64,000 nt of DNA from a virus, in the IMG/VR virus record IMGVR_UViG_3300031997_000620, positions 19,234 through 83,233 of that record. One strand, written 5' to 3'. Under the pieces are notes generated by a model. That model made no database searches, had not been told where the DNA came from, and saw only the letters and a program-made list of their open reading frames with translations. Shown here piece after piece: positions 1-64,000 of the stretch; position 1 is the stretch's first letter, and each line of letters begins with the position of its first letter. A program made the translations under genes and the position numbers.

Positions 1-359
1 TGAAAGAGTTTCATGATAAGTACAATGTTGGTAAGGTGTGGCAGTATCCAACTTTTCTTCCCGAGGGTCAAGCCCTGAATAGGGTACGCTTAATGAATGA
101 AGAGCTGGCTGAAACGGTGAAGGCAATGGCAACTAAGAACATGGTCAACTTAGCCAAAGAACTAGCTGACCTTTTGTATGTGGTGTACGGAACTGCGGAT
201 GCATACGGCATTCCGATTGACGACGTGTTTAATGCGGTTCACATTTCAAACATGACAAAATCTAACGAAAAAGATGAAAGTGGAAAGGTCCAAAAAGGCG
301 ATAATTATACTGAGCCCAATATAGAGGAGGTGCTAAATGTTTATCGAAATCAACGGTAA
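1..359 (+). CDS. MazG-like NTP pyrophosphohydrolase, 5' end cut by window
   Basis: The frame is open from the window edge and bases 1-2 (tg) would complete an ATG with one base outside, so the protein is probably only one base short. A GTG at 36 is an alternative start but would cut the first helix. The helical body carries the MazG/HisE-type pattern: LMNEELAE (acidic metal-binding helix), then KELADLLYVVYGTADAYGI and a final DDVFNAVHISNMTK helix. The family hydrolyses nucleoside triphosphates to monophosphates, and phages use it in nucleotide-pool control. It overlaps the next gene by 23 bases, so they are probably co-translated. Family call is fairly sure; the substrate is not readable. Confidence 0.75.
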   Translation, partial: KEFHDKYNVGKVWQYPTFLPEGQALNRVRLMNEELAETVKAMATKNMVNLAKELADLLYVVYGTADAYGIPIDDVFNAVHISNMTKSNEKDESGKVQKGDNYTEPNIEEVLNVYRNQR

Positions 360-765
360 AGAAATTGAACTAAAGATCCAAGAGGATGTAGCAATTCCGG
401 ACGACGCTGTATCTCTTCAAAGAGAGGCTTGTAGAACCCCTGGCCTACTCGCCACCTACGGAGAGATGCTTGCCGAGCTAAAGGCGAATAATGAAAGAGC
501 TAAGTTTGCTATGGAAGAAATTTCTTCCTATGTGGCGGATGGTATCCGAAGCACGTCTACAGAGAAACTGACAGTTGACAGGCTGAAGGAACTGGTTACT
601 CTTGATAACCGCGTCAAGGATGCAAAGCTACTTTTTATTGCATCCTTGCGAAACATGCACGCAGTAGACAATACGCTTCGTGCCCTTCACAAGAAGGTGG
701 ACATCATTACGACACTATTGTATCAGCACCGACAGGAAATGAAGAGTTATGGAAATACGATCTAA
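337..765 (+). CDS. UvsY-like recombination mediator (tentative)
   Basis: This is a 142-residue helical protein with a good GGAGG ribosome site before ATG 337. The second half reads as a long amphipathic helix pair with the order seen in T4 UvsY (137 residues): a short helix ending near YVADGI, then LTVDRLKELVTLDNRVKDAKL and a C-terminal helix with IITTLLYQHRQEMK. UvsY loads the UvsX recombinase onto gp32-coated single-stranded DNA. The assignment rests on remote resemblance, length and place: gp32-like, UvsX-like, gp47-like and gp46-like genes follow within 6 kb. It could be an unrelated helical phage protein. Confidence 0.42.
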   Translation: MFIEINGKEIELKIQEDVAIPDDAVSLQREACRTPGLLATYGEMLAELKANNERAKFAMEEISSYVADGIRSTSTEKLTVDRLKELVTLDNRVKDAKLLFIASLRNMHAVDNTLRALHKKVDIITTLLYQHRQEMKSYGNTI

Positions 766-779
766 CGAAAGGAGATCAA

Positions 780-1106
780 ATGACAACTAAACCTAAGACA
801 CTTGAACAACTTGACGAGGAAGTTGCCACTCTAGAGAACAATATAGACCGAGAGATTGACACCCTTCATCGGATCATTGACGAAGCTAATGATCTAGTAT
901 CCGATGTTTTTAATATGGAAGACGAGCTTTTCAACATTCGGGACGAGTTGGAAGAACTACAAGCTATAAAGGCTAAAGTAACCCAACGACTTGCTAAAAA
1001 GCCCTCAAAAGGTGATAATATGAAAGCCCCCAAGAAAAAGGTGGCTCCGAAAAAGAAGAAGGCAATTCCGAAGAAGAAGACACCCAAGAAAAGGAGCAAG
1101 AAATAA
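780..1106 (+). CDS. Coiled-coil protein with histone-like lysine-rich tail
   Basis: The 108-residue protein has two parts. Residues 1-72 are an acidic heptad-rich coiled coil (for example LEQLDEEVATLENNI, then FNIRDELEELQAI). Residues 81-108 are almost only lysine, proline, alanine and arginine (KAPKKKVAPKKKK and similar), like the tails of H1/AlgP-type DNA-binding proteins. AAAGGAG lies before ATG 780 and the stop overlaps the next start as TAATG. A ribosome-site-like AAAAGGTG precedes in-frame Met81 (base 1020), so a separate 28-residue basic peptide may also be made. It sits directly before the ssDNA-binding gene, so a DNA-linked role is likely but unproved. Confidence 0.7.
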   Translation: MTTKPKTLEQLDEEVATLENNIDREIDTLHRIIDEANDLVSDVFNMEDELFNIRDELEELQAIKAKVTQRLAKKPSKGDNMKAPKKKVAPKKKKAIPKKKTPKKRSKK

Positions 1107-1918
1107 TGGCATTCGAACATGGTAAGGTAAATCGAGACAGAGTAGCAGCAGAGAATCCGACTGAAGGTTCGGTAGAGTTCCGGCCTAAGGTGGGTACGTC
1201 ACAGGTTCGTATCCTACCCCCGCACCCTACTTCCAATGTGTGGTTCCACAAGAGCAACGAGCATTGGGTAGACGGACATGGGTATGTCCCTTGTGGCCGT
1301 GGGTTTGGGCGTCCGTGCCCTATCTGTGAAGAAGGGGAGGCTCTCTATAGTAGCCAGATCGAAGAGAATGTTAAGATGGCAATCAGCCTACGTCCTCGTG
1401 AACAGTATTACTACAACGTCATTGTATTCACTAGCGCAGACGGCAAGGTATCTCCCAAGGATGGGGTGCGCATCATGCGCACTGGAGTTAAGATCTTCAA
1501 GAACCTACGAAACTTGGACAATGACGAGGCAGGGGGTTGGGGCGACATGACCAACCCGGATACGGGATTTAACGTATCCATCGCCCGTGCTGGTAATGCC
1601 CGCGAGAATACGGAGTATTCAGTTACTCCTGTTCCGAATCGCCAGAATAAGAGCCTTGAAGTTCAACTTGCTGCACACGGAGTAGACCTGAATACGCTGG
1701 AGCTACTAAATCTTTCAGACTACGCTCAAATGCTGGCTCTAGAGTATGATGACCTGAAGACTAGGTTTGAGAATAAGCAGGTTGCCCCTGGATTCCCCGG
1801 TGGTCCCCGCCTCTCTCACCCGCATGTAGTAGGCACGTTGCCGGACATGCCGAAAGGGCTTTTTGACCATCTAAAGAATGCCGGAGAGGTTGTACCTCCG
1901 CCGTTTATCGAGGAGTAA
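1106..1918 (+). CDS. gp32-like single-stranded DNA-binding protein
   Basis: This 270-residue protein resembles T4 gene 32 protein, which coats single-stranded DNA during replication and recombination. A zinc-type motif lies at residues 53-74: His53/His58, Cys63, Cys71 and Cys74 (PCGRGFGRPCPIC). It is followed by the OB-fold stretch REQYYYNVIVFTSADGKV and a later part with GFNVSIARAG. The tail is rich in Pro and Gly and ends in acidic residues (PPPFIEE), though less acidic than in T4. Its neighbours are UvsY-like, UvsX-like and gp46/47-like genes, which supports the role. The start at 1106 overlaps the upstream TAA. Confidence 0.75.
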   Translation: MAFEHGKVNRDRVAAENPTEGSVEFRPKVGTSQVRILPPHPTSNVWFHKSNEHWVDGHGYVPCGRGFGRPCPICEEGEALYSSQIEENVKMAISLRPREQYYYNVIVFTSADGKVSPKDGVRIMRTGVKIFKNLRNLDNDEAGGWGDMTNPDTGFNVSIARAGNARENTEYSVTPVPNRQNKSLEVQLAAHGVDLNTLELLNLSDYAQMLALEYDDLKTRFENKQVAPGFPGGPRLSHPHVVGTLPDMPKGLFDHLKNAGEVVPPPFIEE

Positions 1919-1921
1919 ATA

Positions 1922-2263
1922 ATGAAATATACAATCATTATATTGTTTGCATTGCTAACTAATGGGGCACACGCGGCGTGCCCTCCGCAGCCAGCCGAAA
2001 TCGTAGCCACCAACAACGAAATTTCCGTCTGCTCGGAAGAGCCTCTTACGGGAATAGACCTCAAAGTGGGGACGACGGCACTTCCCCGGATCGCACTTGC
2101 TGTACCCTCTGGTACACCCGTGCGCGTAATCGGACTCAACTCGTGTTCGGGAATGCTATCAGTTGCGGGAGTTAACGAAGCCGGAGTGGGACAGTGGGGT
2201 CTGCCGGTGAAGACGACCTTTCTTCCCTGCACAAATACCCGGGTCGGCGGACCCTTGCCCTAG
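1922..2263 (+). CDS. Small exported cysteine-containing protein
   Basis: The N-terminus is a clear Sec signal peptide: MKYTII, a hydrophobic core IILFALLTNG and an Ala-His-Ala site just before ACPPQP. The mature part is about 95 residues with four cysteines (after ACPP, in SVCSEE, NSCSG and LPCTN), enough for two disulphides, and is otherwise beta-like with many Val, Thr and Gly. It is predicted to be periplasmic or secreted. No family is recognised. An envelope protein between ssDNA-binding and recombinase genes is out of theme; a superinfection or host-envelope role is a guess. ATG 1922 follows the upstream stop after three bases, with GAGGAG nearby. Confidence 0.7.
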   Translation: MKYTIIILFALLTNGAHAACPPQPAEIVATNNEISVCSEEPLTGIDLKVGTTALPRIALAVPSGTPVRVIGLNSCSGMLSVAGVNEAGVGQWGLPVKTTFLPCTNTRVGGPLP

Positions 2264-2331
2264 TCCATCGAGTTTTTTAAGTGGATTAGTTTCATTAACA
2301 ACATTATTCGAATTAAAAAGGAGAACTAACA

Positions 2332-2658
2332 ATGGCACGAAGAACGCTTGCACTTACCGATCAGGACAAGGCTGAAATGTTGAGACTATATGTCTCGGAT
2401 AGGAAGGGTATCGTAGAAATTGGTAAGAAGTATGATATTAGCCCTTCTACAGTATCACGTTTCCTCAAGGTGCAGGGAGGAACTTTGCGTCCCCGAGGTA
2501 CACGAAGTATCTCTAAAACGGAAGTTCTAGTTAATCCTCTAGAGTCACACGAGCCTGAAGCACATCGGACGGAGTGCTTCCCGAAGGTTAGTGAGGAAGA
2601 AGTTGTGACTTTTAATACAGAGGAAGACTCGACTCCCTATAATTACCCGCGTCTCTAG
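2332..2658 (+). CDS. Helix-turn-helix DNA-binding protein
   Basis: The 108-residue product has an N-terminal helix-turn-helix of the resolvase/transposase type at about residues 8-48: LTDQDKAEMLRLYVSDRKG, then IVEIGKKYDISPSTVSRFLK. The rest (from about residue 55) is polar and without recognisable fold. AAAAAGGAG lies 8 bases before ATG 2332. No catalytic domain is attached, so it is more likely a regulator or DNA-binding accessory than a recombinase. A second small protein with the same kind of motif is encoded at 37258-37536. Target unknown. Confidence 0.7.
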   Translation: MARRTLALTDQDKAEMLRLYVSDRKGIVEIGKKYDISPSTVSRFLKVQGGTLRPRGTRSISKTEVLVNPLESHEPEAHRTECFPKVSEEEVVTFNTEEDSTPYNYPRL

Positions 2659-2666
2659 AAGTTACG

Positions 2667-2690
2667 CTCAAGTGTTCTCCCGTGCTTGAG
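2667..2690 (+). other. Inverted repeat in leader of recombinase gene
   Basis: CTCAAG at 2667-2672 and CTTGAG at 2685-2690 can pair as a 6-bp stem with a 12-base loop in the 72-base leader before the recombinase. There is no T-run after it, so it is not a simple terminator. It might affect translation or transcript stability; the stem is short and could be chance. Confidence 0.3.
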
Positions 2691-2730
2691 GGCAGAGACA
2701 GTTAACGGGAGCCTTTACCTTAGGAGTATC

Positions 2731-3810
2731 ATGGGATTTTTCAATGAATTAGGTACGAAGATCAAAGACGACGGCATGCTGACCTTTATCGACTCCTCTC
2801 AGACATTCGCAGGCTCCACAATCCCTTACGGAGTAAGAACAGGGGTGCCTATGCTAGATCTAGCCTTGGGCCGTCCTGGCTGGGCCGCAGGCAGAGTAGT
2901 AGAGCTATATGGGTTTGAGGGTTGTGGCAAGACTACGTTGGGGCTACATGCTATCGCCCAAGTACAGCGCATGGGAGGCATGGGCATATTCATTGACTCC
3001 GAGCTAACCTTCGATCCTTACAGAGCCAACCAAATTGGTGTCTCACAAAAATACGGTGAAGACTTTGCACGCATTGAAGCGCGCAGCGTGGAGGCAGGGT
3101 TTAGAGCAATCCAAGGAATTACGAATGCAATCAAGGAGTCAGGTGAAACTCGGCCTATGGTTGTCCTTTACGATTCAGTTACGGGGTCTAACCTAGAGTA
3201 CAACATTACCCGACTTGCTGATAAGAAGAGCGGCTACGCATTTGGGGCAGCCGAACGCATTGGGCAGGAGGCTAAGTCAATTCGAACTGGCATGCGCACC
3301 ATAGCCGCAGACATTTCGGCTACCAAGATTGTCCTGATCTTCATTAACCATGCAGTCGCTACAATCGCGGGAACTTACGCTAAAGCTTCGCAAGCGGCAG
3401 GCGGTCACGCTATCAAACTGTTTGCCAGCACCCGTTGCGAACTCAAAAAGTCTACTAAGATCAAGGACTCCGATAAAAATCTTCTTGGTGCGGAGACGAA
3501 CATCTTCATCGAGAAGAGCAAGGTAGGAGGAGTATCAATCGAAAACGTCAAGGTAGAGCTAATGAATACCTATGGCTTCGATACGGTTGGCAACCTCCTA
3601 GAAGCGGCCAAGGAATCCGGTATGGTGGAATGGCCCGCTAAGGCAAAGACAGGAACGCTTAAGTTCATAGATCCGGGCCGTGTAGTCAGTAAAGCTGATT
3701 GGGGCCAATTTGTCGAAGAGTCTGGGGGGGTTGACGAAGTGTACAGTCAATTCTACAGGTGGTGCTTTCAAAATGGCTTAATGCGACCTTATGGAGAAGT
3801 TAGTGGGTAA
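2731..3810 (+). CDS. RecA/UvsX-like recombinase
   Basis: The 359-residue protein is a RecA-fold strand-exchange ATPase. Walker A is GFEGCGKTT (residues 61-69), the Walker B strand is MVVLYDSV with Asp148, and the TGVPMLDLALG stretch before Walker A matches the start of RecA/UvsX cores. A later GGHAIKLFASTRCEL segment corresponds to the RecA L2-to-C-terminal part of the core. The reading frame extends upstream to a TTG at 2686, but ATG 2731 has AGGAG four bases ahead and begins the conserved part, so I chose it. It forms filaments on single-stranded DNA for repair and recombination-dependent replication; its partners are probably the gp32-like and UvsY-like proteins encoded just upstream. Confidence 0.88.
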   Translation: MGFFNELGTKIKDDGMLTFIDSSQTFAGSTIPYGVRTGVPMLDLALGRPGWAAGRVVELYGFEGCGKTTLGLHAIAQVQRMGGMGIFIDSELTFDPYRANQIGVSQKYGEDFARIEARSVEAGFRAIQGITNAIKESGETRPMVVLYDSVTGSNLEYNITRLADKKSGYAFGAAERIGQEAKSIRTGMRTIAADISATKIVLIFINHAVATIAGTYAKASQAAGGHAIKLFASTRCELKKSTKIKDSDKNLLGAETNIFIEKSKVGGVSIENVKVELMNTYGFDTVGNLLEAAKESGMVEWPAKAKTGTLKFIDPGRVVSKADWGQFVEESGGVDEVYSQFYRWCFQNGLMRPYGEVSG

Positions 3811-4903
3811 GTTTGCTGTCTATAGTGATCTGCATATTCACCCTTGGGAATACGGTGCGACAGAAGATACCTATGGGAGCAATACCAGACTACGAGAACA
3901 GTATTTCTTTCTGTACCAATTAGGTAAATACTGCAAAGAAAACAACATCATGGAGCTTTTCTTTTGTGGAGATTTTTTTCATACCCACGGGAGAGTTGCT
4001 ACAAACGCACTGTTTCTAGGCACACAAGGTCTTCGTTATATCGCCGCCCAAGGAGTAAGTCAGTGGCTTATAGTAGGGAATCATGATATTTCGAAAAACT
4101 TTAAGGACACGTTTCCATTAGAGCCTAATTCACTAGAGCAGTTTTCTGTCTTTAGTAAGGTTGTATCTTCTCCTGTCATCGGCAAACACTTAACCCACCC
4201 TAATATCCTTGTTTCGATGATCCCTTTTACCGAAAGTGCTTCATTGCTCGCAACTAACTTGGAGAGGGTTAGAAGGGTGTCTGATAAACATCCTCATTAT
4301 TTGTTCCTTCATCAAGGCGTAGCAAAGGCCCCTATGGGGTCGGGGTACTTGATTGACGAAATCCTAACGCCTGCAATGATTCCTGATAACGTAACTAGGG
4401 CGTTCACCGGGCATTATCACACCCACCAAGACCTGGGAAAGCTTGTGATCGTTGGCCCCCCCATGCAGCATACTTGGGCGGATACCAAAGAAGAAGGTGG
4501 CATCTTGGTTGTAGATACGGAGACAGGCGAATTTACTCGGCAACAAATCCATGACAATCCTAAGTTTGTAAACGTAGAGGCGGGGTTCCTAAGGGCTCTT
4601 TCTAATCTAGCAGAATCCGATGATCTTCGCGATATCGTGTATGAAAACTTCATTCGAGTCAATAACGTGTTCGATATGTCAGTGGAAAAAGCCGAAGCCC
4701 TTAAAGGGAGTCTGCTCGATCTCGGCGCTCATTCTGTTGAACTGAAGTTCATGGAGAAGAACAGTAATCCCCTTGACAAAGAAAGCTCCAAATTTCTTAG
4801 TATGGAAGAGCTACTAGGAGAATTCGAAAAAGGTTTAACAGATCGGCAGCGACAAATTGGAGAAGAGTTGAGGAAGGGGTCATATGAAGTTCCTAAGTCT
4901 TAG
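3791..4903 (+). CDS. SbcD/Mre11-type nuclease (T4 gp47-like)
   Basis: This is a calcineurin-fold metallo-nuclease of 370 residues. The metal-binding motifs are in order: SDLHIH (Asp13, His15), CGDFFH (Asp61), VGNHD (Asn97-Asp99), FLHQ (His174) and GHYHTH (207-212). With its partner encoded next door (4884-6713) it forms the gp46/47 or SbcCD complex that resects double-strand ends for recombination. It overlaps the recombinase gene by 20 bases and the partner gene by 20 bases, which favours balanced, coupled synthesis of the two subunits. Confidence 0.87.
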   Translation: MEKLVGKFAVYSDLHIHPWEYGATEDTYGSNTRLREQYFFLYQLGKYCKENNIMELFFCGDFFHTHGRVATNALFLGTQGLRYIAAQGVSQWLIVGNHDISKNFKDTFPLEPNSLEQFSVFSKVVSSPVIGKHLTHPNILVSMIPFTESASLLATNLERVRRVSDKHPHYLFLHQGVAKAPMGSGYLIDEILTPAMIPDNVTRAFTGHYHTHQDLGKLVIVGPPMQHTWADTKEEGGILVVDTETGEFTRQQIHDNPKFVNVEAGFLRALSNLAESDDLRDIVYENFIRVNNVFDMSVEKAEALKGSLLDLGAHSVELKFMEKNSNPLDKESSKFLSMEELLGEFEKGLTDRQRQIGEELRKGSYEVPKS

Positions 4904-6713
4904 CGGAATTGGGCTATTCTCGTTTGCCTCATTCGCTGTCGATCTAAACAATAAGGGCCTTGTCCTAGTTACAGGACGATCCCTCGATGAAGGGTCTAGT
5001 AATGGTTCAGGTAAGAGTAGTCTCATTAACAAAAGTTTACTCTGGGCGCTATTCGGCCAAACTGCGGAGGGGCTGAAGTCAGATGAAGTTCTTAACCGCC
5101 ACCTAGGGGATACAGATGGCAGGGCTACCCTGGTATTTAGGATTGGCAAAGCCACATATAGGATTGAAAGAACTCGTACTAGAAAAGGAGTAACTAAACT
5201 AGACTTTTTTCAAAATGGGAAAAGCATATCCACCCGTGACGTGCGCTCGACCCAAGAGATGATTAACCGCACCATCGGTAGAGATATCAATTCATTTATC
5301 CAGACAGATTTCTTTGGACAAGGGAACAGTTTTCCTTTTATGAAGCTGTCACCGTCAGGGCAAAAGGAGGTGTTGGAACGAATTCTTCCTTTTGAACATT
5401 TGAACGAATGGTTAGCGAATACTAAGCTCGCGAAGCGAGAAGTCGCCACGGTGAAGTTGGCTGCGGAGATAGAAGTAAATAAGGCCCTGGCGGCTCAGGA
5501 CGCGCTTCAGGCGCAGCGTTCTAGCATCGAAAGGCAGCACACTGCATGGGAGTTTCAGAAGGCCAACACGACAAAGAAGCTAACTAACGAAGTGAACATT
5601 TTAAGGCTAGCTCCGGAAAAAGCCGAAATTGAAACCATCAAAAAGCAGCTTACTAGGGTAACTGCTGGATGGGACATAAGTTCTTTTGACATGCGGATTA
5701 TGAATACGATCCAAGAGAACGCTAAGTTAACTACAAAGATTGCATCTTACAAGGCAGAATCTCATATTGCTAATACGGAGCTTTATACTCTTCGGACCAT
5801 GCTCGACGATTCAACCTGCCCCACTTGCAAGCAGGCAGTCATTATTCCAGAAGCAGAGAAGTCACACAATCAAGCTAGAATGGCGAGGTTGCTTTTTGAG
5901 AAAGAGTCATTGACAAATAGCATTGACGTTTGCATCACCATAATGGGCATCAACACTGCAAACATCAATGAATGGAAAACAGTCAAAGCCACCTATGATA
6001 AAATGGTTTCACGACTTGTAGAATTGGGGGAGGAAGAGAGTACAAGCAAGATTAAACAAATTGAAGAACAATTATGTGGAGTTGTAGCCTCAACAAATCC
6101 CTATGTTCAAACCCTTGTAGATATTGATAGTACGATTGCAGCACACAAGTTCGCAGTCTTAGCGTTTCAAGCAAAAGTGGCGATAATTATAGAGGAGGAG
6201 GAATCCGTTCTTCTGTGGGAGAAAGCATACTCCAAAGACCTAAGACTGCTCCTTTACGATAGGGTGTGTCCTTTCCTGGCTGAAAGGGCTAACCATCACC
6301 TACAAGCCTTGAACAATGCACAGATTACGGTAAACTTTTCAACTACGGCGCAGCTAAAAGACTCCTCGACCAAAGAAGAGTTTTCTGCGACAGCCTTATC
6401 TTCTACGGGTGGAGGATCTTATTCTCTACTCTCGGGAGGAGAGCAGCAGATGGTAGACTTTTCTGTAGGGCTCGCCCTAGCGGATCTAGCTGCTACCCAA
6501 GTAAAGTCTCGAAGCAACTTGCTAATCTTGGACGAACCCTTCGTGGGGCTTGATGATAGAAATAGTGAATCAGTTATCTCATACTTGAAAGAAGAACTAG
6601 CAAAGATTAAGAGTACGATTTTTTTAGTGAGCAATGAAGAAACCTTAAAAGGACTTATTCCAAATAGAGTCTACGTGGAGAAAACAAATGGCATCTCGCA
6701 AGTTGTCGCCTAG
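4884..6713 (+). CDS. SbcC/Rad50-type ATPase (T4 gp46-like)
   Basis: The 609-residue SMC-like ATPase has an N-terminal Walker A at SNGSGKSS (39-46), a coiled-coil middle broken by a zinc-hook CPTC at 312-315, the ABC signature LSGGEQQ near 516-522 and Walker B LLILDEP with Asp550-Glu551. This is the full Rad50 layout with short coiled-coil arms, about the size of T4 gp46 (560). It partners the upstream nuclease in DNA-end resection. Its end overlaps the ClpP-like gene by 26 bases. Confidence 0.88.
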   Translation: MKFLSLSGIGLFSFASFAVDLNNKGLVLVTGRSLDEGSSNGSGKSSLINKSLLWALFGQTAEGLKSDEVLNRHLGDTDGRATLVFRIGKATYRIERTRTRKGVTKLDFFQNGKSISTRDVRSTQEMINRTIGRDINSFIQTDFFGQGNSFPFMKLSPSGQKEVLERILPFEHLNEWLANTKLAKREVATVKLAAEIEVNKALAAQDALQAQRSSIERQHTAWEFQKANTTKKLTNEVNILRLAPEKAEIETIKKQLTRVTAGWDISSFDMRIMNTIQENAKLTTKIASYKAESHIANTELYTLRTMLDDSTCPTCKQAVIIPEAEKSHNQARMARLLFEKESLTNSIDVCITIMGINTANINEWKTVKATYDKMVSRLVELGEEESTSKIKQIEEQLCGVVASTNPYVQTLVDIDSTIAAHKFAVLAFQAKVAIIIEEEESVLLWEKAYSKDLRLLLYDRVCPFLAERANHHLQALNNAQITVNFSTTAQLKDSSTKEEFSATALSSTGGGSYSLLSGGEQQMVDFSVGLALADLAATQVKSRSNLLILDEPFVGLDDRNSESVISYLKEELAKIKSTIFLVSNEETLKGLIPNRVYVEKTNGISQVVA

Positions 6714-7338
6714 AAAGACTGGACTTACAGAGGATGAACAAAGATTATGTGCTCTCCACGACTATTCAGTCGATGTGAACACGAGAAGGATCTATCTGAC
6801 TGATGAAATTGAGGGGTATGCTTGTAGTGAGTTCGTCAAGGATCTTCACTATCTTGAATCTAAGGATTCGAAGAAGCCTGTTACGATCTTCGTCAATAGC
6901 CCTGGAGGCAGCGTTGACCAGATGTTTTTCGTCTACGATGCGATGAAATCGTGTCGATGCCCGGTAGTTACTGTTGGCACCGGGGGTATCTACTCAGCCG
7001 CAGGGCTAATCCTTGTCTCTGGGGATCTTCGCATCGCTACTCCCAACTCATTCTTCATGGCGCACCAAATGCAAAACCTTATTGTTGGTGCCGATAATGA
7101 AATTGAGGCACAAGTGGCTATTGGAAAAAAGTTTAGAAATAAGTTTTGGGAGATCATGAGCAAGCATACTAAGATCACCGCGGCTGTATGGGCAAAGCAA
7201 GCAGTTAACAAAGGCGAGATTTGGTATGATGCCGAGGAAATGAAAGAGCATGGGATTGTAGATCACATCCTACAAGTATCTGAAACTGTTGAGCAAGCTA
7301 TCGAACAGTTTGAGTTTTCTGAAAAACGGATTAGTTAG
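6688..7338 (+). CDS. clpP: ClpP-like serine protease
   Basis: The protein (216 residues) has the ClpP fold signature: NSPGGSVDQMFFVYDAM (oxyanion region), nucleophile Ser103 in GIYSAAGL and catalytic His126 in FMAHQM, followed by the GIVDHIL end motif. The position of the third catalytic residue, Asp in E. coli ClpP, appears by hand alignment to be Glu177 (in GEIW). ClpP forms tetradecameric barrels that work with AAA+ unfoldases; no unfoldase is in the window, so it may use a host one. It lies in the recombination/nucleotide block, not next to the capsid genes, so a prohead-protease role is less likely. Confidence 0.85.
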   Translation: MASRKLSPRKTGLTEDEQRLCALHDYSVDVNTRRIYLTDEIEGYACSEFVKDLHYLESKDSKKPVTIFVNSPGGSVDQMFFVYDAMKSCRCPVVTVGTGGIYSAAGLILVSGDLRIATPNSFFMAHQMQNLIVGADNEIEAQVAIGKKFRNKFWEIMSKHTKITAAVWAKQAVNKGEIWYDAEEMKEHGIVDHILQVSETVEQAIEQFEFSEKRIS

Positions 7339-7706
7339 TGCCTATCAAACCCCAGTCCGCTAAGAGTAAGGGTCGCATCCTGCAACAGCGAATTGCTGCC
7401 ATGCTCACCGAAATCTTTGATCTAGAAGAAGGAGATCTTGTTAGCAGACCGATGGGCTCAGGGGGTGCCGATCTTATGGCGAGTCCCGCAGCTCGAAAGA
7501 AGTTTCCCGCTACTGTGGAATGCAAAAATACCAAGAAGGTTCCTGCGATGGACGAGATTAGACAGGCGAGCTACAATGCCTTTAAGGACACTCTACCTCT
7601 CGTTGCATGGAAGCCTCCGCGTGTACTCTATGATGATACCCTAGTAGTAATGAGGCTCAAAGACTTTGCCGAATGGTGGAAGAAGAACGGGCATAACAAT
7701 GGCTAA
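7338..7706 (+). CDS. PD-(D/E)XK-type nuclease, Holliday-junction-resolvase-like
   Basis: A 122-residue protein starting at GTG 7338, overlapping the ClpP stop by one base. It shows the sequence order of small Hjc-like nucleases: SKGRILQQRIA (basic first helix), SRPMGSGGADLM (the Asp of the active site) and VECKNTKK (the E-x-K pair), then a helix and beta pair. Phages use such enzymes to cut branched recombination intermediates, in keeping with the neighbours upstream. Structure-specific activity is an inference from fold and place; a different DNase role is possible. Confidence 0.68.
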   Translation: MPIKPQSAKSKGRILQQRIAAMLTEIFDLEEGDLVSRPMGSGGADLMASPAARKKFPATVECKNTKKVPAMDEIRQASYNAFKDTLPLVAWKPPRVLYDDTLVVMRLKDFAEWWKKNGHNNG

Positions 7707-8550
7707 GAAAGTAACAGTACAAGCACCTACTGGCAAGGCAGCCTTATGGCTCATTCTTCCCGACATTCACTTCCCCGACCATGAGCAGCAAGCTCTAGAG
7801 ATTGTAAAGAAGGTAGCTAGCACTCTTAAGCCTACGAACACTCTACTACTAGGGGATGTACTAGATTGTGGAATCTTCTCCAAGCACGATATGAAGGCAG
7901 TTAGAGAGCTAGCAGACTATGACTATCAAAAGCTAGAGGTTGATCCTTGTAATCAATTCCTAGACTTCATCCAAGACCATACAACTGGGATGACTCACTT
8001 CTTGGAAGGGAACCATGAACAGCGAATTGAGAGGTGGGCCGTAGACGCCGGGAGAGTGGGGCAAGAGATTTACAAGCTTATCGCCCCTAAAGAAACAGTG
8101 GGGAAAAGAAATGGTGTTTATCGCAAAAAGTTTAACATGGTTCCATACGACGTTGCGACTGGAAATCGAATGGGTTTCGTACAGATCGTTCAAGATCACC
8201 CTAAAATGGATACGGGAGGTTTGGTAGCAGTTCACGGTTGGTCATGGGCTAAGAACGCTGCCCGTGTTCACCTTGAGAAGAGCAGAAGCCAATCCATTGT
8301 ATACGGGCACACGCATCGGGCGCAAATGGAAGCAAGTAGAGATCCCTGGACAGGAAAGACTATCATAGCCTTCAATCCTGGCACCCTCTCGAAACTTCAA
8401 CCTCTATACCAAACTGGAGGAAACCCGAGCGAATGGTCACATGGCTTCGCTTTGATCTATGTGGGCGCTACGAGCTGGACGCAGTATATTATCCCGATCA
8501 ACAAGAAAGGATCTTGTGTGCTGCCGGATGGCAGGGAGGTAAGAGCATAA
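7699..8550 (+). CDS. Calcineurin-like metallophosphoesterase
   Basis: The metal ligands of the calcineurin fold are visible: LPDIHFPDH (Asp, His), LLGDVLD (Asp), LEGNHEQR (Asn-His), VAVHGW (His) and YGHTHRAQ (His-x-His). Length from ATG 7699 is 283 residues. The frame extends to a TTG at 7666, but ATG 7699 begins where the alignment starts. Family members act on nucleotides, phosphoproteins or DNA; the substrate cannot be told. It is distinct from the gp47-like nuclease because it lacks an adjoining ATPase partner. It overlaps the end of the nuclease gene by 8 bases and the next gene as TAATG. Confidence 0.82.
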   Translation: MAKKVTVQAPTGKAALWLILPDIHFPDHEQQALEIVKKVASTLKPTNTLLLGDVLDCGIFSKHDMKAVRELADYDYQKLEVDPCNQFLDFIQDHTTGMTHFLEGNHEQRIERWAVDAGRVGQEIYKLIAPKETVGKRNGVYRKKFNMVPYDVATGNRMGFVQIVQDHPKMDTGGLVAVHGWSWAKNAARVHLEKSRSQSIVYGHTHRAQMEASRDPWTGKTIIAFNPGTLSKLQPLYQTGGNPSEWSHGFALIYVGATSWTQYIIPINKKGSCVLPDGREVRA

Positions 8551-8840
8551 TGTCCTTAACAAGATCAGAAGCCATCTCCTTTCTTCGAAAATATCGTAAA
8601 GCAGTTCGGATCAACATTGACCACAACAGTAGTTTGAGTGACCTTTTTTCTAAGATTTTAGTTCATCCTGACATGTATGACGAGCTAACTTTTGGTCTAG
8701 AAATACCGCGAAGGCATGTTGTTCTATTTGAAGGAACACCTTTACAGTCGTGTGCGGATCTACCCTATGGCTCTATCTTCTATGTCCCAAAGTTTATGAC
8801 GGTAGAGATTTCCGTTGTAGCCCCCGAAAAGATAAACTAA
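8550..8840 (+). CDS. Hypothetical small protein
   Basis: ATG 8550 overlaps the upstream TAA, giving 96 residues starting MSLTRSEAISFLRKY. A longer frame back to 8433 lies inside the phosphoesterase gene and is probably only a shadow. The product is mixed helix and strand, with no signal peptide or motif that I recognise. Its stop overlaps the next gene as TAATG, so three genes in a row appear translationally coupled. Confidence 0.6.
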   Translation: MSLTRSEAISFLRKYRKAVRINIDHNSSLSDLFSKILVHPDMYDELTFGLEIPRRHVVLFEGTPLQSCADLPYGSIFYVPKFMTVEISVVAPEKIN

Positions 8841-9124
8841 TGCCGGACTCTGATTGGTGGGATTTAGAATATGATACGATGAATCCTTTCACATTTCCTG
8901 ATTTACATGATGAAATGAGGTACGATCCAAAACTACACGAAATAAAGCCAGTAATAGTTTATTGCTGTGCTTGTTGGAAGGTAATCGATAAATTAGAAAC
9001 TCACGTCCTTAAGACGCTCTATTTTGGGTGGCACATGACCAAAGAATGTTTAATAGATCTAGAGAATTGGGTTGCAGATGAACGTCAAAGGAGAGAAGAC
9101 AAGATATGGAACGTGAAGAAGTAA
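8840..9124 (+). CDS. Hypothetical small protein with clustered cysteines
   Basis: The 94-residue product starts at ATG 8840 inside the preceding stop codon (TAATG). It is acidic at the N-terminus (MPDSDWWDLEYD) and has a CCACW cluster followed by HMTKEC about 28 residues later, which could hold a zinc ion. It overlaps the ribonucleotide reductase gene by 19 bases. No family recognised; a link to the reductase is suggested only by position. Confidence 0.55.
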   Translation: MPDSDWWDLEYDTMNPFTFPDLHDEMRYDPKLHEIKPVIVYCCACWKVIDKLETHVLKTLYFGWHMTKECLIDLENWVADERQRREDKIWNVKK

Positions 9125-11076
9125 GCTTTAACCTCACCGAGAACTTTCTCTCAAAATTTAAAGGCAAACAACCTAAATTTGGACCTCTTGGGTACTTCAC
9201 CTATAAACGCACATATGCTCGCCTCTTAGATAAGGGTAAGACCGAGGAATACTGGCAGACATTACAGAGAGTAGTAGAGGCAACCTTTCTAGTGCAAAAG
9301 AGGCACTGTGCTTGGTGGAAGCTTCCGTGGAGTGAACACAGATCACAGCGATCAGCACAAGAGATGTTCCGTCTCATGTGGGACTTTAAGTTTCTGCCGC
9401 CGGGCAGGGGGCTTGCAAATATGGGAACCCTTGCCATGTGGGAGCGCGGCGGGGCTTGTCTTAACAACTGTGGGTTCGTTAGCACTACAGACATTCATGA
9501 AGACTTCAGCAATCCTTTTTGTTGGCTCATGGATATGTCCATGCACGGGGTTGGAATTGGTTTCGATACCGAAGGGGCGTTTGGTAAAGCACTCTATGTG
9601 AAGAAGCCCCGCTCAAATTCGAAAGAGATTTTCGAAATTGCTGATACCCGAGAAGGGTGGGTTGAAGCTTTCCGTCGTGTCCTTGACTCCTACGTCGGCA
9701 GAGACAGTATGCCCAAGGAATTCAACTTTGAAAAAATCAGACCTGCTGGTTCCCCCATTCTGACGTTTGGAGGGATTGCCCCTGGCCCTGGTCCTCTTAA
9801 GAAGCTATTGGAAAAAACTATTCACACACTAGATGTCTACGCGGGGGAGAATGCCCCAGTAGACTCAGAGCTTATCGTAGATTTGATGAACTTTGCTGGA
9901 GAAGCCGTAGTCGCTGGAGGAGTTCGACGAACGGCAGAGATCGCGTTTGGTAGACTGGATGATGAATCGTTTCGCACGCTGAAGTCACAAGAGAACATTG
10001 AGAATCCTGATCTAGCTAGGTGGGCTTCGAACAACTCTATCCTAGCCAAGACGGGGATGGACTACTCGGAGTTAGCGAAGGGGTCAGCTACTAATGGAGA
10101 GCCCGGGTTCTTTTGGCTAGAGAACGCACAGGCATATGGTCGCATGCACGATGGCAAGACGTTCAAAGATCATAGAGTCCGAGGTTGCAACCCTTGTGGT
10201 GAGCAGTCTCTAGAGCCTTTTGAACTTTGCAACCTTGTGGAGACGTTTCCTTCAAAGCACTTGACTTGCGCTGACTACATCAACACGTTAAAGTACGCAT
10301 ACCTATACGCCAAGACGGTAACTCTTATTGCGACTCACGATCCGAGAACCAATGCAGTCATGTTTCGAAATAGACGAATCGGTCTAAGTCAGACCGGGAT
10401 CATTGAAAATATCAACAGAGTGGGGTTCAGATCACATGTACAATGGTGTGAAGAGGGATATCAAAAGATTAGTGCGTGGGATCAAATTTACTCTGATTGG
10501 CTTTGTGTTCCTAAGTCTATCAAGCGCACAACTGTTAAGCCTTCAGGTACAGTCAGTCTACTGCCGGGTTGTACGCCGGGCATCCACTTCCCCCATAGTG
10601 AGTATTATACTCGGCGTGTGGAAGTAAACGAATCCTCAGATCTGTGGAAGATCATGCAGAAGGCAGGCTACAACATTGAGAAAAGCGTATACAAGGACAA
10701 CACGATGGTTGTAGAATTCCCTGTACATGAGCCTCACTTTGACCGTAGCAAAGACGAAGTGTCTATTTGGGAACAATTTGAATTGGCCGCTGCAATGCAA
10801 GCTAAGTGGTCGGACAACCAAGTATCGATTACGATCACTGTGCCCCCTGCTGAAGCTCGGGATCTTCCTCGTGCGCTCTCCATGTATGAAAAACGCCTGA
10901 AGGCAGTCAGCTTCCTGCCGCTGCGGGGGGACAAGGTTTACAAGCAGGCCCCTTACGAGTCTATCACCAAAGAGCAGTATGAGGAAAGTACCAAGAAGTT
11001 GAAGAAGTATGTTCTAGACAAGGTTGAAGACACTGTTATCGAGAAATTTTGCGATAATGACTCATGCCTAATATAA
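9106..11076 (+). CDS. nrdJ: Class II (B12-dependent) ribonucleoside-triphosphate reductase
   Basis: The 656-residue enzyme converts ribonucleoside triphosphates to deoxy forms using adenosylcobalamin. Key residues fit the monomeric Lactobacillus leichmannii RTPR: Cys122 in NNCGF (as Cys119), thiyl Cys364 and Glu366 in NPCGEQ (as 408/410), Cys375 in FELCNLVE (as 419), and a C-terminal shuttle pair Cys649-X4-Cys654 in FCDNDSC (as 731/736). All spacings match. It is shorter than RTPR (739). It needs no second subunit and works with or without oxygen, but depends on host cobalamin. ThyX downstream continues the dNTP pathway. Confidence 0.9.
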   Translation: MEREEVSFNLTENFLSKFKGKQPKFGPLGYFTYKRTYARLLDKGKTEEYWQTLQRVVEATFLVQKRHCAWWKLPWSEHRSQRSAQEMFRLMWDFKFLPPGRGLANMGTLAMWERGGACLNNCGFVSTTDIHEDFSNPFCWLMDMSMHGVGIGFDTEGAFGKALYVKKPRSNSKEIFEIADTREGWVEAFRRVLDSYVGRDSMPKEFNFEKIRPAGSPILTFGGIAPGPGPLKKLLEKTIHTLDVYAGENAPVDSELIVDLMNFAGEAVVAGGVRRTAEIAFGRLDDESFRTLKSQENIENPDLARWASNNSILAKTGMDYSELAKGSATNGEPGFFWLENAQAYGRMHDGKTFKDHRVRGCNPCGEQSLEPFELCNLVETFPSKHLTCADYINTLKYAYLYAKTVTLIATHDPRTNAVMFRNRRIGLSQTGIIENINRVGFRSHVQWCEEGYQKISAWDQIYSDWLCVPKSIKRTTVKPSGTVSLLPGCTPGIHFPHSEYYTRRVEVNESSDLWKIMQKAGYNIEKSVYKDNTMVVEFPVHEPHFDRSKDEVSIWEQFELAAAMQAKWSDNQVSITITVPPAEARDLPRALSMYEKRLKAVSFLPLRGDKVYKQAPYESITKEQYEESTKKLKKYVLDKVEDTVIEKFCDNDSCLI

Positions 11077-11177
11077 CTTTAACTAAAGGTTTTGCTGTTA
11101 AAGGGAAGGGCATTGGATACATAAAAACATATGAAACATTAGAAGAAGCAATAGCAAAAAGAGATTCCCTTTTCTAA
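11064..11177 (+). CDS. Possible 37-residue protein overlapping reductase end
   Basis: A short frame, ATG 11064 to TAA 11175-11177, overlaps the last 13 bases of the reductase gene. It reads MPNITLTKGFAVKGKG and then IGYIKTYETLEEAIAKRD, a sensible amphipathic sequence. No clear ribosome site is seen, so translation would rely on coupling. Its stop lies inside the AAAGGAG of the next small gene. Moderately likely to be real. Confidence 0.4.
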   Translation: MPNITLTKGFAVKGKGIGYIKTYETLEEAIAKRDSLF

Positions 11178-11189
11178 AGGAGATAGCAC

Positions 11190-11342
11190 ATGTTTGGCCT
11201 AGAAGACTTTATTAGCAACATGAACAAGCGACTAGACGTTATGGAGAAGTCAGTAAAAAGAATTGTTGAACTACTAGAAAAGATAGATAAGAATCTGACT
11301 CCAGAAAAGGCTCGTGATTTTCGAAAAACAGGGCAGCCCTAG
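11190..11342 (+). CDS. Small helical protein, 50 residues
   Basis: ATG 11190 follows an ideal AAAGGAG at 11176-11182. The 50-residue product is one long amphipathic helix (ISNMNKRLDVMEKSVKRIV then ELLEKID), probably a short coiled coil, with a polar tail. No membrane segment. No function can be assigned. Confidence 0.55.
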   Translation: MFGLEDFISNMNKRLDVMEKSVKRIVELLEKIDKNLTPEKARDFRKTGQP

Positions 11343-11363
11343 AGAGAAGTAATCGGGGGGAGA

Positions 11364-11729
11364 ATGTTAGCTAAAGAAAACAATACAAAGCTTAAGAGGG
11401 CACAGCAAGATGTTATTAAAGCCGAAATCGCACTTAAAAATGCTGAACAAGCTTTACAAGCACAGTTAAAGCTAACTCGTGTTTCCTGTGTTAAAAATGT
11501 ACACGGACTCGGATGCGGAAAATCAATTCCGATTAATGAAATTGAGTTTCTTCAAACCCACTGGTATGTCCGCCCTTCTGGTTGCACAGAAGGCGACTAT
11601 TGGAAAGAAGGTGAAGGGCAGTATATTTGTCCTCATTGTAAGCACCTAAATCGCCTTTATAATCGCCCGGAAATTATGAAGTTAAAGCATCTCTTTAAAA
11701 GTATCAAGAACATCCACGACGCCGACTAA
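11364..11729 (+). CDS. Coiled coil plus zinc-ribbon protein
   Basis: The product is 121 residues: an N-terminal helix (KLKRAQQDVIKAEIALKNAEQ) followed by a four-cysteine-type ribbon with Cys at VSCVKN, GLGCGK, and a closing ICPHCKHL knuckle. Such proteins often bind nucleic acid or act as adaptors. GGGGGGAGA lies just before ATG 11364. It is the last gene before the GC-rich block and has the composition of the phage backbone. Confidence 0.6.
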   Translation: MLAKENNTKLKRAQQDVIKAEIALKNAEQALQAQLKLTRVSCVKNVHGLGCGKSIPINEIEFLQTHWYVRPSGCTEGDYWKEGEGQYICPHCKHLNRLYNRPEIMKLKHLFKSIKNIHDAD

Positions 11730-11751
11730 GCTACTTGTAATTTTCCTCGGG

Positions 11752-11765
11752 AAAGGTGATAATCT
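11752..11765 (+). promoter_or_regulatory. Possible promoter element ahead of GC-rich block
   Basis: AAAGGTGATAAT at 11752-11763 is identical to the 5' half of the minus-strand late motif copy at 27028-27049 and to its weak variants at 49121 and 55885. It lies in the 49-base gap ahead of the gene at 11779, followed by an AGAGGGGG ribosome site. It lacks the TTAATAGG half, so promoter function is uncertain. Confidence 0.35.
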
Positions 11766-11778
11766 GCAAGAGGGGGAA

Positions 11779-12216
11779 ATGATGCCGAACACGCTCCAAT
11801 CTCGTATCAAGCAGCTTGAAACCGGGTACGACACGCTGCGCACCACGACAAATAGACTCATGAGCGAGAACGCGACCCTCAGGCACGACGCAAAGCTGTG
11901 CGCAGATATTGTTGCAGTCTTGCAAACCGTCGTTGGTGACAGCGGCGTTAGTGAGGGCGCTGTCGAAGTTGCGGAGCGCCTGATTCGAGAGCGACCGGAG
12001 TTGCTTCGAGAGCGGGCGGAGTTGATGCGGCGCGTCGTGGAGCTGGAGGCAGACCGCGAGCGGCTGGAGTTCTACTTGGATTCAGATAGGTGGACGATCT
12101 GGTCAGACAAGGGAGTCTGGTACGTCAAGGACGAGAACGACGACGATTATCCGGTTCACAATTACACTACTAAGCGTGAGGCTATTGACGCCGCTCGCAC
12201 GAGGGAGACGACTTGA
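11779..12216 (+). CDS. Coiled-coil protein, first gene of GC-rich block
   Basis: The 145-residue product (ATG 11779 or 11782, after AGAGGGGG) has a long coiled coil up to about residue 95 (SRIKQLETGYDTLRTTTNRL, later VVELEADRERLEF) and a C-terminal part with WYVKDENDDDYP and KREAIDAARTRE. Codons are G/C-ending, unlike the genes on either side. Its last 75 residues match the whole of the next protein, so the two are products of duplication. The codons for RTRET contain GAGGGAGA, which serves as ribosome site for the gene at 12213. Function unknown. Confidence 0.65.
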   Translation: MMPNTLQSRIKQLETGYDTLRTTTNRLMSENATLRHDAKLCADIVAVLQTVVGDSGVSEGAVEVAERLIRERPELLRERAELMRRVVELEADRERLEFYLDSDRWTIWSDKGVWYVKDENDDDYPVHNYTTKREAIDAARTRETT

Positions 12217-12413
12217 CCTACGAACAGCAGTATCACGCAGCACTCGCTCGCATCGCGGAGCTGGAGGCAGACCGCGATCGGCTGGACTGGCTCCTCGGGG
12301 GCGAGCACGGCTGCGACGAGGTGGACATTGTCCTCAAAGGTGACGACCACATCTGGCACCCCGTGACGACGCGGGAGCAGATCGACGCCGCCCGCGCGAA
12401 GGAGACGCCGTGA
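12213..12413 (+). CDS. Short paralogue of preceding protein
   Basis: The 66-residue product reads like the C-terminal half of the upstream protein: ARIAELEADRDRLDWLL, an insert with WHPV, then TREQIDAARAKETP. A 20-base stretch (12040-12059 and 12258-12277) is identical in both genes, so the duplication is recent. It starts at a TTG (12213) overlapping the upstream TGA; an ATG is lacking nearby. The closing codons carry GAAGGAGA, the ribosome site for the next gene. No known domain. Confidence 0.6.
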   Translation: MTYEQQYHAALARIAELEADRDRLDWLLGGEHGCDEVDIVLKGDDHIWHPVTTREQIDAARAKETP

Positions 12414-12679
12414 CCCCGGAACGGATGCAGCTCCTACTAGACCGGCAGCGCACTCACGGACTTGAGTTTTCGCTGATTGATGAGATGACTCCGGATTTCA
12501 CCGAAGCCCTCGCCAATCTTGCGCTAGCAGCTCGCGCCGATGAGATCGCGGAAAACGAGTTCATGTGCGGAAGCGGTGACTGCGAATCTACCAATCAGCG
12601 CGCTTACGATAAGTGGCAGCTTGCGAAAGCAGAGCGCCGTTCTGCTCTCGCAGCCGTGTTCACGGAGATGCAGCCGTGA
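12410..12679 (+). CDS. Hypothetical protein of GC-rich block
   Basis: An 89-residue helical protein starting at GTG 12410, overlapping the upstream TGA by four bases. It contains an ARADEIAENEFMCGSGD segment and a helical KWQLAKAERRSALAAVF end. GC-rich like its neighbours. A frame on the same strand from 12540 overlaps its second half, but only the last part of that frame (from 12708) looks like a gene. Confidence 0.55.
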   Translation: MTPERMQLLLDRQRTHGLEFSLIDEMTPDFTEALANLALAARADEIAENEFMCGSGDCESTNQRAYDKWQLAKAERRSALAAVFTEMQP

Positions 12680-12707
12680 CCGCCACCGAGGAGCTGGGAG
12701 GGGACGA

Positions 12708-12857
12708 ATGCTGAGTGACACCGAACTCGCCGCGCTAGCGCGAGCGATCACCGAACTTGCCGCGCACCCGCCCGACGAGTGGCGCGACCTGGAGAGCGAC
12801 GTGGTGAAACTGATTCGCGGTGCCCTCGCCGCAGCCCGCGCGAAGGAAGGGTCATGA
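12708..12857 (+). CDS. Small protein ending in shared ARAKE tail
   Basis: ATG 12708 follows GGGAGGGGAC and yields 49 residues: MLSDTELAALARAITELAAH, then a helix ending in GALAAARAKEGS. The final ARAKE segment repeats the ends of the genes at 11779 and 12213, and its codons (GCGAAGGAAGG) give the ribosome site for thyX, with an ATGA overlap. This is the last gene of the GC-rich block. No function recognised. Confidence 0.5.
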   Translation: MLSDTELAALARAITELAAHPPDEWRDLESDVVKLIRGALAAARAKEGS

Positions 12858-13648
12858 AATTCGTAGAACCTAAGGTTTTTCTAATTGGAGAAACTTCATT
12901 AGTTCCCGGAGGGCTTGAAGCTTACCTTAAACATGTAGGTACAAAATGGGTATATCCTGATGATGCTAACTCTGCTGCGGAAATTATTCCTGAAGTGATG
13001 GGCCGAATTTGCTATCGCTCTTGGGAGGCCGGGATGAACCCTAATGTGACGAAGGTTCGTCAAGGCAATGAGCAGTACCTTAGCAACATCAAGGCTCAAA
13101 AGCACGGCAGCGTCCTAGAGCATGTAAACTTTAGCTTCATCTTTGCAGATGTCAGTAGAGTTTTTACCCATGAGCTGATTACCCATCGAGTCGGGACTGC
13201 CAAGTCCCAGGAATCCCTGAGGTATGTACGCCTGGACAAGTTAAGCGCATACTTTCCTATGGTCTTTGAAGGAGATGATGGGGCTAGTGCCCTCTTTGAG
13301 AAAACCATAGAAGATCTTGAAACCATGCAAAAGTTTCTCGGGCAATATTTTAAGCTGGATGAAGAGAAAGACTTTGGAAGAAAGAAGCGAATAACTTCGG
13401 CGATGCGCCGACTCGCTCCTGAAGGCGTGGCTACTACAGTAGGATGGACAGCGAATGGGAGAACTCTTTACAATGTTATTCATCGCAGGACTTCTCCTCA
13501 TGCTGAAGAGGAGATTAGGGTTGTATTTAACAAGGTGGCTGAAATTGTCATAGCTCGATATCCAAATTTATTTTCAGACCTAATTCCAGACTCTATTGGG
13601 GCTGAAAAAGGGGTATTTTGGTATAGGAGTGTAAATGGGGAAGTATAA
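12854..13648 (+). CDS. thyX: Flavin-dependent thymidylate synthase ThyX
   Basis: The 264-residue enzyme methylates dUMP to dTMP with FAD, NADPH and methylene-tetrahydrofolate. The family signature is present as LITHRVGTAKSQESLRYVRL, a variant of RHRxxS...S.RY in which the first Arg is Thr, and the preceding SVLEHVNFSFIF matches the conserved EHxxFTF segment. ATG 12854 overlaps the upstream stop (ATGA); longer forms back to 12779 lie in the previous gene. From this gene the composition returns to the AT-richer phage average. Together with the reductase it supplies dTTP. Confidence 0.85.
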   Translation: MKFVEPKVFLIGETSLVPGGLEAYLKHVGTKWVYPDDANSAAEIIPEVMGRICYRSWEAGMNPNVTKVRQGNEQYLSNIKAQKHGSVLEHVNFSFIFADVSRVFTHELITHRVGTAKSQESLRYVRLDKLSAYFPMVFEGDDGASALFEKTIEDLETMQKFLGQYFKLDEEKDFGRKKRITSAMRRLAPEGVATTVGWTANGRTLYNVIHRRTSPHAEEEIRVVFNKVAEIVIARYPNLFSDLIPDSIGAEKGVFWYRSVNGEV

Positions 13649-13736
13649 GAACTTGTCTAATAAAAAATTTGGAAGACTATTAGCTGTCCAAATTTCTAAA
13701 AGGATAAAAAAGGGAGGAAATAGGCGTGGAGTTTGA
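13635..13736 (+). pseudogene. 33-residue basic peptide, possible HNH endonuclease remnant
   Basis: A short frame from ATG 13635 (inside the end of thyX) to TGA 13734-13736 reads MGKYKNLSNKKFGRLLAVQ, then a basic stretch. It resembles the N-terminus of many phage HNH/AP2 homing endonucleases, which begin with a DLTGQKFGRLTVI-like segment, but nothing follows. It may be what is left after loss of a mobile endonuclease, or a genuine small protein. It covers the gap between thyX and the next gene and contains the latter's AAGGGAGG site. Confidence 0.35.
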
Positions 13737-14157
13737 AGACAGGGAAGGGTATGACGAACTGCTGGCGGTGCTCAAAGAAGCCTATGAGCAGGCTTCGATT
13801 GGTAAGGGCCGCGAGCGCCATGCTCATGGCAATAAGCCTTTTACAGATCAGCAAATCCTAACAGGGCAACGAAAGTATGGCATGGGGTTTGCTTTAGGGC
13901 AAGCCGATAAGAAGATGGAAGAAGCCTTTCATATGCCGAATTGGACTTCAGCAAGGAGAGATCTTCTTGGGGCTCTGGTCTATGTCTCTGCCGCCATCCT
14001 ATATGGGGACGAAGCTAATCAAAAGGATGCCGATCTATTTGAAGATGCGGTAAGTAGTCTGTGTGAAGAAGAAGAAAATTTAGTAGATGATGACTATGAT
14101 GATCCTTTCGAAGATGACTTCGAAAACGTTAAACCCCCTATTACCGAGGAGAAGTAA
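13726..14157 (+). CDS. Conserved phage-type protein of unknown function
   Basis: GTG 13726 is preceded by AAGGGAGG. The 143-residue product carries IGKGRERHAHGNKPFTDQQI and GFALGQADKKMEEA, followed by LLGALVYVSAAILYG. I have a general memory of similar hypothetical phage proteins with the KGRERHA and GQAxKK segments, but know no function. The C-terminal 35 residues are strongly acidic (VDDDYDDPFEDDFE). A nucleotide-metabolism role would fit thyX upstream; this is a guess. Confidence 0.6.
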   Translation: MEFEDREGYDELLAVLKEAYEQASIGKGRERHAHGNKPFTDQQILTGQRKYGMGFALGQADKKMEEAFHMPNWTSARRDLLGALVYVSAAILYGDEANQKDADLFEDAVSSLCEEEENLVDDDYDDPFEDDFENVKPPITEEK

Positions 14158-14160
14158 GGA

Positions 14161-17100
14161 ATGTTTCGAACAGAGCCCGACGGTAGCGTCCTTTGGCTAC
14201 CTACGACAGTAGAAGAAGCAGTTCAATTTAAGATTGACCTTCTTGAAGAAGGTACCGAACATACTTCTTCTTCTTCTTTGTCCGAACAGGTTACAACTCA
14301 ATTGAACTCTTTTGCAAATAAAATTCTTGAGGGTAACTCCAATCTTACACGAACAAATGATTTATACCTATCTACTATTAAGAAAATGTTTGGTGGAGCA
14401 CTATATCCGGTAGACATTGTACTTCCTGTTTATGGTGGACTACATATCCTAAAGCCCTCCCTCCAGGCTATTAAAGACCGTACCGATTATCCCTACCGAT
14501 TAATCATCGTTGATGACTGCTCTCCGGATCACAAAACCAAAAAATTCTTAACAGAGTGGCAAGCAAACAATCCTGCGCACACTGTAATCTTTCAACCGAA
14601 AAATAAGGGTTTTGCTGCGTCTGTAAACAAAGGCATTAGAACGGGGCAGGGCGGGTATATCTGTGTCTTGAATTCAGATGTTCTTGTAACTCCTAACTGG
14701 TTAACTAAACTAGTATTTGCACTTGAAGCCTCTCCTACCCATGCAATCGTTAACCCTGTCACTAACAATACAGCTATTATTGATATTGCAATGCACCCCG
14801 GACTCAGTTATTTGGATATGAATCGAGGTCTAGAAGCAGTTTCTTCTCATAGATATCCCGAAATCATGCCTACGGGATTCTGTTTTATGTTCAAAAGAGA
14901 ACTGATAACTAAAATTGGGTACTTTGACGAGGCATATGGTAGCTACGGTGAGGAAAGCGATTTCTGGATGCGTACTCTCTCCTATGCAGATCCTAACGGA
15001 GTATTTCCTAGATACAAGGCTGTACTCGCAGACGATACATATCTCTACCATGAACGAGGTTCCTCTTTTAGCGCCTTGGGTACAGAGCAGCATATGGGTA
15101 TTAGAAGGGGTGGCAGCGAACGGTTTAACCGAATCTGGCCTCAATTTAAGTCTTGGAGAAAACACAATAAAGTTGAAAACGATATTCAGTATTTAAAGGA
15201 TGAACTACCGAAAAGGGTAACTACAAAGGAATCTCCTTATAACATTGCGTTCCTTGTGTTTAGCACGGCCTACTGTGGCGGGATGGCTTTTATTGCTGAC
15301 ATTGTAAACCAACTTCAGGAAGAGGGCGTAAACGCTAAAGTTGTGCAAATTAATCGAGATCCCGCTCATGTAGCCCCTCCTACAATGGGAGAACTTCGCT
15401 CTGGAGTTATTTCGTTTGAATCACCTAAAGATGCAGTAGATCATTTTAGTTCTAGTGTTTTTGATAGTGGTGTTATTGTTGCTGCCACCAATGAGATGCA
15501 GCAACTCGCAGAGCAGATTGGGGTAAACAACCCTAAACTTCTAAATGTTCTATTCAGTCAAAGTTTCGACCCTGCATTAGTTCCCAACGACCAGTTGAGT
15601 ACGACTATGAAAGAGCAGTACCACAAGGCCCCTTATATCATCTCGAATGCCAAATGGCTTGATGAAACAATCAAATCTATAACCAATAGATCAACTTTTG
15701 GGTATGTTAATCCTGGCGTCAATTCTGAGTTATTCTATCCTCGTGGTAGGGACCGAGGTGACGATCGTCCTACGGTAGCGTTTTTCTTAAACTCTCGCGA
15801 AGAATACAGAGGGTTTAATAGGGGGCTTGAAGCGGCCTTCGCTTTGCATAATATCAGTTTACAATGTAATATTGATATCCGCATTGTAGGAATTGGAGTA
15901 GATGCTGTACAAGGAGCCCCTTTCATTACCTGTGTTGGTGGAATGTCTCAAGCTAGGATAGCTACCTTCCTGTCAACTGAAGTAGACGTAATATGTGATC
16001 CTCAGACTATTCATACCTACGGCATGCCCTCTCTTGAAGGGATGGCTAGTGGAGCAGTTCCGGTATGCTGGGACAACGTAGGAATTCACGAGTTTGCTAC
16101 AAACGGTATCGACAGTATAATTCTTCCGAAAGAGGCAACTCCGGGCATGGTCGCTCAAGAGATTTTTAACTTGCTGACCAATACGTCCACTCTCGATACG
16201 ATGAAGGCCGAGGCAGTCCTAGTTTCGAAGAAGCATAATAGAAAGGTTGCCGTAACTCAGTTCATTCAAAATTTGGAAGAAAATTTCCGGCTTCGTCACG
16301 CCAAGAGAAAGATATTTGTTGTTACGCCTCACCTACGAAAGCATGGGGGGCCGACAACTATTCTTCATACTGCCGAGGCCCTAGCATCGCTTGGGCATGA
16401 TGTAACTCTCGGGTGCATCTACGCAGACATTAACCCGGAAATCATCAAAGAAACCAATATCCCTATCTCCATAAAATGGCAAGATCCTGGGAAGTATGAC
16501 GTTATCATAACTAACTCCGACAACCCCCACAATGAACACTTCTCATTCGCAAAGTGGGCGGACAAGAAGGTACTACTAAAGTTGTCCCATAATCCCCGAT
16601 TTCAAAAGTTGGAAGACGACGCGTTAAAACTTGAGTGGGATGATATCTGCACCAGCACAAACTGGCTTGTTAACGCTTGCGCTAAGCCTCAGGTCGAGTC
16701 AGGATGGACACATCCTCCGAGGGAGGCACACCGAGTAGGGTGGTATCACTACGGCCATAAGGACTTTGTATGTAAGTATACAGATAGAAAGTATTTCATA
16801 AATGGACAGATGAATATACTCACCCTGATTCATCATCACCCGACAAAGGGAACTCCGGAAGCACTGACAGCCCTAGCAGCTATCAAGGAAAAGTATGGAG
16901 ATAAGGTCAATATCTTTGGAGTTGGCGAATGGCCCGAATTTACGAAGCAGTGCCCTCCGTGGATGCAGTATTTCCTTAACATAGACCGGAAATCTCTTGC
17001 TCAAATCTATAGACAGATGGATTTCTTTTTATCTGCTTCACACTCTGAAGGGTTGGGTAGAATGTCTCTAGAGGCAATGTCTGCAAGTTGTCTAGTAATC

Positions 17101-17325
17101 AAGACTCCTACAGGAGCAGAGTTTGAGAAGGATATGGTCAACTGTGTAGTCGCTGACGGATTTACGGCTACTGATTTGGCTAACGCTCTAGATAAGCTAG
17201 GATCTGATGAAGAAACTTTCAAGAGGATTGTCAAAGAAGGATTCATTACCGCAGAAACCCTTTCCGACCCCGGCCCCTATCGTGAGACTTGGGCGAGAGT
17301 AATTGAGGATATTTATGGAAACTAG
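14161..17325 (+). CDS. Three-domain glycosyltransferase (GT2 + two GT4-like)
   Basis: The 1054-residue protein joins three transferase units. Residues about 75-330 are a GT-A/GT2 domain: VDIVLPVYGG, LIIVDDCSPD, FQPKNKGFAASVNKG and LNSDV (nucleotide-sugar/metal site). Residues about 355-710 look like a GT-B/GT4 domain: IAFLVFSTAYCGGMAF to TYGMPSLEGMASGAVPV (the E of an ExxxxxxG-type site). Residues about 715-1050 are a second GT4-like domain: IFVVTPHLRKHGGPTT and SHSEGLGRMSLEAMSA. Such proteins build successive glycosidic bonds. The acceptor could be a virion protein, phage DNA or host surface glycan; the sequence does not tell. It is the first gene of a glycosyltransferase cluster. Confidence 0.82.
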   Translation: MFRTEPDGSVLWLPTTVEEAVQFKIDLLEEGTEHTSSSSLSEQVTTQLNSFANKILEGNSNLTRTNDLYLSTIKKMFGGALYPVDIVLPVYGGLHILKPSLQAIKDRTDYPYRLIIVDDCSPDHKTKKFLTEWQANNPAHTVIFQPKNKGFAASVNKGIRTGQGGYICVLNSDVLVTPNWLTKLVFALEASPTHAIVNPVTNNTAIIDIAMHPGLSYLDMNRGLEAVSSHRYPEIMPTGFCFMFKRELITKIGYFDEAYGSYGEESDFWMRTLSYADPNGVFPRYKAVLADDTYLYHERGSSFSALGTEQHMGIRRGGSERFNRIWPQFKSWRKHNKVENDIQYLKDELPKRVTTKESPYNIAFLVFSTAYCGGMAFIADIVNQLQEEGVNAKVVQINRDPAHVAPPTMGELRSGVISFESPKDAVDHFSSSVFDSGVIVAATNEMQQLAEQIGVNNPKLLNVLFSQSFDPALVPNDQLSTTMKEQYHKAPYIISNAKWLDETIKSITNRSTFGYVNPGVNSELFYPRGRDRGDDRPTVAFFLNSREEYRGFNRGLEAAFALHNISLQCNIDIRIVGIGVDAVQGAPFITCVGGMSQARIATFLSTEVDVICDPQTIHTYGMPSLEGMASGAVPVCWDNVGIHEFATNGIDSIILPKEATPGMVAQEIFNLLTNTSTLDTMKAEAVLVSKKHNRKVAVTQFIQNLEENFRLRHAKRKIFVVTPHLRKHGGPTTILHTAEALASLGHDVTLGCIYADINPEIIKETNIPISIKWQDPGKYDVIITNSDNPHNEHFSFAKWADKKVLLKLSHNPRFQKLEDDALKLEWDDICTSTNWLVNACAKPQVESGWTHPPREAHRVGWYHYGHKDFVCKYTDRKYFINGQMNILTLIHHHPTKGTPEALTALAAIKEKYGDKVNIFGVGEWPEFTKQCPPWMQYFLNIDRKSLAQIYRQMDFFLSASHSEGLGRMSLEAMSASCLVIKTPTGAEFEKDMVNCVVADGFTATDLANALDKLGSDEETFKRIVKEGFITAETLSDPGPYRETWARVIEDIYGN

Positions 17326-18091
17326 CAAACGAGGAGTTGCAATCTGCCACTATAATAGGGTCTTAACTCTAGAAAAGCTGATTACTAGGGTTATCGATAC
17401 AGTCCCTCAGGACTGTAGGGTTGTGGTTTGTGATGACGGATCTGATGCTGTTTTTAGCCCTCAAGAAGTTCATGACATTAGCGCATCAGACATCTGTAGA
17501 AAGATTGGGGTTCCCCTAATTCAAGGACGCAATCTTGGGGTATCCGCAAACAAGAACCGTGCCCTCTGGGCTCTTCAGGACTGTCACTTCATGTGTATTC
17601 TAGAGGATGATCTATTCCCGAATGCCCCGGGATGGATGGAAGACTACGAAAGGGCCTCGTCCCTTTCAGGGGTTCATCATTTCTGCCGAGTGCAGGATAA
17701 GGAAGTTGAAGAAACGATTTCCAGTTTCTCCAACTTTATGATCTCTGAAGGTCTTACTCCGATTTTTGGCCCTTCTCCCCGTGGGGATCTGACGTTCCTT
17801 ACGAGTCGAGTCCTTAAGGAAGTAGGAGGATTCAACCCTGCCTTTATCGGGGCAGGATATGCCCACGGGGAATGGACTGCTAGAGTCGTAGCGGCGGGGC
17901 TAATCCCTCACCCTCTTAAGTATGTGGATATTCAAGAGGCACGGAACAAGTTTGAACAAATCGGAGATACTGAGGGGGGCCGCTGGCTACAACCCAACAG
18001 CTTAATTCAGACTCAGATCAAGAATAACCGCAAGCTTCTAAAACAGCTCCAACGGACAGGGTATATCTATCATCCTCTGGTGCTCTCATGA
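17315..18091 (+). CDS. GT2 family glycosyltransferase
   Basis: The 258-residue protein starts at ATG 17315 after TTGAGGA, inside the previous gene's end. The GT-A fold is shown by GVAICHYNR, RVVVCDDGSD, QGRNLGVSANKNRAL and ILEDDLF (the Asp cluster for metal and sugar nucleotide). A later GAGYAHGEWTARV segment fits the acceptor side of the fold. Sugar and acceptor are unknown. It overlaps the deformylase gene by four bases, so the two are probably co-translated. Confidence 0.8.
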   Translation: METSKRGVAICHYNRVLTLEKLITRVIDTVPQDCRVVVCDDGSDAVFSPQEVHDISASDICRKIGVPLIQGRNLGVSANKNRALWALQDCHFMCILEDDLFPNAPGWMEDYERASSLSGVHHFCRVQDKEVEETISSFSNFMISEGLTPIFGPSPRGDLTFLTSRVLKEVGGFNPAFIGAGYAHGEWTARVVAAGLIPHPLKYVDIQEARNKFEQIGDTEGGRWLQPNSLIQTQIKNNRKLLKQLQRTGYIYHPLVLS

Positions 18092-18633
18092 TGAGAGAAA
18101 TAGTGACATACCCGAATGCAGATATCCGTGAACTCTCGGCTACCGTTAGAAGGATCAATGGCCCTGAGACGATGCAGCTTATTGAGGATATGAAAGAGAC
18201 TATGCTGGCATACAAGGGAGTAGGGCTCGCTGCACCTCAAGTGGGGGTTCGCAAGAGAATTATCATAGCCGAGTTTGATGGGATCTTAGCCTTAATCAAT
18301 CCAAAGTATAAGGTCTTAGGGGAGGAGACTTTCAAGTCCTTGGAAGGGTGCTTATCAGTTCCCGGCCCGACAGCAGTAATCACCCGATTTAACTCCATTG
18401 AAGTTACCGGAAAGGAGCCTCATTTTTGGAACAACGAAGTTGTCACCAGTGATTTTAAGTGGATCTTTACAGGAGAAGAAGCAGCTATCATTCAGCATGA
18501 AATAGACCACCTAGAAGGGTGCCTATTCTTTGACCACCTGAAGCCGATGGCAAAGAATATGTACATTAGAAAGATGAACAAACAGATCAAAAGGGGGCAG
18601 GCATGGCGGTATCAAGTCGCAACATCGTTGTAA
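18088..18633 (+). CDS. def: Peptide deformylase
   Basis: All three deformylase motifs are present: GVGLAAPQVG (44-53), EGCLSVPG with metal-ligand Cys88, and QHEIDHLEG with His137, Glu138 and His141. The length (181) is near that of bacterial enzymes. The enzyme removes N-formyl groups from new proteins. Phage copies are known, for example in cyanophages and vibriophages. Its position between glycosyltransferase genes, with overlaps on both sides (4 and 31 bases), is unusual. ATGs at 18088 and 18091 are both possible starts. Confidence 0.9.
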   Translation: MMREIVTYPNADIRELSATVRRINGPETMQLIEDMKETMLAYKGVGLAAPQVGVRKRIIIAEFDGILALINPKYKVLGEETFKSLEGCLSVPGPTAVITRFNSIEVTGKEPHFWNNEVVTSDFKWIFTGEEAAIIQHEIDHLEGCLFFDHLKPMAKNMYIRKMNKQIKRGQAWRYQVATSL

Positions 18634-19523
18634 ACCTACTCAAGTTTAACTATAAGGATCAAGTAGTTCAAAGCTATGCCCAGTCTGTAGTGCGGGAAAT
18701 CAAAGCTCTCGGGCACGACGTTACTGAGATTGGCCCCGGAACAGAGTGGCAGCATGACTTTGACTTTACTAGCTTCGATTTAGTAGTAGATCTTGATTGC
18801 GGGCGGAACCCCAACACAGGAGATCTAAATTTTCGATTCCACAATAACCCTAGCCCGATTCCTTCTGTAGTTTGGTTCATTGATTCACATGGAAACCCCA
18901 CACTACACCACAGACTGGCTAGGAATTATGACCATGTGTTCTTTGCCGTTTGGGCCAAGAGAGACTTGTTTGCCTCTCACAAATCGGCTCATTGGTGTCC
19001 TAACGCTACGGACTCCGAGTGGTTTAACAGCTCATTCCAGTCCACCCATCCTTCTTATGACTTTGGGTTCTTTGGATCTAAAATGGGTCTAATTCGGGCA
19101 GATCCTATGAAGGACATCTGTGCCCGCCATGAGTGGCCTTGTGATGTTCGCCAAATTTCTACAGTCAACAAGCATCGATGGCCCTATACGGCCCAGGCTA
19201 TGGGCAATTGCAAGGCGCTGTTCAACCACGGCCAGAAACATGATGGCCCTAATCTTAGGGTTGTTGAGTCGATGGCAATGGGCCTACCGTTGATTAGCGA
19301 TCAAGATCCGCGTTCAGGGATGGACGAGTTGTTTACTCCTTGGGAGCACTACTACCCTTATGACTTTAGCACCTACGAAGGTTTAGAGCATATCATGAAA
19401 CTGGTTAAGATAGACTATCAAAAAGCTCTTAATGTTGGGGAGACAGCAATGCAGGAAGTTCATGCAAAGCACCTGATTAAACATCGGGTGCAACAGATGT
19501 TGGAGGTGGCTTTTGCAAAGTAA
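18603..19523 (+). CDS. GT4-like glycosyltransferase
   Basis: The product is 306 residues. The C-terminal half has the GT-B donor-site pattern FNHGQKHDGPNLRVVESMAMGLPLI followed by SGMDELF, as in CgeB/GT4-type proteins; the N-terminal half contains VVNLLKFNYKDQ and a Rossmann-like FDLVVDLDCG. Start ATG 18603 lies within the deformylase gene (31-base overlap). It is part of the same coupled run and probably adds one sugar in the same glycan. Confidence 0.7.
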   Translation: MAVSSRNIVVNLLKFNYKDQVVQSYAQSVVREIKALGHDVTEIGPGTEWQHDFDFTSFDLVVDLDCGRNPNTGDLNFRFHNNPSPIPSVVWFIDSHGNPTLHHRLARNYDHVFFAVWAKRDLFASHKSAHWCPNATDSEWFNSSFQSTHPSYDFGFFGSKMGLIRADPMKDICARHEWPCDVRQISTVNKHRWPYTAQAMGNCKALFNHGQKHDGPNLRVVESMAMGLPLISDQDPRSGMDELFTPWEHYYPYDFSTYEGLEHIMKLVKIDYQKALNVGETAMQEVHAKHLIKHRVQQMLEVAFAK

Positions 19524-20265
19524 CAATCTTACAGCCGTTGTTCTAGTAAAGAACGACCAGTTCTTTCTACGGTATGCTTTGGAGTCTACCCGAAAGCTCT
19601 TCAAGAACTATGTCTTTTATGATATAAGTAGCGAAGACAGAACTCGGGATGTCATTGCCTCGTTTATCAAAACTCTACCGGATGATGCAAACGTGTCAAT
19701 TCGTTATCTGCCGATGTGCCCCCCGTCAGTGCAAGGGTGCTTCAGAAACTCTATGATTGTAGAAGCCCGCACAAATTGGTATTTCATCCTTGATGGGGAC
19801 GAGGTGTATAATGAAAAAGGAGTTCAAGCCATCGCAGATGGGTTTGAAGTAATGAAAAAAGAGCACACTAAAGATGAAAGAAAAATCTATGGAGTGTTAT
19901 CGAGACTAGAAGTCGGGCAACACCTAATATCAAAATATAACACCATTCGCTCCCATCACAGGGTTTACCATCAAACTGCCTCTTGGGTAGGCAATCATCC
20001 GGGTGAGATTCCGTTTTATGAACAGTGCCCTAAACGCGAATACGAGTTTTCCGAAGACGCTCTATGCTACCACTTTCACAATGCAGATCGATCTCCTCAT
20101 GATTCTGCTGCTTTGAAAAGAGTTGACCGTAGAGCCAGAGGCACCTACCGCCCGGGTGAGTTAGTTCCTTTTGATCTTTTTGAGGCTCTTCCCATCTTAA
20201 AGACAAAGTTCGATGACATACCTGTAAATCCTATTCTGGAAAGGCTACAAAATGGCCTCAGCTAG
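19513..20265 (+). CDS. GT2-like glycosyltransferase
   Basis: This 250-residue protein has the GT-A beginning LTAVVLVKNDQFFLRYALES, a FYDISSEDRTRDV segment and a DGDEV metal site (YFILDGDEVYN). The start is TTG 19513, six bases after GGAGG; no ATG lies near. His-rich segments follow (YHQTASWVGNHPGEIP, CYHFHNADRSPHD), as in some tracts of GT2 enzymes. It overlaps the previous gene by 11 bases. Last transferase of the plus-strand cluster. Confidence 0.7.
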   Translation: MQSNNLTAVVLVKNDQFFLRYALESTRKLFKNYVFYDISSEDRTRDVIASFIKTLPDDANVSIRYLPMCPPSVQGCFRNSMIVEARTNWYFILDGDEVYNEKGVQAIADGFEVMKKEHTKDERKIYGVLSRLEVGQHLISKYNTIRSHHRVYHQTASWVGNHPGEIPFYEQCPKREYEFSEDALCYHFHNADRSPHDSAALKRVDRRARGTYRPGELVPFDLFEALPILKTKFDDIPVNPILERLQNGLS

Positions 20266-20313
20266 ACACGGACCGGCTGCTATCAGCAATGCGACTCGAA
20301 AGGACAGGTCAAC

Positions 20314-20514
20314 ATGACTTCAATCAGATGCAAGTGTGGACGGTATTCGAATTATGGTCTTACATGTAGCAATTGCCGTGGCTCATACTTCACTAAGAAG
20401 AGCGAAGAAGTAGAACCTGATTTTGAAATGGTTGAAAAGCCTGAAGGGGAAAAAGAGGATATCTCTTTTGAAGAAGTAGAAGATTTCTTTCAGAGAGATG
20501 ATGAAGATGACTAA
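20314..20514 (+). CDS. Small zinc-ribbon protein with acidic tail
   Basis: The 66-residue product has a four-cysteine ribbon (IRCKCGRYSNYGLTCSNCRG) and then an acidic tail (EEVEDFFQRDDEDD). AAGGACAGG precedes ATG 20314. It is the last plus-strand gene and ends nine bases from the stop of the convergent minus-strand gene. Binding of nucleic acid or of a protein partner is plausible for this build, but nothing specific is seen. Confidence 0.55.
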   Translation: MTSIRCKCGRYSNYGLTCSNCRGSYFTKKSEEVEPDFEMVEKPEGEKEDISFEEVEDFFQRDDEDD

Positions 20515-20523
20515 GGCATTTTT

Positions 20524-23500
20524 CTACTTGTATAGGTGCTTTGTTTTCTTTTCATTCGCAGCGCGAATGCGACGTTCTTTGTCGATTGCAGACATGATGT
20601 CACGGCGCGACCCAGATCTCATCTCTGTTGCATGCTTTGATGCTAGGTTGAATCGGGCCTGTAATTCTTCCGCACTCATGCCTCTAAGCCCAGGGTGGTT
20701 CCCGAAGCTTTTCAAGTATCTTCCCATCCATTCGGAAAACTTTGCTTGAGCAACGCCAGGATCAGCAGCGTACTGCCGTGTGAAGGTTGAGAAAGCTTTC
20801 TCGGTTAGTTGAGTTACGGTATCCCAATCATTGTTTTGAGCAAAATAGCTGATCTGCTTGCCGTAGTAACCTCTAACTTTGCTGAGAGCTTCTTCTTGGC
20901 GACCCTCGTTCATGAGTCTAGTTTCAGGGCGAACTGCATAGCTCTGCCACAAACCATTGGTATTGTTCATTAGGAAGTCAAAGTTCATGTTGCCCGGCTC
21001 GCCTGTCTGGGTGTCTACCGCCATGCCAGTATCACTTAGGAACCGTGAAGCATTGGTAACGTCCCCCGGAATACCTTGTCCACCGACTAGCATTTGAGTA
21101 ATCGGCTGATCCGGAGTCGTTACCTTAAAGCCATACTTTTGCATAAACGGTGGCATAAACATCCCAATTGTTCCAGCAAACATCTTGCCCAGAAGGTCTC
21201 CAGTGCCTTCGTTTGGAATCTCCTGACCGAAAGCCGTCCTGCCGCCCATAATTTCGATTGCGGGTCGCAAGATTGCTAGAGGCTCAACTGGGAGTTGTGC
21301 CATCGTCCCAGGAAGATCCCAAACATACTCCGGAGAGTTGCTTGCCGGGGTCATGGCTGACCAAGGTAGCCATCGCATAATGGCCCCTCTAACCTGATCT
21401 CCACTTTCTCGATCTTCCTTTAGAGCGTCACCCATGAATCCAACAGCTCCACCCACAATACCGCCTAGCAAAGCGCCAGGAGAGCCCCCTGCAATGGCTC
21501 CGACCCCAGCCCCCACCCCAGCCCCTACCGAGGCAGGAACGGGCAAGGCAGCGCCAGCAGCGGCTCCGAGGAGCCCTCCTCCGACGCCTCCAAGGGCTGT
21601 TCCAACGGCTCCACCAGCAGCCGCCATACCAGCACGAGCACCCATCTCACTACCTTGTGCATTAGTCGTAACGGTTGTTGCAGTCTGTGCCCAAGTCGGA
21701 AGCGCCCGAGCCTGCTCTTTTGCTTCATCATATGTTGAGGGGCCAAGGCCGGTAGCCGCAAACCCTGCCTGTATGATCCCCGGAGCATGGAGCCAGGGCA
21801 GGACAGCCAAGGGGTGGTCATTAATGTTGTTTTTCATAATCCGAGTAGCTTCTGCCGGGAAGGTGGCCCAGGGGAAGTAGACCTTTCGGCCAGCCTGGAT
21901 GGATGATCCGACGGTAGAGTATACCGGAAGTCTACGTCCAACTTCAAGAACTGCCCATTCTTTGCTCATACCCTGTGCCCGCAGGTCGAGATAGTAGGCA
22001 AGCTTGGGAACTACGTCTTCTCCCAGGTAGGCTTTCGTCATGTAATCGAAAGTTTTCTGGGTGAACTTGTTCATGTTTTTCATCTTTAGCATGCCTTCGG
22101 CCACGGCCGCCGCCGCGGAGCCCTTTTTTGCTCTATCAAGGAAGGACTGGACAACGGCTAGACCTTCGGCATGTAGGAATGCGGATTCTTCTCCGATTAC
22201 GTCCTTAACCATCGGGTCAAGGAACTCATCGTTTAGATCAAACGTCTTTCCTCTTACCTTGATTCGCCCTAGGTCTACCCCCTTGAGTCTCCGAGTAACC
22301 GGATCGAAAAGAGTCTCCGCTTTCTTGCCTGCGGCAACAAGCCCGTCATGTGCGTTAGCCCATTTAATGAATGCCCCGGTAACCCCGTGCATGGTTTCCA
22401 AGTTCCTCGGGGCCATCGGATTGTATCCGGCCATCCCAAGGAAAGCGAAGTTACCAAACAGGTTATTCAAATGGGTAGGGATGTTGAATACTGTCTTTGC
22501 AGTCTTGTGAATAACCGTAAGCAACTGCACTAGGCTGCCAACATTCTGGGTCTGCTCGAAAAGCCCACCCTGACCGAACATGGCCTCGTAATGTGCCTTA
22601 TGAATGAACGGGAGCTGTTCACCATCACCGATAGTGTGCCCTGCGGTTTTTAGCATTCTTCGCATCGTTGATTCTACTTCAGGCACCCCATTGCGAAGTT
22701 TGCTAAGGCTAACCCAGCCTTTCTCTTCAGCTTTTGCGGCACTACCGAAAGCAGTAACTACGTCCGCTTCAGACTTGCCAAACTTCATAGCATGATCGCG
22801 GATGAATTTGAAGTTGTTCAACAGCAGTCGGTCGGTTACATACCCGCCAAACGTAAGCTTTTCCGGCGCAGTCAGAAGCTCGCCTTTGAACAGGCGATCT
22901 GCTACATCACCGATTTCTGAAGCACGATGCCGAATTTGGGGGGCGTCTAGCCTAGGGAAGTTAAATGCTTTGAAAACACGCTGAGCAGGCTCGCCAGCAA
23001 CCCTCTTAACCGCGCCCCCTGTAATCGGGATAGCAATTGATCTAGTGGAAGCCAGGTCTACAGGAGTTTTCGTACCAAAAGCCGGAAGGTGGATTTCCCC
23101 AATACGATCACGCATCTCCTGAGTTACGAACCCTTCTCTAAGAGCCTCATCTTGGTGGGTCTTCATGGCATCATACATACCATCTGCCCAAGTCTGTTCT
23201 GCGGGGGTAAGCTTAAGCGCATTCTTTGCAGAAACCAACTCATGAGCGGCCATGCCAGGATTAGCACGCATAATCACTGCATCCAGATCAATTGCTTTAC
23301 TGGATTTCATCATCAAATTAGCATAGATTGCAGTCCCGCGAGCGTCCTCCGGAATGTCTACGAAGAAACGACCTAGCTTTTCATTCTTCCACAGTTTGTC
23401 TAGGTTATCGACAAACTCCTTCTTCACTGCCCCGTTTTTAGAGATACTGTCGATTTGCTCGAAGTAACTATTGGTAAACCGCTTATCAAACTGCCACTTC

Positions 23501-24378
23501 AGTTTGTCAACGTGCCCCATTATTGCACCGCTCGGAAGGGGCATGCCTACTTCAAGGTTGCCTTCCATCTCAGCGATTTTTTTAGCTTCGAAATCAAGGT
23601 GCTTCGAGCGAGCATAGTCATTTGTTCTAACCATGCGAAGGAAAGTGTCTGAAACCTCTGCTTCAGGGGTTGCAGCATCAATGGCCCCAAGCTTCTTCCA
23701 TTTCATAATTTCTTCAGCACGGGGACCAAACTTACCTAGCATAGAGCCTGCCCTACCAAACTTGACGCTAGTTTGGACAGCCTTCATAGCCGGGAAAGCA
23801 ATCGTCCCAACGAGGGAGGCCGTTGCTAGGAGATTTACCCATACAGGCTCTTCTGCCCACTGCTTTCTAGCAATCTCCCAATCCCAAGCAAGCCCGTTAT
23901 TGTCAAGCTTTGCGCCAACAATTGCCATCTCATCCCCAACTAGGAAATTGACAATATCGGTGATTCCCGTCTCGTTACGCAACTTCGGAGCTTCCAAAAG
24001 CTTGAAAGCGGGGTCCATAAGAGCTTCGCGATCGGCTGATAGAGAGCCAGGGCTGGGGTCTGTGCGCAGCAAAGAGTGAGCCGCTTTCAGGTCTTCTACC
24101 GGAGCACCCGCTGCTTCCATCATACGAATGACACTAGCTTCTTCCTCCGGAGTTCCTGTTTCTTCCGGGGTTAGAAGACTCGGCTTCTTCTGCGCGTCTT
24201 TAATTGATTGAACTCTCCCAAGCTTTCTTTCAAGCCCGGCGACGCCCCTCTGAACGGCTCCAGGGGTTTCTTGTGAGGCAGCTTCTTCTTCCGCAGGCTG
24301 ACTTAGCAGTCCGCTAGGAGAAGTCTGAGTGTCCTCTTCTTCGGCAAAGTTAGCAATCGGGTCAGATAGTTTTGACAT
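20524..24378 (-). CDS. Very large virion protein with glycine-zipper segment
   Basis: The 1284-residue protein is the last of the late operon. It has an acidic, low-complexity N-terminus (about 130 residues), a long helical body, and at about residues 895-990 a run of small residues (GARAGMAAAGGAVGTALGG and similar repeats) like glycine zippers that enter membranes. The C-terminus is helical and charged. Size, position and the zipper fit internal virion proteins ejected through the host envelope by short-tailed phages. No lytic transglycosylase motif was found. The function is inferred, not shown. Confidence 0.6.
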   Translation of the reverse strand: MSKLSDPIANFAEEEDTQTSPSGLLSQPAEEEAASQETPGAVQRGVAGLERKLGRVQSIKDAQKKPSLLTPEETGTPEEEASVIRMMEAAGAPVEDLKAAHSLLRTDPSPGSLSADREALMDPAFKLLEAPKLRNETGITDIVNFLVGDEMAIVGAKLDNNGLAWDWEIARKQWAEEPVWVNLLATASLVGTIAFPAMKAVQTSVKFGRAGSMLGKFGPRAEEIMKWKKLGAIDAATPEAEVSDTFLRMVRTNDYARSKHLDFEAKKIAEMEGNLEVGMPLPSGAIMGHVDKLKWQFDKRFTNSYFEQIDSISKNGAVKKEFVDNLDKLWKNEKLGRFFVDIPEDARGTAIYANLMMKSSKAIDLDAVIMRANPGMAAHELVSAKNALKLTPAEQTWADGMYDAMKTHQDEALREGFVTQEMRDRIGEIHLPAFGTKTPVDLASTRSIAIPITGGAVKRVAGEPAQRVFKAFNFPRLDAPQIRHRASEIGDVADRLFKGELLTAPEKLTFGGYVTDRLLLNNFKFIRDHAMKFGKSEADVVTAFGSAAKAEEKGWVSLSKLRNGVPEVESTMRRMLKTAGHTIGDGEQLPFIHKAHYEAMFGQGGLFEQTQNVGSLVQLLTVIHKTAKTVFNIPTHLNNLFGNFAFLGMAGYNPMAPRNLETMHGVTGAFIKWANAHDGLVAAGKKAETLFDPVTRRLKGVDLGRIKVRGKTFDLNDEFLDPMVKDVIGEESAFLHAEGLAVVQSFLDRAKKGSAAAAVAEGMLKMKNMNKFTQKTFDYMTKAYLGEDVVPKLAYYLDLRAQGMSKEWAVLEVGRRLPVYSTVGSSIQAGRKVYFPWATFPAEATRIMKNNINDHPLAVLPWLHAPGIIQAGFAATGLGPSTYDEAKEQARALPTWAQTATTVTTNAQGSEMGARAGMAAAGGAVGTALGGVGGGLLGAAAGAALPVPASVGAGVGAGVGAIAGGSPGALLGGIVGGAVGFMGDALKEDRESGDQVRGAIMRWLPWSAMTPASNSPEYVWDLPGTMAQLPVEPLAILRPAIEIMGGRTAFGQEIPNEGTGDLLGKMFAGTIGMFMPPFMQKYGFKVTTPDQPITQMLVGGQGIPGDVTNASRFLSDTGMAVDTQTGEPGNMNFDFLMNNTNGLWQSYAVRPETRLMNEGRQEEALSKVRGYYGKQISYFAQNNDWDTVTQLTEKAFSTFTRQYAADPGVAQAKFSEWMGRYLKSFGNHPGLRGMSAEELQARFNLASKHATEMRSGSRRDIMSAIDKERRIRAANEKKTKHLYK

Positions 24379-24381
24379 TAC

Positions 24382-25815
24382 TTATTTTCCTAGGAGTGAT
24401 TTAACCGTATCGTACCCAATGTCTTGAACTGACATATTCGCCCGCTTTACTCTTCCAAGGATGCCCGTGCCCCCACCATACTCATCAGCCAAGTAATCAC
24501 TACGGCCCCAGTTATCATTAAAGTAATCCATCATCTCTTTTGAAAGACGACTCTTGGTTTCCGCATTACCCTTGAAGTCAGCAACCATATCATTGACTTC
24601 CCCATCAATTTCCTCTTTGATCTTTGCCTTTAGTTCGCGGATCGTCTTAAAGGTGCCCGTCCGTGCAAGTTCTTCGGCTTTCCGAATGATAAGCCCCTCA
24701 CCTAGTCCGGTCACATTGTTTTCTTTATCACCTTCAACGAGAGTCTTAAGTTCGGTTTTGGAATACTGCTTCGCAATAGACTGTGAAGTTGTAGGAGTTT
24801 CTTCTCCAAGTAGGCCGGAAGAAACTCTGGTATTGTGCGTCAGGACCGCAGCATACGCATCAGCAGGAAGGATATCCTGCAAGGCTGCTGCCACTGCTTC
24901 TTTGCGAATCGTCGGAGCGGCCATTCTGACCTTATTATCAATAGCCTCTGTGTCCCCCTTTAGGGAAGGATCTTGCTGGACAAGTCTTTCCCTCAATCGT
25001 GCTTCCGCAGATTGTGCGTAGGGCAGGAGCATCTTCTGGCCTTCGGGGTCTACAAGAAGCCAGTTATTCAACTTACCAGCAGGGACATTTGCCAGGTTGT
25101 TTCCTATTTCGCCTTCTTGTTCTTTTCCAGCTCTCGCTTTTAGAAGACTAGCATTAGCTTGAGATTCACCAATCTGGGCCTGCTTAGCCTGAATGTTAAC
25201 TTGTTTTTCCTGCTTACCAAGTTCTAGCATATCAGGGCTAGACTCATACTGTGCCTTCTGGAGAGTTAGATGCGATTGAGCATCTCCGAGCACGTCTTTG
25301 TAACTGCCAAGCATGCTAGACATCCATTGGGCTCTTTGCTGCATGAGCTTGTTTGACATGTCCCCGATTAGGGGGTTATTGCCAAACTTCGCAGCGTTTT
25401 GCATAAACTGAACGTCAAGCTGCTGAACCTTAGACATAAGATCTTGAATCCCCTGATTGCGGGCTTGCATGCCTGTCTCACTAAAGTCCGAACCAAGGGT
25501 GGCTTCCCCTTCTTGGTGTTGTGCCATAAGTTGCTGTGCGGCGGTTTGGTATTGTTGTCCGTAGGTCTGTTGGAAATTTTCATACTCCGACTTCCAAAAT
25601 CGCTGGTGCATAAGATCTGTGGTAGCCGCAGTCATGTCCACAATTGCCTGACCCATAGCAGGGCTATCAAAGTTTTCTGCTACGAATTCACCAAGGATGC
25701 TTGCCCCTGACTTCATCATCGCACTGCCGAAGTCTCGCCGCGCGTTGCCAAATCCGGGGGTTCCCCCTTCTACCTGAGGGGGGTTGTTAATCGGAGTAGG
25801 AGCTTCTTGTGCCAT
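24382..25815 (-). CDS. Gln-rich helical virion-type protein
   Basis: The 477-residue protein is nearly all helix, with glutamine-rich coiled segments (QQYQTAAQQLMAQHQEGEA, then KQAQIGESQANASLLKARAG). The first 30 residues are proline-rich. It lies three bases from the 1284-residue gene and one base from the 393-residue gene. Size and place suggest an internal or ejection protein of the virion. No enzymatic motif seen. Confidence 0.55.
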   Translation of the reverse strand: MAQEAPTPINNPPQVEGGTPGFGNARRDFGSAMMKSGASILGEFVAENFDSPAMGQAIVDMTAATTDLMHQRFWKSEYENFQQTYGQQYQTAAQQLMAQHQEGEATLGSDFSETGMQARNQGIQDLMSKVQQLDVQFMQNAAKFGNNPLIGDMSNKLMQQRAQWMSSMLGSYKDVLGDAQSHLTLQKAQYESSPDMLELGKQEKQVNIQAKQAQIGESQANASLLKARAGKEQEGEIGNNLANVPAGKLNNWLLVDPEGQKMLLPYAQSAEARLRERLVQQDPSLKGDTEAIDNKVRMAAPTIRKEAVAAALQDILPADAYAAVLTHNTRVSSGLLGEETPTTSQSIAKQYSKTELKTLVEGDKENNVTGLGEGLIIRKAEELARTGTFKTIRELKAKIKEEIDGEVNDMVADFKGNAETKSRLSKEMMDYFNDNWGRSDYLADEYGGGTGILGRVKRANMSVQDIGYDTVKSLLGK

Positions 25816-26997
25816 TTATGCACCACCCGCGTTAAACTTCAGACCGCCACTAGAGTTAAAGTAGTTTGAACCTACAGAGGGGTTGCCCGGAGTACCCGGA
25901 ACATCACTATAGTTAACGGGGGCTGAACCACCTCCAGCGGGGTTTTGGGATAGAAGACTGTTAGCTCCTTGAGATTCTTGTGAGGGGCCACCATATCCCA
26001 TCATATTTTTACCTGCATCCATCAAACCCCCCCCTGCTCCACCCGTGTATGCTGAGAGCGCACCACCAGCAACCATCATGACGCCCCCGACAATCATTTC
26101 CCAAAGGGCTTTCTTCTTGTTATCCATTGTGATCTTGTATGACTGCATTTGATAGTTAACTGCATGGGGAATAGTAGTTTCCACCATAAATTGACTTGCG
26201 GAATTCATTGCAGACGTATATTGCGCAACTCCTAGCCCATTTGTAAAAGCCTGTGCAGCATTAACGGTAGTTCTCTGGTAGTCACGAATCCACGATTCGA
26301 ATTGTAGATTTGCCTGCCACATTTGCTGGCCGACTTGGCGGTTCGTCATTTCGATTGCTGTCATATTCTGGGCATCAGCCATTGCTGCCCTCCGAGCGGT
26401 GCCACCTTTTGCCATTCCGTTTTTAATCATTCTTTGTGATTCCCGAAGAGTCTCCGCACCTGACTCAATAATGGGGTTCTTAATGGACTGCTCCATCGAT
26501 TGACGGAAGGGGCTCGTGGGGTCTGTAAGCCCTTGCGCCTCTGCTACTTGCCGAGAAATGATCTGAGCTACGGGCATCTGGGAAACTACTTGAGCAAACT
26601 TTTCCGGATTTAGGAAGGATGAGGTAGACTGCTGTCCCTCTCCCATAACATTTGCGCCTTTGGGGCCTGCGGACTGGTCCGAATATGCTCCGGTTTTAGT
26701 ATCAAACATGCTCCCAGCTTTGTAGTTTAAGCCCCCTCCCAACAGGCCGCTAGCACCAGCAGAAGTGCCTCCTGCCCCATAAGCTGATGTTACTCCACCA
26801 TACCCAGGCTGTGCAGCCCCACCTACCGGAGAAGAGTATGTTCCCGGTTGACCGAGCATCCCCAGAACTGCCGTGTTGGATTCGAAGGCATTTTGATTCC
26901 GGGTGAACATGTCTTGAGTTGATTCAAAGGACTTTTGCTTTGCATACTCCATCATCCCCTTGGCTTGGGATATCGCTTTCTTAGAAGATTTACCCAT
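25816..26997 (-). CDS. Gly/Ala-rich virion-type protein
   Basis: The 393-residue product has a lysine-rich start (MGKSSKKAISQAKGMM), a glycine/serine/tyrosine-rich linker (about 55-110), a helical core (residues 120-280), a hydrophobic MIVGGVMMVAGGALSAYTGG stretch near 300, and a Gly/Asn/Ser-rich tail. The hydrophobic stretch could insert into a membrane. It is the first gene of a three-gene unit that follows a late-promoter motif at 27028-27041. Likely an internal virion protein; no family recognised. Confidence 0.55.
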   Translation of the reverse strand: MGKSSKKAISQAKGMMEYAKQKSFESTQDMFTRNQNAFESNTAVLGMLGQPGTYSSPVGGAAQPGYGGVTSAYGAGGTSAGASGLLGGGLNYKAGSMFDTKTGAYSDQSAGPKGANVMGEGQQSTSSFLNPEKFAQVVSQMPVAQIISRQVAEAQGLTDPTSPFRQSMEQSIKNPIIESGAETLRESQRMIKNGMAKGGTARRAAMADAQNMTAIEMTNRQVGQQMWQANLQFESWIRDYQRTTVNAAQAFTNGLGVAQYTSAMNSASQFMVETTIPHAVNYQMQSYKITMDNKKKALWEMIVGGVMMVAGGALSAYTGGAGGGLMDAGKNMMGYGGPSQESQGANSLLSQNPAGGGSAPVNYSDVPGTPGNPSVGSNYFNSSGGLKFNAGGA

Positions 26998-27027
26998 ATT
27001 TCGAATACTCCATGAAGATAGGCTAGT

Positions 27028-27041
27028 CCTATTAAATTATC
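27028..27041 (-). promoter_or_regulatory. Late promoter motif copy
   Basis: On the minus strand this reads GATAATTTAATAGG, preceded by AAAAAGGT. It sits 31 bases ahead of the gene starting at 26997 in a 69-base gap. The same core recurs upstream of six other late units. A matching -35 box is not evident, as in late promoters of T4-like type, so a phage-specific factor is possible. Confidence 0.6.
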
Positions 27042-27066
27042 ACCTTTTTGAGACTAATAAACATTC

Positions 27067-29193
27067 CTAGAACGGCGTGCTATCTGATCCTGCCCCTGCA
27101 CTGGTCCCAGCAGGGTCCGTAGGACGATCATCTTTCAGCGATAGTGTTAATTGCGCCAAAGTTTTTGATGAATTTTCAGTTAAACTAATAGGATACCCTC
27201 CTCCCAGGTCAGTACAAATATCTCCTTTATCAATAGGAGAAGGGTTTTGTCCAAAGACCCACCAATGAGCTAAACTCGCACCTTCAGTATAATCCCCACT
27301 AGATGTTCTTAAATCTTGCCCAGGAGTTTGGGATAAGTGTAGAATAGCTGCATCACTTAAAACTCCATCCCACATGGCCGTCCAATACATTCTCATATTT
27401 TTAATAACTGAGTGTCCTAATCCATCACTATAGTCTGTTACATATCCAGTTGCAGCGGATATTGTTGTTGCTAAAGAATCAACAATCATATTGTCACTTG
27501 TGAACCCCGTCCCATACCCCGAAGGGACAACATTTCCATCTAAATATCCTAAATACTTACCTTTAGCCGCAGCCGGAACTGATGCACTCGGACCCATTTG
27601 CCTTGGAGTTAGGCGTTGTCCATTCCAAAAACCAGAACATTTATTCACTAACCCCTGAGCGAGTGGAGTAGTAGAAAACCAAGTCCATTGAGGCTGATCT
27701 TCAAGGTCAGAGTCATAAGTTGCCACAATAAAAATCCACTTTCCACTAGCTTTTACATACAAGTCATCCTCAACTTCATTAGGCTGTCTATCTTGGAGCC
27801 AGCCATCTTTAAATGCACAGCTAAAAAGTTTTCTTGCAGAATCAGGTTTTCCACCTCCGGATGGAGATATAGATCCTCCAACCATTGATATTTCTAGATT
27901 TTGTATACACCTACCATATGCAGGAATCCAAGTCGGATAAACTCCTTCTCCATATGTAAACCCTCCTCCTAAGGTATTTAGAGATATTAGAAAAGAACCT
28001 CTAGTTGCCTCTCCTAAAACTTTTGGCCCTCCAATGGGGTCACTAATAATTCCATAATATCCTAATCCTGACATTAAAAATGAAAAATTCCACGTTCCAG
28101 ATTGATTAACAGGTATCCCAGCATAGATATTGCTAGTAGGTATTTTGATCCATGTCCCTATTGTAAAAGAACTTCCTGTACCAAGATCTATGCCTCGATT
28201 TGGAGCTGACCCTCCCGGCCCACTGTTAACATTTAAACCTGAGGTTGTTCCTAAATCAATTGAGTTTCCAGAAATAAAAGCTTCCTCACGGACAGTCGTA
28301 AGCGCAGCAGGAATCGACAATAGTGATAGATTAGTTTCCCCTGTGTCATCTTGAGAGTTTGTTATTGCCATGTAGAATTTCGGAACTGTCCCCGCGATTC
28401 CAGGCAAAGCTTCCACATAGAAAGGTTTAAACATCCAAGACAGAGGAGTCATTAACATTCCGCTTCTGGTGCCACCCGTGGGGGTTCGGTCTTCTCCAAT
28501 AATTCCCGCATCATCTAGGTTTGAAAATAATGCTGTTTCTCGAAAACCAATAATTCTGCTCCACAGAGGGTACCACCCATTAATACGAAGATCCATGACA
28601 GGAACAGAATTTTGAAACGCATCAGTGAAGTTTCCTAAGTTTATCGAGCCCCATGCAAAGACCTTATAGTGTGCGGGAGTAGCAATATCCTCAATGACAA
28701 GGTTTGATTTTTGGGTGGGGCCAACACCCGTGCCTTCCAGAAACATGACATCATCTAGAAGGGTGAAATCAAGAACCGTCGAACTATAAGGAGAGGCGTA
28801 ACCTTGTCGAGATACAGACCGGATTTTAACTCTAAATCTACCTGTCCCTCCGATATAGATTCTGTTTGTGAAACAGAATTTAACATCAGTCAAGTTTGTA
28901 TCCTTATTCTTTACCTCTGCTTCATACATTTGCAAAACAGGGCTGTCTACCGGGTGCCATTCTATCTTTGCACTCTTGGGGCCGACCTTCACTGTTAGCC
29001 CTGTAGGCGGGGGCAGGATGGGAGAACGAATTAGAATTCTTCTACCAAGCACGCCAGGATTTGTAGGGGCTCTATTGTTAATAGCTCCGTCGGACAATTC
29101 TCCAATACGGCGGAGAAGATCTTTCTCAATGGGCATAAGCCCACGCATTTTACTAATGCGCTCAGTAAATCTGCTTTTCCTAGGGATGCCCAC
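27067..29193 (-). CDS. Tail-associated protein with FN3-like and LamG-like domains
   Basis: The 708-residue protein starts at GTG 29193 (AGAGGAAG seven bases ahead). Residues about 55-145 form a fibronectin-III-like domain (PPPTGLTVKVGPKSAKIEW to FRVKIRSVSRQGYASPYSS). A later half contains GIDLGTGSSFTIGTWIKIP and a closing LAHWWVFGQNP, reminiscent of concanavalin/LamG sugar-binding sandwiches. The rest is beta-rich. Such parts often occur in host-binding tail proteins. It overlaps the next upstream gene by 14 bases. Confidence 0.55.
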   Translation of the reverse strand: MGIPRKSRFTERISKMRGLMPIEKDLLRRIGELSDGAINNRAPTNPGVLGRRILIRSPILPPPTGLTVKVGPKSAKIEWHPVDSPVLQMYEAEVKNKDTNLTDVKFCFTNRIYIGGTGRFRVKIRSVSRQGYASPYSSTVLDFTLLDDVMFLEGTGVGPTQKSNLVIEDIATPAHYKVFAWGSINLGNFTDAFQNSVPVMDLRINGWYPLWSRIIGFRETALFSNLDDAGIIGEDRTPTGGTRSGMLMTPLSWMFKPFYVEALPGIAGTVPKFYMAITNSQDDTGETNLSLLSIPAALTTVREEAFISGNSIDLGTTSGLNVNSGPGGSAPNRGIDLGTGSSFTIGTWIKIPTSNIYAGIPVNQSGTWNFSFLMSGLGYYGIISDPIGGPKVLGEATRGSFLISLNTLGGGFTYGEGVYPTWIPAYGRCIQNLEISMVGGSISPSGGGKPDSARKLFSCAFKDGWLQDRQPNEVEDDLYVKASGKWIFIVATYDSDLEDQPQWTWFSTTPLAQGLVNKCSGFWNGQRLTPRQMGPSASVPAAAKGKYLGYLDGNVVPSGYGTGFTSDNMIVDSLATTISAATGYVTDYSDGLGHSVIKNMRMYWTAMWDGVLSDAAILHLSQTPGQDLRTSSGDYTEGASLAHWWVFGQNPSPIDKGDICTDLGGGYPISLTENSSKTLAQLTLSLKDDRPTDPAGTSAGAGSDSTPF

Positions 29194-30088
29194 TGGGATC
29201 TTCCTCTGTTAGCGTTGCTCCGCCGGTAGCAGCTTGTGCAGTCTGCGTACCTAATTCTAGGGCATTAAGATGTCCATATAAAATTACTGATGGATAAAAT
29301 TTGTTAATCATAGAAGTATCATGTGCTTCAATGCTAATTTGCAAATTCTCATTTGCTGCCGGGTGTGGGATACAAACAGGTCCAATCTGATATGTTCCAA
29401 GATACCCGGAAGGGTTAACTCCTGCATGTACCGTTGTCGCAGAGGGAGTTACGCTTTTCAAGCTAATGGTAAAAGTAGGAGTCCCAATAACTTCAAGGGC
29501 AGGGTTTCCATAAACCGATAAGTTTGCCCAAGCCATCGTGAATCCTGCCTCGTTAATGGGGATATAGTCAAACTCTGTTCCCGGTCCTCCCATGACTGTA
29601 AAAACAGTATTGTTATTTATGTCGAAGTAGAAAGTCTCTTGAACCCTACCTTTAATGGAAAATACATAAGGGTCAATGATTACCGTCTCAGAAAATGGGC
29701 CTTGAGTTCCGTCTGATCTTAAACCACGAACTCTAACAAATGTTATAGTTGAAAGACCTTCAATGATAGCAGATTGTCCAAAGGTTGAAGATGTAGTGAA
29801 AGATGAAAAATTGGGATGAGTAGAAATGTGAATTTCATAAATTGCTATTCTCTGGTCAGGAAGGGCCTCCCACTCTAGGAGTGCGCCTCGCACTACAGGG
29901 GTAGCTGTTACCACTGGAATTGACAAGTGCTGATTCGGCTTGCGTCTAAGGAACTCTAGAGAGGTGTTTAGATTTGTGATTTCATTTTGATCGTCCATCT
30001 CGGCCAAAGATCGTTCCATTTCACGTTGCTGGCCTGGGGTAAGGCCCGTAAATAGACGAGCAAATTGCCGGATAGTTTGTTTGCCCAT
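29180..30088 (-). CDS. FN3-like virion protein
   Basis: The 302-residue product has a helical, charged first 60 residues (TPGQQREMERSLAEMDDQN), then an FN3-like unit (VRGALLEWEALPDQRIAIYE to TFVRVRGLRSDGTQGPFSE), and a beta-rich C-terminal region. It shares this plan with the proteins encoded on both sides, so the three may have arisen by duplication. Its stop overlaps the downstream start. Role in the tail tip or fibre attachment is inferred. Confidence 0.55.
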   Translation of the reverse strand: MGKQTIRQFARLFTGLTPGQQREMERSLAEMDDQNEITNLNTSLEFLRRKPNQHLSIPVVTATPVVRGALLEWEALPDQRIAIYEIHISTHPNFSSFTTSSTFGQSAIIEGLSTITFVRVRGLRSDGTQGPFSETVIIDPYVFSIKGRVQETFYFDINNNTVFTVMGGPGTEFDYIPINEAGFTMAWANLSVYGNPALEVIGTPTFTISLKSVTPSATTVHAGVNPSGYLGTYQIGPVCIPHPAANENLQISIEAHDTSMINKFYPSVILYGHLNALELGTQTAQAATGGATLTEEDPSGHP

Positions 30089-31107
30089 TACGAATCAAGC
30101 ACGTATTCAAATGACGAGAAATTTCGAATAGTAATGAATGCCCCTACAGCGTTGGGAGCAAGAACAGTAACAAGAGGATCTAGTGTGCTTAACCATCCTG
30201 ACTGCCTAGGCTTCTGAGAGCTTAAACGAGCTTGCAGTTTTATTGCAATATCTCCACTCTGAACTTGATGTAACCGTTGACAAAAAGTCCCAGTTCGACC
30301 TGTGCGGAGCGGCCCAGGCAGAAGAAACGGCCCACGATCAATTGTTCCCTGAATATCATCTCCCAATTGAGTCCCTGTGTGGGCACGCATTCCTTGAACG
30401 TTGTAGTTAGTTACTTGATATGTGTTTCCAATTTGTTTTCCATTTTCTGTCCATCTAAATTCTATATCAGACCAGATAAGGTTATACAGGGGGCTAGTTT
30501 GAAGTTGAGGGCGGATATAAAAGTTGCACATGTAGAAGATAGACCCCCCAACTGCGGGGTGGGTTATGCTCAAAACATCAAGCCAATTATTCCTAGTAGC
30601 TATTCTGGAGACAAATGATCCGTGAGTTCTATTGTCAAATACAGAGGAAGCTCTTGCTCGCAACGCGGCCTGTTCGATTGTTTCAGACCAAGGCCCAACT
30701 TCTCCATCAGTGCTAACTACTCGCAGCCTAAAAAAATAAACAAACCCAGGCTCAAGTTCCGTGAAAGTAAAAACAGGTTCACACGATTGGTATCTGTCGA
30801 AATTGCTAAAATTTCTATAGCGAGAAACGTCTTGCTCATAGAACAGGAATTTTCTCAATCCACGAGGAGGCTTATAGATAAACCGAATTTCATGATAATT
30901 TACTTCAATAATAAGGTCATGAGTTGTAATCTTAGGTAGGAACTCTGTGAATTTCCTGCTGAACGTCTGTTGAACTTGAGCAGCAAGGGAATTGTCCATT
31001 GCTGTGCGTAAGTGAGAAAGAAATAGCTTTAGCTGATTTACTCTACCTGCGGGCCATTGCCGTAGCTTGGTTTCCTGATTCGGAATTGTCCTACGAAATA
31101 TAGCCAT
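30088..31107 (-). CDS. FN3-like virion protein
   Basis: The 339-residue product carries an FN3-like core in its N-terminal part (about 60-150; EVNYHEIRFIYKPP, then VYFFRLRVVSTDGEVGPWSE) and a beta-rich C-terminal region with GTQLGDDIQGTIDRGPFL. It overlaps its two neighbours by one base each, forming a coupled three-gene run behind the tail nozzle-like protein gene. No enzymatic motif. Confidence 0.5.
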   Translation of the reverse strand: MAIFRRTIPNQETKLRQWPAGRVNQLKLFLSHLRTAMDNSLAAQVQQTFSRKFTEFLPKITTHDLIIEVNYHEIRFIYKPPRGLRKFLFYEQDVSRYRNFSNFDRYQSCEPVFTFTELEPGFVYFFRLRVVSTDGEVGPWSETIEQAALRARASSVFDNRTHGSFVSRIATRNNWLDVLSITHPAVGGSIFYMCNFYIRPQLQTSPLYNLIWSDIEFRWTENGKQIGNTYQVTNYNVQGMRAHTGTQLGDDIQGTIDRGPFLLPGPLRTGRTGTFCQRLHQVQSGDIAIKLQARLSSQKPRQSGWLSTLDPLVTVLAPNAVGAFITIRNFSSFEYVLDS

Positions 31108-33716
31108 TAATTGGGGCCTCCTCCTCCACCCGAAACATTTTCAAGGTCAGTTACCGGGAACTGCCCCTCTCTTACGTGGAAGTACAGTCTAAGTGCAGTA
31201 ATCGAACTATCCACACTTAGGTCCGAGTTGGTTAAAGTTATTCTCACATATTCAGATCTCACAGCAGTTCCAAACTTCACCGGCAATCGGAGCAGAGAGT
31301 TGTTGCTTCCAAAGTTAAAAGTTAGGGTTGCTGTATCTGTAGGCTGTGCTTGATCGGGGCCTTTAGCCATATCGATTGTAGCCGTCCAAGTACAAGCGTC
31401 TCCTTTTTGTCGAATTTCTAGATATGTAGGCTCAACCTTCCCCGTTACCCCTTCGGACTCTGCCCCAAGCGGGCCTAAGCGCAAATAGGGAGACTGGAAG
31501 GTAGTAGTGACAGCACTTTCAACGCCTGCGGTACTTGTCCAGTTCTGGGAGGTTGTTGTGATTATTTCCATAATCATTCCATCATCTGTACCAGCATAGA
31601 TATGAAAGTCGCCATTAGAGTCTTCAATCTCTTCGGCACAAATTAGGTTTAATTCGGCAGGAGGAGTTATATTAGACCACCACCCGGTTCGAATATCATC
31701 TACCGCGTACTGGTAATGTAAGATGGAGTCATATACCGGAGGCGTATCAGGAGCAACATCTGCCGCACTAGGATTAAACTGAATTAGGCTATTTCTGGCC
31801 TTGCTATGAGCAGTATGGACATACTCAATATTCGTTCTATCTAGAGCCGCATACTTGTCTCTAATTGGCTCACTAACCTTAGATGTATCATTCAAATCGT
31901 AAAGTCTCAGGCCGTCACGGTCTACGGCATACCCTACAAGTTTTGCGGTTCCACATGCTCGCCGACCTACGCATCCCATATTCTCTATCATTTTGTCTAC
32001 TGCAAAATCTGGGTTATCCCCGATTACTTGCCATTTTCCTGTTTCAGTTTCTACAACGATACCGCTGTAAGTCTCATAGATGCCAGTGATTTTATCGTCC
32101 AACTCAAATGTATTAATGAGAGGCCATGCTTCGAGGCTGTCATCTTCCGAGAAGTAAAGGGTGTTCGGGCTCTGTGCATCTCCAGCCATAAACCCGGTGC
32201 GCTTCCAAATCTTGAAGATACCCCCATGAGGCGGCTCGGAGTTATCAGACGAGAAGTCTCCAGCCTGAGGAGCCGTAACTTCCGAGAGTGAGCCATCAGG
32301 TACCTCGTCTTGGAATGAAGTTTCTACGTTATTCGGCAACTCGGTAAGCTTGAGGAAAATAGTTCCACCAGCCACAGTTCTGTACAGTCTTCGCGCTGTA
32401 ACTTGCTTATCTACAGCCACCGGGATAAAATTGAGATAGAAAGTTCCATGAAGTTGAGCTGTTAACTCTGTAGACTTTGGGCCAGTATTAGATTCAAATC
32501 CATACTTGTTGACGAACGATGTTCTCCATTGGTAGGTGCCAGTGAAAAGACCATTTCCTAGAGCTAAAACGGTAGGAGCACCCTGATCGAATACCACAAA
32601 CTTGTCCAAACGGATGCCCTCAAATATGGTTCCGGTGGCGCTCTGAAACTCAAACTTGAGAAATGTTACGTTACTGTTTGTACCAGCAGGATCGGGATTG
32701 AACGTTCCTAGCTTTCTACCAAATGGGCCGTCTTCATAGCTATTGAAACCTGATTGACCATAGTGTATAGGCCCACCGTTAGCAATAGCGGACGCAATGT
32801 CAATCTTGATAAAGTTCCAGCCTTCGTTTAGATCACCTTTCTGGTAATCGAATCTCCAATAGTTAGATGCGTTTGTTCCCAGGTAAACTGAAAAACAACG
32901 AGCTAAACCTGAAGATGTATCAGGTGTAGCTGTAAATGCGTTGTCTAATTGCCCTCTGGGGATGTACAACCAGAAGGCCACGCGCTCCTGTGAGGCCCCT
33001 CCAATGAGGCCAACAGTTCTTGTATCACGAATCACATCAAATGCAGTTACGGTTTTTTGAATCGAACAAAGGGTGGTTGCTGCGGTTTGATTGATCTGGA
33101 CTGCTGCACCATCATAGGATACGGTAGTGTCATCCGTAACCGTGCAGTTTGAAATTCCCGTTGTCCAAGTACCTGCACTAGAGAAGTCTTCTTTAATCTC
33201 TTCTTGAGATCCGGGAGGCTTGAGCCCCCAATTGCTGATACGAGCCCCGTCATACTTAAGCATTTGGTCGCCCCGACCGATGATGTCGGGGTCATAGTTA
33301 GTCATATAGAGAAATCTATCTAGCTGATCGTAAGTATGAAAAAGTCCGCTTACCCTTCCGCTAGTGGAAGCGGTTCCGGCAGAGGTATTGGGAATATCAT
33401 CTAAAGCTGTTCCGTTAAGCTTCTTTATGTAGGTGCCTGAAGCGATCATGACGTGACGAAGGATAGCTCCTGCAAGGTCTGATGCTTTGTAGAATCCAAT
33501 CCAAGAAATCGGTTTAGCAACCGCGGCTTCTGTATAGGGTGCAGATAGGACTCGACTTGAGCCCTTTAGTTTGGAAGTGGCTCCATAGATATTGAAGAAG
33601 TCAACATTGCTTGCAACCTTTAGTTGCTCGGGAGCTAGGACATCAGTAGAAGATTTGGTATAAAGCCCTGCCCAGTTCTTAAGGTCAACGTAAGGCAGCC
33701 TCGGCCGATCCGGCAT
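31107..33716 (-). CDS. Large tail protein, nozzle/stabiliser-like
   Basis: The 869-residue protein begins DRPRLPYVDLKNWAGLYTKS, then LAPEQLKVASNVDF, the style of the beta-propeller tail nozzle or stabilisation proteins of short-tailed phages, which often start by describing a few residues of a GGLN..-like motif. The middle has FMAGDAQSPNTLYFSEDDSL, GIVVETETGKWQV and a CVGRRACGTAKLVGYAVDRDG stretch typical of these propeller repeats. The C-terminus is glycine-rich. I infer a tail tube/nozzle role because of size, motif style and position beside the adaptor-like gene. Confidence 0.55.
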   Translation of the reverse strand: MPDRPRLPYVDLKNWAGLYTKSSTDVLAPEQLKVASNVDFFNIYGATSKLKGSSRVLSAPYTEAAVAKPISWIGFYKASDLAGAILRHVMIASGTYIKKLNGTALDDIPNTSAGTASTSGRVSGLFHTYDQLDRFLYMTNYDPDIIGRGDQMLKYDGARISNWGLKPPGSQEEIKEDFSSAGTWTTGISNCTVTDDTTVSYDGAAVQINQTAATTLCSIQKTVTAFDVIRDTRTVGLIGGASQERVAFWLYIPRGQLDNAFTATPDTSSGLARCFSVYLGTNASNYWRFDYQKGDLNEGWNFIKIDIASAIANGGPIHYGQSGFNSYEDGPFGRKLGTFNPDPAGTNSNVTFLKFEFQSATGTIFEGIRLDKFVVFDQGAPTVLALGNGLFTGTYQWRTSFVNKYGFESNTGPKSTELTAQLHGTFYLNFIPVAVDKQVTARRLYRTVAGGTIFLKLTELPNNVETSFQDEVPDGSLSEVTAPQAGDFSSDNSEPPHGGIFKIWKRTGFMAGDAQSPNTLYFSEDDSLEAWPLINTFELDDKITGIYETYSGIVVETETGKWQVIGDNPDFAVDKMIENMGCVGRRACGTAKLVGYAVDRDGLRLYDLNDTSKVSEPIRDKYAALDRTNIEYVHTAHSKARNSLIQFNPSAADVAPDTPPVYDSILHYQYAVDDIRTGWWSNITPPAELNLICAEEIEDSNGDFHIYAGTDDGMIMEIITTTSQNWTSTAGVESAVTTTFQSPYLRLGPLGAESEGVTGKVEPTYLEIRQKGDACTWTATIDMAKGPDQAQPTDTATLTFNFGSNNSLLRLPVKFGTAVRSEYVRITLTNSDLSVDSSITALRLYFHVREGQFPVTDLENVSGGGGGPN

Positions 33717-33786
33717 AGCACATTCTCCTAGTTATCAACAACCCTTAACAACAGCAACATGTCCAGCTACAATGTCAGTATCAACT

Positions 33787-34485
33787 CTAACTGTCCCTGT
33801 AATGTGGAACAAACGGCACAATCCCTTGCTGTGACGTAATCCGATCATCAATATACCTAAGCCACTTAATCTCCCACTCACTTCTCCAAGTCATGAACGT
33901 TCTCTGGAGCCCTGCCTCCTGAAGCTCCTCTGCGTGCATCAGTCCAACAACGGTATCTAGTACTAACAGCTCGTCAAAGATTTCAGGGAAGTCCGGATGT
34001 AGGACATCTCCATCATCAACAATCTCTGTGGGAATACCATTGTACTCCATCCTGAGTCCCTGTGATACTGTGATCTGGGGGGCGGGCTCTAGCACAAACC
34101 CACCGCTAATCGGGCGGAAGTGGCAGTAGTAAGAGTCCTGTCCGTAGGCACCCGAAACCGGGTTGCTCTCGTATCGCCGCTCATATCGTTGAATCGGTGA
34201 CACCCTGCCATCAGCCCGGACAAGTTCCAGCTTTAGCAAGCGGGTGAACCCCGGAGGCCACTCGTATCTAGCTTTGAGGGCTTCAATATCTCGGAAGGAC
34301 ACATTCTGAAAGTGTCCCTCATGAGCTAGGTGCAGTTCCGTACAGCGCAGCCGATATTGCGAATTTAGAACCTGTCGAATGAAGGCGTTATCCCAATGTG
34401 AGACAGCTTCGTCGGGCTGTTTGATGTATCTGCGAGTACGGATAATTAGCTGACCTACTGTACGCGCAAGCTGGGCTGTAGCCAT
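33787..34485 (-). CDS. Head-tail adaptor-like protein
   Basis: The 232-residue product is helical at the N-terminus (LARTVGQLIIRTRRYIKQP), with YEWPPGFTRLLKLELVRADG and VSPIQRYERRYESNP in the middle, and an extended C-terminal helix. The order and the small-adaptor length resemble gatekeeper or adaptor proteins located between portal and nozzle in short-tailed phages, and it precedes the nozzle-like gene. Evidence is positional and weakly sequence-based. Confidence 0.5.
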   Translation of the reverse strand: MATAQLARTVGQLIIRTRRYIKQPDEAVSHWDNAFIRQVLNSQYRLRCTELHLAHEGHFQNVSFRDIEALKARYEWPPGFTRLLKLELVRADGRVSPIQRYERRYESNPVSGAYGQDSYYCHFRPISGGFVLEPAPQITVSQGLRMEYNGIPTEIVDDGDVLHPDFPEIFDELLVLDTVVGLMHAEELQEAGLQRTFMTWRSEWEIKWLRYIDDRITSQQGIVPFVPHYRDS

Positions 34486-34487
34486 TC

Positions 34488-35003
34488 TTACTCCTCTAGC
34501 GCCTTAATGCGCGCAGTCCATCCCCGTCCAAATCGTACAGCTCCTCTAATTCTCTTTACTCTTACTTCCCGGTTTGCATTATACCTTTTAGCTAAACTGT
34601 CCTCTCCATGCTCGGCTGTATAATCAAGCACCGATTGAATAGTCTTGGCCCCCATGTTTCCATCCGGTTTGTTTCCTAAGATTCTCTGAAGAGACTTAAC
34701 AGCCGTAGATTGTCCCGACAAGACAGCACTGTCCATAACCGTCTTACCAACTGCACGCGGAAGCTGCTCGCCTTGGATCTTGTTCCAGTATTCTCTTTCG
34801 TAGATCTTTGTAGCGTCTTCTTGAGCTAGGTTTTTGACATCTACGTCAGGGAAGGTGTTTTTGGAAATGCCAAACTTCGTTTCCCCTCCATACTTTTTCG
34901 GGTAATCAACAAGCTGGTCCGTCTCGTGTTTGTAGACGTGCTGAAGCGCCTCTACAAACTTAGGCTTCTCGAACGGGTTTCGCTTTTTCTTCTCTTCAGC
35001 CAC
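34488..35003 (-). CDS. Endolysin, GH108-type lysozyme
   Basis: A 171-residue lysozyme of the GH108/TtsA type. Near the N-terminus YKHETDQLVDYPKKYGGETK with Glu27 as likely acid catalyst, then FGISKNTFPDVDV, IYEREYW, and a second domain with QSVLDYT; the ending FGRGWTARIKALE matches the usual F..GW..R close. It cleaves peptidoglycan for lysis. No signal peptide: it needs a holin or other export. It lies between virion genes, one of the few lysis genes visible. Confidence 0.82.
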   Translation of the reverse strand: MAEEKKKRNPFEKPKFVEALQHVYKHETDQLVDYPKKYGGETKFGISKNTFPDVDVKNLAQEDATKIYEREYWNKIQGEQLPRAVGKTVMDSAVLSGQSTAVKSLQRILGNKPDGNMGAKTIQSVLDYTAEHGEDSLAKRYNANREVRVKRIRGAVRFGRGWTARIKALEE

Positions 35004-35007
35004 TACT

Positions 35008-35700
35008 TTACTCTTTTCTCCACTGCTCGGGCAAAATGAGCCCGCCTTCAGTGTCCGTCAGAGGGCGAACAATCCGACTCTTATTGCCTTGCCCACTAAA
35101 GCTAGTGATGATGTCCTTCGTGGGATTGGTGGCGTTGATCCTTCCGCTCGACATATTGTCCATAGCGCGTGTGAGGAGCCACCTGTTCTCTTCCATGACC
35201 GCATTGTTCAATTCTTGGACATCCGCCTTCTCAGACTCCTTGATCGTGTCTACGCCCTGACGAAGCATCTCGAAATACTTTTTCATTCCGTATTTCGTAA
35301 TGATGCTAGTCTGAAGATGTAGGCGACGAGCAAGGTGAGAAAGGTAGGCGGGTGAGGAGGATAGAACCGGGGCAACGTGACTCCACCCATGCTGATGCAG
35401 CTCCCAGATGTGCCAGAGATTTTCAACGATGGGAGCATTATCCGGTCGCCGGAGTACCCAGCCCCAAACCTCTCTGCTGTGTTCTTCATGAATGTGGAAG
35501 CGAGGGTCTTCAGCCGCGCCCATATACTCATTCATAACGGGATCTGTCTCAGTACGGTAGTCGTGCCAGACAAGATGCAGCCGGTTATCAATGCTTCTTA
35601 GGTCATCAAAGAACCCACCACATAGGTCTACACCCGGCCTAAATTGCCGGAAGTACACGTTCGAACGCGGACGAAAAGTCCTCGGGAGCTTATAGCTCAT
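35008..35700 (-). CDS. Virion-type protein of unknown function
   Basis: The 230-residue product has a basic N-terminus (KLPRTFRPRSNVYFRQFRPG), aromatic-rich middle (VWGWVLRRPDNAP, ENLWHIWELHQHGWSHV), and a helical C-terminal half. It ends four bases before the endolysin gene begins. I recognise no family. Expressed in the same run as the endolysin and adaptor-like gene, so probably a capsid/tail completion protein. Confidence 0.5.
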   Translation of the reverse strand: MSYKLPRTFRPRSNVYFRQFRPGVDLCGGFFDDLRSIDNRLHLVWHDYRTETDPVMNEYMGAAEDPRFHIHEEHSREVWGWVLRRPDNAPIVENLWHIWELHQHGWSHVAPVLSSSPAYLSHLARRLHLQTSIITKYGMKKYFEMLRQGVDTIKESEKADVQELNNAVMEENRWLLTRAMDNMSSGRINATNPTKDIITSFSGQGNKSRIVRPLTDTEGGLILPEQWRKE

Positions 35701-35727
35701 TTTCTATCCTCCTCCCCTTAAGTTAGA

Positions 35728-36006
35728 CTATGACCAGACGCTATCGCCAAACACTAGAACTACGTGGGCAATTGCACCAGCAGGGTCACGTAGCGTGACG
35801 GTCTTGCCGCTTACAGTAGCCGAACAATTCTGGGTCGTGGAGCCTGCATCTGCCGCCGGGAACATACATGCAAACGACGGTGAAGCGAGCTTACTTACAA
35901 CAGTATCATCATTGGATGCTGTTGCGAGATAGATTACTTCCATCTTGAACGGGCCTAGAGCAACGATAAAACTCTTATCGCCTTTAACCGGGGTTAGTGC
36001 TGACAT
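35728..36006 (-). CDS. Small beta-rich virion protein
   Basis: The 92-residue product is beta-rich (FIVALGPFKMEVIYLATA, then VSGKTVTLRDPAGAIAHVVL) with two cysteines (FACMF, QNCSA). The size and composition suit a capsid decoration or head-tail joining protein. ATG 36006 lies within the end of the zinc-finger gene (35984-36145), whose AAGGAGA codons form its ribosome site. Confidence 0.55.
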   Translation of the reverse strand: MSALTPVKGDKSFIVALGPFKMEVIYLATASNDDTVVSKLASPSFACMFPAADAGSTTQNCSATVSGKTVTLRDPAGAIAHVVLVFGDSVWS

Positions 36007-36145
36007 CTAATTTCTCCTTGTATTTCTTTTGCTTTTCTTCTCTGCACCTGTCACAAAACTTGGGTCTCTTGCCCTGTAGCCGTTTAAGGTAGAGCTGAGT
36101 TCCGCAAGTGTCACATCGGGTCCAGAGGACTCTGTTATCTCTCAT
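35984..36145 (-). CDS. Small zinc-finger protein, 53 residues
   Basis: The frame from ATG 36145 to TAA 35984-35986 reads MRDNRVLWTRCDTCGTQLYL, a basic linker and FCDRCREEKQKKY. Two CxxC knuckles (Cys11/14 and Cys31/34) form a likely zinc finger. Lysine-rich tail. The gene overlaps the next by 23 bases. It sits just after a strong terminator hairpin and a weak AGG ribosome site, so expression level is unclear. Possible DNA- or RNA-binding protein. Confidence 0.5.
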   Translation of the reverse strand: MRDNRVLWTRCDTCGTQLYLKRLQGKRPKFCDRCREEKQKKYKEKLDVSTNPG

Positions 36146-36157
36146 ATACCTGAAATA

Positions 36158-36187
36158 GTTCGGGGGATTCCGGAGAATCCCCCGAAC
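36158..36187 (-). terminator. Strong hairpin after capsid-associated gene
   Basis: GTTCGGGGGATTC (36158-36170) pairs perfectly with GAATCCCCCGAAC (36175-36187) around a CGGA loop, a 13-bp stem. On the minus strand it follows the gene at 36212-36580 and is succeeded by CTATTTC, a poor T-run. It is likely an attenuator or RNA-stabilising 3' end; full termination is uncertain. Confidence 0.65.
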
Positions 36188-36211
36188 ACCTTATTAAGTT
36201 GTAACTCTAGC

Positions 36212-36580
36212 TTATGCTAGTGATTCAACGTCGCGGGCGCCATCCCCTACTGCGAAGAAGGTTAGCACGGGGTTATCTCCAGCAGCAGCCTGGGTGGCAG
36301 CAGTTTTAAAGACGACAACTTCATTTGCAGTTGACTGCCAAATAACCGAAGCTTCTACGGCGGTGACTTCCGCACCAGTGAGTTGCTTAATTGTAAAGCT
36401 AACATGGTCGATCGTAGTTAGACCCAGATCGTTCGGAGACACGGGCTCTCCACCAACCGTATACGGAGCCATTGTGATAATGCCCCATGTCTGCGTCTTG
36501 CCCTGCTTCGGACTGCCTGAAGTATTGAAGCCCGGACCCGGAAGATACGAGCGCCCTAGAATCTGTACTGTTTTTGCCAT
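36212..36580 (-). CDS. Small beta-rich virion protein, possible decoration protein
   Basis: The 122-residue product begins MAKTVQILGRSYLPGPGFN and is beta-rich with many Thr, Val and Ala. No cysteines, membrane segments or enzymatic motifs are seen. It is a single-gene unit: a late-promoter motif lies 86 bases ahead and a 13-bp hairpin follows. This insulation fits a highly made structural protein such as a capsid decoration or spike component. Confidence 0.55.
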   Translation of the reverse strand: MAKTVQILGRSYLPGPGFNTSGSPKQGKTQTWGIITMAPYTVGGEPVSPNDLGLTTIDHVSFTIKQLTGAEVTAVEASVIWQSTANEVVVFKTAATQAAAGDNPVLTFFAVGDGARDVESLA

Positions 36581-36665
36581 TATGTTTTCCTTTTCTTTAG
36601 GAGCCGCGTTCCAAGTAGATTGCGGTCTTTCCTATTGTTTATTTTATGATGCAGGCATTCTCCGC

Positions 36666-36679
36666 CCTATTAAATTATC
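36666..36679 (-). promoter_or_regulatory. Late promoter motif copy
   Basis: Minus strand GATAATTTAATAGG, 86 bases ahead of the gene starting at 36580. It comes just after the T-run of the terminator at 36697-36729, so one transcription unit ends and another begins here. Confidence 0.62.
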
Positions 36680-36696
36680 TCAATTTATTCAACAAA

Positions 36697-36729
36697 AAAG
36701 AACCCCAAGACGATGCCCTGGGGTTCTTT
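36697..36729 (-). terminator. Rho-independent terminator
   Basis: AAAGAACCCCA (36697-36707) pairs perfectly with TGGGGTTCTTT (36719-36729), loop of 11. On the minus strand the stem is followed by further Ts (TTCTTTTTTG), a good intrinsic terminator for the unit containing the gene at 36887-37177. Confidence 0.82.
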
Positions 36730-36733
36730 AGAT

Positions 36734-36749
36734 GCCTATCTGACGATAG
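36734..36749. repeat. Short hairpin beside terminator
   Basis: CCTATC (36734-36739) and GATAGG (36744-36749) form a six-base stem with loop TGAC. It lies just upstream (minus sense) of the main terminator. Possible transcript-processing or stability element. Confidence 0.35.
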
Positions 36750-36772
36750 GACTTGGAGAGCCGATGGTTATT

Positions 36773-36868
36773 CCGATTGGTTACGGAGCACTTTGAGGAG
36801 TGACTTACTGGATTTAAAATCATAATACCGACTGGTTACGGAGCACTTCCTCAAGTGACTAACTGATT
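36773..36868. repeat. Two near-copies of a 41-base hairpin repeat
   Basis: A unit beginning CCGAYTGGTTACGGAGCACTT occurs at about 36773-36814 and again at 36828-36868, starts 55 bases apart. Each has a short hairpin (CACT..AGTG). The loop of the second (CCTC in CACTTCCTCAAGTG) is roughly the reverse complement of the first (GAGG in CACTTTGAGGAGTG). They fill the 300-base gap after the gene at 36887. Binding sites for a protein or RNA signal are both possible. Confidence 0.6.
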
Positions 36869-36886
36869 ATAATGTGACTCTCTCTA

Positions 36887-37177
36887 CTATTCTGCGCCGT
36901 AGTTAATCATTCCGCCATGATACGAGACAACAATAATATCTTGTCCAACCGTACCATTATCAATGTTAAGCACATTTGCTTTTGCGCCACCACCGAGATA
37001 GAAACCTAGGGCCTTTCTCGTTGCCTGCGTACCACCCATCGGTACCGCATCTCGGGCCGGAGCCGGTAGAACAAGATGATCGCTAGTAGCTGTTGCAATG
37101 CGAACACGAGTAATACCAATCTGCTCGCCAGTCTTAAGGTCAACGAAAGTTTGACCTAGGGGTAGAATCTTAGCCAT
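36887..37177 (-). CDS. Small glycine/valine-rich virion protein
   Basis: The 96-residue product has a beta pattern (LPLGQTFVDLKTGEQIGITR, then VRIATATSDHLVL) and a Gly-rich middle (GFYLGGGAKANVLN). No signal or enzymatic motif. It forms a one-gene unit between a promoter motif at 37235-37248 and a terminator at 36697-36729. The pattern suggests abundant expression, as for decoration proteins; the identity is not proved. Confidence 0.55.
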   Translation of the reverse strand: MAKILPLGQTFVDLKTGEQIGITRVRIATATSDHLVLPAPARDAVPMGGTQATRKALGFYLGGGAKANVLNIDNGTVGQDIIVVSYHGGMINYGAE

Positions 37178-37234
37178 ATTAGGGATTCTCCTTTCTTAGA
37201 GATTTAGAGGGCGAGCATGAAGCTAGCTTCTCTT

Positions 37235-37248
37235 CCTATTTAATTATC
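37235..37248 (-). promoter_or_regulatory. Late promoter motif copy
   Basis: Minus strand GATAATTAAATAGG, 58 bases ahead of the gene starting at 37177, in the 80-base gap after the HTH gene. Shares the AT-core and GG end with the other copies. Confidence 0.6.
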
Positions 37249-37257
37249 TCTCTTCTC

Positions 37258-37536
37258 TTATTTATGTGCAAGTACCGACGCACGGAAATGCGGTCTTTCT
37301 GCCTCTTCTAAGGTTTTAAACTTTTTTGAATCCCTGAATCCTTTATGGTACCCATCTTCAAACCCTTGGGCATACTCTTCAGAGGGAACAAAGATGTGCT
37401 TGTGAAGTATAGACGTTTTGATTCGGCTGATGGTGCTAGCATCTACTTGAAAATGCTGAGCTATTCGCTTGTTGGGGGTTCCTACTTTTAGGAGTTTCTT
37501 TATTGTGAAAACATCTTCGTCATTGAGTTTTTTCAT
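37258..37536 (-). CDS. Helix-turn-helix protein
   Basis: From ATG 37536 the protein has 92 residues: LNDEDVFTIKKLLKVGTPNK, then RIAQHFQVDASTISRIKTSI, a clear helix-turn-helix. A C-terminal charged part (YAQGFEDGYHKGFRDSKKF) follows. A TTG at 37545 would add three residues; I prefer the ATG. The stop is 10 bases from the next late-promoter motif. Similar in type to the protein at 2332-2658. It could regulate late genes; unproved. Confidence 0.65.
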   Translation of the reverse strand: MKKLNDEDVFTIKKLLKVGTPNKRIAQHFQVDASTISRIKTSILHKHIFVPSEEYAQGFEDGYHKGFRDSKKFKTLEEAERPHFRASVLAHK

Positions 37537-37855
37537 AAAGCTCAAAAAAAGGCACTCTCTTAACGATTGCCTTGGTAAAGTTTTTGGGGTTATCTTTTAC
37601 ATCTTGAAGTACCCATTCTACGTTATTTTTATAATCATAAATGCTAACTTTTGAGGTGCGGGTTATAACCACGGTAAATCTACTTGTTCTATAAATAACA
37701 TTATCTTGTCTTGAATTAAATAGGTCTGACAAGATTGATTTCTTTAAGGAATCTCGCATGACTTTTGCCCAATGTTGCAAACGGGCATCACTAAAGTTTC
37801 CCGCTGGCATCTGAACACTCATGCTATACTTCTTTATGTTTATCTTACTTGACAT
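37520..37855 (-). CDS. Hypothetical protein
   Basis: From ATG 37855 the product is 111 residues; a TTG at 37879 would give 119. It is basic (INIKKYSMSVQMPAGNF, DSLKKSILSDLF) with strand-helix pattern and a C-terminal TRTSKVSIYDYKNNVEW. It overlaps both its neighbours (11 and 17 bases). No family seen. Expressed with the helix-turn-helix gene, so perhaps part of the same regulatory unit. Confidence 0.5.
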   Translation of the reverse strand: MSSKINIKKYSMSVQMPAGNFSDARLQHWAKVMRDSLKKSILSDLFNSRQDNVIYRTSRFTVVITRTSKVSIYDYKNNVEWVLQDVKDNPKNFTKAIVKRVPFFELYEKTQ

Positions 37856-38222
37856 TGGTGTCTGATATCTTTGCTGCAAAGAGGTGAAAGTCCATGTTCA
37901 TCTTAAGGACAAACTCTTCGACCTTATCGATACAGGCCATTGCATCTTTATGGCACTCAATCAAAAACTCGTCTGTGGATTGAGGGACTGCTCCTGTTCT
38001 GGGATTTCCAGATGATATGAACCGATTTACCATATAATCCGTGGGGTACTTTTCTCGGGCGATTTCGAGTTCCGCACATACCCCCAAGTGCTTCCAAGGC
38101 TGATGATCGGGAAATTCAAAATAGACATCAATCGCCAAATCGTATAGCTCGTCGTCTAGCTGGAAGTAATACTTACAGCCTTTGTATTCAAACTTTTTAC
38201 TCGTCAGCGGGGGTTTCGGCAA
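37845..38222 (-). CDS. Hypothetical protein
   Basis: The 125-residue product starts MPKPPLTSKKFEYKGCKYYF and contains a D-rich helix-strand mix (DDELYDLAIDVYFEFPDHQP). No domain recognised. A GATAAT-type element (AAAGGCGATAATACTAG on the minus strand at about 38236-38252) lies just ahead. First gene of the small unit leading to the HTH protein. Confidence 0.5.
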   Translation of the reverse strand: MPKPPLTSKKFEYKGCKYYFQLDDELYDLAIDVYFEFPDHQPWKHLGVCAELEIAREKYPTDYMVNRFISSGNPRTGAVPQSTDEFLIECHKDAMACIDKVEEFVLKMNMDFHLFAAKISDTNVK

Positions 38223-38235
38223 GGATATCCTCCTC

Positions 38236-38252
38236 TAGTATTATCGCCTTTC
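38236..38252 (-). promoter_or_regulatory. Weak late-promoter-like element
   Basis: AAAGGCGATAATACTAG on the minus strand, with GAGGAGG just after it. It keeps GATAAT but not TTAATAGG. It is 14 bases from the start of the gene at 38222, so it could instead be part of the ribosome-binding region. Confidence 0.3.
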
Positions 38253-38275
38253 CTCGTAAAAATAGCAAGTGAAAA

Positions 38276-38301
38276 CCCCCGGAAAGTTGCCTTTCCGGGG
38301 G
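38276..38301 (-). terminator. Rho-independent terminator after major capsid gene
   Basis: CCCCCGGAAAG (38276-38286) and CTTTCCGGGGG (38291-38301) form a perfect 11-bp stem with loop TTGC. On the minus strand the stem is followed by TTTTC. It ends the capsid transcript 29 bases past the stop codon. Confidence 0.82.
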
Positions 38302-38329
38302 CTTACGTTCGCTAACCTATGCTGTCCGC

Positions 38330-39541
38330 CTAGAAGGTGGGCTGGCTTAGGCCGGTGATCTTCGCAGTCTGGTTGATGTACCGGGCTACGTTTTCGCCGT
38401 AATACTTGAGCAGGGTCGTGAATGCGTCCTGGCCCGGGAGCCATGCCATATTCACGCGCTCGTCAATCGAGAGCGGGCGAACAACGCCGCGCTCGATAGC
38501 GCCGAGGTTTAGGAAGTAAACCACGGCCGGATCGGCTGCCCAGCTTAGGAGCCACGGGCGACCTTCGAAGGTCGTCAGCTCTTGCTGAGCCCCTAGGTCT
38601 AGACGCATGTCATTGAAGCGCCGGAAGCCTAGGGAGATCTCGGTGTAACGATCGAACTGTTCGTAGTTGCTTAGCATTACGAACTGATCGACGTTACCGA
38701 CTGCCGTCTGAACCAAGAGGCGGCGTCTGATGCGGCGGAGTAGAGACTCATCGAGAGCCGTACTGCCCGCTGCAATTACCGAGGACTGAAGAACCGGGAA
38801 ACTGGTTCGGCTTAGGTTATAGATCGTTCCAGTGCTACTCACAATAGCCGGAAGACCTAGTGCAGTTACGTCCGCGGGTGCAGAGACTTCACTCTGCTCC
38901 CCTGCCTTGTAAATGCCGTGTGAGGCGTTTACCGTGATGGCGCTAGAGACCGTAATCGTCGCCCCTGCGATGTCGCGGGCCAGGATTGTCACCGGACCTG
39001 CGGCACGAAGGCCAGTCGTGTTATCTAGGAAAACCACAACTTGCTGTTCACGGAAGGGACGGGCGTCAGTTACCGTAATTACAGTATCCGCAGTTTCCGT
39101 CGCGTTTACGTCCGCGAGCTTACCAGTACCATCGCTGCGAAGGAAAGTAACTTCCATATCGGCACCCGCACGGGTTACCGCCATAGAAATTGCATCCGTT
39201 ACAGCGGACGCGAAGGCATCTTCGCCACCGCGCCGAGAAACGGCCTCCGCTAGACCCGAGAACGTTACTACTCTGTAGTATTTCTTGGGCCGAACGCGGG
39301 CCTGCTTGATGCGCTCATTACCAGACGCCGGAAGAGTATTATCATCCGGAGCCCGCCAGCCACCACCCGACTCATTACCGTCGATACGAACGGGGAAGAA
39401 CGCGCCATCGCCCGAGGGGACGAAGCGGTTATTCTCACGAAGCCGGGAGTAGATGGGAGCAGATAGTTGCTGCATCTGTGCGATAAAATCTACGATATAT
39501 CGCCGGAGCAGCATGTCGCCGAGAGTTGCAAATGTATTCAT
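38330..39541 (-). CDS. Major capsid protein
   Basis: The 403-residue protein has the size, composition and place of a HK97-type capsid subunit: just after the scaffold-like gene and before a strong terminator. An extended N-arm (MNTFATLGDMLLRRYIVDFI) leads to FPVRIDGNESGGGWRAPD and a later long helix with RRGGEDAFASAVTDAISMAV; the end includes GIYKAGEQSEV and FNDMRLDLGAQQELTTFEG, as expected for the A-domain. Codon use is richer in G/C than in the sugar island. No protease motif is fused; no obvious delta domain. Good confidence from the ensemble. Confidence 0.78.
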   Translation of the reverse strand: MNTFATLGDMLLRRYIVDFIAQMQQLSAPIYSRLRENNRFVPSGDGAFFPVRIDGNESGGGWRAPDDNTLPASGNERIKQARVRPKKYYRVVTFSGLAEAVSRRGGEDAFASAVTDAISMAVTRAGADMEVTFLRSDGTGKLADVNATETADTVITVTDARPFREQQVVVFLDNTTGLRAAGPVTILARDIAGATITVSSAITVNASHGIYKAGEQSEVSAPADVTALGLPAIVSSTGTIYNLSRTSFPVLQSSVIAAGSTALDESLLRRIRRRLLVQTAVGNVDQFVMLSNYEQFDRYTEISLGFRRFNDMRLDLGAQQELTTFEGRPWLLSWAADPAVVYFLNLGAIERGVVRPLSIDERVNMAWLPGQDAFTTLLKYYGENVARYINQTAKITGLSQPTF

Positions 39542-39588
39542 GCTCCATTACTCCATTAGTTAGTTGTTAAACTCCCGGCCCTTATCCC

Positions 39589-40548
39589 TTAAGCTTTGAC
39601 TCGTCTTGCAGCTTCGTTTCCGGCGCGTAAAGCATCCGCCATCGCCCGCGCAAAATCATCATCTGATGTTTCCGGCTTGAATGACTTTACCTTACCTGTT
39701 TCGGTCTTTTCAACCGCGTACTTGCCCCAGTCCGTGTTCTGCAATTTTTCCAGTCTCTCTTCGGGAGTAGGTTCCGGGTTTCTTACTTGACCCTTAGCCT
39801 GTAGCTCCTCTTGGAGCCGCTGAGCAACCATTCCTTCGGGCTCGCCATAGATGTCATTTAGAACATATTCAAATGCTTTCGGCAGTTCGACTTCCAGAGT
39901 CTTCTGCCAGTCACCTGATTGTTCAATTGCTTCCCAGTCTACTGCTTCCGCTAGATAGTGCGCAATTCTGCGTCTATCATTATCGGAATACTCGTCAGGA
40001 AGCTGACCTAGTAGCGTCGCTGCGTATGAGTCTGCTTTTGCGACAATCATATCAGCTCTCTGATCCATGATTGCATCCTCAAGCTTTGCCGTTGTGGCCT
40101 TGAGGATCTGTCGCGTTTCGTCCGCGCCTTCTTTCTCAGTCTTCTCGCCTGTTTCCAGATCTTCTTCGATCCCCGCCAGACGCCTATCTAGTTTTTCTAG
40201 AAGGGGTGCCCATTGCGGATCTCCGGAGCGATGAAGTTCGCGGATCTTCTCAATATACCCAGCCGCTTCTTCTTTAGCTTGGATAACTGAAGTAAGATTA
40301 GCAAGTGCTGATGCTCGGTTTTCAAGTTCTAGATTCTTCGCGTCTAGCGCCTCTTCCAGAACGTGGAGCCGATCATTTTGCTCCTTGAATCTTTGGTAAG
40401 GAATCGGACCCGGAGCCTTGTGGGCACCCTTGTCGCCTGTACCTGTCTCAGTTGCCTTCGAGGATTGCTCAGTTTCGCCGTGGGACGTAGTGTCCGGCTC
40501 TGCGTTTAGGGCATCCTCTAGTCCTTCACGCGCAGTATTTTCGTCCAT
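39589..40548 (-). CDS. Scaffolding-type protein
   Basis: The 319-residue protein is very acidic and helical: a disordered start (ALNAEPDTTSHGETEQSSKA), a long coiled coil (LEEALDAKNLELENRASAL), and a C-terminal region ending in a charged helix (FARAMADALRAGNEAARRVK). This is the typical make-up of phage scaffolds, and it lies directly ahead of the capsid gene. Scaffolds direct procapsid assembly and later leave. A late promoter motif sits 120 bases ahead. Confidence 0.72.
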   Translation of the reverse strand: MDENTAREGLEDALNAEPDTTSHGETEQSSKATETGTGDKGAHKAPGPIPYQRFKEQNDRLHVLEEALDAKNLELENRASALANLTSVIQAKEEAAGYIEKIRELHRSGDPQWAPLLEKLDRRLAGIEEDLETGEKTEKEGADETRQILKATTAKLEDAIMDQRADMIVAKADSYAATLLGQLPDEYSDNDRRRIAHYLAEAVDWEAIEQSGDWQKTLEVELPKAFEYVLNDIYGEPEGMVAQRLQEELQAKGQVRNPEPTPEERLEKLQNTDWGKYAVEKTETGKVKSFKPETSDDDFARAMADALRAGNEAARRVKA

Positions 40549-40667
40549 ATCGAACCTCCTAATTTTACACCCTTGGAGTTAAACGGGTGAGTTTGTGTGG
40601 CCGGATAATACTTTCTAGGTAGGAACGTTTTACCCAACTGGCTAACCAGGGAGATTATCCTATCGTT

Positions 40668-40681
40668 CCTATTTAATTATC
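40668..40681 (-). promoter_or_regulatory. Late promoter motif copy for scaffold and capsid
   Basis: Minus strand GATAATTAAATAGG, 120 bases ahead of the scaffold-like gene, in a 318-base gap. It follows two tandem terminators, so the scaffold and capsid genes start on their own transcript. Confidence 0.62.
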
Positions 40682-40724
40682 TCACTTAGAATGAAACAAA
40701 ACAAATTCAAGTAAATGTTTATGA

Positions 40725-40758
40725 CAAAAGAAAACCCCCCAGATCGTAACCTGGGGGG
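40725..40758 (-). terminator. Rho-independent terminator
   Basis: CCCCCCAG (40735-40742) and CTGGGGGG (40751-40758) form the stem; the minus strand continues TTTTCTTTTG (40725-40734). A strong intrinsic terminator at the end of the lipoprotein unit. Confidence 0.8.
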
Positions 40759-40760
40759 GA

Positions 40761-40782
40761 CCGATGAGCTTTCGCCCATCGG
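40761..40782. repeat. Hairpin between two terminators
   Basis: CCGATG and CATCGG form a 6-base stem with a 10-base loop. It lies between the terminators at 40725-40758 and 40795-40838 and may help their action. Confidence 0.4.
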
Positions 40783-40794
40783 CGATGAAGAAAA

Positions 40795-40838
40795 CCCCCG
40801 GGGAGCGTAGGGGGAGGAACTACACTTCTACCCGGGGG
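40795..40838 (-). terminator. Second (proximal) terminator of lipoprotein unit
   Basis: CCCCCGGG at 40795-40802 and CCCGGGGG at 40831-40838 can pair around a 28-base loop; the minus strand then reads TTTTCTTC. A GC-rich near-palindrome (about 40841-40858, CCCCGC..GCGGGG) adjoins. With the next terminator this makes a double stop. Confidence 0.6.
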
Positions 40839-40866
40839 TACCCCGCCGCGGCGCGGGGATCAACTG

Positions 40867-41067
40867 CTACGAATGTAGCGTGGCGCGCTGCGCGGCGAGG
40901 AATGCAGCCAAAGCTGCTTCATCTTCCGGCGTGGGGTCTCGTCTTTCAGCTACTACAGCACGGAGCCTTTCAAGAAGGTCTTGAAAAACCGGGTCACTGT
41001 CATTCTTTAGCTTAGCGATGATAATCGCCATAATAGCGTCTAGAGCATATGTAATTAGAATTTCCAT
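40867..41067 (-). CDS. Small membrane-type protein, possible holin/spanin-type
   Basis: The 66-residue product has an N-terminal hydrophobic helix (ILITYALDAIMAIIIAK) and a charged helical tail (LLERLRAVVAERRDPTPEDE). One membrane segment and short length are seen in small lysis proteins, but nothing is specific. It lies one base from the lipoprotein gene and before two terminators. A lysis role is a guess. Confidence 0.5.
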   Translation of the reverse strand: MEILITYALDAIMAIIIAKLKNDSDPVFQDLLERLRAVVAERRDPTPEDEAALAAFLAAQRATLHS

Positions 41068-41436
41068 TTAATTACCCCCTACCTTAATAAGCCCACGAGA
41101 GATCAACTGGGCACGAAGCTCATTAACAAAAAGGACAAAAAGATCCATCTTTGTTGATGCCTCTGAAACATTTCCAGCTACCAATAGGTCGGTAACATCC
41201 TTTTCTACAGCTTGAACTTTTAGATCTGTATCCTGAAAGATCTTCACTACCTTCGGGTCAGCAGTCGGACTGGCCTTATACTGATTAGCAACTACCAAAA
41301 GGTTTGAATATTCTACACGAGCCTGAAAATACTTGCCCTTAACAGTGGGGGCTACCCCAATGCTACTTGTAGCACAGGCAATTGCAAACATTGCAATAAG
41401 TGCAGCTACACTTGTTCTAGTCTTTTTGTTTAACAT
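41068..41436 (-). CDS. Putative lipoprotein
   Basis: The N-terminus MLNKKTRTSVAALIAMF then AIACATS has the build of a lipoprotein signal with lipobox-like AIAC and Cys21 as the lipidation residue. The mature part is helical (EYSNLLVVANQYKASPTAD, LKVQAVEKDVTDLLVAG), about 100 residues. Probably an outer- or inner-membrane-anchored protein made late; with the small membrane protein downstream it could form a lysis or exclusion pair. No known family. Confidence 0.65.
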   Translation of the reverse strand: MLNKKTRTSVAALIAMFAIACATSSIGVAPTVKGKYFQARVEYSNLLVVANQYKASPTADPKVVKIFQDTDLKVQAVEKDVTDLLVAGNVSEASTKMDLFVLFVNELRAQLISRGLIKVGGN

Positions 41437-41455
41437 TAGTTCCTCCTTTAAAGGT

Positions 41456-41469
41456 TCTATTAAATTATC
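41456..41469 (-). promoter_or_regulatory. Late promoter motif copy overlapping stop codon
   Basis: Minus strand GATAATTTAATAGA lies 20 bases ahead of the lipoprotein gene. It overlaps the last codons and the stop of the GSCFA gene (ending SKII-stop), so the boundary of the sugar island is marked by a promoter copy. One base differs from the consensus (A for final G). Confidence 0.52.
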
Positions 41470-42422
41470 TTACTTTCTATGTAAGACTGTGAAAATTTGT
41501 CTAAAACTACTTGAACCACTTCTTGACGAATATGCCGATTGTCTTCTTCATATGGAGAGCCGTTCTGCCATTCTTTGATTATTTCATAAGCAGGCCAATA
41601 ATAAACATCTGAATAGTTTATTCGCATAAGTTCATCGACTGCCACTCGCAAGATTGCTTTTGATACTGTATTTGCCGTTACACATGATACAGGTCTAAAC
41701 GTTGCAACTAAAGGTACTGGGGAAAGGGTAAAAATAATCTTTGCAGTAGTGTTATTCGCTTTAATAGTTTGTACGACATGTTGTAAATTTTCTAAGTTCT
41801 CACTAACCGTAGAGACTCGAAACTCGTGAATCTCGGGATTAAACTGCTCCTTGGGGATACCCCTCCAAAATACTTCCTTAGTTACCTTATTAGACCAAAC
41901 CTCAGAAAGTCCGAGAGTGAGAATAAAAACATCTGTCTTATCAAAAATTGCTCTAGTTTCTATTCGGTTGTCTTCTGTAGGTTCAACCCTTTCTGTTTTA
42001 GAATACCACAAAGATTCCTCAAAATTGCAATTGTTCCACGCCCAATCAAATTGCTGCCTAATCGCAAATGTAGTATTGATTCCTTCTCCAAAATGAATAA
42101 TGGGTAATGCTTTTGACTTTACAACAAATCGTTGTGTCTTATCCCTCAAATACTTACGGATATGCTGAGCAAAACAACTTCCAAAAGCCGTAACATAAGA
42201 CGAGGCTGCAATTATCGGTGAAACCGGAGTCCACCCTTTAAGGATATATTTATTTATTGCATCCTCTTCTTTTAAGTTTACGAGGCTAGGAATAAAATTA
42301 CAACTATCACCTCTAAACCAATCCATTCCAAGAATTCTAGACTTGTCCTCTCCTAGTTTATAACTATAAGCAGCGTTGTTATCTAACATGTCTAATTCTT
42401 TTTTACTAAAAGACTTATCCAT
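41460..42422 (-). CDS. GSCFA-domain protein
   Basis: The 320-residue product (ATG 42422, GGGAGG seven bases ahead) has the family-defining AFGSCFAQHI, a LTLGLSEVW stretch and TLSPVPLV, all in the usual order of GSCFA proteins, which resemble SGNH-type hydrolases. Members are linked to polysaccharide work in bacteria, but the reaction is not established. It is the last gene of the sugar island and follows the deacetylase gene by two bases. Confidence 0.78.
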   Translation of the reverse strand: MDKSFSKKELDMLDNNAAYSYKLGEDKSRILGMDWFRGDSCNFIPSLVNLKEEDAINKYILKGWTPVSPIIAASSYVTAFGSCFAQHIRKYLRDKTQRFVVKSKALPIIHFGEGINTTFAIRQQFDWAWNNCNFEESLWYSKTERVEPTEDNRIETRAIFDKTDVFILTLGLSEVWSNKVTKEVFWRGIPKEQFNPEIHEFRVSTVSENLENLQHVVQTIKANNTTAKIIFTLSPVPLVATFRPVSCVTANTVSKAILRVAVDELMRINYSDVYYWPAYEIIKEWQNGSPYEEDNRHIRQEVVQVVLDKFSQSYIESKII

Positions 42423-42424
42423 TA

Positions 42425-43012
42425 TTATGCCTCCCAAAGATCTTTTCTATTTTTAACTGCCTCTACAACGCTCCCATATTCAAGAACAGTTGCTATTCTC
42501 AATAATTTTAAACCTCTTTGCCACCAGTGATCCATGACGGTTCGGTCCATAGGCAATGTCTTATATCTTCGTGCTTCTGCTAACCACTGACCCGGAGGGA
42601 TGGTTTGTCCGACTCCTTCTACAGTTAGACCAAAACTATATGCTACTTTAGTGAGTTTTTCGCTTTCGGCCCCCCACGGAGTCGCCCAAACTTTAGGAGC
42701 ATAGCCAAGTGTTTTTTCAAACCAGTCTACGGACTTAAAAAGATGTTGAGCAATTTCAGTTTCATTTAGTTTGCCATAATCTATATGAGTCCATCCGTGA
42801 AGTTCAGGAAACATCTTACCTTCTTTAGTTTTTTCAATTATAAGATCTACGGAGGCAGGATAGTCCTGAATATCTTTTACAAGTATAGTTGGAACATGAT
42901 GAATCAAAGGACTTTGTTCGAGCCATCTTACTACTTGGGCAAATTTTTCATCTGGATTATGTCCTTTTGAATGAACAAGAACATCATCAATTCTAATTCT
43001 AAGTTGATTCAT
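42425..43012 (-). CDS. Polysaccharide-deacetylase-like protein
   Basis: The 195-residue product starts with MNQLRIRIDDVLVH, an R-x-DD motif like the metal-binding start of NodB/CE4 enzymes, and has ELHGWTHIDY with an HGxxH motif about 60 residues later. A WATPWGAESEK segment fits the later strand of the fold. Such enzymes remove N-acetyl groups from sugars. Shorter than usual CE4 members but with key residues present. Last-but-one gene of the sugar island. Confidence 0.65.
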   Translation of the reverse strand: MNQLRIRIDDVLVHSKGHNPDEKFAQVVRWLEQSPLIHHVPTILVKDIQDYPASVDLIIEKTKEGKMFPELHGWTHIDYGKLNETEIAQHLFKSVDWFEKTLGYAPKVWATPWGAESEKLTKVAYSFGLTVEGVGQTIPPGQWLAEARRYKTLPMDRTVMDHWWQRGLKLLRIATVLEYGSVVEAVKNRKDLWEA

Positions 43013-43599
43013 GCCTCGCCCTTTTTAGCTAAAACTTTAATTGTACCGTTTCCTAATTCTATTTTTATAGCTGTATAATTTGTTCTAGTTAGATAAAATC
43101 TCATAATTTTAGGAGTAAAGCAAATTAATCTCTTTTTATTTTTTAGTGGACCCAATTCAGTATCTTGATAAAATTCATCATCAGCATTTCTACAAATTAT
43201 AGCTAATGTTCCTTTAGGTTTTAATATCCTATTCCATTCTCGAAGAGCAATTATCGGAGAAGGAAGACCATCTAGATAGTTAGATACAATATAATCACAC
43301 GTATTATTATCTAAATGAGGTAAGTTTATGGCACTCTCACATACTAAACCTTCAAATGTTCCTAAAACAAATGCTGCATCAACACCATAAGCTCCTCCGA
43401 TCGGAAAGTCTCCACAACAAATATTAAGACCATTACCTTCTCTAGTAAATTGTTCCATCCAATTCCAATCATCAAAAGAAGGGCTTGTAGGAAGATTTTC
43501 AAATTCCTCTTTTAATCTTCGTGCTCTTTTTAAGAATTTATATGTTATTGTATCTATAACAGAGATATAACTAAATTCTTTTTCTAATTTGTCATTCAT
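43009..43599 (-). CDS. SAM-dependent methyltransferase (class I)
   Basis: The 196-residue product has a Rossmann-type GNGLNICCGDFPI motif I, an acidic AYGVDA strand 2, and a CDYIVSNYLDGLPSPIIALR middle, followed by WNRILKPKGTLAIICR. This is the usual pattern of class I methyltransferases that act on sugars or small molecules. It overlaps the next gene by four bases and the previous by eight. The methylated site is unknown. Confidence 0.7.
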   Translation of the reverse strand: MNDKLEKEFSYISVIDTITYKFLKRARRLKEEFENLPTSPSFDDWNWMEQFTREGNGLNICCGDFPIGGAYGVDAAFVLGTFEGLVCESAINLPHLDNNTCDYIVSNYLDGLPSPIIALREWNRILKPKGTLAIICRNADDEFYQDTELGPLKNKKRLICFTPKIMRFYLTRTNYTAIKIELGNGTIKVLAKKGEA

Positions 43600-44257
43600 A
43601 TGTTTTCTCCCTTTTCCTTATAATAACCAGCCCAGGATGAAATAAGATTGAAAAAATCTCTTTTTGTCTTTGGCTAGCATCCGTTCTACTGTTTACGTTA
43701 CACCACCACATGCCCTTTCTATTGTTAGGGTTTGGATCATGTCTACCGTAAAAGTTTAAATCATCAATAATGTCTTTAGCATATACGATAAAATTATCAG
43801 TAATTTTTGTTCCCGCCCATTTTTCATGATAACTACAATTTACATCTTCAACAATATAATACCCATTTGGCTTAACATGCGGCCATAATGTCTCAAACGT
43901 AAGAATTTGATGAGGCCCTTCATGGGAGCCGTCATCAATTACTAGATCAAAAGGGCCATCTAACTTAGCGCCATCTTTCAACTGCTGCTTATTACTTTGG
44001 TCTACTTGTCGAGGAAACACTCTTTCTATATTTCTAATAGTATTTAAATATTTATTCCTAATATCCCACCCATAAATGTTTGCCTTAGGAAAGTATTCTC
44101 GCCAAACTCGTATAGACGGGCCTTCACACACCCCAACTTCTAATAAATTAATTTCATTTAATCTAAAAGGTTCAAAAAGTACAGAATAAATTTCAACATA
44201 ATTGTGTTCTATTGAACTTTTATCACACTTATATTTTATAGCAAGTTCATCTAACAT
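43592..44257 (-). CDS. SAM-dependent methyltransferase, macrocin/cephalosporin-type
   Basis: The 221-residue product carries LLEVGVCEGPSIRVW (motif I), ANIYGWDIR, FDLVIDDGSHEG, and LWPHVKPNGYYIVEDV. The DDGSH motif and spacing are typical of a group of sugar or macrolide O-methyltransferases and cephalosporin hydroxylase-like enzymes. AT-rich. It lies directly next to the epimerase gene (one base between). Confidence 0.72.
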   Translation of the reverse strand: MLDELAIKYKCDKSSIEHNYVEIYSVLFEPFRLNEINLLEVGVCEGPSIRVWREYFPKANIYGWDIRNKYLNTIRNIERVFPRQVDQSNKQQLKDGAKLDGPFDLVIDDGSHEGPHQILTFETLWPHVKPNGYYIVEDVNCSYHEKWAGTKITDNFIVYAKDIIDDLNFYGRHDPNPNNRKGMWWCNVNSRTDASQRQKEIFSILFHPGLVIIRKREKTYE

Positions 44258-45295
44258 TTAAAATACCTCCTCATTATCTGCAACCCAATTTTTAACAATA
44301 CTAAGCCCCTCGTAGATACTAACTTTAGGAGCCCAACCTAAAGCCTTAAGCGGTCTCGTATCGGAGGTGTATGCCTTCTGGTCACATGGCCTCCAATCAT
44401 GATAGCTAACTTCCGGCTTTCTCCCATACATATCAGATAAGATATCAAGGCTTTGGTTAATGGACAGAGTATTCTCAGGCCCTCCTCCGAGATTGAAGAC
44501 ACCATGTTCAACATTAGAATTAAGGTATGTCTCATATGCTCTTACCGCGTCTCCTACATAGAGCATGTCTCGGACCTGCTTGCCATCTCCAAAAACCTTA
44601 AGAGGAAGATTTTTCTGCATTGCAATAACAAACCATGTCGCCCAGCCTTGCTCTTCAAACCCGAACTGGTTAGGCCCATAGATACAGCTCATACGGAATA
44701 CCCCACTCTTTACACCGTAGGTGTGGAAATATTCCTGGCAAAGAAGATCTGCGGAATACTTGCTCCAGCCATATGGGGTGCGTGAAGCAGGAAGAAGCTG
44801 TGCTGTGGGAGGGAAACCGTTGGCGTCCCACCCATAATTCCTGAACTTCCATCGATCGATTGAAGGGTCGAAAACAAATTCAGAATCCTGAATAGGATAA
44901 ACCTTGTTCGTAGAAGCGAAGACTACTTTAGCTCCTGTTCTTCGGGCAAGTTCTAGGACATTGAATGTTCCCATTAGGTTTACTTCAAAGTCGCGGCGCG
45001 GATTTGCAATAGAGGTAGGCACTCCACACTGTCCTGCCATGTGAATGATAGCATCATAGTGATTTAAATATGCAAAAGACTCTTCCTTACTTACATCGTC
45101 TAGATAGACTTTAATGCCCATGTCTGTTAAGATCTTATGGTTAAAGGTCCGGCGCAGCAAGTTAGACGTAGTATGTCCCAGCAGAGCAGATCTCTCTAGA
45201 TTGTCCATGACTTCAACATCACACCCGAGATTGTAAAAGTGTTTTGCCGCGTTGAACCCAATTAACCCACAACCTCCCGTAACAAGAACTTTCAT
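44258..45295 (-). CDS. NAD-dependent sugar epimerase, CDP-paratose 2-epimerase-like
   Basis: The 345-residue short-chain dehydrogenase has the NAD motif VLVTGGCGLIGFN, catalytic YGWSK (Tyr/Lys), and the stretch RMSCIYGPNQFGFEEQGW, closely like the CDP-tyvelose/CDP-paratose epimerase family. It would make a 3,6-dideoxyhexose or other epimerised nucleotide sugar. The gene looks less AT-rich by eye than those on both sides, so it may have another origin. In the island it would supply the sugar donor. Confidence 0.78.
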   Translation of the reverse strand: MKVLVTGGCGLIGFNAAKHFYNLGCDVEVMDNLERSALLGHTTSNLLRRTFNHKILTDMGIKVYLDDVSKEESFAYLNHYDAIIHMAGQCGVPTSIANPRRDFEVNLMGTFNVLELARRTGAKVVFASTNKVYPIQDSEFVFDPSIDRWKFRNYGWDANGFPPTAQLLPASRTPYGWSKYSADLLCQEYFHTYGVKSGVFRMSCIYGPNQFGFEEQGWATWFVIAMQKNLPLKVFGDGKQVRDMLYVGDAVRAYETYLNSNVEHGVFNLGGGPENTLSINQSLDILSDMYGRKPEVSYHDWRPCDQKAYTSDTRPLKALGWAPKVSIYEGLSIVKNWVADNEEVF

Positions 45296-45296
45296 G

Positions 45297-46151
45297 TTAT
45301 ACTCCCTTATCTATATCTTTGAACTCTACATATTGTTTAATATCTTCATAAGTAGTTCTGTCTAATTCCCACAATCTATCCGAACGAGGTGAATCTAAAT
45401 AAGTATTATTTCTAGCTAAATTTGTATTTAGCCCGATTAAGTCTAACCACCATCCTCTATTTGGAGTGTGTATCACATTTATTAATTCAGTGTTATTTTC
45501 AGTTAATCCTAGTTTAGCATGGCATCTATGGAAGGCTGTTTTACAACCTAGACTTGTAGCATTAAAAGGTTCTGAGTATATTACATGACAAGATTTCCAA
45601 TCACTGTACTTAATGTACTCATGTTTAGTTTTCATGTAGCAATATCCATGTCTAAATGAAATCCATTCTTCTTTATTTCTAAATTGATGATATGTTTCTT
45701 CAATAAAATCTCTAGATAAAAGGTCGTCTGTGTCCAACCTAGTTGTAATTAGCCATTTACAATTAGGATAATTCTTTTTTACATATTCAAACACATGCAG
45801 TCTTAAAGGCCCTGCCATTGGGCACTCTGGGCCACCGTCTCCCCAAGGAAAATCCACATGCTGTAATTTGACAAAATCATTTTCCTTTTCTGATGTTTTA
45901 AGATCTTCAATAACTGAACCTATAGCTGGAAATGATGGGTCTATGTATAATAGATAATCAAAATTTTGATTAGTCTGTGCTTGCAAAGAAGGAAGATTAT
46001 AATCTAAATAATAGTGTCTTCTTTCTTCTAAGAACTTAGCCCAATCTTTATCTTTCCAGTTCTCATATAGGTTCACTCTAAAGATATGATTTTTTAAAGC
46101 AAATCTGCTTAAAATTAAATAGACAATTTCAGAGTCTTTATGCAAGATCAA
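45297..46151 (-). CDS. Rhamnosyltransferase-like glycosyltransferase
   Basis: The 284-residue product resembles the putative rhamnosyltransferase family: FALKNHIFRVNLYENW near the start, YLLYIDPSFPAIG and WLITTRLDTDDLLSRDF, which contains the D-x-D-type metal site. A histidine/aromatic-rich segment follows. It overlaps the next (upstream) gene by 14 bases; that gene encodes a related protein, so the two look like a tandem duplication. Sugar not proved. Confidence 0.7.
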   Translation of the reverse strand: MILHKDSEIVYLILSRFALKNHIFRVNLYENWKDKDWAKFLEERRHYYLDYNLPSLQAQTNQNFDYLLYIDPSFPAIGSVIEDLKTSEKENDFVKLQHVDFPWGDGGPECPMAGPLRLHVFEYVKKNYPNCKWLITTRLDTDDLLSRDFIEETYHQFRNKEEWISFRHGYCYMKTKHEYIKYSDWKSCHVIYSEPFNATSLGCKTAFHRCHAKLGLTENNTELINVIHTPNRGWWLDLIGLNTNLARNNTYLDSPRSDRLWELDRTTYEDIKQYVEFKDIDKGV

Positions 46152-46932
46152 ACTCCTCTTTAATCTTTTCCAAGGAAGTTTTTAATTGGTCGAGTAACTG
46201 AAATCTCTTTGTTCGATAAGCCCATTCTTTTCGTTTTTTTATGTTAGTATTTTCTGCTACTCTATCGGCCCACCATCTTTCACTTGTATCATCTATAATA
46301 GTAAACCGATTGTCTCCCTTGCCCTGATAGCCGAGGACATTGTGCATCCGATGGTACACCGTCTTTAATTGAGGCCCGAACGGCTCACAGTATACTAAAT
46401 GAGCATTATTTATATCATCATCAACAACAAAACTATCTTTACTGAAGTAGTACCCGTTCTTTAATATGATCCAGCCTTCTTTGCCGGCCTTGTTAATGCT
46501 CCAAATCTTCTCCACGTATTTCCTAGCGACAATATCGTCGCCATCTAGTCGGGCCGTTACCAACCATCTACATTTTGGGTACTTTTTTTCAATATATTGA
46601 TGGGTAAAATTAGCAACATTAACATGAAAATTCGCTTGACTAAAAGGAACACCGTCTCCCCATTCAAAGTTTACATATTGCAAATCGAAGCTTCCTGTCT
46701 TTGCTTCTTTTTCTACTTCTTCTTTAACTAAGTTATAATGAGGAAACGTCGGGTCTATTAGAACTACTAACTTAAAATCTTTTGAAGATTGTCCTTTTAT
46801 AGACAATAAGCAATCTTTCTTAAAGAAGTTCCACTTTTCGACTACCCACCCCTTTGTTATTGGAGCATAATGAGTATGCGTCCTATTGTGCAGGAATAAT
46901 CTCATGATTATAAGGAATACATTTTCATCCAT
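46138..46932 (-). CDS. Rhamnosyltransferase-like glycosyltransferase (paralogue)
   Basis: The 264-residue product has the same plan as the gene at 45297: VFLIIMRLFLHNRT at the start, LVVLIDPTFPHYNL, WLVTARLDGDDIVARKYVEK with the DGDD site, and a related C-terminal part. Members of the family act in polysaccharide synthesis. The AT-rich composition matches the rest of the island. Confidence 0.7.
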   Translation of the reverse strand: MDENVFLIIMRLFLHNRTHTHYAPITKGWVVEKWNFFKKDCLLSIKGQSSKDFKLVVLIDPTFPHYNLVKEEVEKEAKTGSFDLQYVNFEWGDGVPFSQANFHVNVANFTHQYIEKKYPKCRWLVTARLDGDDIVARKYVEKIWSINKAGKEGWIILKNGYYFSKDSFVVDDDINNAHLVYCEPFGPQLKTVYHRMHNVLGYQGKGDNRFTIIDDTSERWWADRVAENTNIKKRKEWAYRTKRFQLLDQLKTSLEKIKEEFDLA

Positions 46933-46957
46933 TATTTTTTACCTCTTCTTATATGGA

Positions 46958-47458
46958 TCACACAACTCCCCATTGTTTGTTAGGATTCCAAGCATCCCAA
47001 ACTATTAAAGGTCTTTTAAGTTTAGCAGAAACTCTTAGAGCTAATTTATAATCTAATCCTCTATTTAAATCATCTACTATTATTGGAACATCTGTATCAA
47101 AAAGACTTAGATATTTATAAAATCCAGATCTTCCTATTCTATCTGGAGGCCCATCAACTATGATACACTTATATCCTTTAGGAATACTAGATATAGCATC
47201 TTTGTCATACCACGAACATTGAGGCTCAAATCCTTTAACTGGTTTATGCTCTGTTATAGGAGCATATACATAGTTAATCCCGTCATACTTATTTAACCAG
47301 TCTAAAGAATGCTCAACAGAGTACATAGTGTACCCGTTATCATGTAAAATTTTTGAACCCTCTCCACTTCCTAGCTCTAAAATTGTACTTCCGGATGGAA
47401 TATTTTCACATATCCATAATACCATCGTATCGCTTATTCTTACAGGATTCGTTTCCAT
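46958..47458 (-). CDS. Methyltransferase-like protein
   Basis: The 166-residue product carries STILELGSGEGSKILHDNG (motif I of SAM-binding folds), YKCIIVDGPPDRIG (strand 4), and VPIIVDDLNRG. The DGPPDRIG stretch is typical of a group of small methyltransferase-like proteins in surface-polysaccharide clusters. It overlaps the next (GT2) gene by 19 bases. Catalysis is not shown. Confidence 0.6.
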   Translation of the reverse strand: METNPVRISDTMVLWICENIPSGSTILELGSGEGSKILHDNGYTMYSVEHSLDWLNKYDGINYVYAPITEHKPVKGFEPQCSWYDKDAISSIPKGYKCIIVDGPPDRIGRSGFYKYLSLFDTDVPIIVDDLNRGLDYKLALRVSAKLKRPLIVWDAWNPNKQWGVV

Positions 47459-48177
47459 TCAAACCTCAAAATAGGGCCATTTTTATACGTTCCATTGTTA
47501 ACTAATTTACCTTTATTCATCATTCGTTTATAGTTATCAATTGTTGTATCTTTAGGGTTTTTAGGAACAACCTCACCCTGCTGTGTGCGACAAACAAACC
47601 TTTTATACCAACGGATATATCCGTGGTCCATTTCTTTTCTTTTCAGGCCCATTTTAGGAAAAACAAAATTATGGATAAAGATATCTTCCCAACCCCATGC
47701 TCCAGAAAAATCCTCGTCATATAAACCAGACTCTAACATTGCGTCCTTGTGGATGAAAAAACTATTACAATGAGGGTGCCTCATTCTTTCAGGTTTATGC
47801 TGACTAGGAAACCAAAGTCTAGGCCAATATGTCGTATCTTTACTCGGGTTTTCTTTAAAGAACCCATCAAAAGTAATATCTAAAACGCTCATATCAAAAT
47901 CTAAAGGAAATAACCATTCTCCAGTTGCCTGAGTAATACCTAAATTTCTAGCTCCTGTAACATTCCATTTAATATCTTCCAATACTTGGAAGACTTTAAT
48001 GTCTAATCCTTTAGCTTCTTTAAATAGGGATAAGTTAATCTTATCAGGAGAACCATCATCAACTATGATTATTTCTGTATTTCTCTTATTTTCTGGGCTC
48101 CAAGAATTCCAGTTGTTGATGTGCTCCGGTATAGCTTCATTATGATTATAAAAAGGATGGACGACACTTATCTTCAT
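47440..48177 (-). CDS. GT2 glycosyltransferase
   Basis: The 245-residue product has ISVVHPFYNHNEAIP, TEIIIVDDGSPDK, VTGARNLGITQATGEW and LFPLDFDMSV (D-x-D). A later segment GAWGWEDIFIHNFV carries the ED-type catalytic-loop motif. This is a GT-A inverting fold typical of surface glycan synthesis. It overlaps the next gene by one base. Confidence 0.78.
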   Translation of the reverse strand: MKISVVHPFYNHNEAIPEHINNWNSWSPENKRNTEIIIVDDGSPDKINLSLFKEAKGLDIKVFQVLEDIKWNVTGARNLGITQATGEWLFPLDFDMSVLDITFDGFFKENPSKDTTYWPRLWFPSQHKPERMRHPHCNSFFIHKDAMLESGLYDEDFSGAWGWEDIFIHNFVFPKMGLKRKEMDHGYIRWYKRFVCRTQQGEVVPKNPKDTTIDNYKRMMNKGKLVNNGTYKNGPILRFEWKRIL

Positions 48178-48557
48178 TATTTGTTCCTTGTTAGTTCATA
48201 TTCAAATGCTGAAGATAGTTGACGACGAACCGCTTCAGGTGTATTATCACATATTTCTTCGATTAATTCAAGTGCAGTTTTAGGGGGAGCACTAAATGTT
48301 CGGCATGCTGATAAGGTCTCATAGCTGTTTGTTGAAATAATTTCAGTTAGTGTTTTATCAAATTCTCTTTTGAGTAAATCTCTATATTCACAACAATGAC
48401 GTGAATTTTTATCCCATAATGCTATGAGTGCAGAGTTAGGGCTGTCTTTTACGCTCTCTTCTCTTTTCTTATTTTCAAACCAAGAAAGTTTGTTTATCTC
48501 CACAATAAGGCGGTCTATAATATCAGCTAAAGTATTATAATTAGGAATCCTTTTCAT
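48177..48557 (-). CDS. Hypothetical helical protein of sugar island
   Basis: The 126-residue product is helical (LADIIDRLIVEINKLSWF, later LLKREFDKTLTEIIS) with three cysteines. No known domain. It lies between a GT2 gene and a methyltransferase gene, overlapping both by one to four bases, so it is part of the island's operon. Possibly an accessory or scaffold protein. Confidence 0.5.
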   Translation of the reverse strand: MKRIPNYNTLADIIDRLIVEINKLSWFENKKREESVKDSPNSALIALWDKNSRHCCEYRDLLKREFDKTLTEIISTNSYETLSACRTFSAPPKTALELIEEICDNTPEAVRRQLSSAFEYELTRNK

Positions 48558-49072
48558 ACTTTCCTCCCACGAATCAGCAAAACTGGTTCTTGTTTGTAAT
48601 GCGAACTTACCATATCTTCTTTGTTTATAATACGAGTAAGATCATTAAACCCAGCACTTGCTAAATATTTAATTAAAGTTATGTGGTCAAAACCAAAATG
48701 ATGCGCCATCCCTCTTCGTTCAGTTTTACCATAAATAGAAGTTCTCCATTTATGTATTAAATCTTGATTCTCTGTATGATAAGCTTCATGCAAAAGAGTT
48801 ATAATCTCTTCAAAATCTGGAACTTCAATATAAACCGGACATTCGAGTTTAATGACTCTAACAATCTCTTTTAACATCACAGGAAACTTGTCTCTTGTTA
48901 AATGCTCCAATACGTGAATAGAATGAATTTCATCAAATGAGCTATCCTTAAAAGGAAGGTAGAACCCTGATCCTATGACATTAACCCCTTTACTTTTAAA
49001 GAGATCTAAATTAACCCATTCTTTTTCTCTGTATCGACCGTTTGCACAACTACTTCCAATATTAAGTTTCAT
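48554..49072 (-). CDS. SAM-dependent methyltransferase
   Basis: The 172-residue product has MKLNIGSSCANGRY, WVNLDLF, SSFDEIHSIHVLEHLTRD and EIVRVIKLECPVYIEVPDF, in the usual order of the family of polysaccharide-linked SAM methyltransferases. It is the first gene of the island. A weak late-promoter-like element lies 49-62 bases ahead. Confidence 0.75.
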   Translation of the reverse strand: MKLNIGSSCANGRYREKEWVNLDLFKSKGVNVIGSGFYLPFKDSSFDEIHSIHVLEHLTRDKFPVMLKEIVRVIKLECPVYIEVPDFEEIITLLHEAYHTENQDLIHKWRTSIYGKTERRGMAHHFGFDHITLIKYLASAGFNDLTRIINKEDMVSSHYKQEPVLLIRGRKV

Positions 49073-49120
49073 TACTTTAGACCCAAAAACTTATATGCCC
49101 CTAAGTCCACAATTCCTCCT

Positions 49121-49134
49121 CCTTACCAATTATC
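49121..49134 (-). promoter_or_regulatory. Weak late promoter-like element at island start
   Basis: Minus strand GATAATTGGTAAGG, preceded by AAAAAGGT as in the copy at 27028. It lies in the 68-base gap ahead of the methyltransferase gene that starts the sugar island. The core GATAATT is kept, the rest differs, so activity may be weaker. Confidence 0.45.
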
Positions 49135-49140
49135 ACCTTT

Positions 49141-50304
49141 TTATTTGAGTCCGAGGAACTTAGCTACCGTAAGTAACTTTTGCGTAAACCATCCGAATGT
49201 CCCGCTCGTGGTATGGCTTGCAAGAATCTCGTCCCACGTCGCACCAGACACAGAGCTAGTATTGATATCAATTCGTGACCCCCGAACTAAGTAATCTGCA
49301 TCTAAAATGTATACAGCATCATCAGCAGTCCTTTCTCCTATTCCAAACAAATACTGAATTGGACCGGGAAAAGTATTTGCCTCATTAGATAAGAATCCGC
49401 CCTGCATTACAACTCCAATAAGCACTCTTGCATTAGCATTGCGAATATTAAAGTTTCCTGCTGTCATTGCAACGAACTGCGTAGGACTGATTGTTGGAGA
49501 ATTGAAGTCAATGATAGTACCCGTAAGATCTAGGAAGTTAGCACGCAATCCACGGAATAGGCCCCCATTAGCTATCTTAATTGTCCCAGAAAATCCACAA
49601 TCAGTAAATACACCATCTATGCCAGTCGTAGTTCCAGATGTTGTTCCAATTAGGCTTTCTGATGCAGAAATCGTTCCGGTAAGGTCTCCTCTAATTCCAA
49701 TGCGTTCAAAGGAAGAATCCGAAACCGAAGCTCCAGATGTTATGGTAACAATATCTTGCCTAGGTTCTTCTCCTGCAAATCTCCAATTTGTATGAGTTGT
49801 CGTAACGGTAATCGCTCCGTTAATATGGTAGTCCCTCAATCCCAGATAAACAGCAATTGCATAGGCATCAGAAACGTTATCTACAGGAACGCCGGGTGTC
49901 CCAACAGGAAATGAGAATACCCCAGGGGTAGGAAGAGCCACTCCCGCACCTGTAGTATCGATATGAACCGCTGATTCATAACGAGAAATAGCTATTTGAT
50001 CGGGATGACCGCCAAGAACAATCTTGCCATCTTGTACTTGTCCGGTGAGGGTATCCGTCATGATATAATGGTACTCAGTTAGAACAGTCGGCTGTGTAGT
50101 GATGTTGGCCGTGCTCCACTTATAGGTTGATCGAATTCCAATAGTAGAAGCGGTCATCTCAGTACAGTTTGGGGTATTAAGTATCTCAAGTGCAGCCGTC
50201 TCGATATTAATCAAAATGATTTGAATCTGAGAAGGGGTACGACCCGCAGTAAATTTTCCAAGAAGATTTGTCGTTTCTCCCATCGCTTTAGTAGCGTATC
50301 TCAT
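49141..50304 (-). CDS. Tail fibre/spike-type protein
   Basis: The 387-residue product is beta-rich with many Thr, Gly and Ser (SGASVSDSSFERIGIRGDL to GTISASESLIGTTSGTT), as in beta-helical spikes, and ends in WDEILASHTTSGTFGWF followed by TVAKFLGLK, a tail often seen at the end of phage fibre proteins. It lies ahead of the island and is probably made together with the upstream genes. Host-receptor binding is the likely role. Confidence 0.6.
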   Translation of the reverse strand: MRYATKAMGETTNLLGKFTAGRTPSQIQIILINIETAALEILNTPNCTEMTASTIGIRSTYKWSTANITTQPTVLTEYHYIMTDTLTGQVQDGKIVLGGHPDQIAISRYESAVHIDTTGAGVALPTPGVFSFPVGTPGVPVDNVSDAYAIAVYLGLRDYHINGAITVTTTHTNWRFAGEEPRQDIVTITSGASVSDSSFERIGIRGDLTGTISASESLIGTTSGTTTGIDGVFTDCGFSGTIKIANGGLFRGLRANFLDLTGTIIDFNSPTISPTQFVAMTAGNFNIRNANARVLIGVVMQGGFLSNEANTFPGPIQYLFGIGERTADDAVYILDADYLVRGSRIDINTSSVSGATWDEILASHTTSGTFGWFTQKLLTVAKFLGLK

Positions 50305-52109
50305 GTGGACAACTCTCCTTCATAATCTGTTCGAAGGATATCTACCGGAAAGTCAAAGTCAATTTTTGCAGAGTGCATAGAGAAATAAGAGTCCATACGT
50401 CTATAGCCTGCACCTTCTACAACGACTCTATGTGAATAGTCAAAGAAAAATTGTGTAGCGCCATCGGAAGTCGAGAATGACCTAATTAGATCAAGCCCAG
50501 ATCCAACAAGGATCGCGCCGGGATCTGTGGGAGGAATTCGTCCTGTAGCATCTGTTGTAAATGGCGAGCCCGTTAGTGGAGTTTCAACTAAAGTAAGTTC
50601 ATCAACGGAATACACTGAAATTTTCAGATTTTGAATAGGGATAGGAACTCCCGATCCTCGTTCTACAAAGCGAGGAGCCCAAGTGTATGAAACATACCCA
50701 AGCCCAGTGTCCGCGCCAATATCAAAAAGATCAGAAGCACGATAAGGGAAACGGGGATTCAAAACTGTTAGAGTTCCGTTCAAAACTCCAAAATACGGAA
50801 GCGGAAGATCCTCAGCTCCTAGGAATCCTTGGATGTATCCCACAACCCCTCCTGTAACATACCCGATAGCAGGAGGAGATGTACTGGAAGAAGTAAAAAG
50901 AGCATTATCATACCCTGCCGGAGAGGTGCCAAGAATACGAATGCCCGCGGATGTAGGACGGTTAATGTTACTTTCAACAACTCCTGTAAACACCGCTCCA
51001 GTCACAGGAGAACTACCACCTGGGGCTACTAAAGACATTCCGTCAACCAAACTCGCAATCATACTCCCTTGATTACCAGATGCTAGTGTTTGCTGTCCAG
51101 TTGCTTGGATTGATGACATAGCAGACAAATATAAAGAGCAAGACAGCCCATCCGCAGGGCCAGGGGCTTGCGCGACGCAAGATGGAGACCACCCAAACCA
51201 GAATGATCCAAAATCTGCTCCATATCTGTCTGATCCTGCACGTCCAAGACGAATCAAATCTCCGGGGGAATTACCAGTTCCATAGTTAATAAAACATTGA
51301 GCCGCATCTGCTCGATCAGCAACGACTACTTCACGCTCTGAAACCCAGTTCGAAGCGACATTTGTTGTGTGCGCTATATTGATAGTTCTAAGCCCCGATG
51401 TTGTAATTAAGGTTAGTCTATTTCCCAAACTTCGAATAGTAACATAATCTGAACCTACTGAAGAATCTGGGCCTTTTGCATTGGTTTGTAAACCAAGCCA
51501 AGAGGGTGTTGCTTCATCGGTTATGGTACAGAGATAAGAACCACCCTTTACTTCACATGTGCCCGCACCTGTTCTTTTCTTAAGTTTTGTCTTTCCTTTA
51601 GAAGCTCCAGCTACTCGAATTTGTCTCTCAGAAATTACCTCTTCAACTCTATACAGTCCTGATAGATAAAATCCTGCACCTAGAACGAATGCAGTGTCTC
51701 CTCTCCGCACACTATTTGTTTGGAATGTAGCAGGAGTAGTGCCACTACAATCAATAATACTTCCACCATAAAAATTGGTAATTGTTCTAGCCGCTTGTAA
51801 TGTAGTTGATTCGCTGTTATACCAGAGACAAACTCCATTAGCATTCAAACCTTCAGTTTTAAGTCCACCTTCGGCAATCTTAAAAATTCGAGTTCCAGTA
51901 GTTATTGAAGCCACAGTAAAGATGCCGTTATTTGCCGGTTGAACTTTTCCAGAAACCTTTATTACATCTCCAACTTCAAAAATTCCTCCTCCGGAAAAGT
52001 TAGCGGATACTGTAATGGTATCCGGAGCAGTCATCTGCGGGCCAAGAGTTGCCCCTGATTTTGATTGGAAGCCTCCGGTACCATCTCTAACTTCAATCTC
52101 GTAACTCAT
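50301..52109 (-). CDS. Large beta-rich tail protein
   Basis: The 602-residue protein begins EIEVRDGTGGFQSKSGATL and is rich in Thr, Ser, Gly and Val. Sections such as TFQTNSVRRGDTAFVLGAGF and VVVADRADAAQCFINYGTGN suggest strands. No enzymatic motif. It overlaps the next two genes by four bases each. A baseplate or fibre component is likely. Confidence 0.5.
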   Translation of the reverse strand: MSYEIEVRDGTGGFQSKSGATLGPQMTAPDTITVSANFSGGGIFEVGDVIKVSGKVQPANNGIFTVASITTGTRIFKIAEGGLKTEGLNANGVCLWYNSESTTLQAARTITNFYGGSIIDCSGTTPATFQTNSVRRGDTAFVLGAGFYLSGLYRVEEVISERQIRVAGASKGKTKLKKRTGAGTCEVKGGSYLCTITDEATPSWLGLQTNAKGPDSSVGSDYVTIRSLGNRLTLITTSGLRTINIAHTTNVASNWVSEREVVVADRADAAQCFINYGTGNSPGDLIRLGRAGSDRYGADFGSFWFGWSPSCVAQAPGPADGLSCSLYLSAMSSIQATGQQTLASGNQGSMIASLVDGMSLVAPGGSSPVTGAVFTGVVESNINRPTSAGIRILGTSPAGYDNALFTSSSTSPPAIGYVTGGVVGYIQGFLGAEDLPLPYFGVLNGTLTVLNPRFPYRASDLFDIGADTGLGYVSYTWAPRFVERGSGVPIPIQNLKISVYSVDELTLVETPLTGSPFTTDATGRIPPTDPGAILVGSGLDLIRSFSTSDGATQFFFDYSHRVVVEGAGYRRMDSYFSMHSAKIDFDFPVDILRTDYEGELST

Positions 52110-52624
52110 AGATTAGCAATCTCTTCCGAGATGGACTCCGCTAATTGCATATATCTAGTTTTTTGACTATTAAGAGATACTACACCAAGATCAAATATAA
52201 CCAAAGTGTCTGTCTTAATTTGAGATGGAGGAAAGGTAGAATTAATAGTAGATCTGGCAACTACTGAACTAGTGAGTTGACGAGTTATTGTTGTTAAAAT
52301 TGCATTAACATTGTTTAAATCAGTAGTTAATCTGTCTAGCTTAAATGGGCCATTTATAAAGACAGCGCGAATGTCTCTAACTACTCGTAAACGTTGCGCT
52401 TCCGTTGAGCCCTGAAATGCAGCACGGACTGCTTCAAAAGTCGCAATCTTAATTACCATTCGCGTAATAAGTTCCGAATATAGAAGGGCAGAAACAGCAT
52501 TGATATCTGCTGTTAGATATCCTAGAGATTTAGCATATGTGACAAAACCGGCTGAAGTCCCATCTATCGGGTGTGCGGCAAGATAGACCCAAACTTGATC
52601 GTATACCTCTAATAGAGCAGACAT
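52106..52624 (-). CDS. Helical virion-type protein
   Basis: The 172-residue product is mainly helical, starting MSALLEVYDQVWVYLAAHP, with RVVRDIRAVFINGPFKLDR later. It overlaps the downstream gene by four bases and is part of the tail run. No family recognised. Perhaps a chaperone or structural adaptor. Confidence 0.45.
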   Translation of the reverse strand: MSALLEVYDQVWVYLAAHPIDGTSAGFVTYAKSLGYLTADINAVSALLYSELITRMVIKIATFEAVRAAFQGSTEAQRLRVVRDIRAVFINGPFKLDRLTTDLNNVNAILTTITRQLTSSVVARSTINSTFPPSQIKTDTLVIFDLGVVSLNSQKTRYMQLAESISEEIANL

Positions 52625-52651
52625 AAGGTTGATTCTCTCCCAGCACGAACG

Positions 52652-53011
52652 CTAGAGGTAGGTTAATGACAATCTGTTATCCCAGATCTTATCATAGTTA
52701 TTGTTTCCACTCGCCCACTTAATGACCAAATCCGGGTTTGTGCTAGACTCGTCCATCCGTTTAATTCTCCAAACCGCAGCAGACGTAGCAGATCCGGGAG
52801 GTGCTTCTCCAATATAAGTGTAAGTACTTACTTCATCTAGTTGTAGGGCTTGCGGTGCGGCCATAGCTGCATCCTCCAATCCTTTTAAGTAATCTCCGAA
52901 ACCTGTTCCATTAGAGGGTGCATAAGGAAACGTAGATCTAAAGTTAGGGTCGTTTCTCGGCCACCCATTTAGGCGATCAACCTGCTCATCTGAAAGTGTA
53001 AATGCAGCCAT
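52652..53011 (-). CDS. Small virion-type protein
   Basis: The 119-residue product starts MAAFTLSDEQVDRLNGWPRN and has a beta-rich end with VWRIKRMDESSTNPDLVIKW. No known domain; could be a head-tail or fibre-attachment component. It begins next to the stop of the upstream gene. Confidence 0.5.
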   Translation of the reverse strand: MAAFTLSDEQVDRLNGWPRNDPNFRSTFPYAPSNGTGFGDYLKGLEDAAMAAPQALQLDEVSTYTYIGEAPPGSATSAAVWRIKRMDESSTNPDLVIKWASGNNNYDKIWDNRLSLTYL

Positions 53012-53416
53012 TTAAGCTCCTTTATTAAGGAGTCCGCTTAAGTTGATATTTACCACAACTCCACCATTACCCTCTTCTTCGCCATCATCACAACAAGGAG
53101 GATCTTCCTTTGAAATCAATAGGCTATGTGCGACTCTAGCTTCTTTATCTAGAAGTTTCTTGAGATCCTTATCAGCATCTCGATAATGATTTTCAAAATA
53201 ACCTTTGCTATAGACGTTATCCATCGCATCGCGCACCTTCATAATCGGCTTGATCCGTCGGGTAAACTTGTTGAAAAACCTTGCAGCAAGAGTAGCCGCC
53301 ATTGACGGAGGTGCTTCTCCGTCGCCTCCAAACGGAACAGGAGTGTGCGTAGGAAACAGTGTATCCGAAAGATGAACCTTGTTTTCCTGCGTAGGTGACC
53401 TATCTAGTAGTGCCAT
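53012..53416 (-). CDS. Hypothetical protein of late operon
   Basis: The 134-residue product has a basic helical middle (ARFFNKFTRRIKPIMKVRDA), a CC pair (PPCCDDGEEEGN) near the end, and a hydrophobic end (VVVNINLSGLLNKG). No known motif. Part of a run of small basic proteins between 53012 and 57622. Confidence 0.45.
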   Translation of the reverse strand: MALLDRSPTQENKVHLSDTLFPTHTPVPFGGDGEAPPSMAATLAARFFNKFTRRIKPIMKVRDAMDNVYSKGYFENHYRDADKDLKKLLDKEARVAHSLLISKEDPPCCDDGEEEGNGGVVVNINLSGLLNKGA

Positions 53417-53418
53417 AG

Positions 53419-53709
53419 TTACCTTCCTGCTCCTGAAACTACTTGCTCTCTCGTGCGCCCAGTCATTTTAGCGGTCGCCGTAACCGAGGGGCTGGATGCG
53501 AGGTTTCCTGTTTGGCCTTCTGCTTTGCGCTGCTCCAGGGCAATGTTAGCTGCAAAAGGAAGTCCAATTGGCCCCATTTGCTGAACCGCTTGCCGAAGCC
53601 TGGGGGCAATCATATCCGACCCTGTACCAATTCCCAAGCGTTCGGACATGTCGCCGAGCATGCCCTTCTTCTTCTTGGGCGTCGATTCAGAGCTTTCGGC
53701 TGTTGACAC
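53419..53709 (-). CDS. Hypothetical small protein
   Basis: The 96-residue product starts MSTAESSESTPKKKKGMLGD and has GTGSDMIAPRLRQAVQQMGP and PFAANIALEQRKAEGQ. Low complexity, no domain. It lies two bases each from its neighbours. Confidence 0.45.
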   Translation of the reverse strand: MSTAESSESTPKKKKGMLGDMSERLGIGTGSDMIAPRLRQAVQQMGPIGLPFAANIALEQRKAEGQTGNLASSPSVTATAKMTGRTREQVVSGAGR

Positions 53710-53711
53710 AG

Positions 53712-53975
53712 TTACTTTCCACCCATCTTTGCATTAGCGGCAGCATTTCTATCTGCCCAATACTTAGAGATCTTCGCTCTATCAGCAGCGGTCTTTGCCA
53801 TCCTCTCTGCGGCCGTCGGTCCTACATACTTAGCCGGAGGCGGATGTTGAGCGGGAGTTAAGGTCTTGCCTTCGGGACCAATAGGCTTTTCGGTGCTAGG
53901 GGTTCCAACAATAATCCTCATCGGAGATTTCTTGCCAAGCGGTCCACCGGCTACTTTTTCTCTTAGTGTTGCCAT
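53712..53975 (-). CDS. Hypothetical small basic protein
   Basis: The 87-residue product is basic and proline-rich (GPLGKKSPMRIIVGTPSTEK, then PTAAERMAKTAADRAKISKY). No domain recognised. Could be an internal or DNA-associated virion protein by composition. Confidence 0.45.
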   Translation of the reverse strand: MATLREKVAGGPLGKKSPMRIIVGTPSTEKPIGPEGKTLTPAQHPPPAKYVGPTAAERMAKTAADRAKISKYWADRNAAANAKMGGK

Positions 53976-53987
53976 AATTAGTTTCCT

Positions 53988-54551
53988 TTATGATTCATAC
54001 TTTCCGCCACGTAGCGGAGGTTTCGACTTGTTAAGTTGCCCGAGAAGGCTTGAACTAAAATCCTCTGCCCCGGCGGCCCCCCCTTTAGGGTAAAGTTCCG
54101 GGTTACGTTGTCCACTTTTCCATCCAAGCTTTCGCTTTCTTTTGTCCAGCTCACCAGCGGCACTGCCCGAGGCAGTCTGTCTGGTTCGATCAAATCGGCC
54201 AAGACCCGCATCAACTTCTTGGCCCATTTCAGATTTCACCGAAGCAATGTCTTCGGTGCCTAGAGAGGGCTTATAAGGACTTTTAGCAAAATCCATTGCT
54301 GATTTCATGGGGATGCCCTCTTCTCCCATTGTGGGGGGCAGGCCCATCGAAACTCGGCCTAATTCGCTCTTACCGGATAATCCTGCTTTTGACATTTCAA
54401 CTAGATCAGAAGCCGACTTCATTCTTTTTTCTTTAGAAGACTCGCGGGCTAACAAGGCAGAACTTGCGGCTTCAACCCCTGATATGCCCAGCGCCGTTCC
54501 CAGCTTTTTAGCTTTTTGGCGAGTAGTCATGGGGGCCTTCGCTGCTTCCAC
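53988..54551 (-). CDS. Basic disordered protein
   Basis: The 187-residue product starts at GTG 54551 after GGAGAC. It is rich in Lys, Ser, Ala and Gly (KAPMTTRQKAKKLGTALGIS, then RFDRTRQTASGSAAGE), likely unfolded for the most part. A promoter motif lies 22 bases ahead. No known function; the composition suits a protein packed inside the capsid. Confidence 0.5.
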   Translation of the reverse strand: MEAAKAPMTTRQKAKKLGTALGISGVEAASSALLARESSKEKRMKSASDLVEMSKAGLSGKSELGRVSMGLPPTMGEEGIPMKSAMDFAKSPYKPSLGTEDIASVKSEMGQEVDAGLGRFDRTRQTASGSAAGELDKRKRKLGWKSGQRNPELYPKGGAAGAEDFSSSLLGQLNKSKPPLRGGKYES

Positions 54552-54572
54552 TAAAAGTCTCCTAATAATAGT

Positions 54573-54586
54573 CCTATTAAATTATC
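54573..54586 (-). promoter_or_regulatory. Late promoter motif copy
   Basis: Minus strand GATAATTTAATAGG, 22 bases ahead of the gene starting at 54551. It shares an extended context (AATAGTGATAATTTAATAGG then ACT) with the copy at 60613. Confidence 0.65.
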
Positions 54587-54605
54587 ACTATTCTGAATTG
54601 TTTAA

Positions 54606-54977
54606 TTAAGGTAAAGGCCAATCGAAATAAAAGATAGGCTTCTTCTGCTTTTCAAACTCTTCTATTTCGATTTTAATGCCCTGAGAATTCTCCCAACCCG
54701 GCATCCTTAGTACGATTAGCCCCGCTGCCAAGTGCATGAAAGGCTTATCCAAAGGAATCCAAATAGCATGATCTCTAGGGTCAATATCTCCATGAATAGC
54801 AATAGGGTGAGTGTGTGCGATTGGACAAAAGATGGTAATCCCCATTCCAATAAACCATGCCGCCGCTCTAGCAGCATCTTCAAAGGCAACATGAATTCCT
54901 TGGGGGTGTTGAGAATAGACAGTAGCGAGGTACATGTACCCACTACCACACGCCTTCTTAACTTGGTACAGACTCAT
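54606..54977 (-). CDS. DUF1937-type, deoxyribosyltransferase-like protein
   Basis: The 123-residue product has YMYLATVYSQHPQGIHVAF, ARAAAWFIGMGITIFCPIAH and AAGLIVLRMPGWENSQGIK, then EIEEFEKQKKPIFYFD. This is the fold and motif order of the DUF1937 / nucleoside 2-deoxyribosyltransferase-like group, with Glu in GWENSQGIKIEIEEF as possible nucleophile. Such proteins handle nucleosides, nucleotides or NAD. It lies between structural-type genes, which is odd. Activity not shown. Confidence 0.7.
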   Translation of the reverse strand: MSLYQVKKACGSGYMYLATVYSQHPQGIHVAFEDAARAAAWFIGMGITIFCPIAHTHPIAIHGDIDPRDHAIWIPLDKPFMHLAAGLIVLRMPGWENSQGIKIEIEEFEKQKKPIFYFDWPLP

Positions 54978-54987
54978 TTCCTCCTCC

Positions 54988-55395
54988 TTACATCCCGAAT
55001 GGGGTATAGTTCGTCGAAAAACCTAGGTTTCTTAAACGTTCTAACATAATCCTAGCGGCGGGAGGATTCCACGAGTGGATCACAATACGACATTTATTAT
55101 GGAGGAGTGATTTGGTAACTAGGAGATTTTTTTCAAGGTATCTTATTACTTCCATCCCACTCTCAGGGCTTTTGAAGTTCTGCTCTCCAACACCCAGATC
55201 GTGGTCAAGGAACATCAGCGTTAGGCGATCATGATAATCCCTAATCGTAATGATGGCTTCTTCTGCTGACTTGCACCAGATCGTTCTGCTTTGTTCCGCA
55301 CTATTCAATTTTTCACAGAACTTAGCGGCCCTCTCCGCAGCATCGTCCAGAAACAAAATCATGCCCTCGTTAGATGAACTTATAGACGGTCCCAT
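54988..55395 (-). CDS. Receiver-like protein (cyclic-phosphate-processing type)
   Basis: From ATG 55395 it has 135 residues; an internal start at 55362 would remove 11. The core reads ILFLDDAAERAAKFCEKL, TIWCKSAEEAIITIRDYH, LTLMFLDHDLG, and RIVIHSWNPPAARIM, matching the cREC-type receiver domain with acidic DD and DHDLG pockets. In bacteria and phages this group is thought to process cyclic phosphates or RNA ends. It adjoins the DUF1937-like gene. Function inferred only. Confidence 0.6.
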   Translation of the reverse strand: MGPSISSSNEGMILFLDDAAERAAKFCEKLNSAEQSRTIWCKSAEEAIITIRDYHDRLTLMFLDHDLGVGEQNFKSPESGMEVIRYLEKNLLVTKSLLHNKCRIVIHSWNPPAARIMLERLRNLGFSTNYTPFGM

Positions 55396-55882
55396 ACCCT
55401 AACGGCCTCCCTAGTGCCCTCGCTCTTGATTTGAAATTCGGTTGCTGAAATATCGTGCCTGTTTTCGACTGTCCAGTCGCAAGGCCCGCTAGCATCGTTG
55501 TAGCAACAGTCGCGCTTTGATTGCCTATATGAGAAATACGCGGCCCCTGAAGCTGTTCTTGGTGCATCTGGGGAGTGGCCCGTATTAGACTCCCGGCAGT
55601 CGATCTGGCTCTAGACTCTTTGTCTTCTCCCTCATACCTAGCAGGTGTTCCTCGAATTGTCTTGGGCCGCCCTTGGAAAGCCCACGGGTGAATAGCGGGG
55701 CGACGGCCCCATCCTACAGACGCCTTCGAGCGGGAACCTGCATCTTGCGTACTAAGGGCTTCATTTACCGCATTTAGATTAAAGGGGTTATCTTTAAACT
55801 TCTCGCGCAACGCCTGCTCCTTATTGAGCTTAAGAGCGGCTGCTGTTTTGTTTGCGGTAGGATTATTGCTTCCGACGTTCAT
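55370..55882 (-). CDS. Hypothetical basic protein
   Basis: The 170-residue product is basic and disordered (NPTANKTAAALKLNKEQALR, then WGRRPAIHPWAFQGRPKTIR). The ATG 55882 is directly preceded by AAAAGGTGATAATAGGGT. Possibly a capsid-internal protein. No family recognised. Confidence 0.45.
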   Translation of the reverse strand: MNVGSNNPTANKTAAALKLNKEQALREKFKDNPFNLNAVNEALSTQDAGSRSKASVGWGRRPAIHPWAFQGRPKTIRGTPARYEGEDKESRARSTAGSLIRATPQMHQEQLQGPRISHIGNQSATVATTMLAGLATGQSKTGTIFQQPNFKSRARALGRPLGYGTVYKFI

Positions 55883-55884
55883 AC

Positions 55885-55901
55885 CCTATTATCACCTTTT
55901 C
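55885..55901 (-). promoter_or_regulatory. Weak late promoter-like or translation element
   Basis: Minus strand AAAAGGTGATAATAGGGT lies one base ahead of ATG 55882. It lacks the TTTAA of the full motif. With this spacing it could be a ribosome-binding region (AAAAGGTG) and not a promoter. Confidence 0.3.
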
Positions 55902-55919
55902 TTAGAAAAATGGCAACTA

Positions 55920-56660
55920 CTACTCCTGTGACACGTCGTAGAGGTTCTTAATGGCGTCCCCAGCAGCCAGGGCTAGCCCTAGATACCGGCTTTTACGAGC
56001 AATGGACCTGACGACCCCTCTCCTGTTTAAAAGCTTTCCTAGGAGACCAGGGGTGCTGGAAGCATTGGCAATACGAGTATTTAGACCACTCAAAATTCTA
56101 CCTGTTTGCTTGCGTTTAGACAACAGTTCTGCGGCTGCTGAGGGCTCTGCACCTCTCCTTGCCGTAGCAAGTCTTTCAGCCAACGGGAGCCTTGTTGCTT
56201 CTTTGTGAATCCGCATAGACTCACCAACCGGAGCTTTTGTCTTTGCCGCAGCCTCTTCACGAGTTAGATATTCGCCTGTTTTGGTGTCCGAGAAGCCGGT
56301 TTGCTCATTAAACTCTCCAGCGTCCCCACCCTTCTTAGGCTTGAAATATTCATCTATTAGTGCATCTACTTTATCAAACTTCTTTGTGCTAATGCCTCTC
56401 GCCTTAGCCTCACGCTGAATAACGTCGTAGTGGGTCTCTCCGGGGAGCCCTCTAGTTACCTTGCCTTCTATACTACGAATTGCAGGAATAACAGGATGAG
56501 ACTGTATGAGCTTACTAAGTGCTTTACTTCGAGACTTGCTAGGAGCCTGACTAGCAATGAGCTTTGCAGGTACAAGGTTCCTTACGTTGGACTTTTCGAC
56601 ACCCTTAACAAACTCTTCACGCGCCGCAACTCTTTGTTTTTTGTAGTCCGGTGCTGCCAT
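55920..56660 (-). CDS. Hypothetical virion-type protein
   Basis: From ATG 56660 (overlapping the upstream TAA as TAATG) the product is 246 residues. It is basic and helical (AREEFVKGVEKSNVRNL, KVDALIDEYFKPKKG) with GFSDTKTGEYLTREEAAAKT, a motif type seen in other phage virion proteins, and a hydrophobic segment near the end (YLGLALAAGDAIKNL). No function recognised. A GTG at 56672 would add four residues. Confidence 0.5.
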   Translation of the reverse strand: MAAPDYKKQRVAAREEFVKGVEKSNVRNLVPAKLIASQAPSKSRSKALSKLIQSHPVIPAIRSIEGKVTRGLPGETHYDVIQREAKARGISTKKFDKVDALIDEYFKPKKGGDAGEFNEQTGFSDTKTGEYLTREEAAAKTKAPVGESMRIHKEATRLPLAERLATARRGAEPSAAAELLSKRKQTGRILSGLNTRIANASSTPGLLGKLLNRRGVVRSIARKSRYLGLALAAGDAIKNLYDVSQE

Positions 56661-56869
56661 TAGACTGACCACCTTTTATCAGGTCTATCACCAAGTCGAT
56701 AGGCTGTTTTCTTAATACGCGCACGCACCCGGCCCTGTTGCCGGTTAAGCATCTTCCCCTCGTCGGGCTTGATACTCTTGAGCATTCCCATTGCATCTGC
56801 CTTGTTGCCAGATTTCCGGTTTTTGAGGATTGCCCAGGCGTCGCCTATTGTGTACTTCATTTCTTCCAT
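56660..56869 (-). CDS. Small basic protein
   Basis: The 69-residue product starts MEEMKYTIGDAWAILKNRKS and is basic and helical (RQQGRVRARIKKTAYRLGD). Overlaps the upstream gene by 13 bases. Possibly DNA-binding by composition. Confidence 0.45.
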   Translation of the reverse strand: MEEMKYTIGDAWAILKNRKSGNKADAMGMLKSIKPDEGKMLNRQQGRVRARIKKTAYRLGDRPDKRWSV

Positions 56870-57357
56870 GCCTTCTTTTCGTCACGCCAAGTCGGAGGAC
56901 TAGAGTTTACTCCTGCCTTGTATCTCTGTGAGAACCAGTCAGCGTCCTGCGGCTTGTCAAAGGAGATAAACTCCTTGTTTTTGATAGCATACTTTTGGGC
57001 TTCTCGGGGCTTAAGCCACTGCATTCCACCCGTGGGGGTGTGTACAATGTTGGGGTACACGATCTTCTTGCCCCCAGGCCCTTCACCCCAACCCATTTGA
57101 TGGGATGCGTACTCACCCTTCTTAAGTCCGTGTTCTCTACCTTGAGGAGAATCTGCTTGGATCGAAGGCCAAGAACTCGGAGCCAATAGCCTCTTGACAA
57201 AGTTTTTGTCTTTGTTAGCCTCAAGGATCTTGAGAGATTCGGCCGAGTCGGGTTGGGCAGACGGTGCGCGGAGGAAGCCCTCCATGACGCCATCCACATG
57301 TTCCTTCTCATCGGGGTGCATCTTTTGCTTGCGTATTTTCTCTCTAACGCTTGCCAT
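56857..57357 (-). CDS. Conserved phage virion-type protein
   Basis: The 166-residue product has a helical N-terminus (REKIRKQKMHPDEKEHVDGV) and a C-terminal module IVYPNIVHTPTGGMQWLKPR, EAQKYAIKNKEFISFDKPQD and ADWFSQRYK, a pattern I have seen in other phage structural or cargo proteins. A beta-helix part reads GREHGLKKGEYASHQMGW. No enzymatic motif. Confidence 0.5.
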   Translation of the reverse strand: MASVREKIRKQKMHPDEKEHVDGVMEGFLRAPSAQPDSAESLKILEANKDKNFVKRLLAPSSWPSIQADSPQGREHGLKKGEYASHQMGWGEGPGGKKIVYPNIVHTPTGGMQWLKPREAQKYAIKNKEFISFDKPQDADWFSQRYKAGVNSSPPTWRDEKKAWKK

Positions 57358-57622
57358 TACATCCCTCTGAAAGCTGCTTTTGTAGGAGAAGGTCCGCTAC
57401 TTTCTTAGCTTCGTCTGCTCTCCATGTTGCCCAATCTACCTTAACAAGTAATTGAGATATAGCAATCTTCTCTGTTTCAAGAGACGCAATCTCGCTTGCT
57501 TGCACGTTCACAGTGTTTTCCAGTTGATTAACGTGCTCAGATAAACGAGTATATCCCACAATAGCACTTACAGCTAAAGCCCCTATAGGAAGGATTTGAG
57601 ACGCCCACGAAGGTATTGACAT
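57344..57622 (-). CDS. Membrane-anchored coiled-coil protein
   Basis: The 92-residue product has one hydrophobic helix (ILPIGALAVSAIVGY, about 10-25) followed by a coiled coil (LENTVNVQASEIASLETEKI) and one Cys near the end. This plan suits an inner-membrane spanin or another lysis accessory, but also small tail chaperones. It lies one base from the portal gene. The function is unproved. Confidence 0.5.
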   Translation of the reverse strand: MSIPSWASQILPIGALAVSAIVGYTRLSEHVNQLENTVNVQASEIASLETEKIAISQLLVKVDWATWRADEAKKVADLLLQKQLSEGCNGKR

Positions 57623-59877
57623 TACTTACCTTTTCCTGGCTGCTGCGGAGGAGGCTGTCCCGGCACCTGTCCGCCTTGGGCCTGTACCTCTTGAGCCTGC
57701 ATTTGCATCTGCTGCATCTGTCTAAACTCAATCATCATCTTGTACTTGTCCATCAATGCGTGGATCATCTGCTGTGAGTCGGGGCGCATATCCCACCAAC
57801 TGTCCTTCTTGGTTTCCTGTGTCAACAGTTCGAAGGCAACAAACGGATCATCCTCAGGCTGCGGGATTACGCGAGTAAAGTCGCCTGCCTTGATCCAAGT
57901 AATCATTCGGCGAACTCTTTCCACATCAAGACCCTGAGGTTGTAGCGAGTATTCAATGCCCAAACGGTCTAGAACTGCCTGTTGCAGCCCAAACGGTAGT
58001 TGCATTAGATTGCCTGCATACTGCAAGAATTCAATCGTCTTTGCTTCCCGAGCTTCCTTAGATAGAAGCGCCATTGAAGCCGTATCGATTCGAACTCCTA
58101 CGTTATCGCTAAGATCCTCACCAGAGAACTGGTGGATCGTCAAAGAACTCATCTTCTCACGAGCCAAAATCTTGATCCGCTCTAGATAGCGCGGGTCAAT
58201 ACGAACATTTCGGATAACTTCTTGAAGAAGTGCAGAGCCTTCTCTTTCCAGAGATTCATCCCACGCCTGTAGACACGCGGAGCGTGATGATAGTGCTTGC
58301 TTACGCAACATGTCCAAAGCCGCTGCCGAGTTAACACCTTGAGGGCGTTCGCCTCGTAGAACCTGCTCCGTACCAGCGATGAACTCCATTTCCTGAAGCT
58401 GCTGCTCTCTCTCGCGAAGCGCAGCTTCGGGATACGCCGGGGGGTGAATAACCTCCGGAGCCATGCCAGCCGTCTGTCTCGGGTCATATTCCCAGATTAG
58501 TCCCGGCTTCCCAGACCACAAATCCTTCTGCGGATGTGAGCCTTTAGGTGCAATCCAGGCGCTCATCGGAATAGTACGCCGCCACATAATCATAGTCGTA
58601 TCGATGGCATTTACGCGCTTTAGCTTAGGAAGGAGTTTAGAAACGAGGCTCCTGCCCCAGATAGAACCGGGCATCGGTTCCCAGCGGTACCTAACGTAAG
58701 GGTGCCAACGGTTGGGCCAACGCGGATCGTATGCGCGTGCGCCTCTGTCCATCGGTGAATCATAAAGAAGCTGGTTTCCTGCTGTAATGACTGTCCTACC
58801 CTTCGGCCAACGGTCACTCGGCTTGCGATCAAAAATTCGGACTACACAGTATCCGTCCCACTGTTCCGGAGAGCCAATATACAAAGACTGACCAGGGCCT
58901 TCAACCAAGGTAGTCAGGCGCTCCCACCACCAAAGCGGAAGACGTGTTACGTTTTCTGAGAATACCTTATCCAGATTTTCAAGGAACCACCCATTACTCT
59001 TCTTGAAAACGTTCTTTCGACGCTTGGCAGCAATCTCATACTTCGATTTCAAGCTATCAATCGGAGTGTAATATTCCCGCATGACCCAATCGATATCTTC
59101 CCAGTAGTGAGTATTGGGAACGTGAATCTCAAAGGGCGAGACGATTCTAGCGGAGACATCCCCATATTCAACCTGATCCTGCATCTTAGGCTCGCCTTTA
59201 GAATCCATCGACTGAACCTGACGAGCGACGGGCACTTTGATCGGAGCCCCTGAAACCGGATCTCTTACAAAGCTGTAAGGAGAAGTTTCTGTCTGCGGAA
59301 CGCTCATGTGCCGAGGAACTGAATCATCCCAAGCGATCTCCTTGAACGCGGTTCCACAATAGAGCATAAGGCGACAGATCTCTCTATTCTTCTCCGGCAT
59401 ATCCAAAGCTTCCCATAGATACTCTAGAGTTAGCTCAGACAGGTCGGCTGCCTTCTGATCGTTAAGACTATCGCTCTTTGCGGACACCCTAGGCATGGGT
59501 TTGTTCTCCGTAAAGAGAGCAATGTTGGTTTCAATGTATCTGCCTAGAAGATCGTTTACGGGACGCGGAACGTTATCAAGGGTATCTTGAACAACGGAAG
59601 CCTCAGACGAGTTACTATTGTAGTTGATGCGGCTAGAAAGAATATCGTCAATATATTGACGCCCAGCCCCAAACAAGATATTTTCAATCCACTGGATTGT
59701 GGCCGCCCACCGAGACGATGAACGGTTTGTGTCTACGAAATCCCCATATTCATTGATTGCCGTGGCAACCCGAGGATCGCCATGCGGGATTAAATCGATT
59801 CTACCTAGGTGCCCTTTGCGCCAAGTATTCGGCGACTTACCGTCATCGGAGGGCGTCTGCGGGGGTTGCTTTGCCAT
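57622..59877 (-). CDS. Portal protein
   Basis: The 751-residue protein has portal features: an N-terminal helical head (WIENILFGAGRQYIDDIL), the stem-wing stretch ARIVSPFEIHVPNTHYWEDI, a core with RYRWEPMPGSIWGRSLVSKL and LLPKLKRVNAIDT, and a long helical C-terminal barrel (LREREQQLQEMEFIAGTEQV), then Gln-rich end (MIEFRQMQQMQMQAQEVQ). Size and helical layout match P22-type portals (about 700 residues). Portals form the dodecameric ring of DNA entry. Upstream are two helical proteins that may be partners; terminase is not in the window. Confidence 0.78.
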   Translation of the reverse strand: MAKQPPQTPSDDGKSPNTWRKGHLGRIDLIPHGDPRVATAINEYGDFVDTNRSSSRWAATIQWIENILFGAGRQYIDDILSSRINYNSNSSEASVVQDTLDNVPRPVNDLLGRYIETNIALFTENKPMPRVSAKSDSLNDQKAADLSELTLEYLWEALDMPEKNREICRLMLYCGTAFKEIAWDDSVPRHMSVPQTETSPYSFVRDPVSGAPIKVPVARQVQSMDSKGEPKMQDQVEYGDVSARIVSPFEIHVPNTHYWEDIDWVMREYYTPIDSLKSKYEIAAKRRKNVFKKSNGWFLENLDKVFSENVTRLPLWWWERLTTLVEGPGQSLYIGSPEQWDGYCVVRIFDRKPSDRWPKGRTVITAGNQLLYDSPMDRGARAYDPRWPNRWHPYVRYRWEPMPGSIWGRSLVSKLLPKLKRVNAIDTTMIMWRRTIPMSAWIAPKGSHPQKDLWSGKPGLIWEYDPRQTAGMAPEVIHPPAYPEAALREREQQLQEMEFIAGTEQVLRGERPQGVNSAAALDMLRKQALSSRSACLQAWDESLEREGSALLQEVIRNVRIDPRYLERIKILAREKMSSLTIHQFSGEDLSDNVGVRIDTASMALLSKEAREAKTIEFLQYAGNLMQLPFGLQQAVLDRLGIEYSLQPQGLDVERVRRMITWIKAGDFTRVIPQPEDDPFVAFELLTQETKKDSWWDMRPDSQQMIHALMDKYKMMIEFRQMQQMQMQAQEVQAQGGQVPGQPPPQQPGKGK

Positions 59878-59882
59878 AAGTG

Positions 59883-60266
59883 CTAGCTCTCCGAGTTATT
59901 AGGGTGCAAGGGCTCTGACTCTAGTACAGCTTCCGAAGGAGGATTTTGTCTTTGTAGAAAGGACTCAAATTCCTCAAATGAGTTGAAGGTAGGTGCCTCA
60001 ATAGCCTCTAACCACTTCCTCTTAACTTCATACTCCAGCTCGCGCTTACGGTTTTCTTCTGGCGATACCTCTTTGAAGTTCGCCAAGGCTGCTTCATCAG
60101 CCTTCATTTCTCGATAAGCGTCCGGAGACTTAGAGGCCATGACAGCCTCCAAAAGCGACTTATTCTGTTTTTCCAACCTATCAATATGCTCTTTTAGCAT
60201 TTCAATCTGCATCTTATACGGCTCTACCATCAGCTCAAGGTCGGTTTTCCCCCCGAAAATACCCAT
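59883..60266 (-). CDS. Coiled-coil protein
   Basis: The 127-residue product has a coiled coil at 10-45 (YKMQIEMLKEHIDRLEKQNK) and charged helices afterwards (ENRKRELEYEVKRKWLEA). It overlaps the upstream gene by one base and lies five bases before the portal. Possible head-completion protein or portal accessory. Confidence 0.5.
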   Translation of the reverse strand: MGIFGGKTDLELMVEPYKMQIEMLKEHIDRLEKQNKSLLEAVMASKSPDAYREMKADEAALANFKEVSPEENRKRELEYEVKRKWLEAIEAPTFNSFEEFESFLQRQNPPSEAVLESEPLHPNNSES

Positions 60267-60580
60267 TACTCGTCATCCTTCCAAGTCTCTGAATCCGAGG
60301 TAAAGTCGCCACCATCAACGAGCGGATCATAGTCGTCTTTGACGAGGTTATAACCAGACTCATTGTTTACGCCCAGCCTACCGCCCGACCGACGGACTTC
60401 CTTTAGCTCAGCTTCAAGCTTCATCCGAATTTTATCATTAGACACGACCTTCTCAAAGAATGTGTAAAGACCTTGACGAGCAGACTCGTAGTCCTGCTCA
60501 GCATCGTCCTTATACTTTTGCCAACGTCGAATTGTCGAATTAGCCTCAGCCGAATAGTCTTCTTTGCCGTCTTTAGCCAT
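60266..60580 (-). CDS. Acidic helical protein
   Basis: The 104-residue product is acidic and helical (NSTIRRWQKYKDDAEQDYES, KLEAELKEVRRSGGRLG), ending in a very acidic tail (DFTSDSETWKDDE). Starts 33 bases after a late promoter motif. No known domain; small terminase subunits and head proteins can look similar, but no HTH is evident. Confidence 0.5.
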   Translation of the reverse strand: MAKDGKEDYSAEANSTIRRWQKYKDDAEQDYESARQGLYTFFEKVVSNDKIRMKLEAELKEVRRSGGRLGVNNESGYNLVKDDYDPLVDGGDFTSDSETWKDDE

Positions 60581-60612
60581 TTTTCTCTCCCTCTCCTTTT
60601 AAATAATACAGT

Positions 60613-60626
60613 CCTATTAAATTATC
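60613..60626 (-). promoter_or_regulatory. Late promoter motif copy for portal unit
   Basis: Minus strand GATAATTTAATAGG, 33 bases ahead of the gene starting at 60580. It precedes the portal transcript and shares its ATAGTGATAATTTAATAGGA context with the copy at 54573. Confidence 0.65.
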
Positions 60627-60659
60627 ACTATTTTAGAATGTTTAGTTTAATCTAAACTT

Positions 60660-60833
60660 TTATCCAACCGGATACCCTATCGTCCCAGCCGCGACTCCTT
60701 GTGTCATTGTGGTCGTAATTATAGGTACAGAAAATGTTCTGCCCGCACCATTAGCAACATTCCCAGCTAAACTAATAATAACTTCAGAACCTAAACTATT
60801 TACACTAAAAAATTCCGGAGCCTGAATAGCCAT
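60660..60833 (-). CDS. Small beta-rich protein, 57 residues
   Basis: ATG 60833 is eight bases after GGGAG. The frame gives MAIQAPEFFSVNSLGSEV, then strand-like segments (RTFSVPIITTTMTQGV) to TAA 60660-60662. Not a likely chance frame because the next-upstream gene ends seven bases before. Probably a small virion or fibre-associated protein. Confidence 0.6.
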   Translation of the reverse strand: MAIQAPEFFSVNSLGSEVIISLAGNVANGAGRTFSVPIITTTMTQGVAAGTIGYPVG

Positions 60834-60839
60834 ATTAAA

Positions 60840-61736
60840 TTACTCCCATAATGTGGTCATACCCCATAGTGATGGGGTTACTGTATCAACACCAGTGCCT
60901 AAACCTCTACCAAAACTCATATATGTACGAGATGCCCCTCCAAGAATTGTAGCAGAAAATGTTGAAAAATCTGAAATTTCAGAGATCAAAACTCCCCCTA
61001 TTCCAAGAAGAGGCATCATAGCAGGAAAATGCCCCCAACCTAAATACATCTGAGGAACTGTAGCAATCGACGTAGCTGTTTCACCATGAGGAACAAAAAC
61101 AGGAGGAACTGTAGCAACGAGATTATAAGCATGAGCTGCCGTATACCCTACAGTCTGGATTCCGACTACAGTAGTTACAATGGATGTTCCACAATGATAA
61201 GTTATATGTATGCCTTCACCATTAAAAACTCCAGTACTGTTTGATGTTCTTTGAATAATAAAACCCATATATCCAAGTCCTGCGGAAGCAACCCCATACC
61301 ATCCAACAAAGGAAATAAACCCTTCGGCTACACAGAGGTATGAAGTATAGTTAATGGTATCACTTACTAACGCACCATTCCCACAAGAAGTATGAATAGC
61401 TGTAACTACACCTGTCAAAGTTCCAGCCCCATTCGTACTAGTACCTGTAGTTACTCTAAACCAAGGTCTAGTAGCATTGGGGCCAGTGCCATAATCTAGC
61501 CTAATATAGAGAGGAGCAGTTCCAGAAAGAGAGTCATTTAAAAACCATATTTCATACCCAATTGATGTAGAAAGAGTTGCACTATAGGCTACTGTAGCCC
61601 AATCAATTTGACCAGTATCAGCCGTCTGTTGAATTGTGCCAATAGCAGCAAGCTTATCATGAATTAGTGAACCCCACGCTCGAAATGATGCGGTATCAGC
61701 GTGTTTTAGGGGGGCGGACCAAGTAGCTGTAGCCAT
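60840..61736 (-). CDS. Fibre-type beta-rich protein
   Basis: The 298-residue product begins MATATWSAPLKHADTASFRA and is beta-rich (ILGGASRTYMSFGRGLGT, HAYNLVATVPPVFVPHGET). Glycine, threonine and aromatic residues are common. Similar to virion proteins of tail fibre or appendage type. No catalytic motif. Confidence 0.55.
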   Translation of the reverse strand: MATATWSAPLKHADTASFRAWGSLIHDKLAAIGTIQQTADTGQIDWATVAYSATLSTSIGYEIWFLNDSLSGTAPLYIRLDYGTGPNATRPWFRVTTGTSTNGAGTLTGVVTAIHTSCGNGALVSDTINYTSYLCVAEGFISFVGWYGVASAGLGYMGFIIQRTSNSTGVFNGEGIHITYHCGTSIVTTVVGIQTVGYTAAHAYNLVATVPPVFVPHGETATSIATVPQMYLGWGHFPAMMPLLGIGGVLISEISDFSTFSATILGGASRTYMSFGRGLGTGVDTVTPSLWGMTTLWE

Positions 61737-61746
61737 AATATCTTCC

Positions 61747-63039
61747 TTATGTTTTTTCTAAAGTTAAAGTACAAGTTACTAACGTGAAGGTATCGGATGA
61801 AAAAAGATTAAAAGTAATAACAGAATTAGCAGGAACAGCTTTACTCCATCCAACTAAAGCCTGAGAGCTATATTTGATACCACTAGTAATAGTTGGAGGA
61901 TCAGATGCCACAATCTTATCCGCTACGGTAGGCGGAAAATTATTATATGAATCTACCCAGATATCCACAAAGCAGTTTCCCGGTCCTCCTTCAGTAAGAA
62001 TTTGTACACCAGTAATAGTCATTGCTTCAGGGACATAAGCATGTATTAATCCAGCAGCAGTAGCAGACACAGGACTTCCTACCCAAGTAGCACCTTTTTG
62101 TATCTTAGGATTAGATATAATAGCTTCTTTAAAGTTTAATACAGGATTACCACTAGAATCCGGAGTTAGATAAAAAGAAGATCTATTAAAGTGAATGTTA
62201 TCATCAGTAAATAGTTTAACCCCATCTGTAAATACGATAGCTGCTGAAGACCCAGGAGGCCCAGGAGGCCCTGTAGCACCAGTAGCACCTTTAAAGTTTA
62301 CTATAGGATTACCACTTGACTTAGCCGGAGTTAAATAGAAAGAATCTCTATTAAAATGAAGGCTATCATCAGTAAATAGTTTAACCCCATCTGTAAAAGT
62401 AACGCTGCTGATACCTGTGCTGCTAGTATTTAATGAGTTAACTACAGGCTGACCAGAAGATCCTCTACTTAGATAAAAGCCTGCATCACTAAAGCTAAGA
62501 CGAGTAATATTTAGGTATTCGTTAACTGCATCATCTGTAGCTAAAGGAGAGCCAGTCCCACTAGATGCTGAACTTAACAAATTAACAATAGGATAACCAT
62601 GCGAATCAGACGTAATATAAAAGTTAGTCCGATCGAAAATTAAGGTATCTGATTGGATATCTGGAGTATTATTAGTGGTTGTTACTCTTATACTTGATGG
62701 AATATAGAAATTAGTGATAGAAAGATCTTCACCCATAGCCAGCGCAGTTTGCCAGAAAGGCTCCTGTTCTGTGCCTGTATTAGCTTGAAGTTTCCATTGA
62801 TTATCTGTATCTGAAATTGTTCTAAAGCGGTTATGCTTAGTTCTATCTCCGTACTCCCAACCGCGAAGTCTACTCTCTTTGGGTCCATCCGGATCTTTAT
62901 CATAGGTAGCTGAGTAACGAACAATGGGGTGAAGAGCCTCTGTGTCTTGACGGATTTCTCCTAACTGGGCAGAAAACCGTTTACCAAAAAGAGGCCACGG
63001 CGCGTAAAATCCATAATGTGAATCGCTGTCATGCGCCAT
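61747..63039 (-). CDS. Tail fibre protein with repeat modules and collagen-like stretch
   Basis: The 430-residue product has about four related modules of 30-40 residues: variants of LxFxRxxFYLTxxSSGxPxVN, two of them (residues about 200-310) very similar: FTDGVKLFTDDSLHFNR and FTDGVKLFTDDNIHFNR. A short collagen-like run GATGATGPPGPPG joins the last two. The C-terminus is a beta-sandwich-like part. Such modules form elongated fibre shafts. ATG 63039 overlaps the upstream stop as TAATG. Confidence 0.7.
   Translation of the reverse strand: MAHDSDSHYGFYAPWPLFGKRFSAQLGEIRQDTEALHPIVRYSATYDKDPDGPKESRLRGWEYGDRTKHNRFRTISDTDNQWKLQANTGTEQEPFWQTALAMGEDLSITNFYIPSSIRVTTTNNTPDIQSDTLIFDRTNFYITSDSHGYPIVNLLSSASSGTGSPLATDDAVNEYLNITRLSFSDAGFYLSRGSSGQPVVNSLNTSSTGISSVTFTDGVKLFTDDSLHFNRDSFYLTPAKSSGNPIVNFKGATGATGPPGPPGSSAAIVFTDGVKLFTDDNIHFNRSSFYLTPDSSGNPVLNFKEAIISNPKIQKGATWVGSPVSATAAGLIHAYVPEAMTITGVQILTEGGPGNCFVDIWVDSYNNFPPTVADKIVASDPPTITSGIKYSSQALVGWSKAVPANSVITFNLFSSDTFTLVTCTLTLEKT
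62129..62397 (-). repeat. Direct repeat inside fibre gene
   Basis: Two copies of about 105 bases at 62129-62232 and 62291-62397 encode the FTDGVKLFTDD fibre modules; they share long identical runs (for example AGTAAATAGTTTAACCCCAT on the plus strand). Recent duplication or recombination between modules is likely. Confidence 0.6.
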
Positions 63040-63539
63040 TATGCTTGCTCACCACCAGGGTACCAACCCCCTGACGTTACATAAAACCCATCAATCCACC
63101 CTGCGACTGCTGTAGGAAGACCAAGTATCCATCCTCCAACTGACGCATAGAACCCATCAAGCCAGCCTTGTGAGAGAGGGGGATAAAACTCTCCAACCCA
63201 GTTACCCGGAGCAGGGTAGAAGCCGTAATCGCGAAGCCACCCTCCCAAGACAGCATAAAACCCATCAAGCCAACCACCTGTAACCGCATAAAATCCACTA
63301 ATCCAACTACCAGAGTCAGCATAAAAGCTGTGATCTTGTACCCAATCTGTATTGAAGTTGACGCTTTGAATCTGCCAGTGTATTTGACCATGCTGGATTA
63401 ATGTCGGTAAAAGAGAAAGATTCTCAGGATAAATATTCAGGTCTTCAACAGCAGCCGTCTCTTCATGAATAGTTACTTCTGATTTCGGAACCTGCCAGGC
63501 ATTGTGGTTCCGAGGAGTGCTTTCACTCGTCCACGACAG
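63039..63539 (-). CDS. Tryptophan-repeat protein with probable CUG start
   Basis: The frame is open from the TAA at 63543-63545 to the stop at 63039, but it has no ATG, GTG or TTG before a TTG at 63248. CTG 63537-63539 has AGGAAG seven bases ahead. The 166-residue product has an ordinary N-terminal half (ESTPRNHNAWQVPKSEV, LSLLPTLIQHGQIHWQI), then about eight units of the type W-[ILV]-x-G-F-Y-x-x-x-G-G (WISGFYAVTGG, WLDGFYAVLGG and so on). The stop overlaps the fibre gene's ATG as TAATG, as at other junctions here. Read-through of the upstream TAA is the main alternative. Likely fibre-associated. Confidence 0.6.
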   Translation of the reverse strand: MSWTSESTPRNHNAWQVPKSEVTIHEETAAVEDLNIYPENLSLLPTLIQHGQIHWQIQSVNFNTDWVQDHSFYADSGSWISGFYAVTGGWLDGFYAVLGGWLRDYGFYPAPGNWVGEFYPPLSQGWLDGFYASVGGWILGLPTAVAGWIDGFYVTSGGWYPGGEQA

Positions 63540-63542
63540 TTT

Positions 63543-63860
63543 TTAACTTCCTGCGTGACTATGAAAAACAGTGCATGTTGCTCCCACAGGAGTTGTTACT
63601 TGAAGCCCTGCATCTGCAATCCAAATTTGGGGCATAAAAAACGAATTTCTTGCTGGTACAGCGATAGTAAACAAGACTGTAGAAGTACCTGCCTGTTCAA
63701 ACGTAAAAGTAATGTTTGTACCACCAGCGTTTTCACATAAAATTCCGTGAACAACGATGGCTCTTCCAACCGTAGTACCACCCACAGTCTCAGGTGCAAT
63801 TATTACGTCTGTTTGACCGGCTATTACCCGGGTTGTTCTAGAAGCGAGACCTATCTGCAT
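63543..63860 (-). CDS. Small beta-rich virion protein
   Basis: The 105-residue product starts MQIGLASRTTRVIAGQTDVI and is beta-rich with many Thr, Val and Gly; it ends FHSHAGS. No cysteine-rich or enzymatic motif. It is in the same frame as the tryptophan-repeat region and separated from it by a single TAA. Probably a fibre or capsid accessory. Confidence 0.55.
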   Translation of the reverse strand: MQIGLASRTTRVIAGQTDVIIAPETVGGTTVGRAIVVHGILCENAGGTNITFTFEQAGTSTVLFTIAVPARNSFFMPQIWIADAGLQVTTPVGATCTVFHSHAGS

Positions 63861-63885
63861 TTTACTCTCCTAATTTTTCTAAGTG

Positions 63886-64000
63886 TTATACTCCAGACTG
63901 GCTGCGGCACACAGTAACATGTCCACCGTTTGGTGCTGTAACTACCAAACCTTTATCAGCAAGCCAGTCTACTGGCATATTAAAAAATCTTCCGGCTCCA
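63886..64000 (-). CDS. Partial CDS at window end
   Basis: The minus-strand frame is open from the window edge to TAA 63886-63888. The visible 37 residues include RFFNMPVDWLADKGLVV, then APNGGHVTVCRSQSG. The 5' end is outside the window. Too short to identify; a small virion protein is likely from the neighbours. Confidence 0.5.
   Translation of the reverse strand, partial: GAGRFFNMPVDWLADKGLVVTAPNGGHVTVCRSQSGV

Follow-up and report, generated by a model that had tools for sequence, protein, structure and literature searches.

Initiation at CUG is rare in bacteria: the codon yields about 0.9% of the output of AUG and accounts for 0.024% of annotated bacterial starts (PMC11497404), and annotated UUG starts change to CUG at 4e-4 against 3.2e-5 for AUG, a difference of about 12 times that was calculated from one and two events (PMC5622118). 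A proven case is the FIB rep gene of F-like plasmids, in which a CTG start together with a good ribosome-binding site sets a low expression that appears to be selected, and whose annotation often places the start at a canonical codon further downstream (PMC11983097). In Salmonella, Ribo-RET detected natural CUG initiation in 4 of 26 new proteoforms (PMC11005335), and for a phage, ORF10 of phiB124-14 has been annotated with a CTG start, reported as predicted, in a mainly ATG genome (PMC3338817). Few natural CUG starts have comparative support. The gene described here, from an uncultured tailed phage, probably starts translation at CUG; it is a genuine gene, probably of the late structural kind. 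It would resemble FIB rep in its CTG start and good ribosome-binding site; unlike that plasmid replication gene, which was proven by N-terminal sequencing and mutation, it is a phage late gene for which the evidence is comparative, and whereas the Salmonella CUG proteoforms are alternatives to annotated starts, the CTG would here be the sole start. On such comparative evidence, we file it as a putative member of the rare class of CUG-started genes.

The DNA analysed, called the window throughout, corresponds to the final 64 kb of a virus contig that measures 83,233 bases, and the features discussed are collected in Table 1. As the original prediction had it, sequence and coordinates agree on a frame of 166 codons that ends in a TAATG junction (63037-63041), in which its TAA overlaps the ATG of the fibre gene. 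Including the AAA triplet that precedes the CTG, the frame covers 63039-63542 (−), and the TAA of the upstream gene, which encodes a protein of 105 residues (p105), lies directly before it and in the same frame at 63543-63545. This TAA is followed by AAA CTG TCG TGG ACG, and the frame then stays open as far as the TAA at 63039-63041. The predicted absence of ATG, GTG and TTG from the first 97 codons is borne out as well, the earliest such codon being the TTG at 63246-63248, 97 codons past the CTG and amid the repeats. AGGA at the proper spacing has a background rate of 3%, and any 4-nt Shine-Dalgarno match a rate of 16%; the AGGAAG is hence supportive as ribosome-binding evidence for the CTG, but weak alone.

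Table 1. Features of the repeat-gene locus and the portal gene (window coordinates).
Feature	Position	Strand	Basis
Fibre gene, 430 aa	61747..63039	-	ORF; ATG overlaps repeat-gene stop
Fibre-adjacent repeat gene, 166 codons, CTG to TAA	63039..63539	-	open frame, coding score, homologs
C-terminal FY/W repeat region, about residues 71-166	63042..63329	-	repeat statistics
N-terminal conserved domain, about residues 1-70	63330..63539	-	two family alignments
Proposed start codon CTG	63537..63539	-	sole near-cognate codon between upstream TAA and conserved Trp
Shine-Dalgarno-like AGGAAG	63547..63552	-	sequence; 7 nt 5' of CTG, within p105 end
p105, 105 aa, small all-beta protein	63543..63860	-	family alignment, AlphaFold2 pLDDT 90.8
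Portal gene, query for relatives	57622..59877	-	PHROG 156

The repeat frame is a real gene, as its first 98 codons score like the other genes of the phage and homologs in uncultured, distantly related phages share its position. When the codon statistics are learned from the window's 35 longest ORFs, these 98 codons, counted from the AAA, reach 28.5 bits, compared with a median of 25.7 for true genes (5-95% range 14.6-37.6) and a 95th percentile of 3.0 for wrong frames. In a scan of both strands, the frame ranks first in the 64 kb for coding signal ahead of a canonical start, and the runner-up lies on the opposite strand, spanning one end of the portal gene and the final part of its neighbour's reading frame. 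Stretches of 98 codons lacking ATG, GTG and TTG make up about 3% of those within other genes, and a missing canonical start is therefore by itself mildly unusual; it becomes significant once coding signal and homology are added. The product would consist of two parts. The N-terminal domain carries the motifs W..., AWxVP and HEET..VEDLxIxPExLxLxPT...IQHG..xW, and the C-terminal part shows the tryptophan/FY repeat of about 11 residues that had been predicted: there are seven FY pairs, the tryptophans are mostly 11-13 residues apart, and five 'W..(.)FY' motifs face a mean of 0.07 after shuffling, with none of 20,000 shuffles reaching five. FY repeats are present also in relatives L009, L010, L013, L058 and L061.

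The relatives were brought in via the portal protein, to which theirs are mostly 50-64% identical (best 64%). Direct searches with sequences of the locus gave no matches: the repeat protein alone against IMG/VR in a single-protein search or by tblastn against a set of 50,697 phage records, p105 and the fibre protein against IMG/VR, the exact junction pattern with any first base against IMG/VR (0 matches, records very near the window having possibly been left out), and the domain alignment against GTDB genomes (0 matches), in which the portal matched one contig. In the late operons of the relatives, 13 other loci carry a homolog of the repeat gene near the fibre gene or immediately ahead of it, and jackknifed profile E-values are 8e-15 for the window copy, 1e-14 for L052, 4e-31 for L058 and 6e-25 for L044, with weaker values for L049 (4e-6), L056 (8e-6) and L060 (2e-5). 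The order p105-like gene (of the small jelly-roll kind), repeat gene, fibre gene recurs in L010, L013, L052, L056 and L060, and an extra gene is inserted into it in L009 and L058. Across the relatives, the repeat gene stands directly before the fibre gene, apart from one small ORF between the two in L056, L058 and L044. L014 and L044 have the domain by itself, as a protein of about 85 aa. Fused forms, always just 5' of the fibre gene, are found in L031 (2481-5690) and L032 (4746-5705), where the domain forms three tandem copies that conclude longer proteins, with cadherin-like repeats in L031 and a short N-terminal region in L032, and in the bacterial MAG contig L061 (3719-4321), where it follows a bacterial Ig domain. 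Neither the repeat protein nor its profile matched Pfam, PHROG or PDB entries, and the family is unnamed in Pfam and PHROGs and without a solved relative. A DUF6751 match of the L031 protein was discarded, as it fell under the curated cut-off and was without support across the family, and an AlphaFold2 model of the repeat protein (pLDDT 49), in which the repeat part is folded with low confidence, was too poor for a fold search.

The comparison of start sites carries the argument for the CUG. In the family, the domain opens with an aromatic residue, usually W and often followed by T or S, as seen at the N-termini MANNWT (L014), MPTDNWT (L044), MASDWS (L056), MSWT (L060), MPWT (L049) and MATTQWK (L052), and those of L009, L010, L013 and L058 read MxFYxxxW/Y. 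The SWT of the window aligns on this domain-initial W, which is encoded by the TGG at 63531-63533, and the CTG is the only plausible start because just AAA, CTG and TCG separate the upstream TAA from this conserved residue. The original prediction had favoured the CTG, and the relatives speak for it, since their homologous start place is occupied by TTG, GTG or ATG. The starts of the 11 unfused members are ATG in six, TTG in three (L049, L056, L060), GTG in one (L052) and CTG in the window; in the four TTG and GTG relatives, the named start is the earliest canonical codon of the open frame. An ATG at the same place, for which a comparison with related phages had been suggested, was found only in part, as six loci have one and the four others do not. 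The TTG and GTG relatives start at the homologous place and the six ATG relatives a few codons earlier in the alignment, and none of the relatives compared starts at the equivalent of 63248, the competing site named at the outset. The junction reads TAA-TA-TTG-TCA-TGG-ACG in L060 and TAA-AAA-CTG-TCG-TGG-ACG in the window, and a single T-to-C change in the TTG of L060 would yield the CTG of the window. The comparison shows that coding extends to within two codons of the CTG and that the start codons of relatives, at this place or close to it, are different ones; that the C is the phage's own base and that the CUG is used, we infer.

The alternative that deserves most attention, which we consider improbable but worth taking seriously, is that the C reflects either a minority variant or a single base wrongly sequenced or assembled, and that the true start is ATG, GTG or TTG. 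Such an error would be one changed base of the start codon and not a change that joins two frames. The C base is known from a single contig and lies 463 bases from its end, a region in which coverage tends to be lower; moreover, very few starts are CUG (PMC11497404), and the relatives carry ATG, TTG or GTG at the site. Against this, no other gene in the window has a comparable start-less coding stretch, and at 1e-5 to 1e-4 errors per base in an ordinary short-read consensus, which is our own estimate, and about 80 starts, a true CUG at the 0.024% rate is likelier than an error of exactly this type; the two would be comparable if errors were ten times as frequent close to the contig end. If the C were an error, the gene would still be real and newly recognised, with an ordinary start.

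It is very unlikely that the gene is a degenerate copy that lost its start and now gives either a short product from the TTG at 63248 or none. This TTG is the earliest canonical start, and gene callers limited to ATG, GTG and TTG could begin only there, but coding statistics are kept over the whole frame, the N-terminal domain retains its conserved positions, the frame closes right at the junction with the fibre gene, and a start at the TTG, which lies within the repeats, would cost the protein its conserved domain.

Phage structural proteins that are extended by read-through are known from the Qbeta A1 type, and UAA is generally the least leaky stop. The locus shares with the Qbeta A1 type two frames in register with one stop codon between them, and the original prediction had accordingly considered that read-through of the TAA could make a longer fusion. 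The fused p105-repeat product would measure about 273 residues and be made alongside normal p105. The domain is also fused to other N-terminal regions in L031, L032 and L061, so that a fused form is structurally tolerated. This proposal is not supported and is the one to which we give least credence: the TAA sits at the usual C-terminus of the p105 family (VFHSHAGS in the window, VFHTNIAGAS in L060, VFHSHGGA in L061, VFHDSPGN in L010), it is followed by A and is not a leaky UGA or UAG, in relatives the second frame carries a start codon of its own, the fusion partners elsewhere are not p105 and are joined in one uninterrupted frame, and the read-through is not a shared arrangement because p105 and repeat gene are in different frames in L052, L056 and L060 and separated by two TGA stops in L010. 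Read-through is not needed for the window gene, and frameshifting was set aside as the two frames are already in register. The p105 family itself occurs twice in some phages, in tandem in L058 (1013-1623) and L061 (3080-3710) and apart in L060 (7542-7856 and 20323-20613). Foldseek matches of p105 were uncharacterised phage and cyanophage virion proteins; its PDB matches were of low quality and of mixed kinds (best E 0.004, TM about 0.4), and no function is claimed from them.

With the CUG as the start, translation might proceed as follows. Ribosomes that finish p105 would halt 3 nt before the CTG with the AGGAAG nearby, and because of the closeness of both, re-initiation at this otherwise poor start is plausible. 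The initiator tRNA would read the CUG to give fMet-Ser-Trp-Thr, and the resulting protein of 166 residues would comprise the conserved N-terminal domain followed by the FY/W repeats; a gene for an initiator tRNA was not found in the contig. The weak start would hold down the copy number of the protein in relation to p105. Directly 3' of the CTG, at 63455-63560 (−), the RNA is predicted to form two stable hairpins, with −29 kcal/mol for the region and a z of −2.0, but 11 of 200 shuffles fold equally well, so that they could be due to chance; an Rfam search gave no match. The fibre gene downstream has a conserved N-terminal region of about 100 residues, followed by collagen-like and FYLTP repeats, and homologs of this N-terminal region are found downstream of the repeat-gene homologs in relatives. 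Pfam, PHROG and PDB gave no known virion protein that the repeat protein matches in sequence or fold. It is likely a component of the virion that associates with the fibre and is present in few copies.

Recurrent weak starts would fit a low-copy part that is coupled to an abundant neighbour. More tentatively, and with doubts prevailing, the weak starts may be a selected trait of the family that, coupled to the p105 stop, sets the stoichiometry of a low-copy fibre-associated protein. Non-ATG starts occur in 5 of the 11 unfused members, whereas the p105 family has 0 of 14 (Fisher p=0.009) and the genes of the window have 12 of 78 (p=0.03); compared with the fibre gene (2 of 14), the difference is not significant (p=0.18), all of these being small tallies of sequences related to one another. 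All four members that start at most 8 nt from the p105 stop have a non-ATG codon (window 3 nt, L060 2, L056 8, L052 1), and L010 and L013, at 15 nt, have an ATG. In the portal tree, in which the window's own placement is not fixed, non-ATG starts are found on several deep branches. The homologous set of ATG, GTG, TTG and putative CTG starts permits start strength to be tested as a tuner of the amounts of phage structural proteins. For annotation, gene finders that are limited to ATG, GTG and TTG would either overlook the gene or retain only its repeat tail, and an unnamed phage family next to the fibre gene can drop out of annotation in this way.

Several features elsewhere in the window and contig may be mentioned. 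A peptide deformylase, a member of an enzyme family that acts on N-terminal formyl-methionine, is encoded at window 18088-18633 (+) (Pfam E 2e-38), and three tRNA genes (two Arg-TCT and one Leu-CAA) lie near the other end of the contig, at 476-947 of L033 (contig 1-19300). A 1054-aa protein at window 14161-17325 (+) joins family 2 and group 1 glycosyltransferase domains. Finally, an island of sugar and surface-glycan genes is found among the structural genes at window 41460-49072 (−), with a polysaccharide deacetylase, an NAD-dependent epimerase and a member of the GSCFA family according to Pfam, and further genes that by eye resemble glycosyltransferases and methyltransferases.
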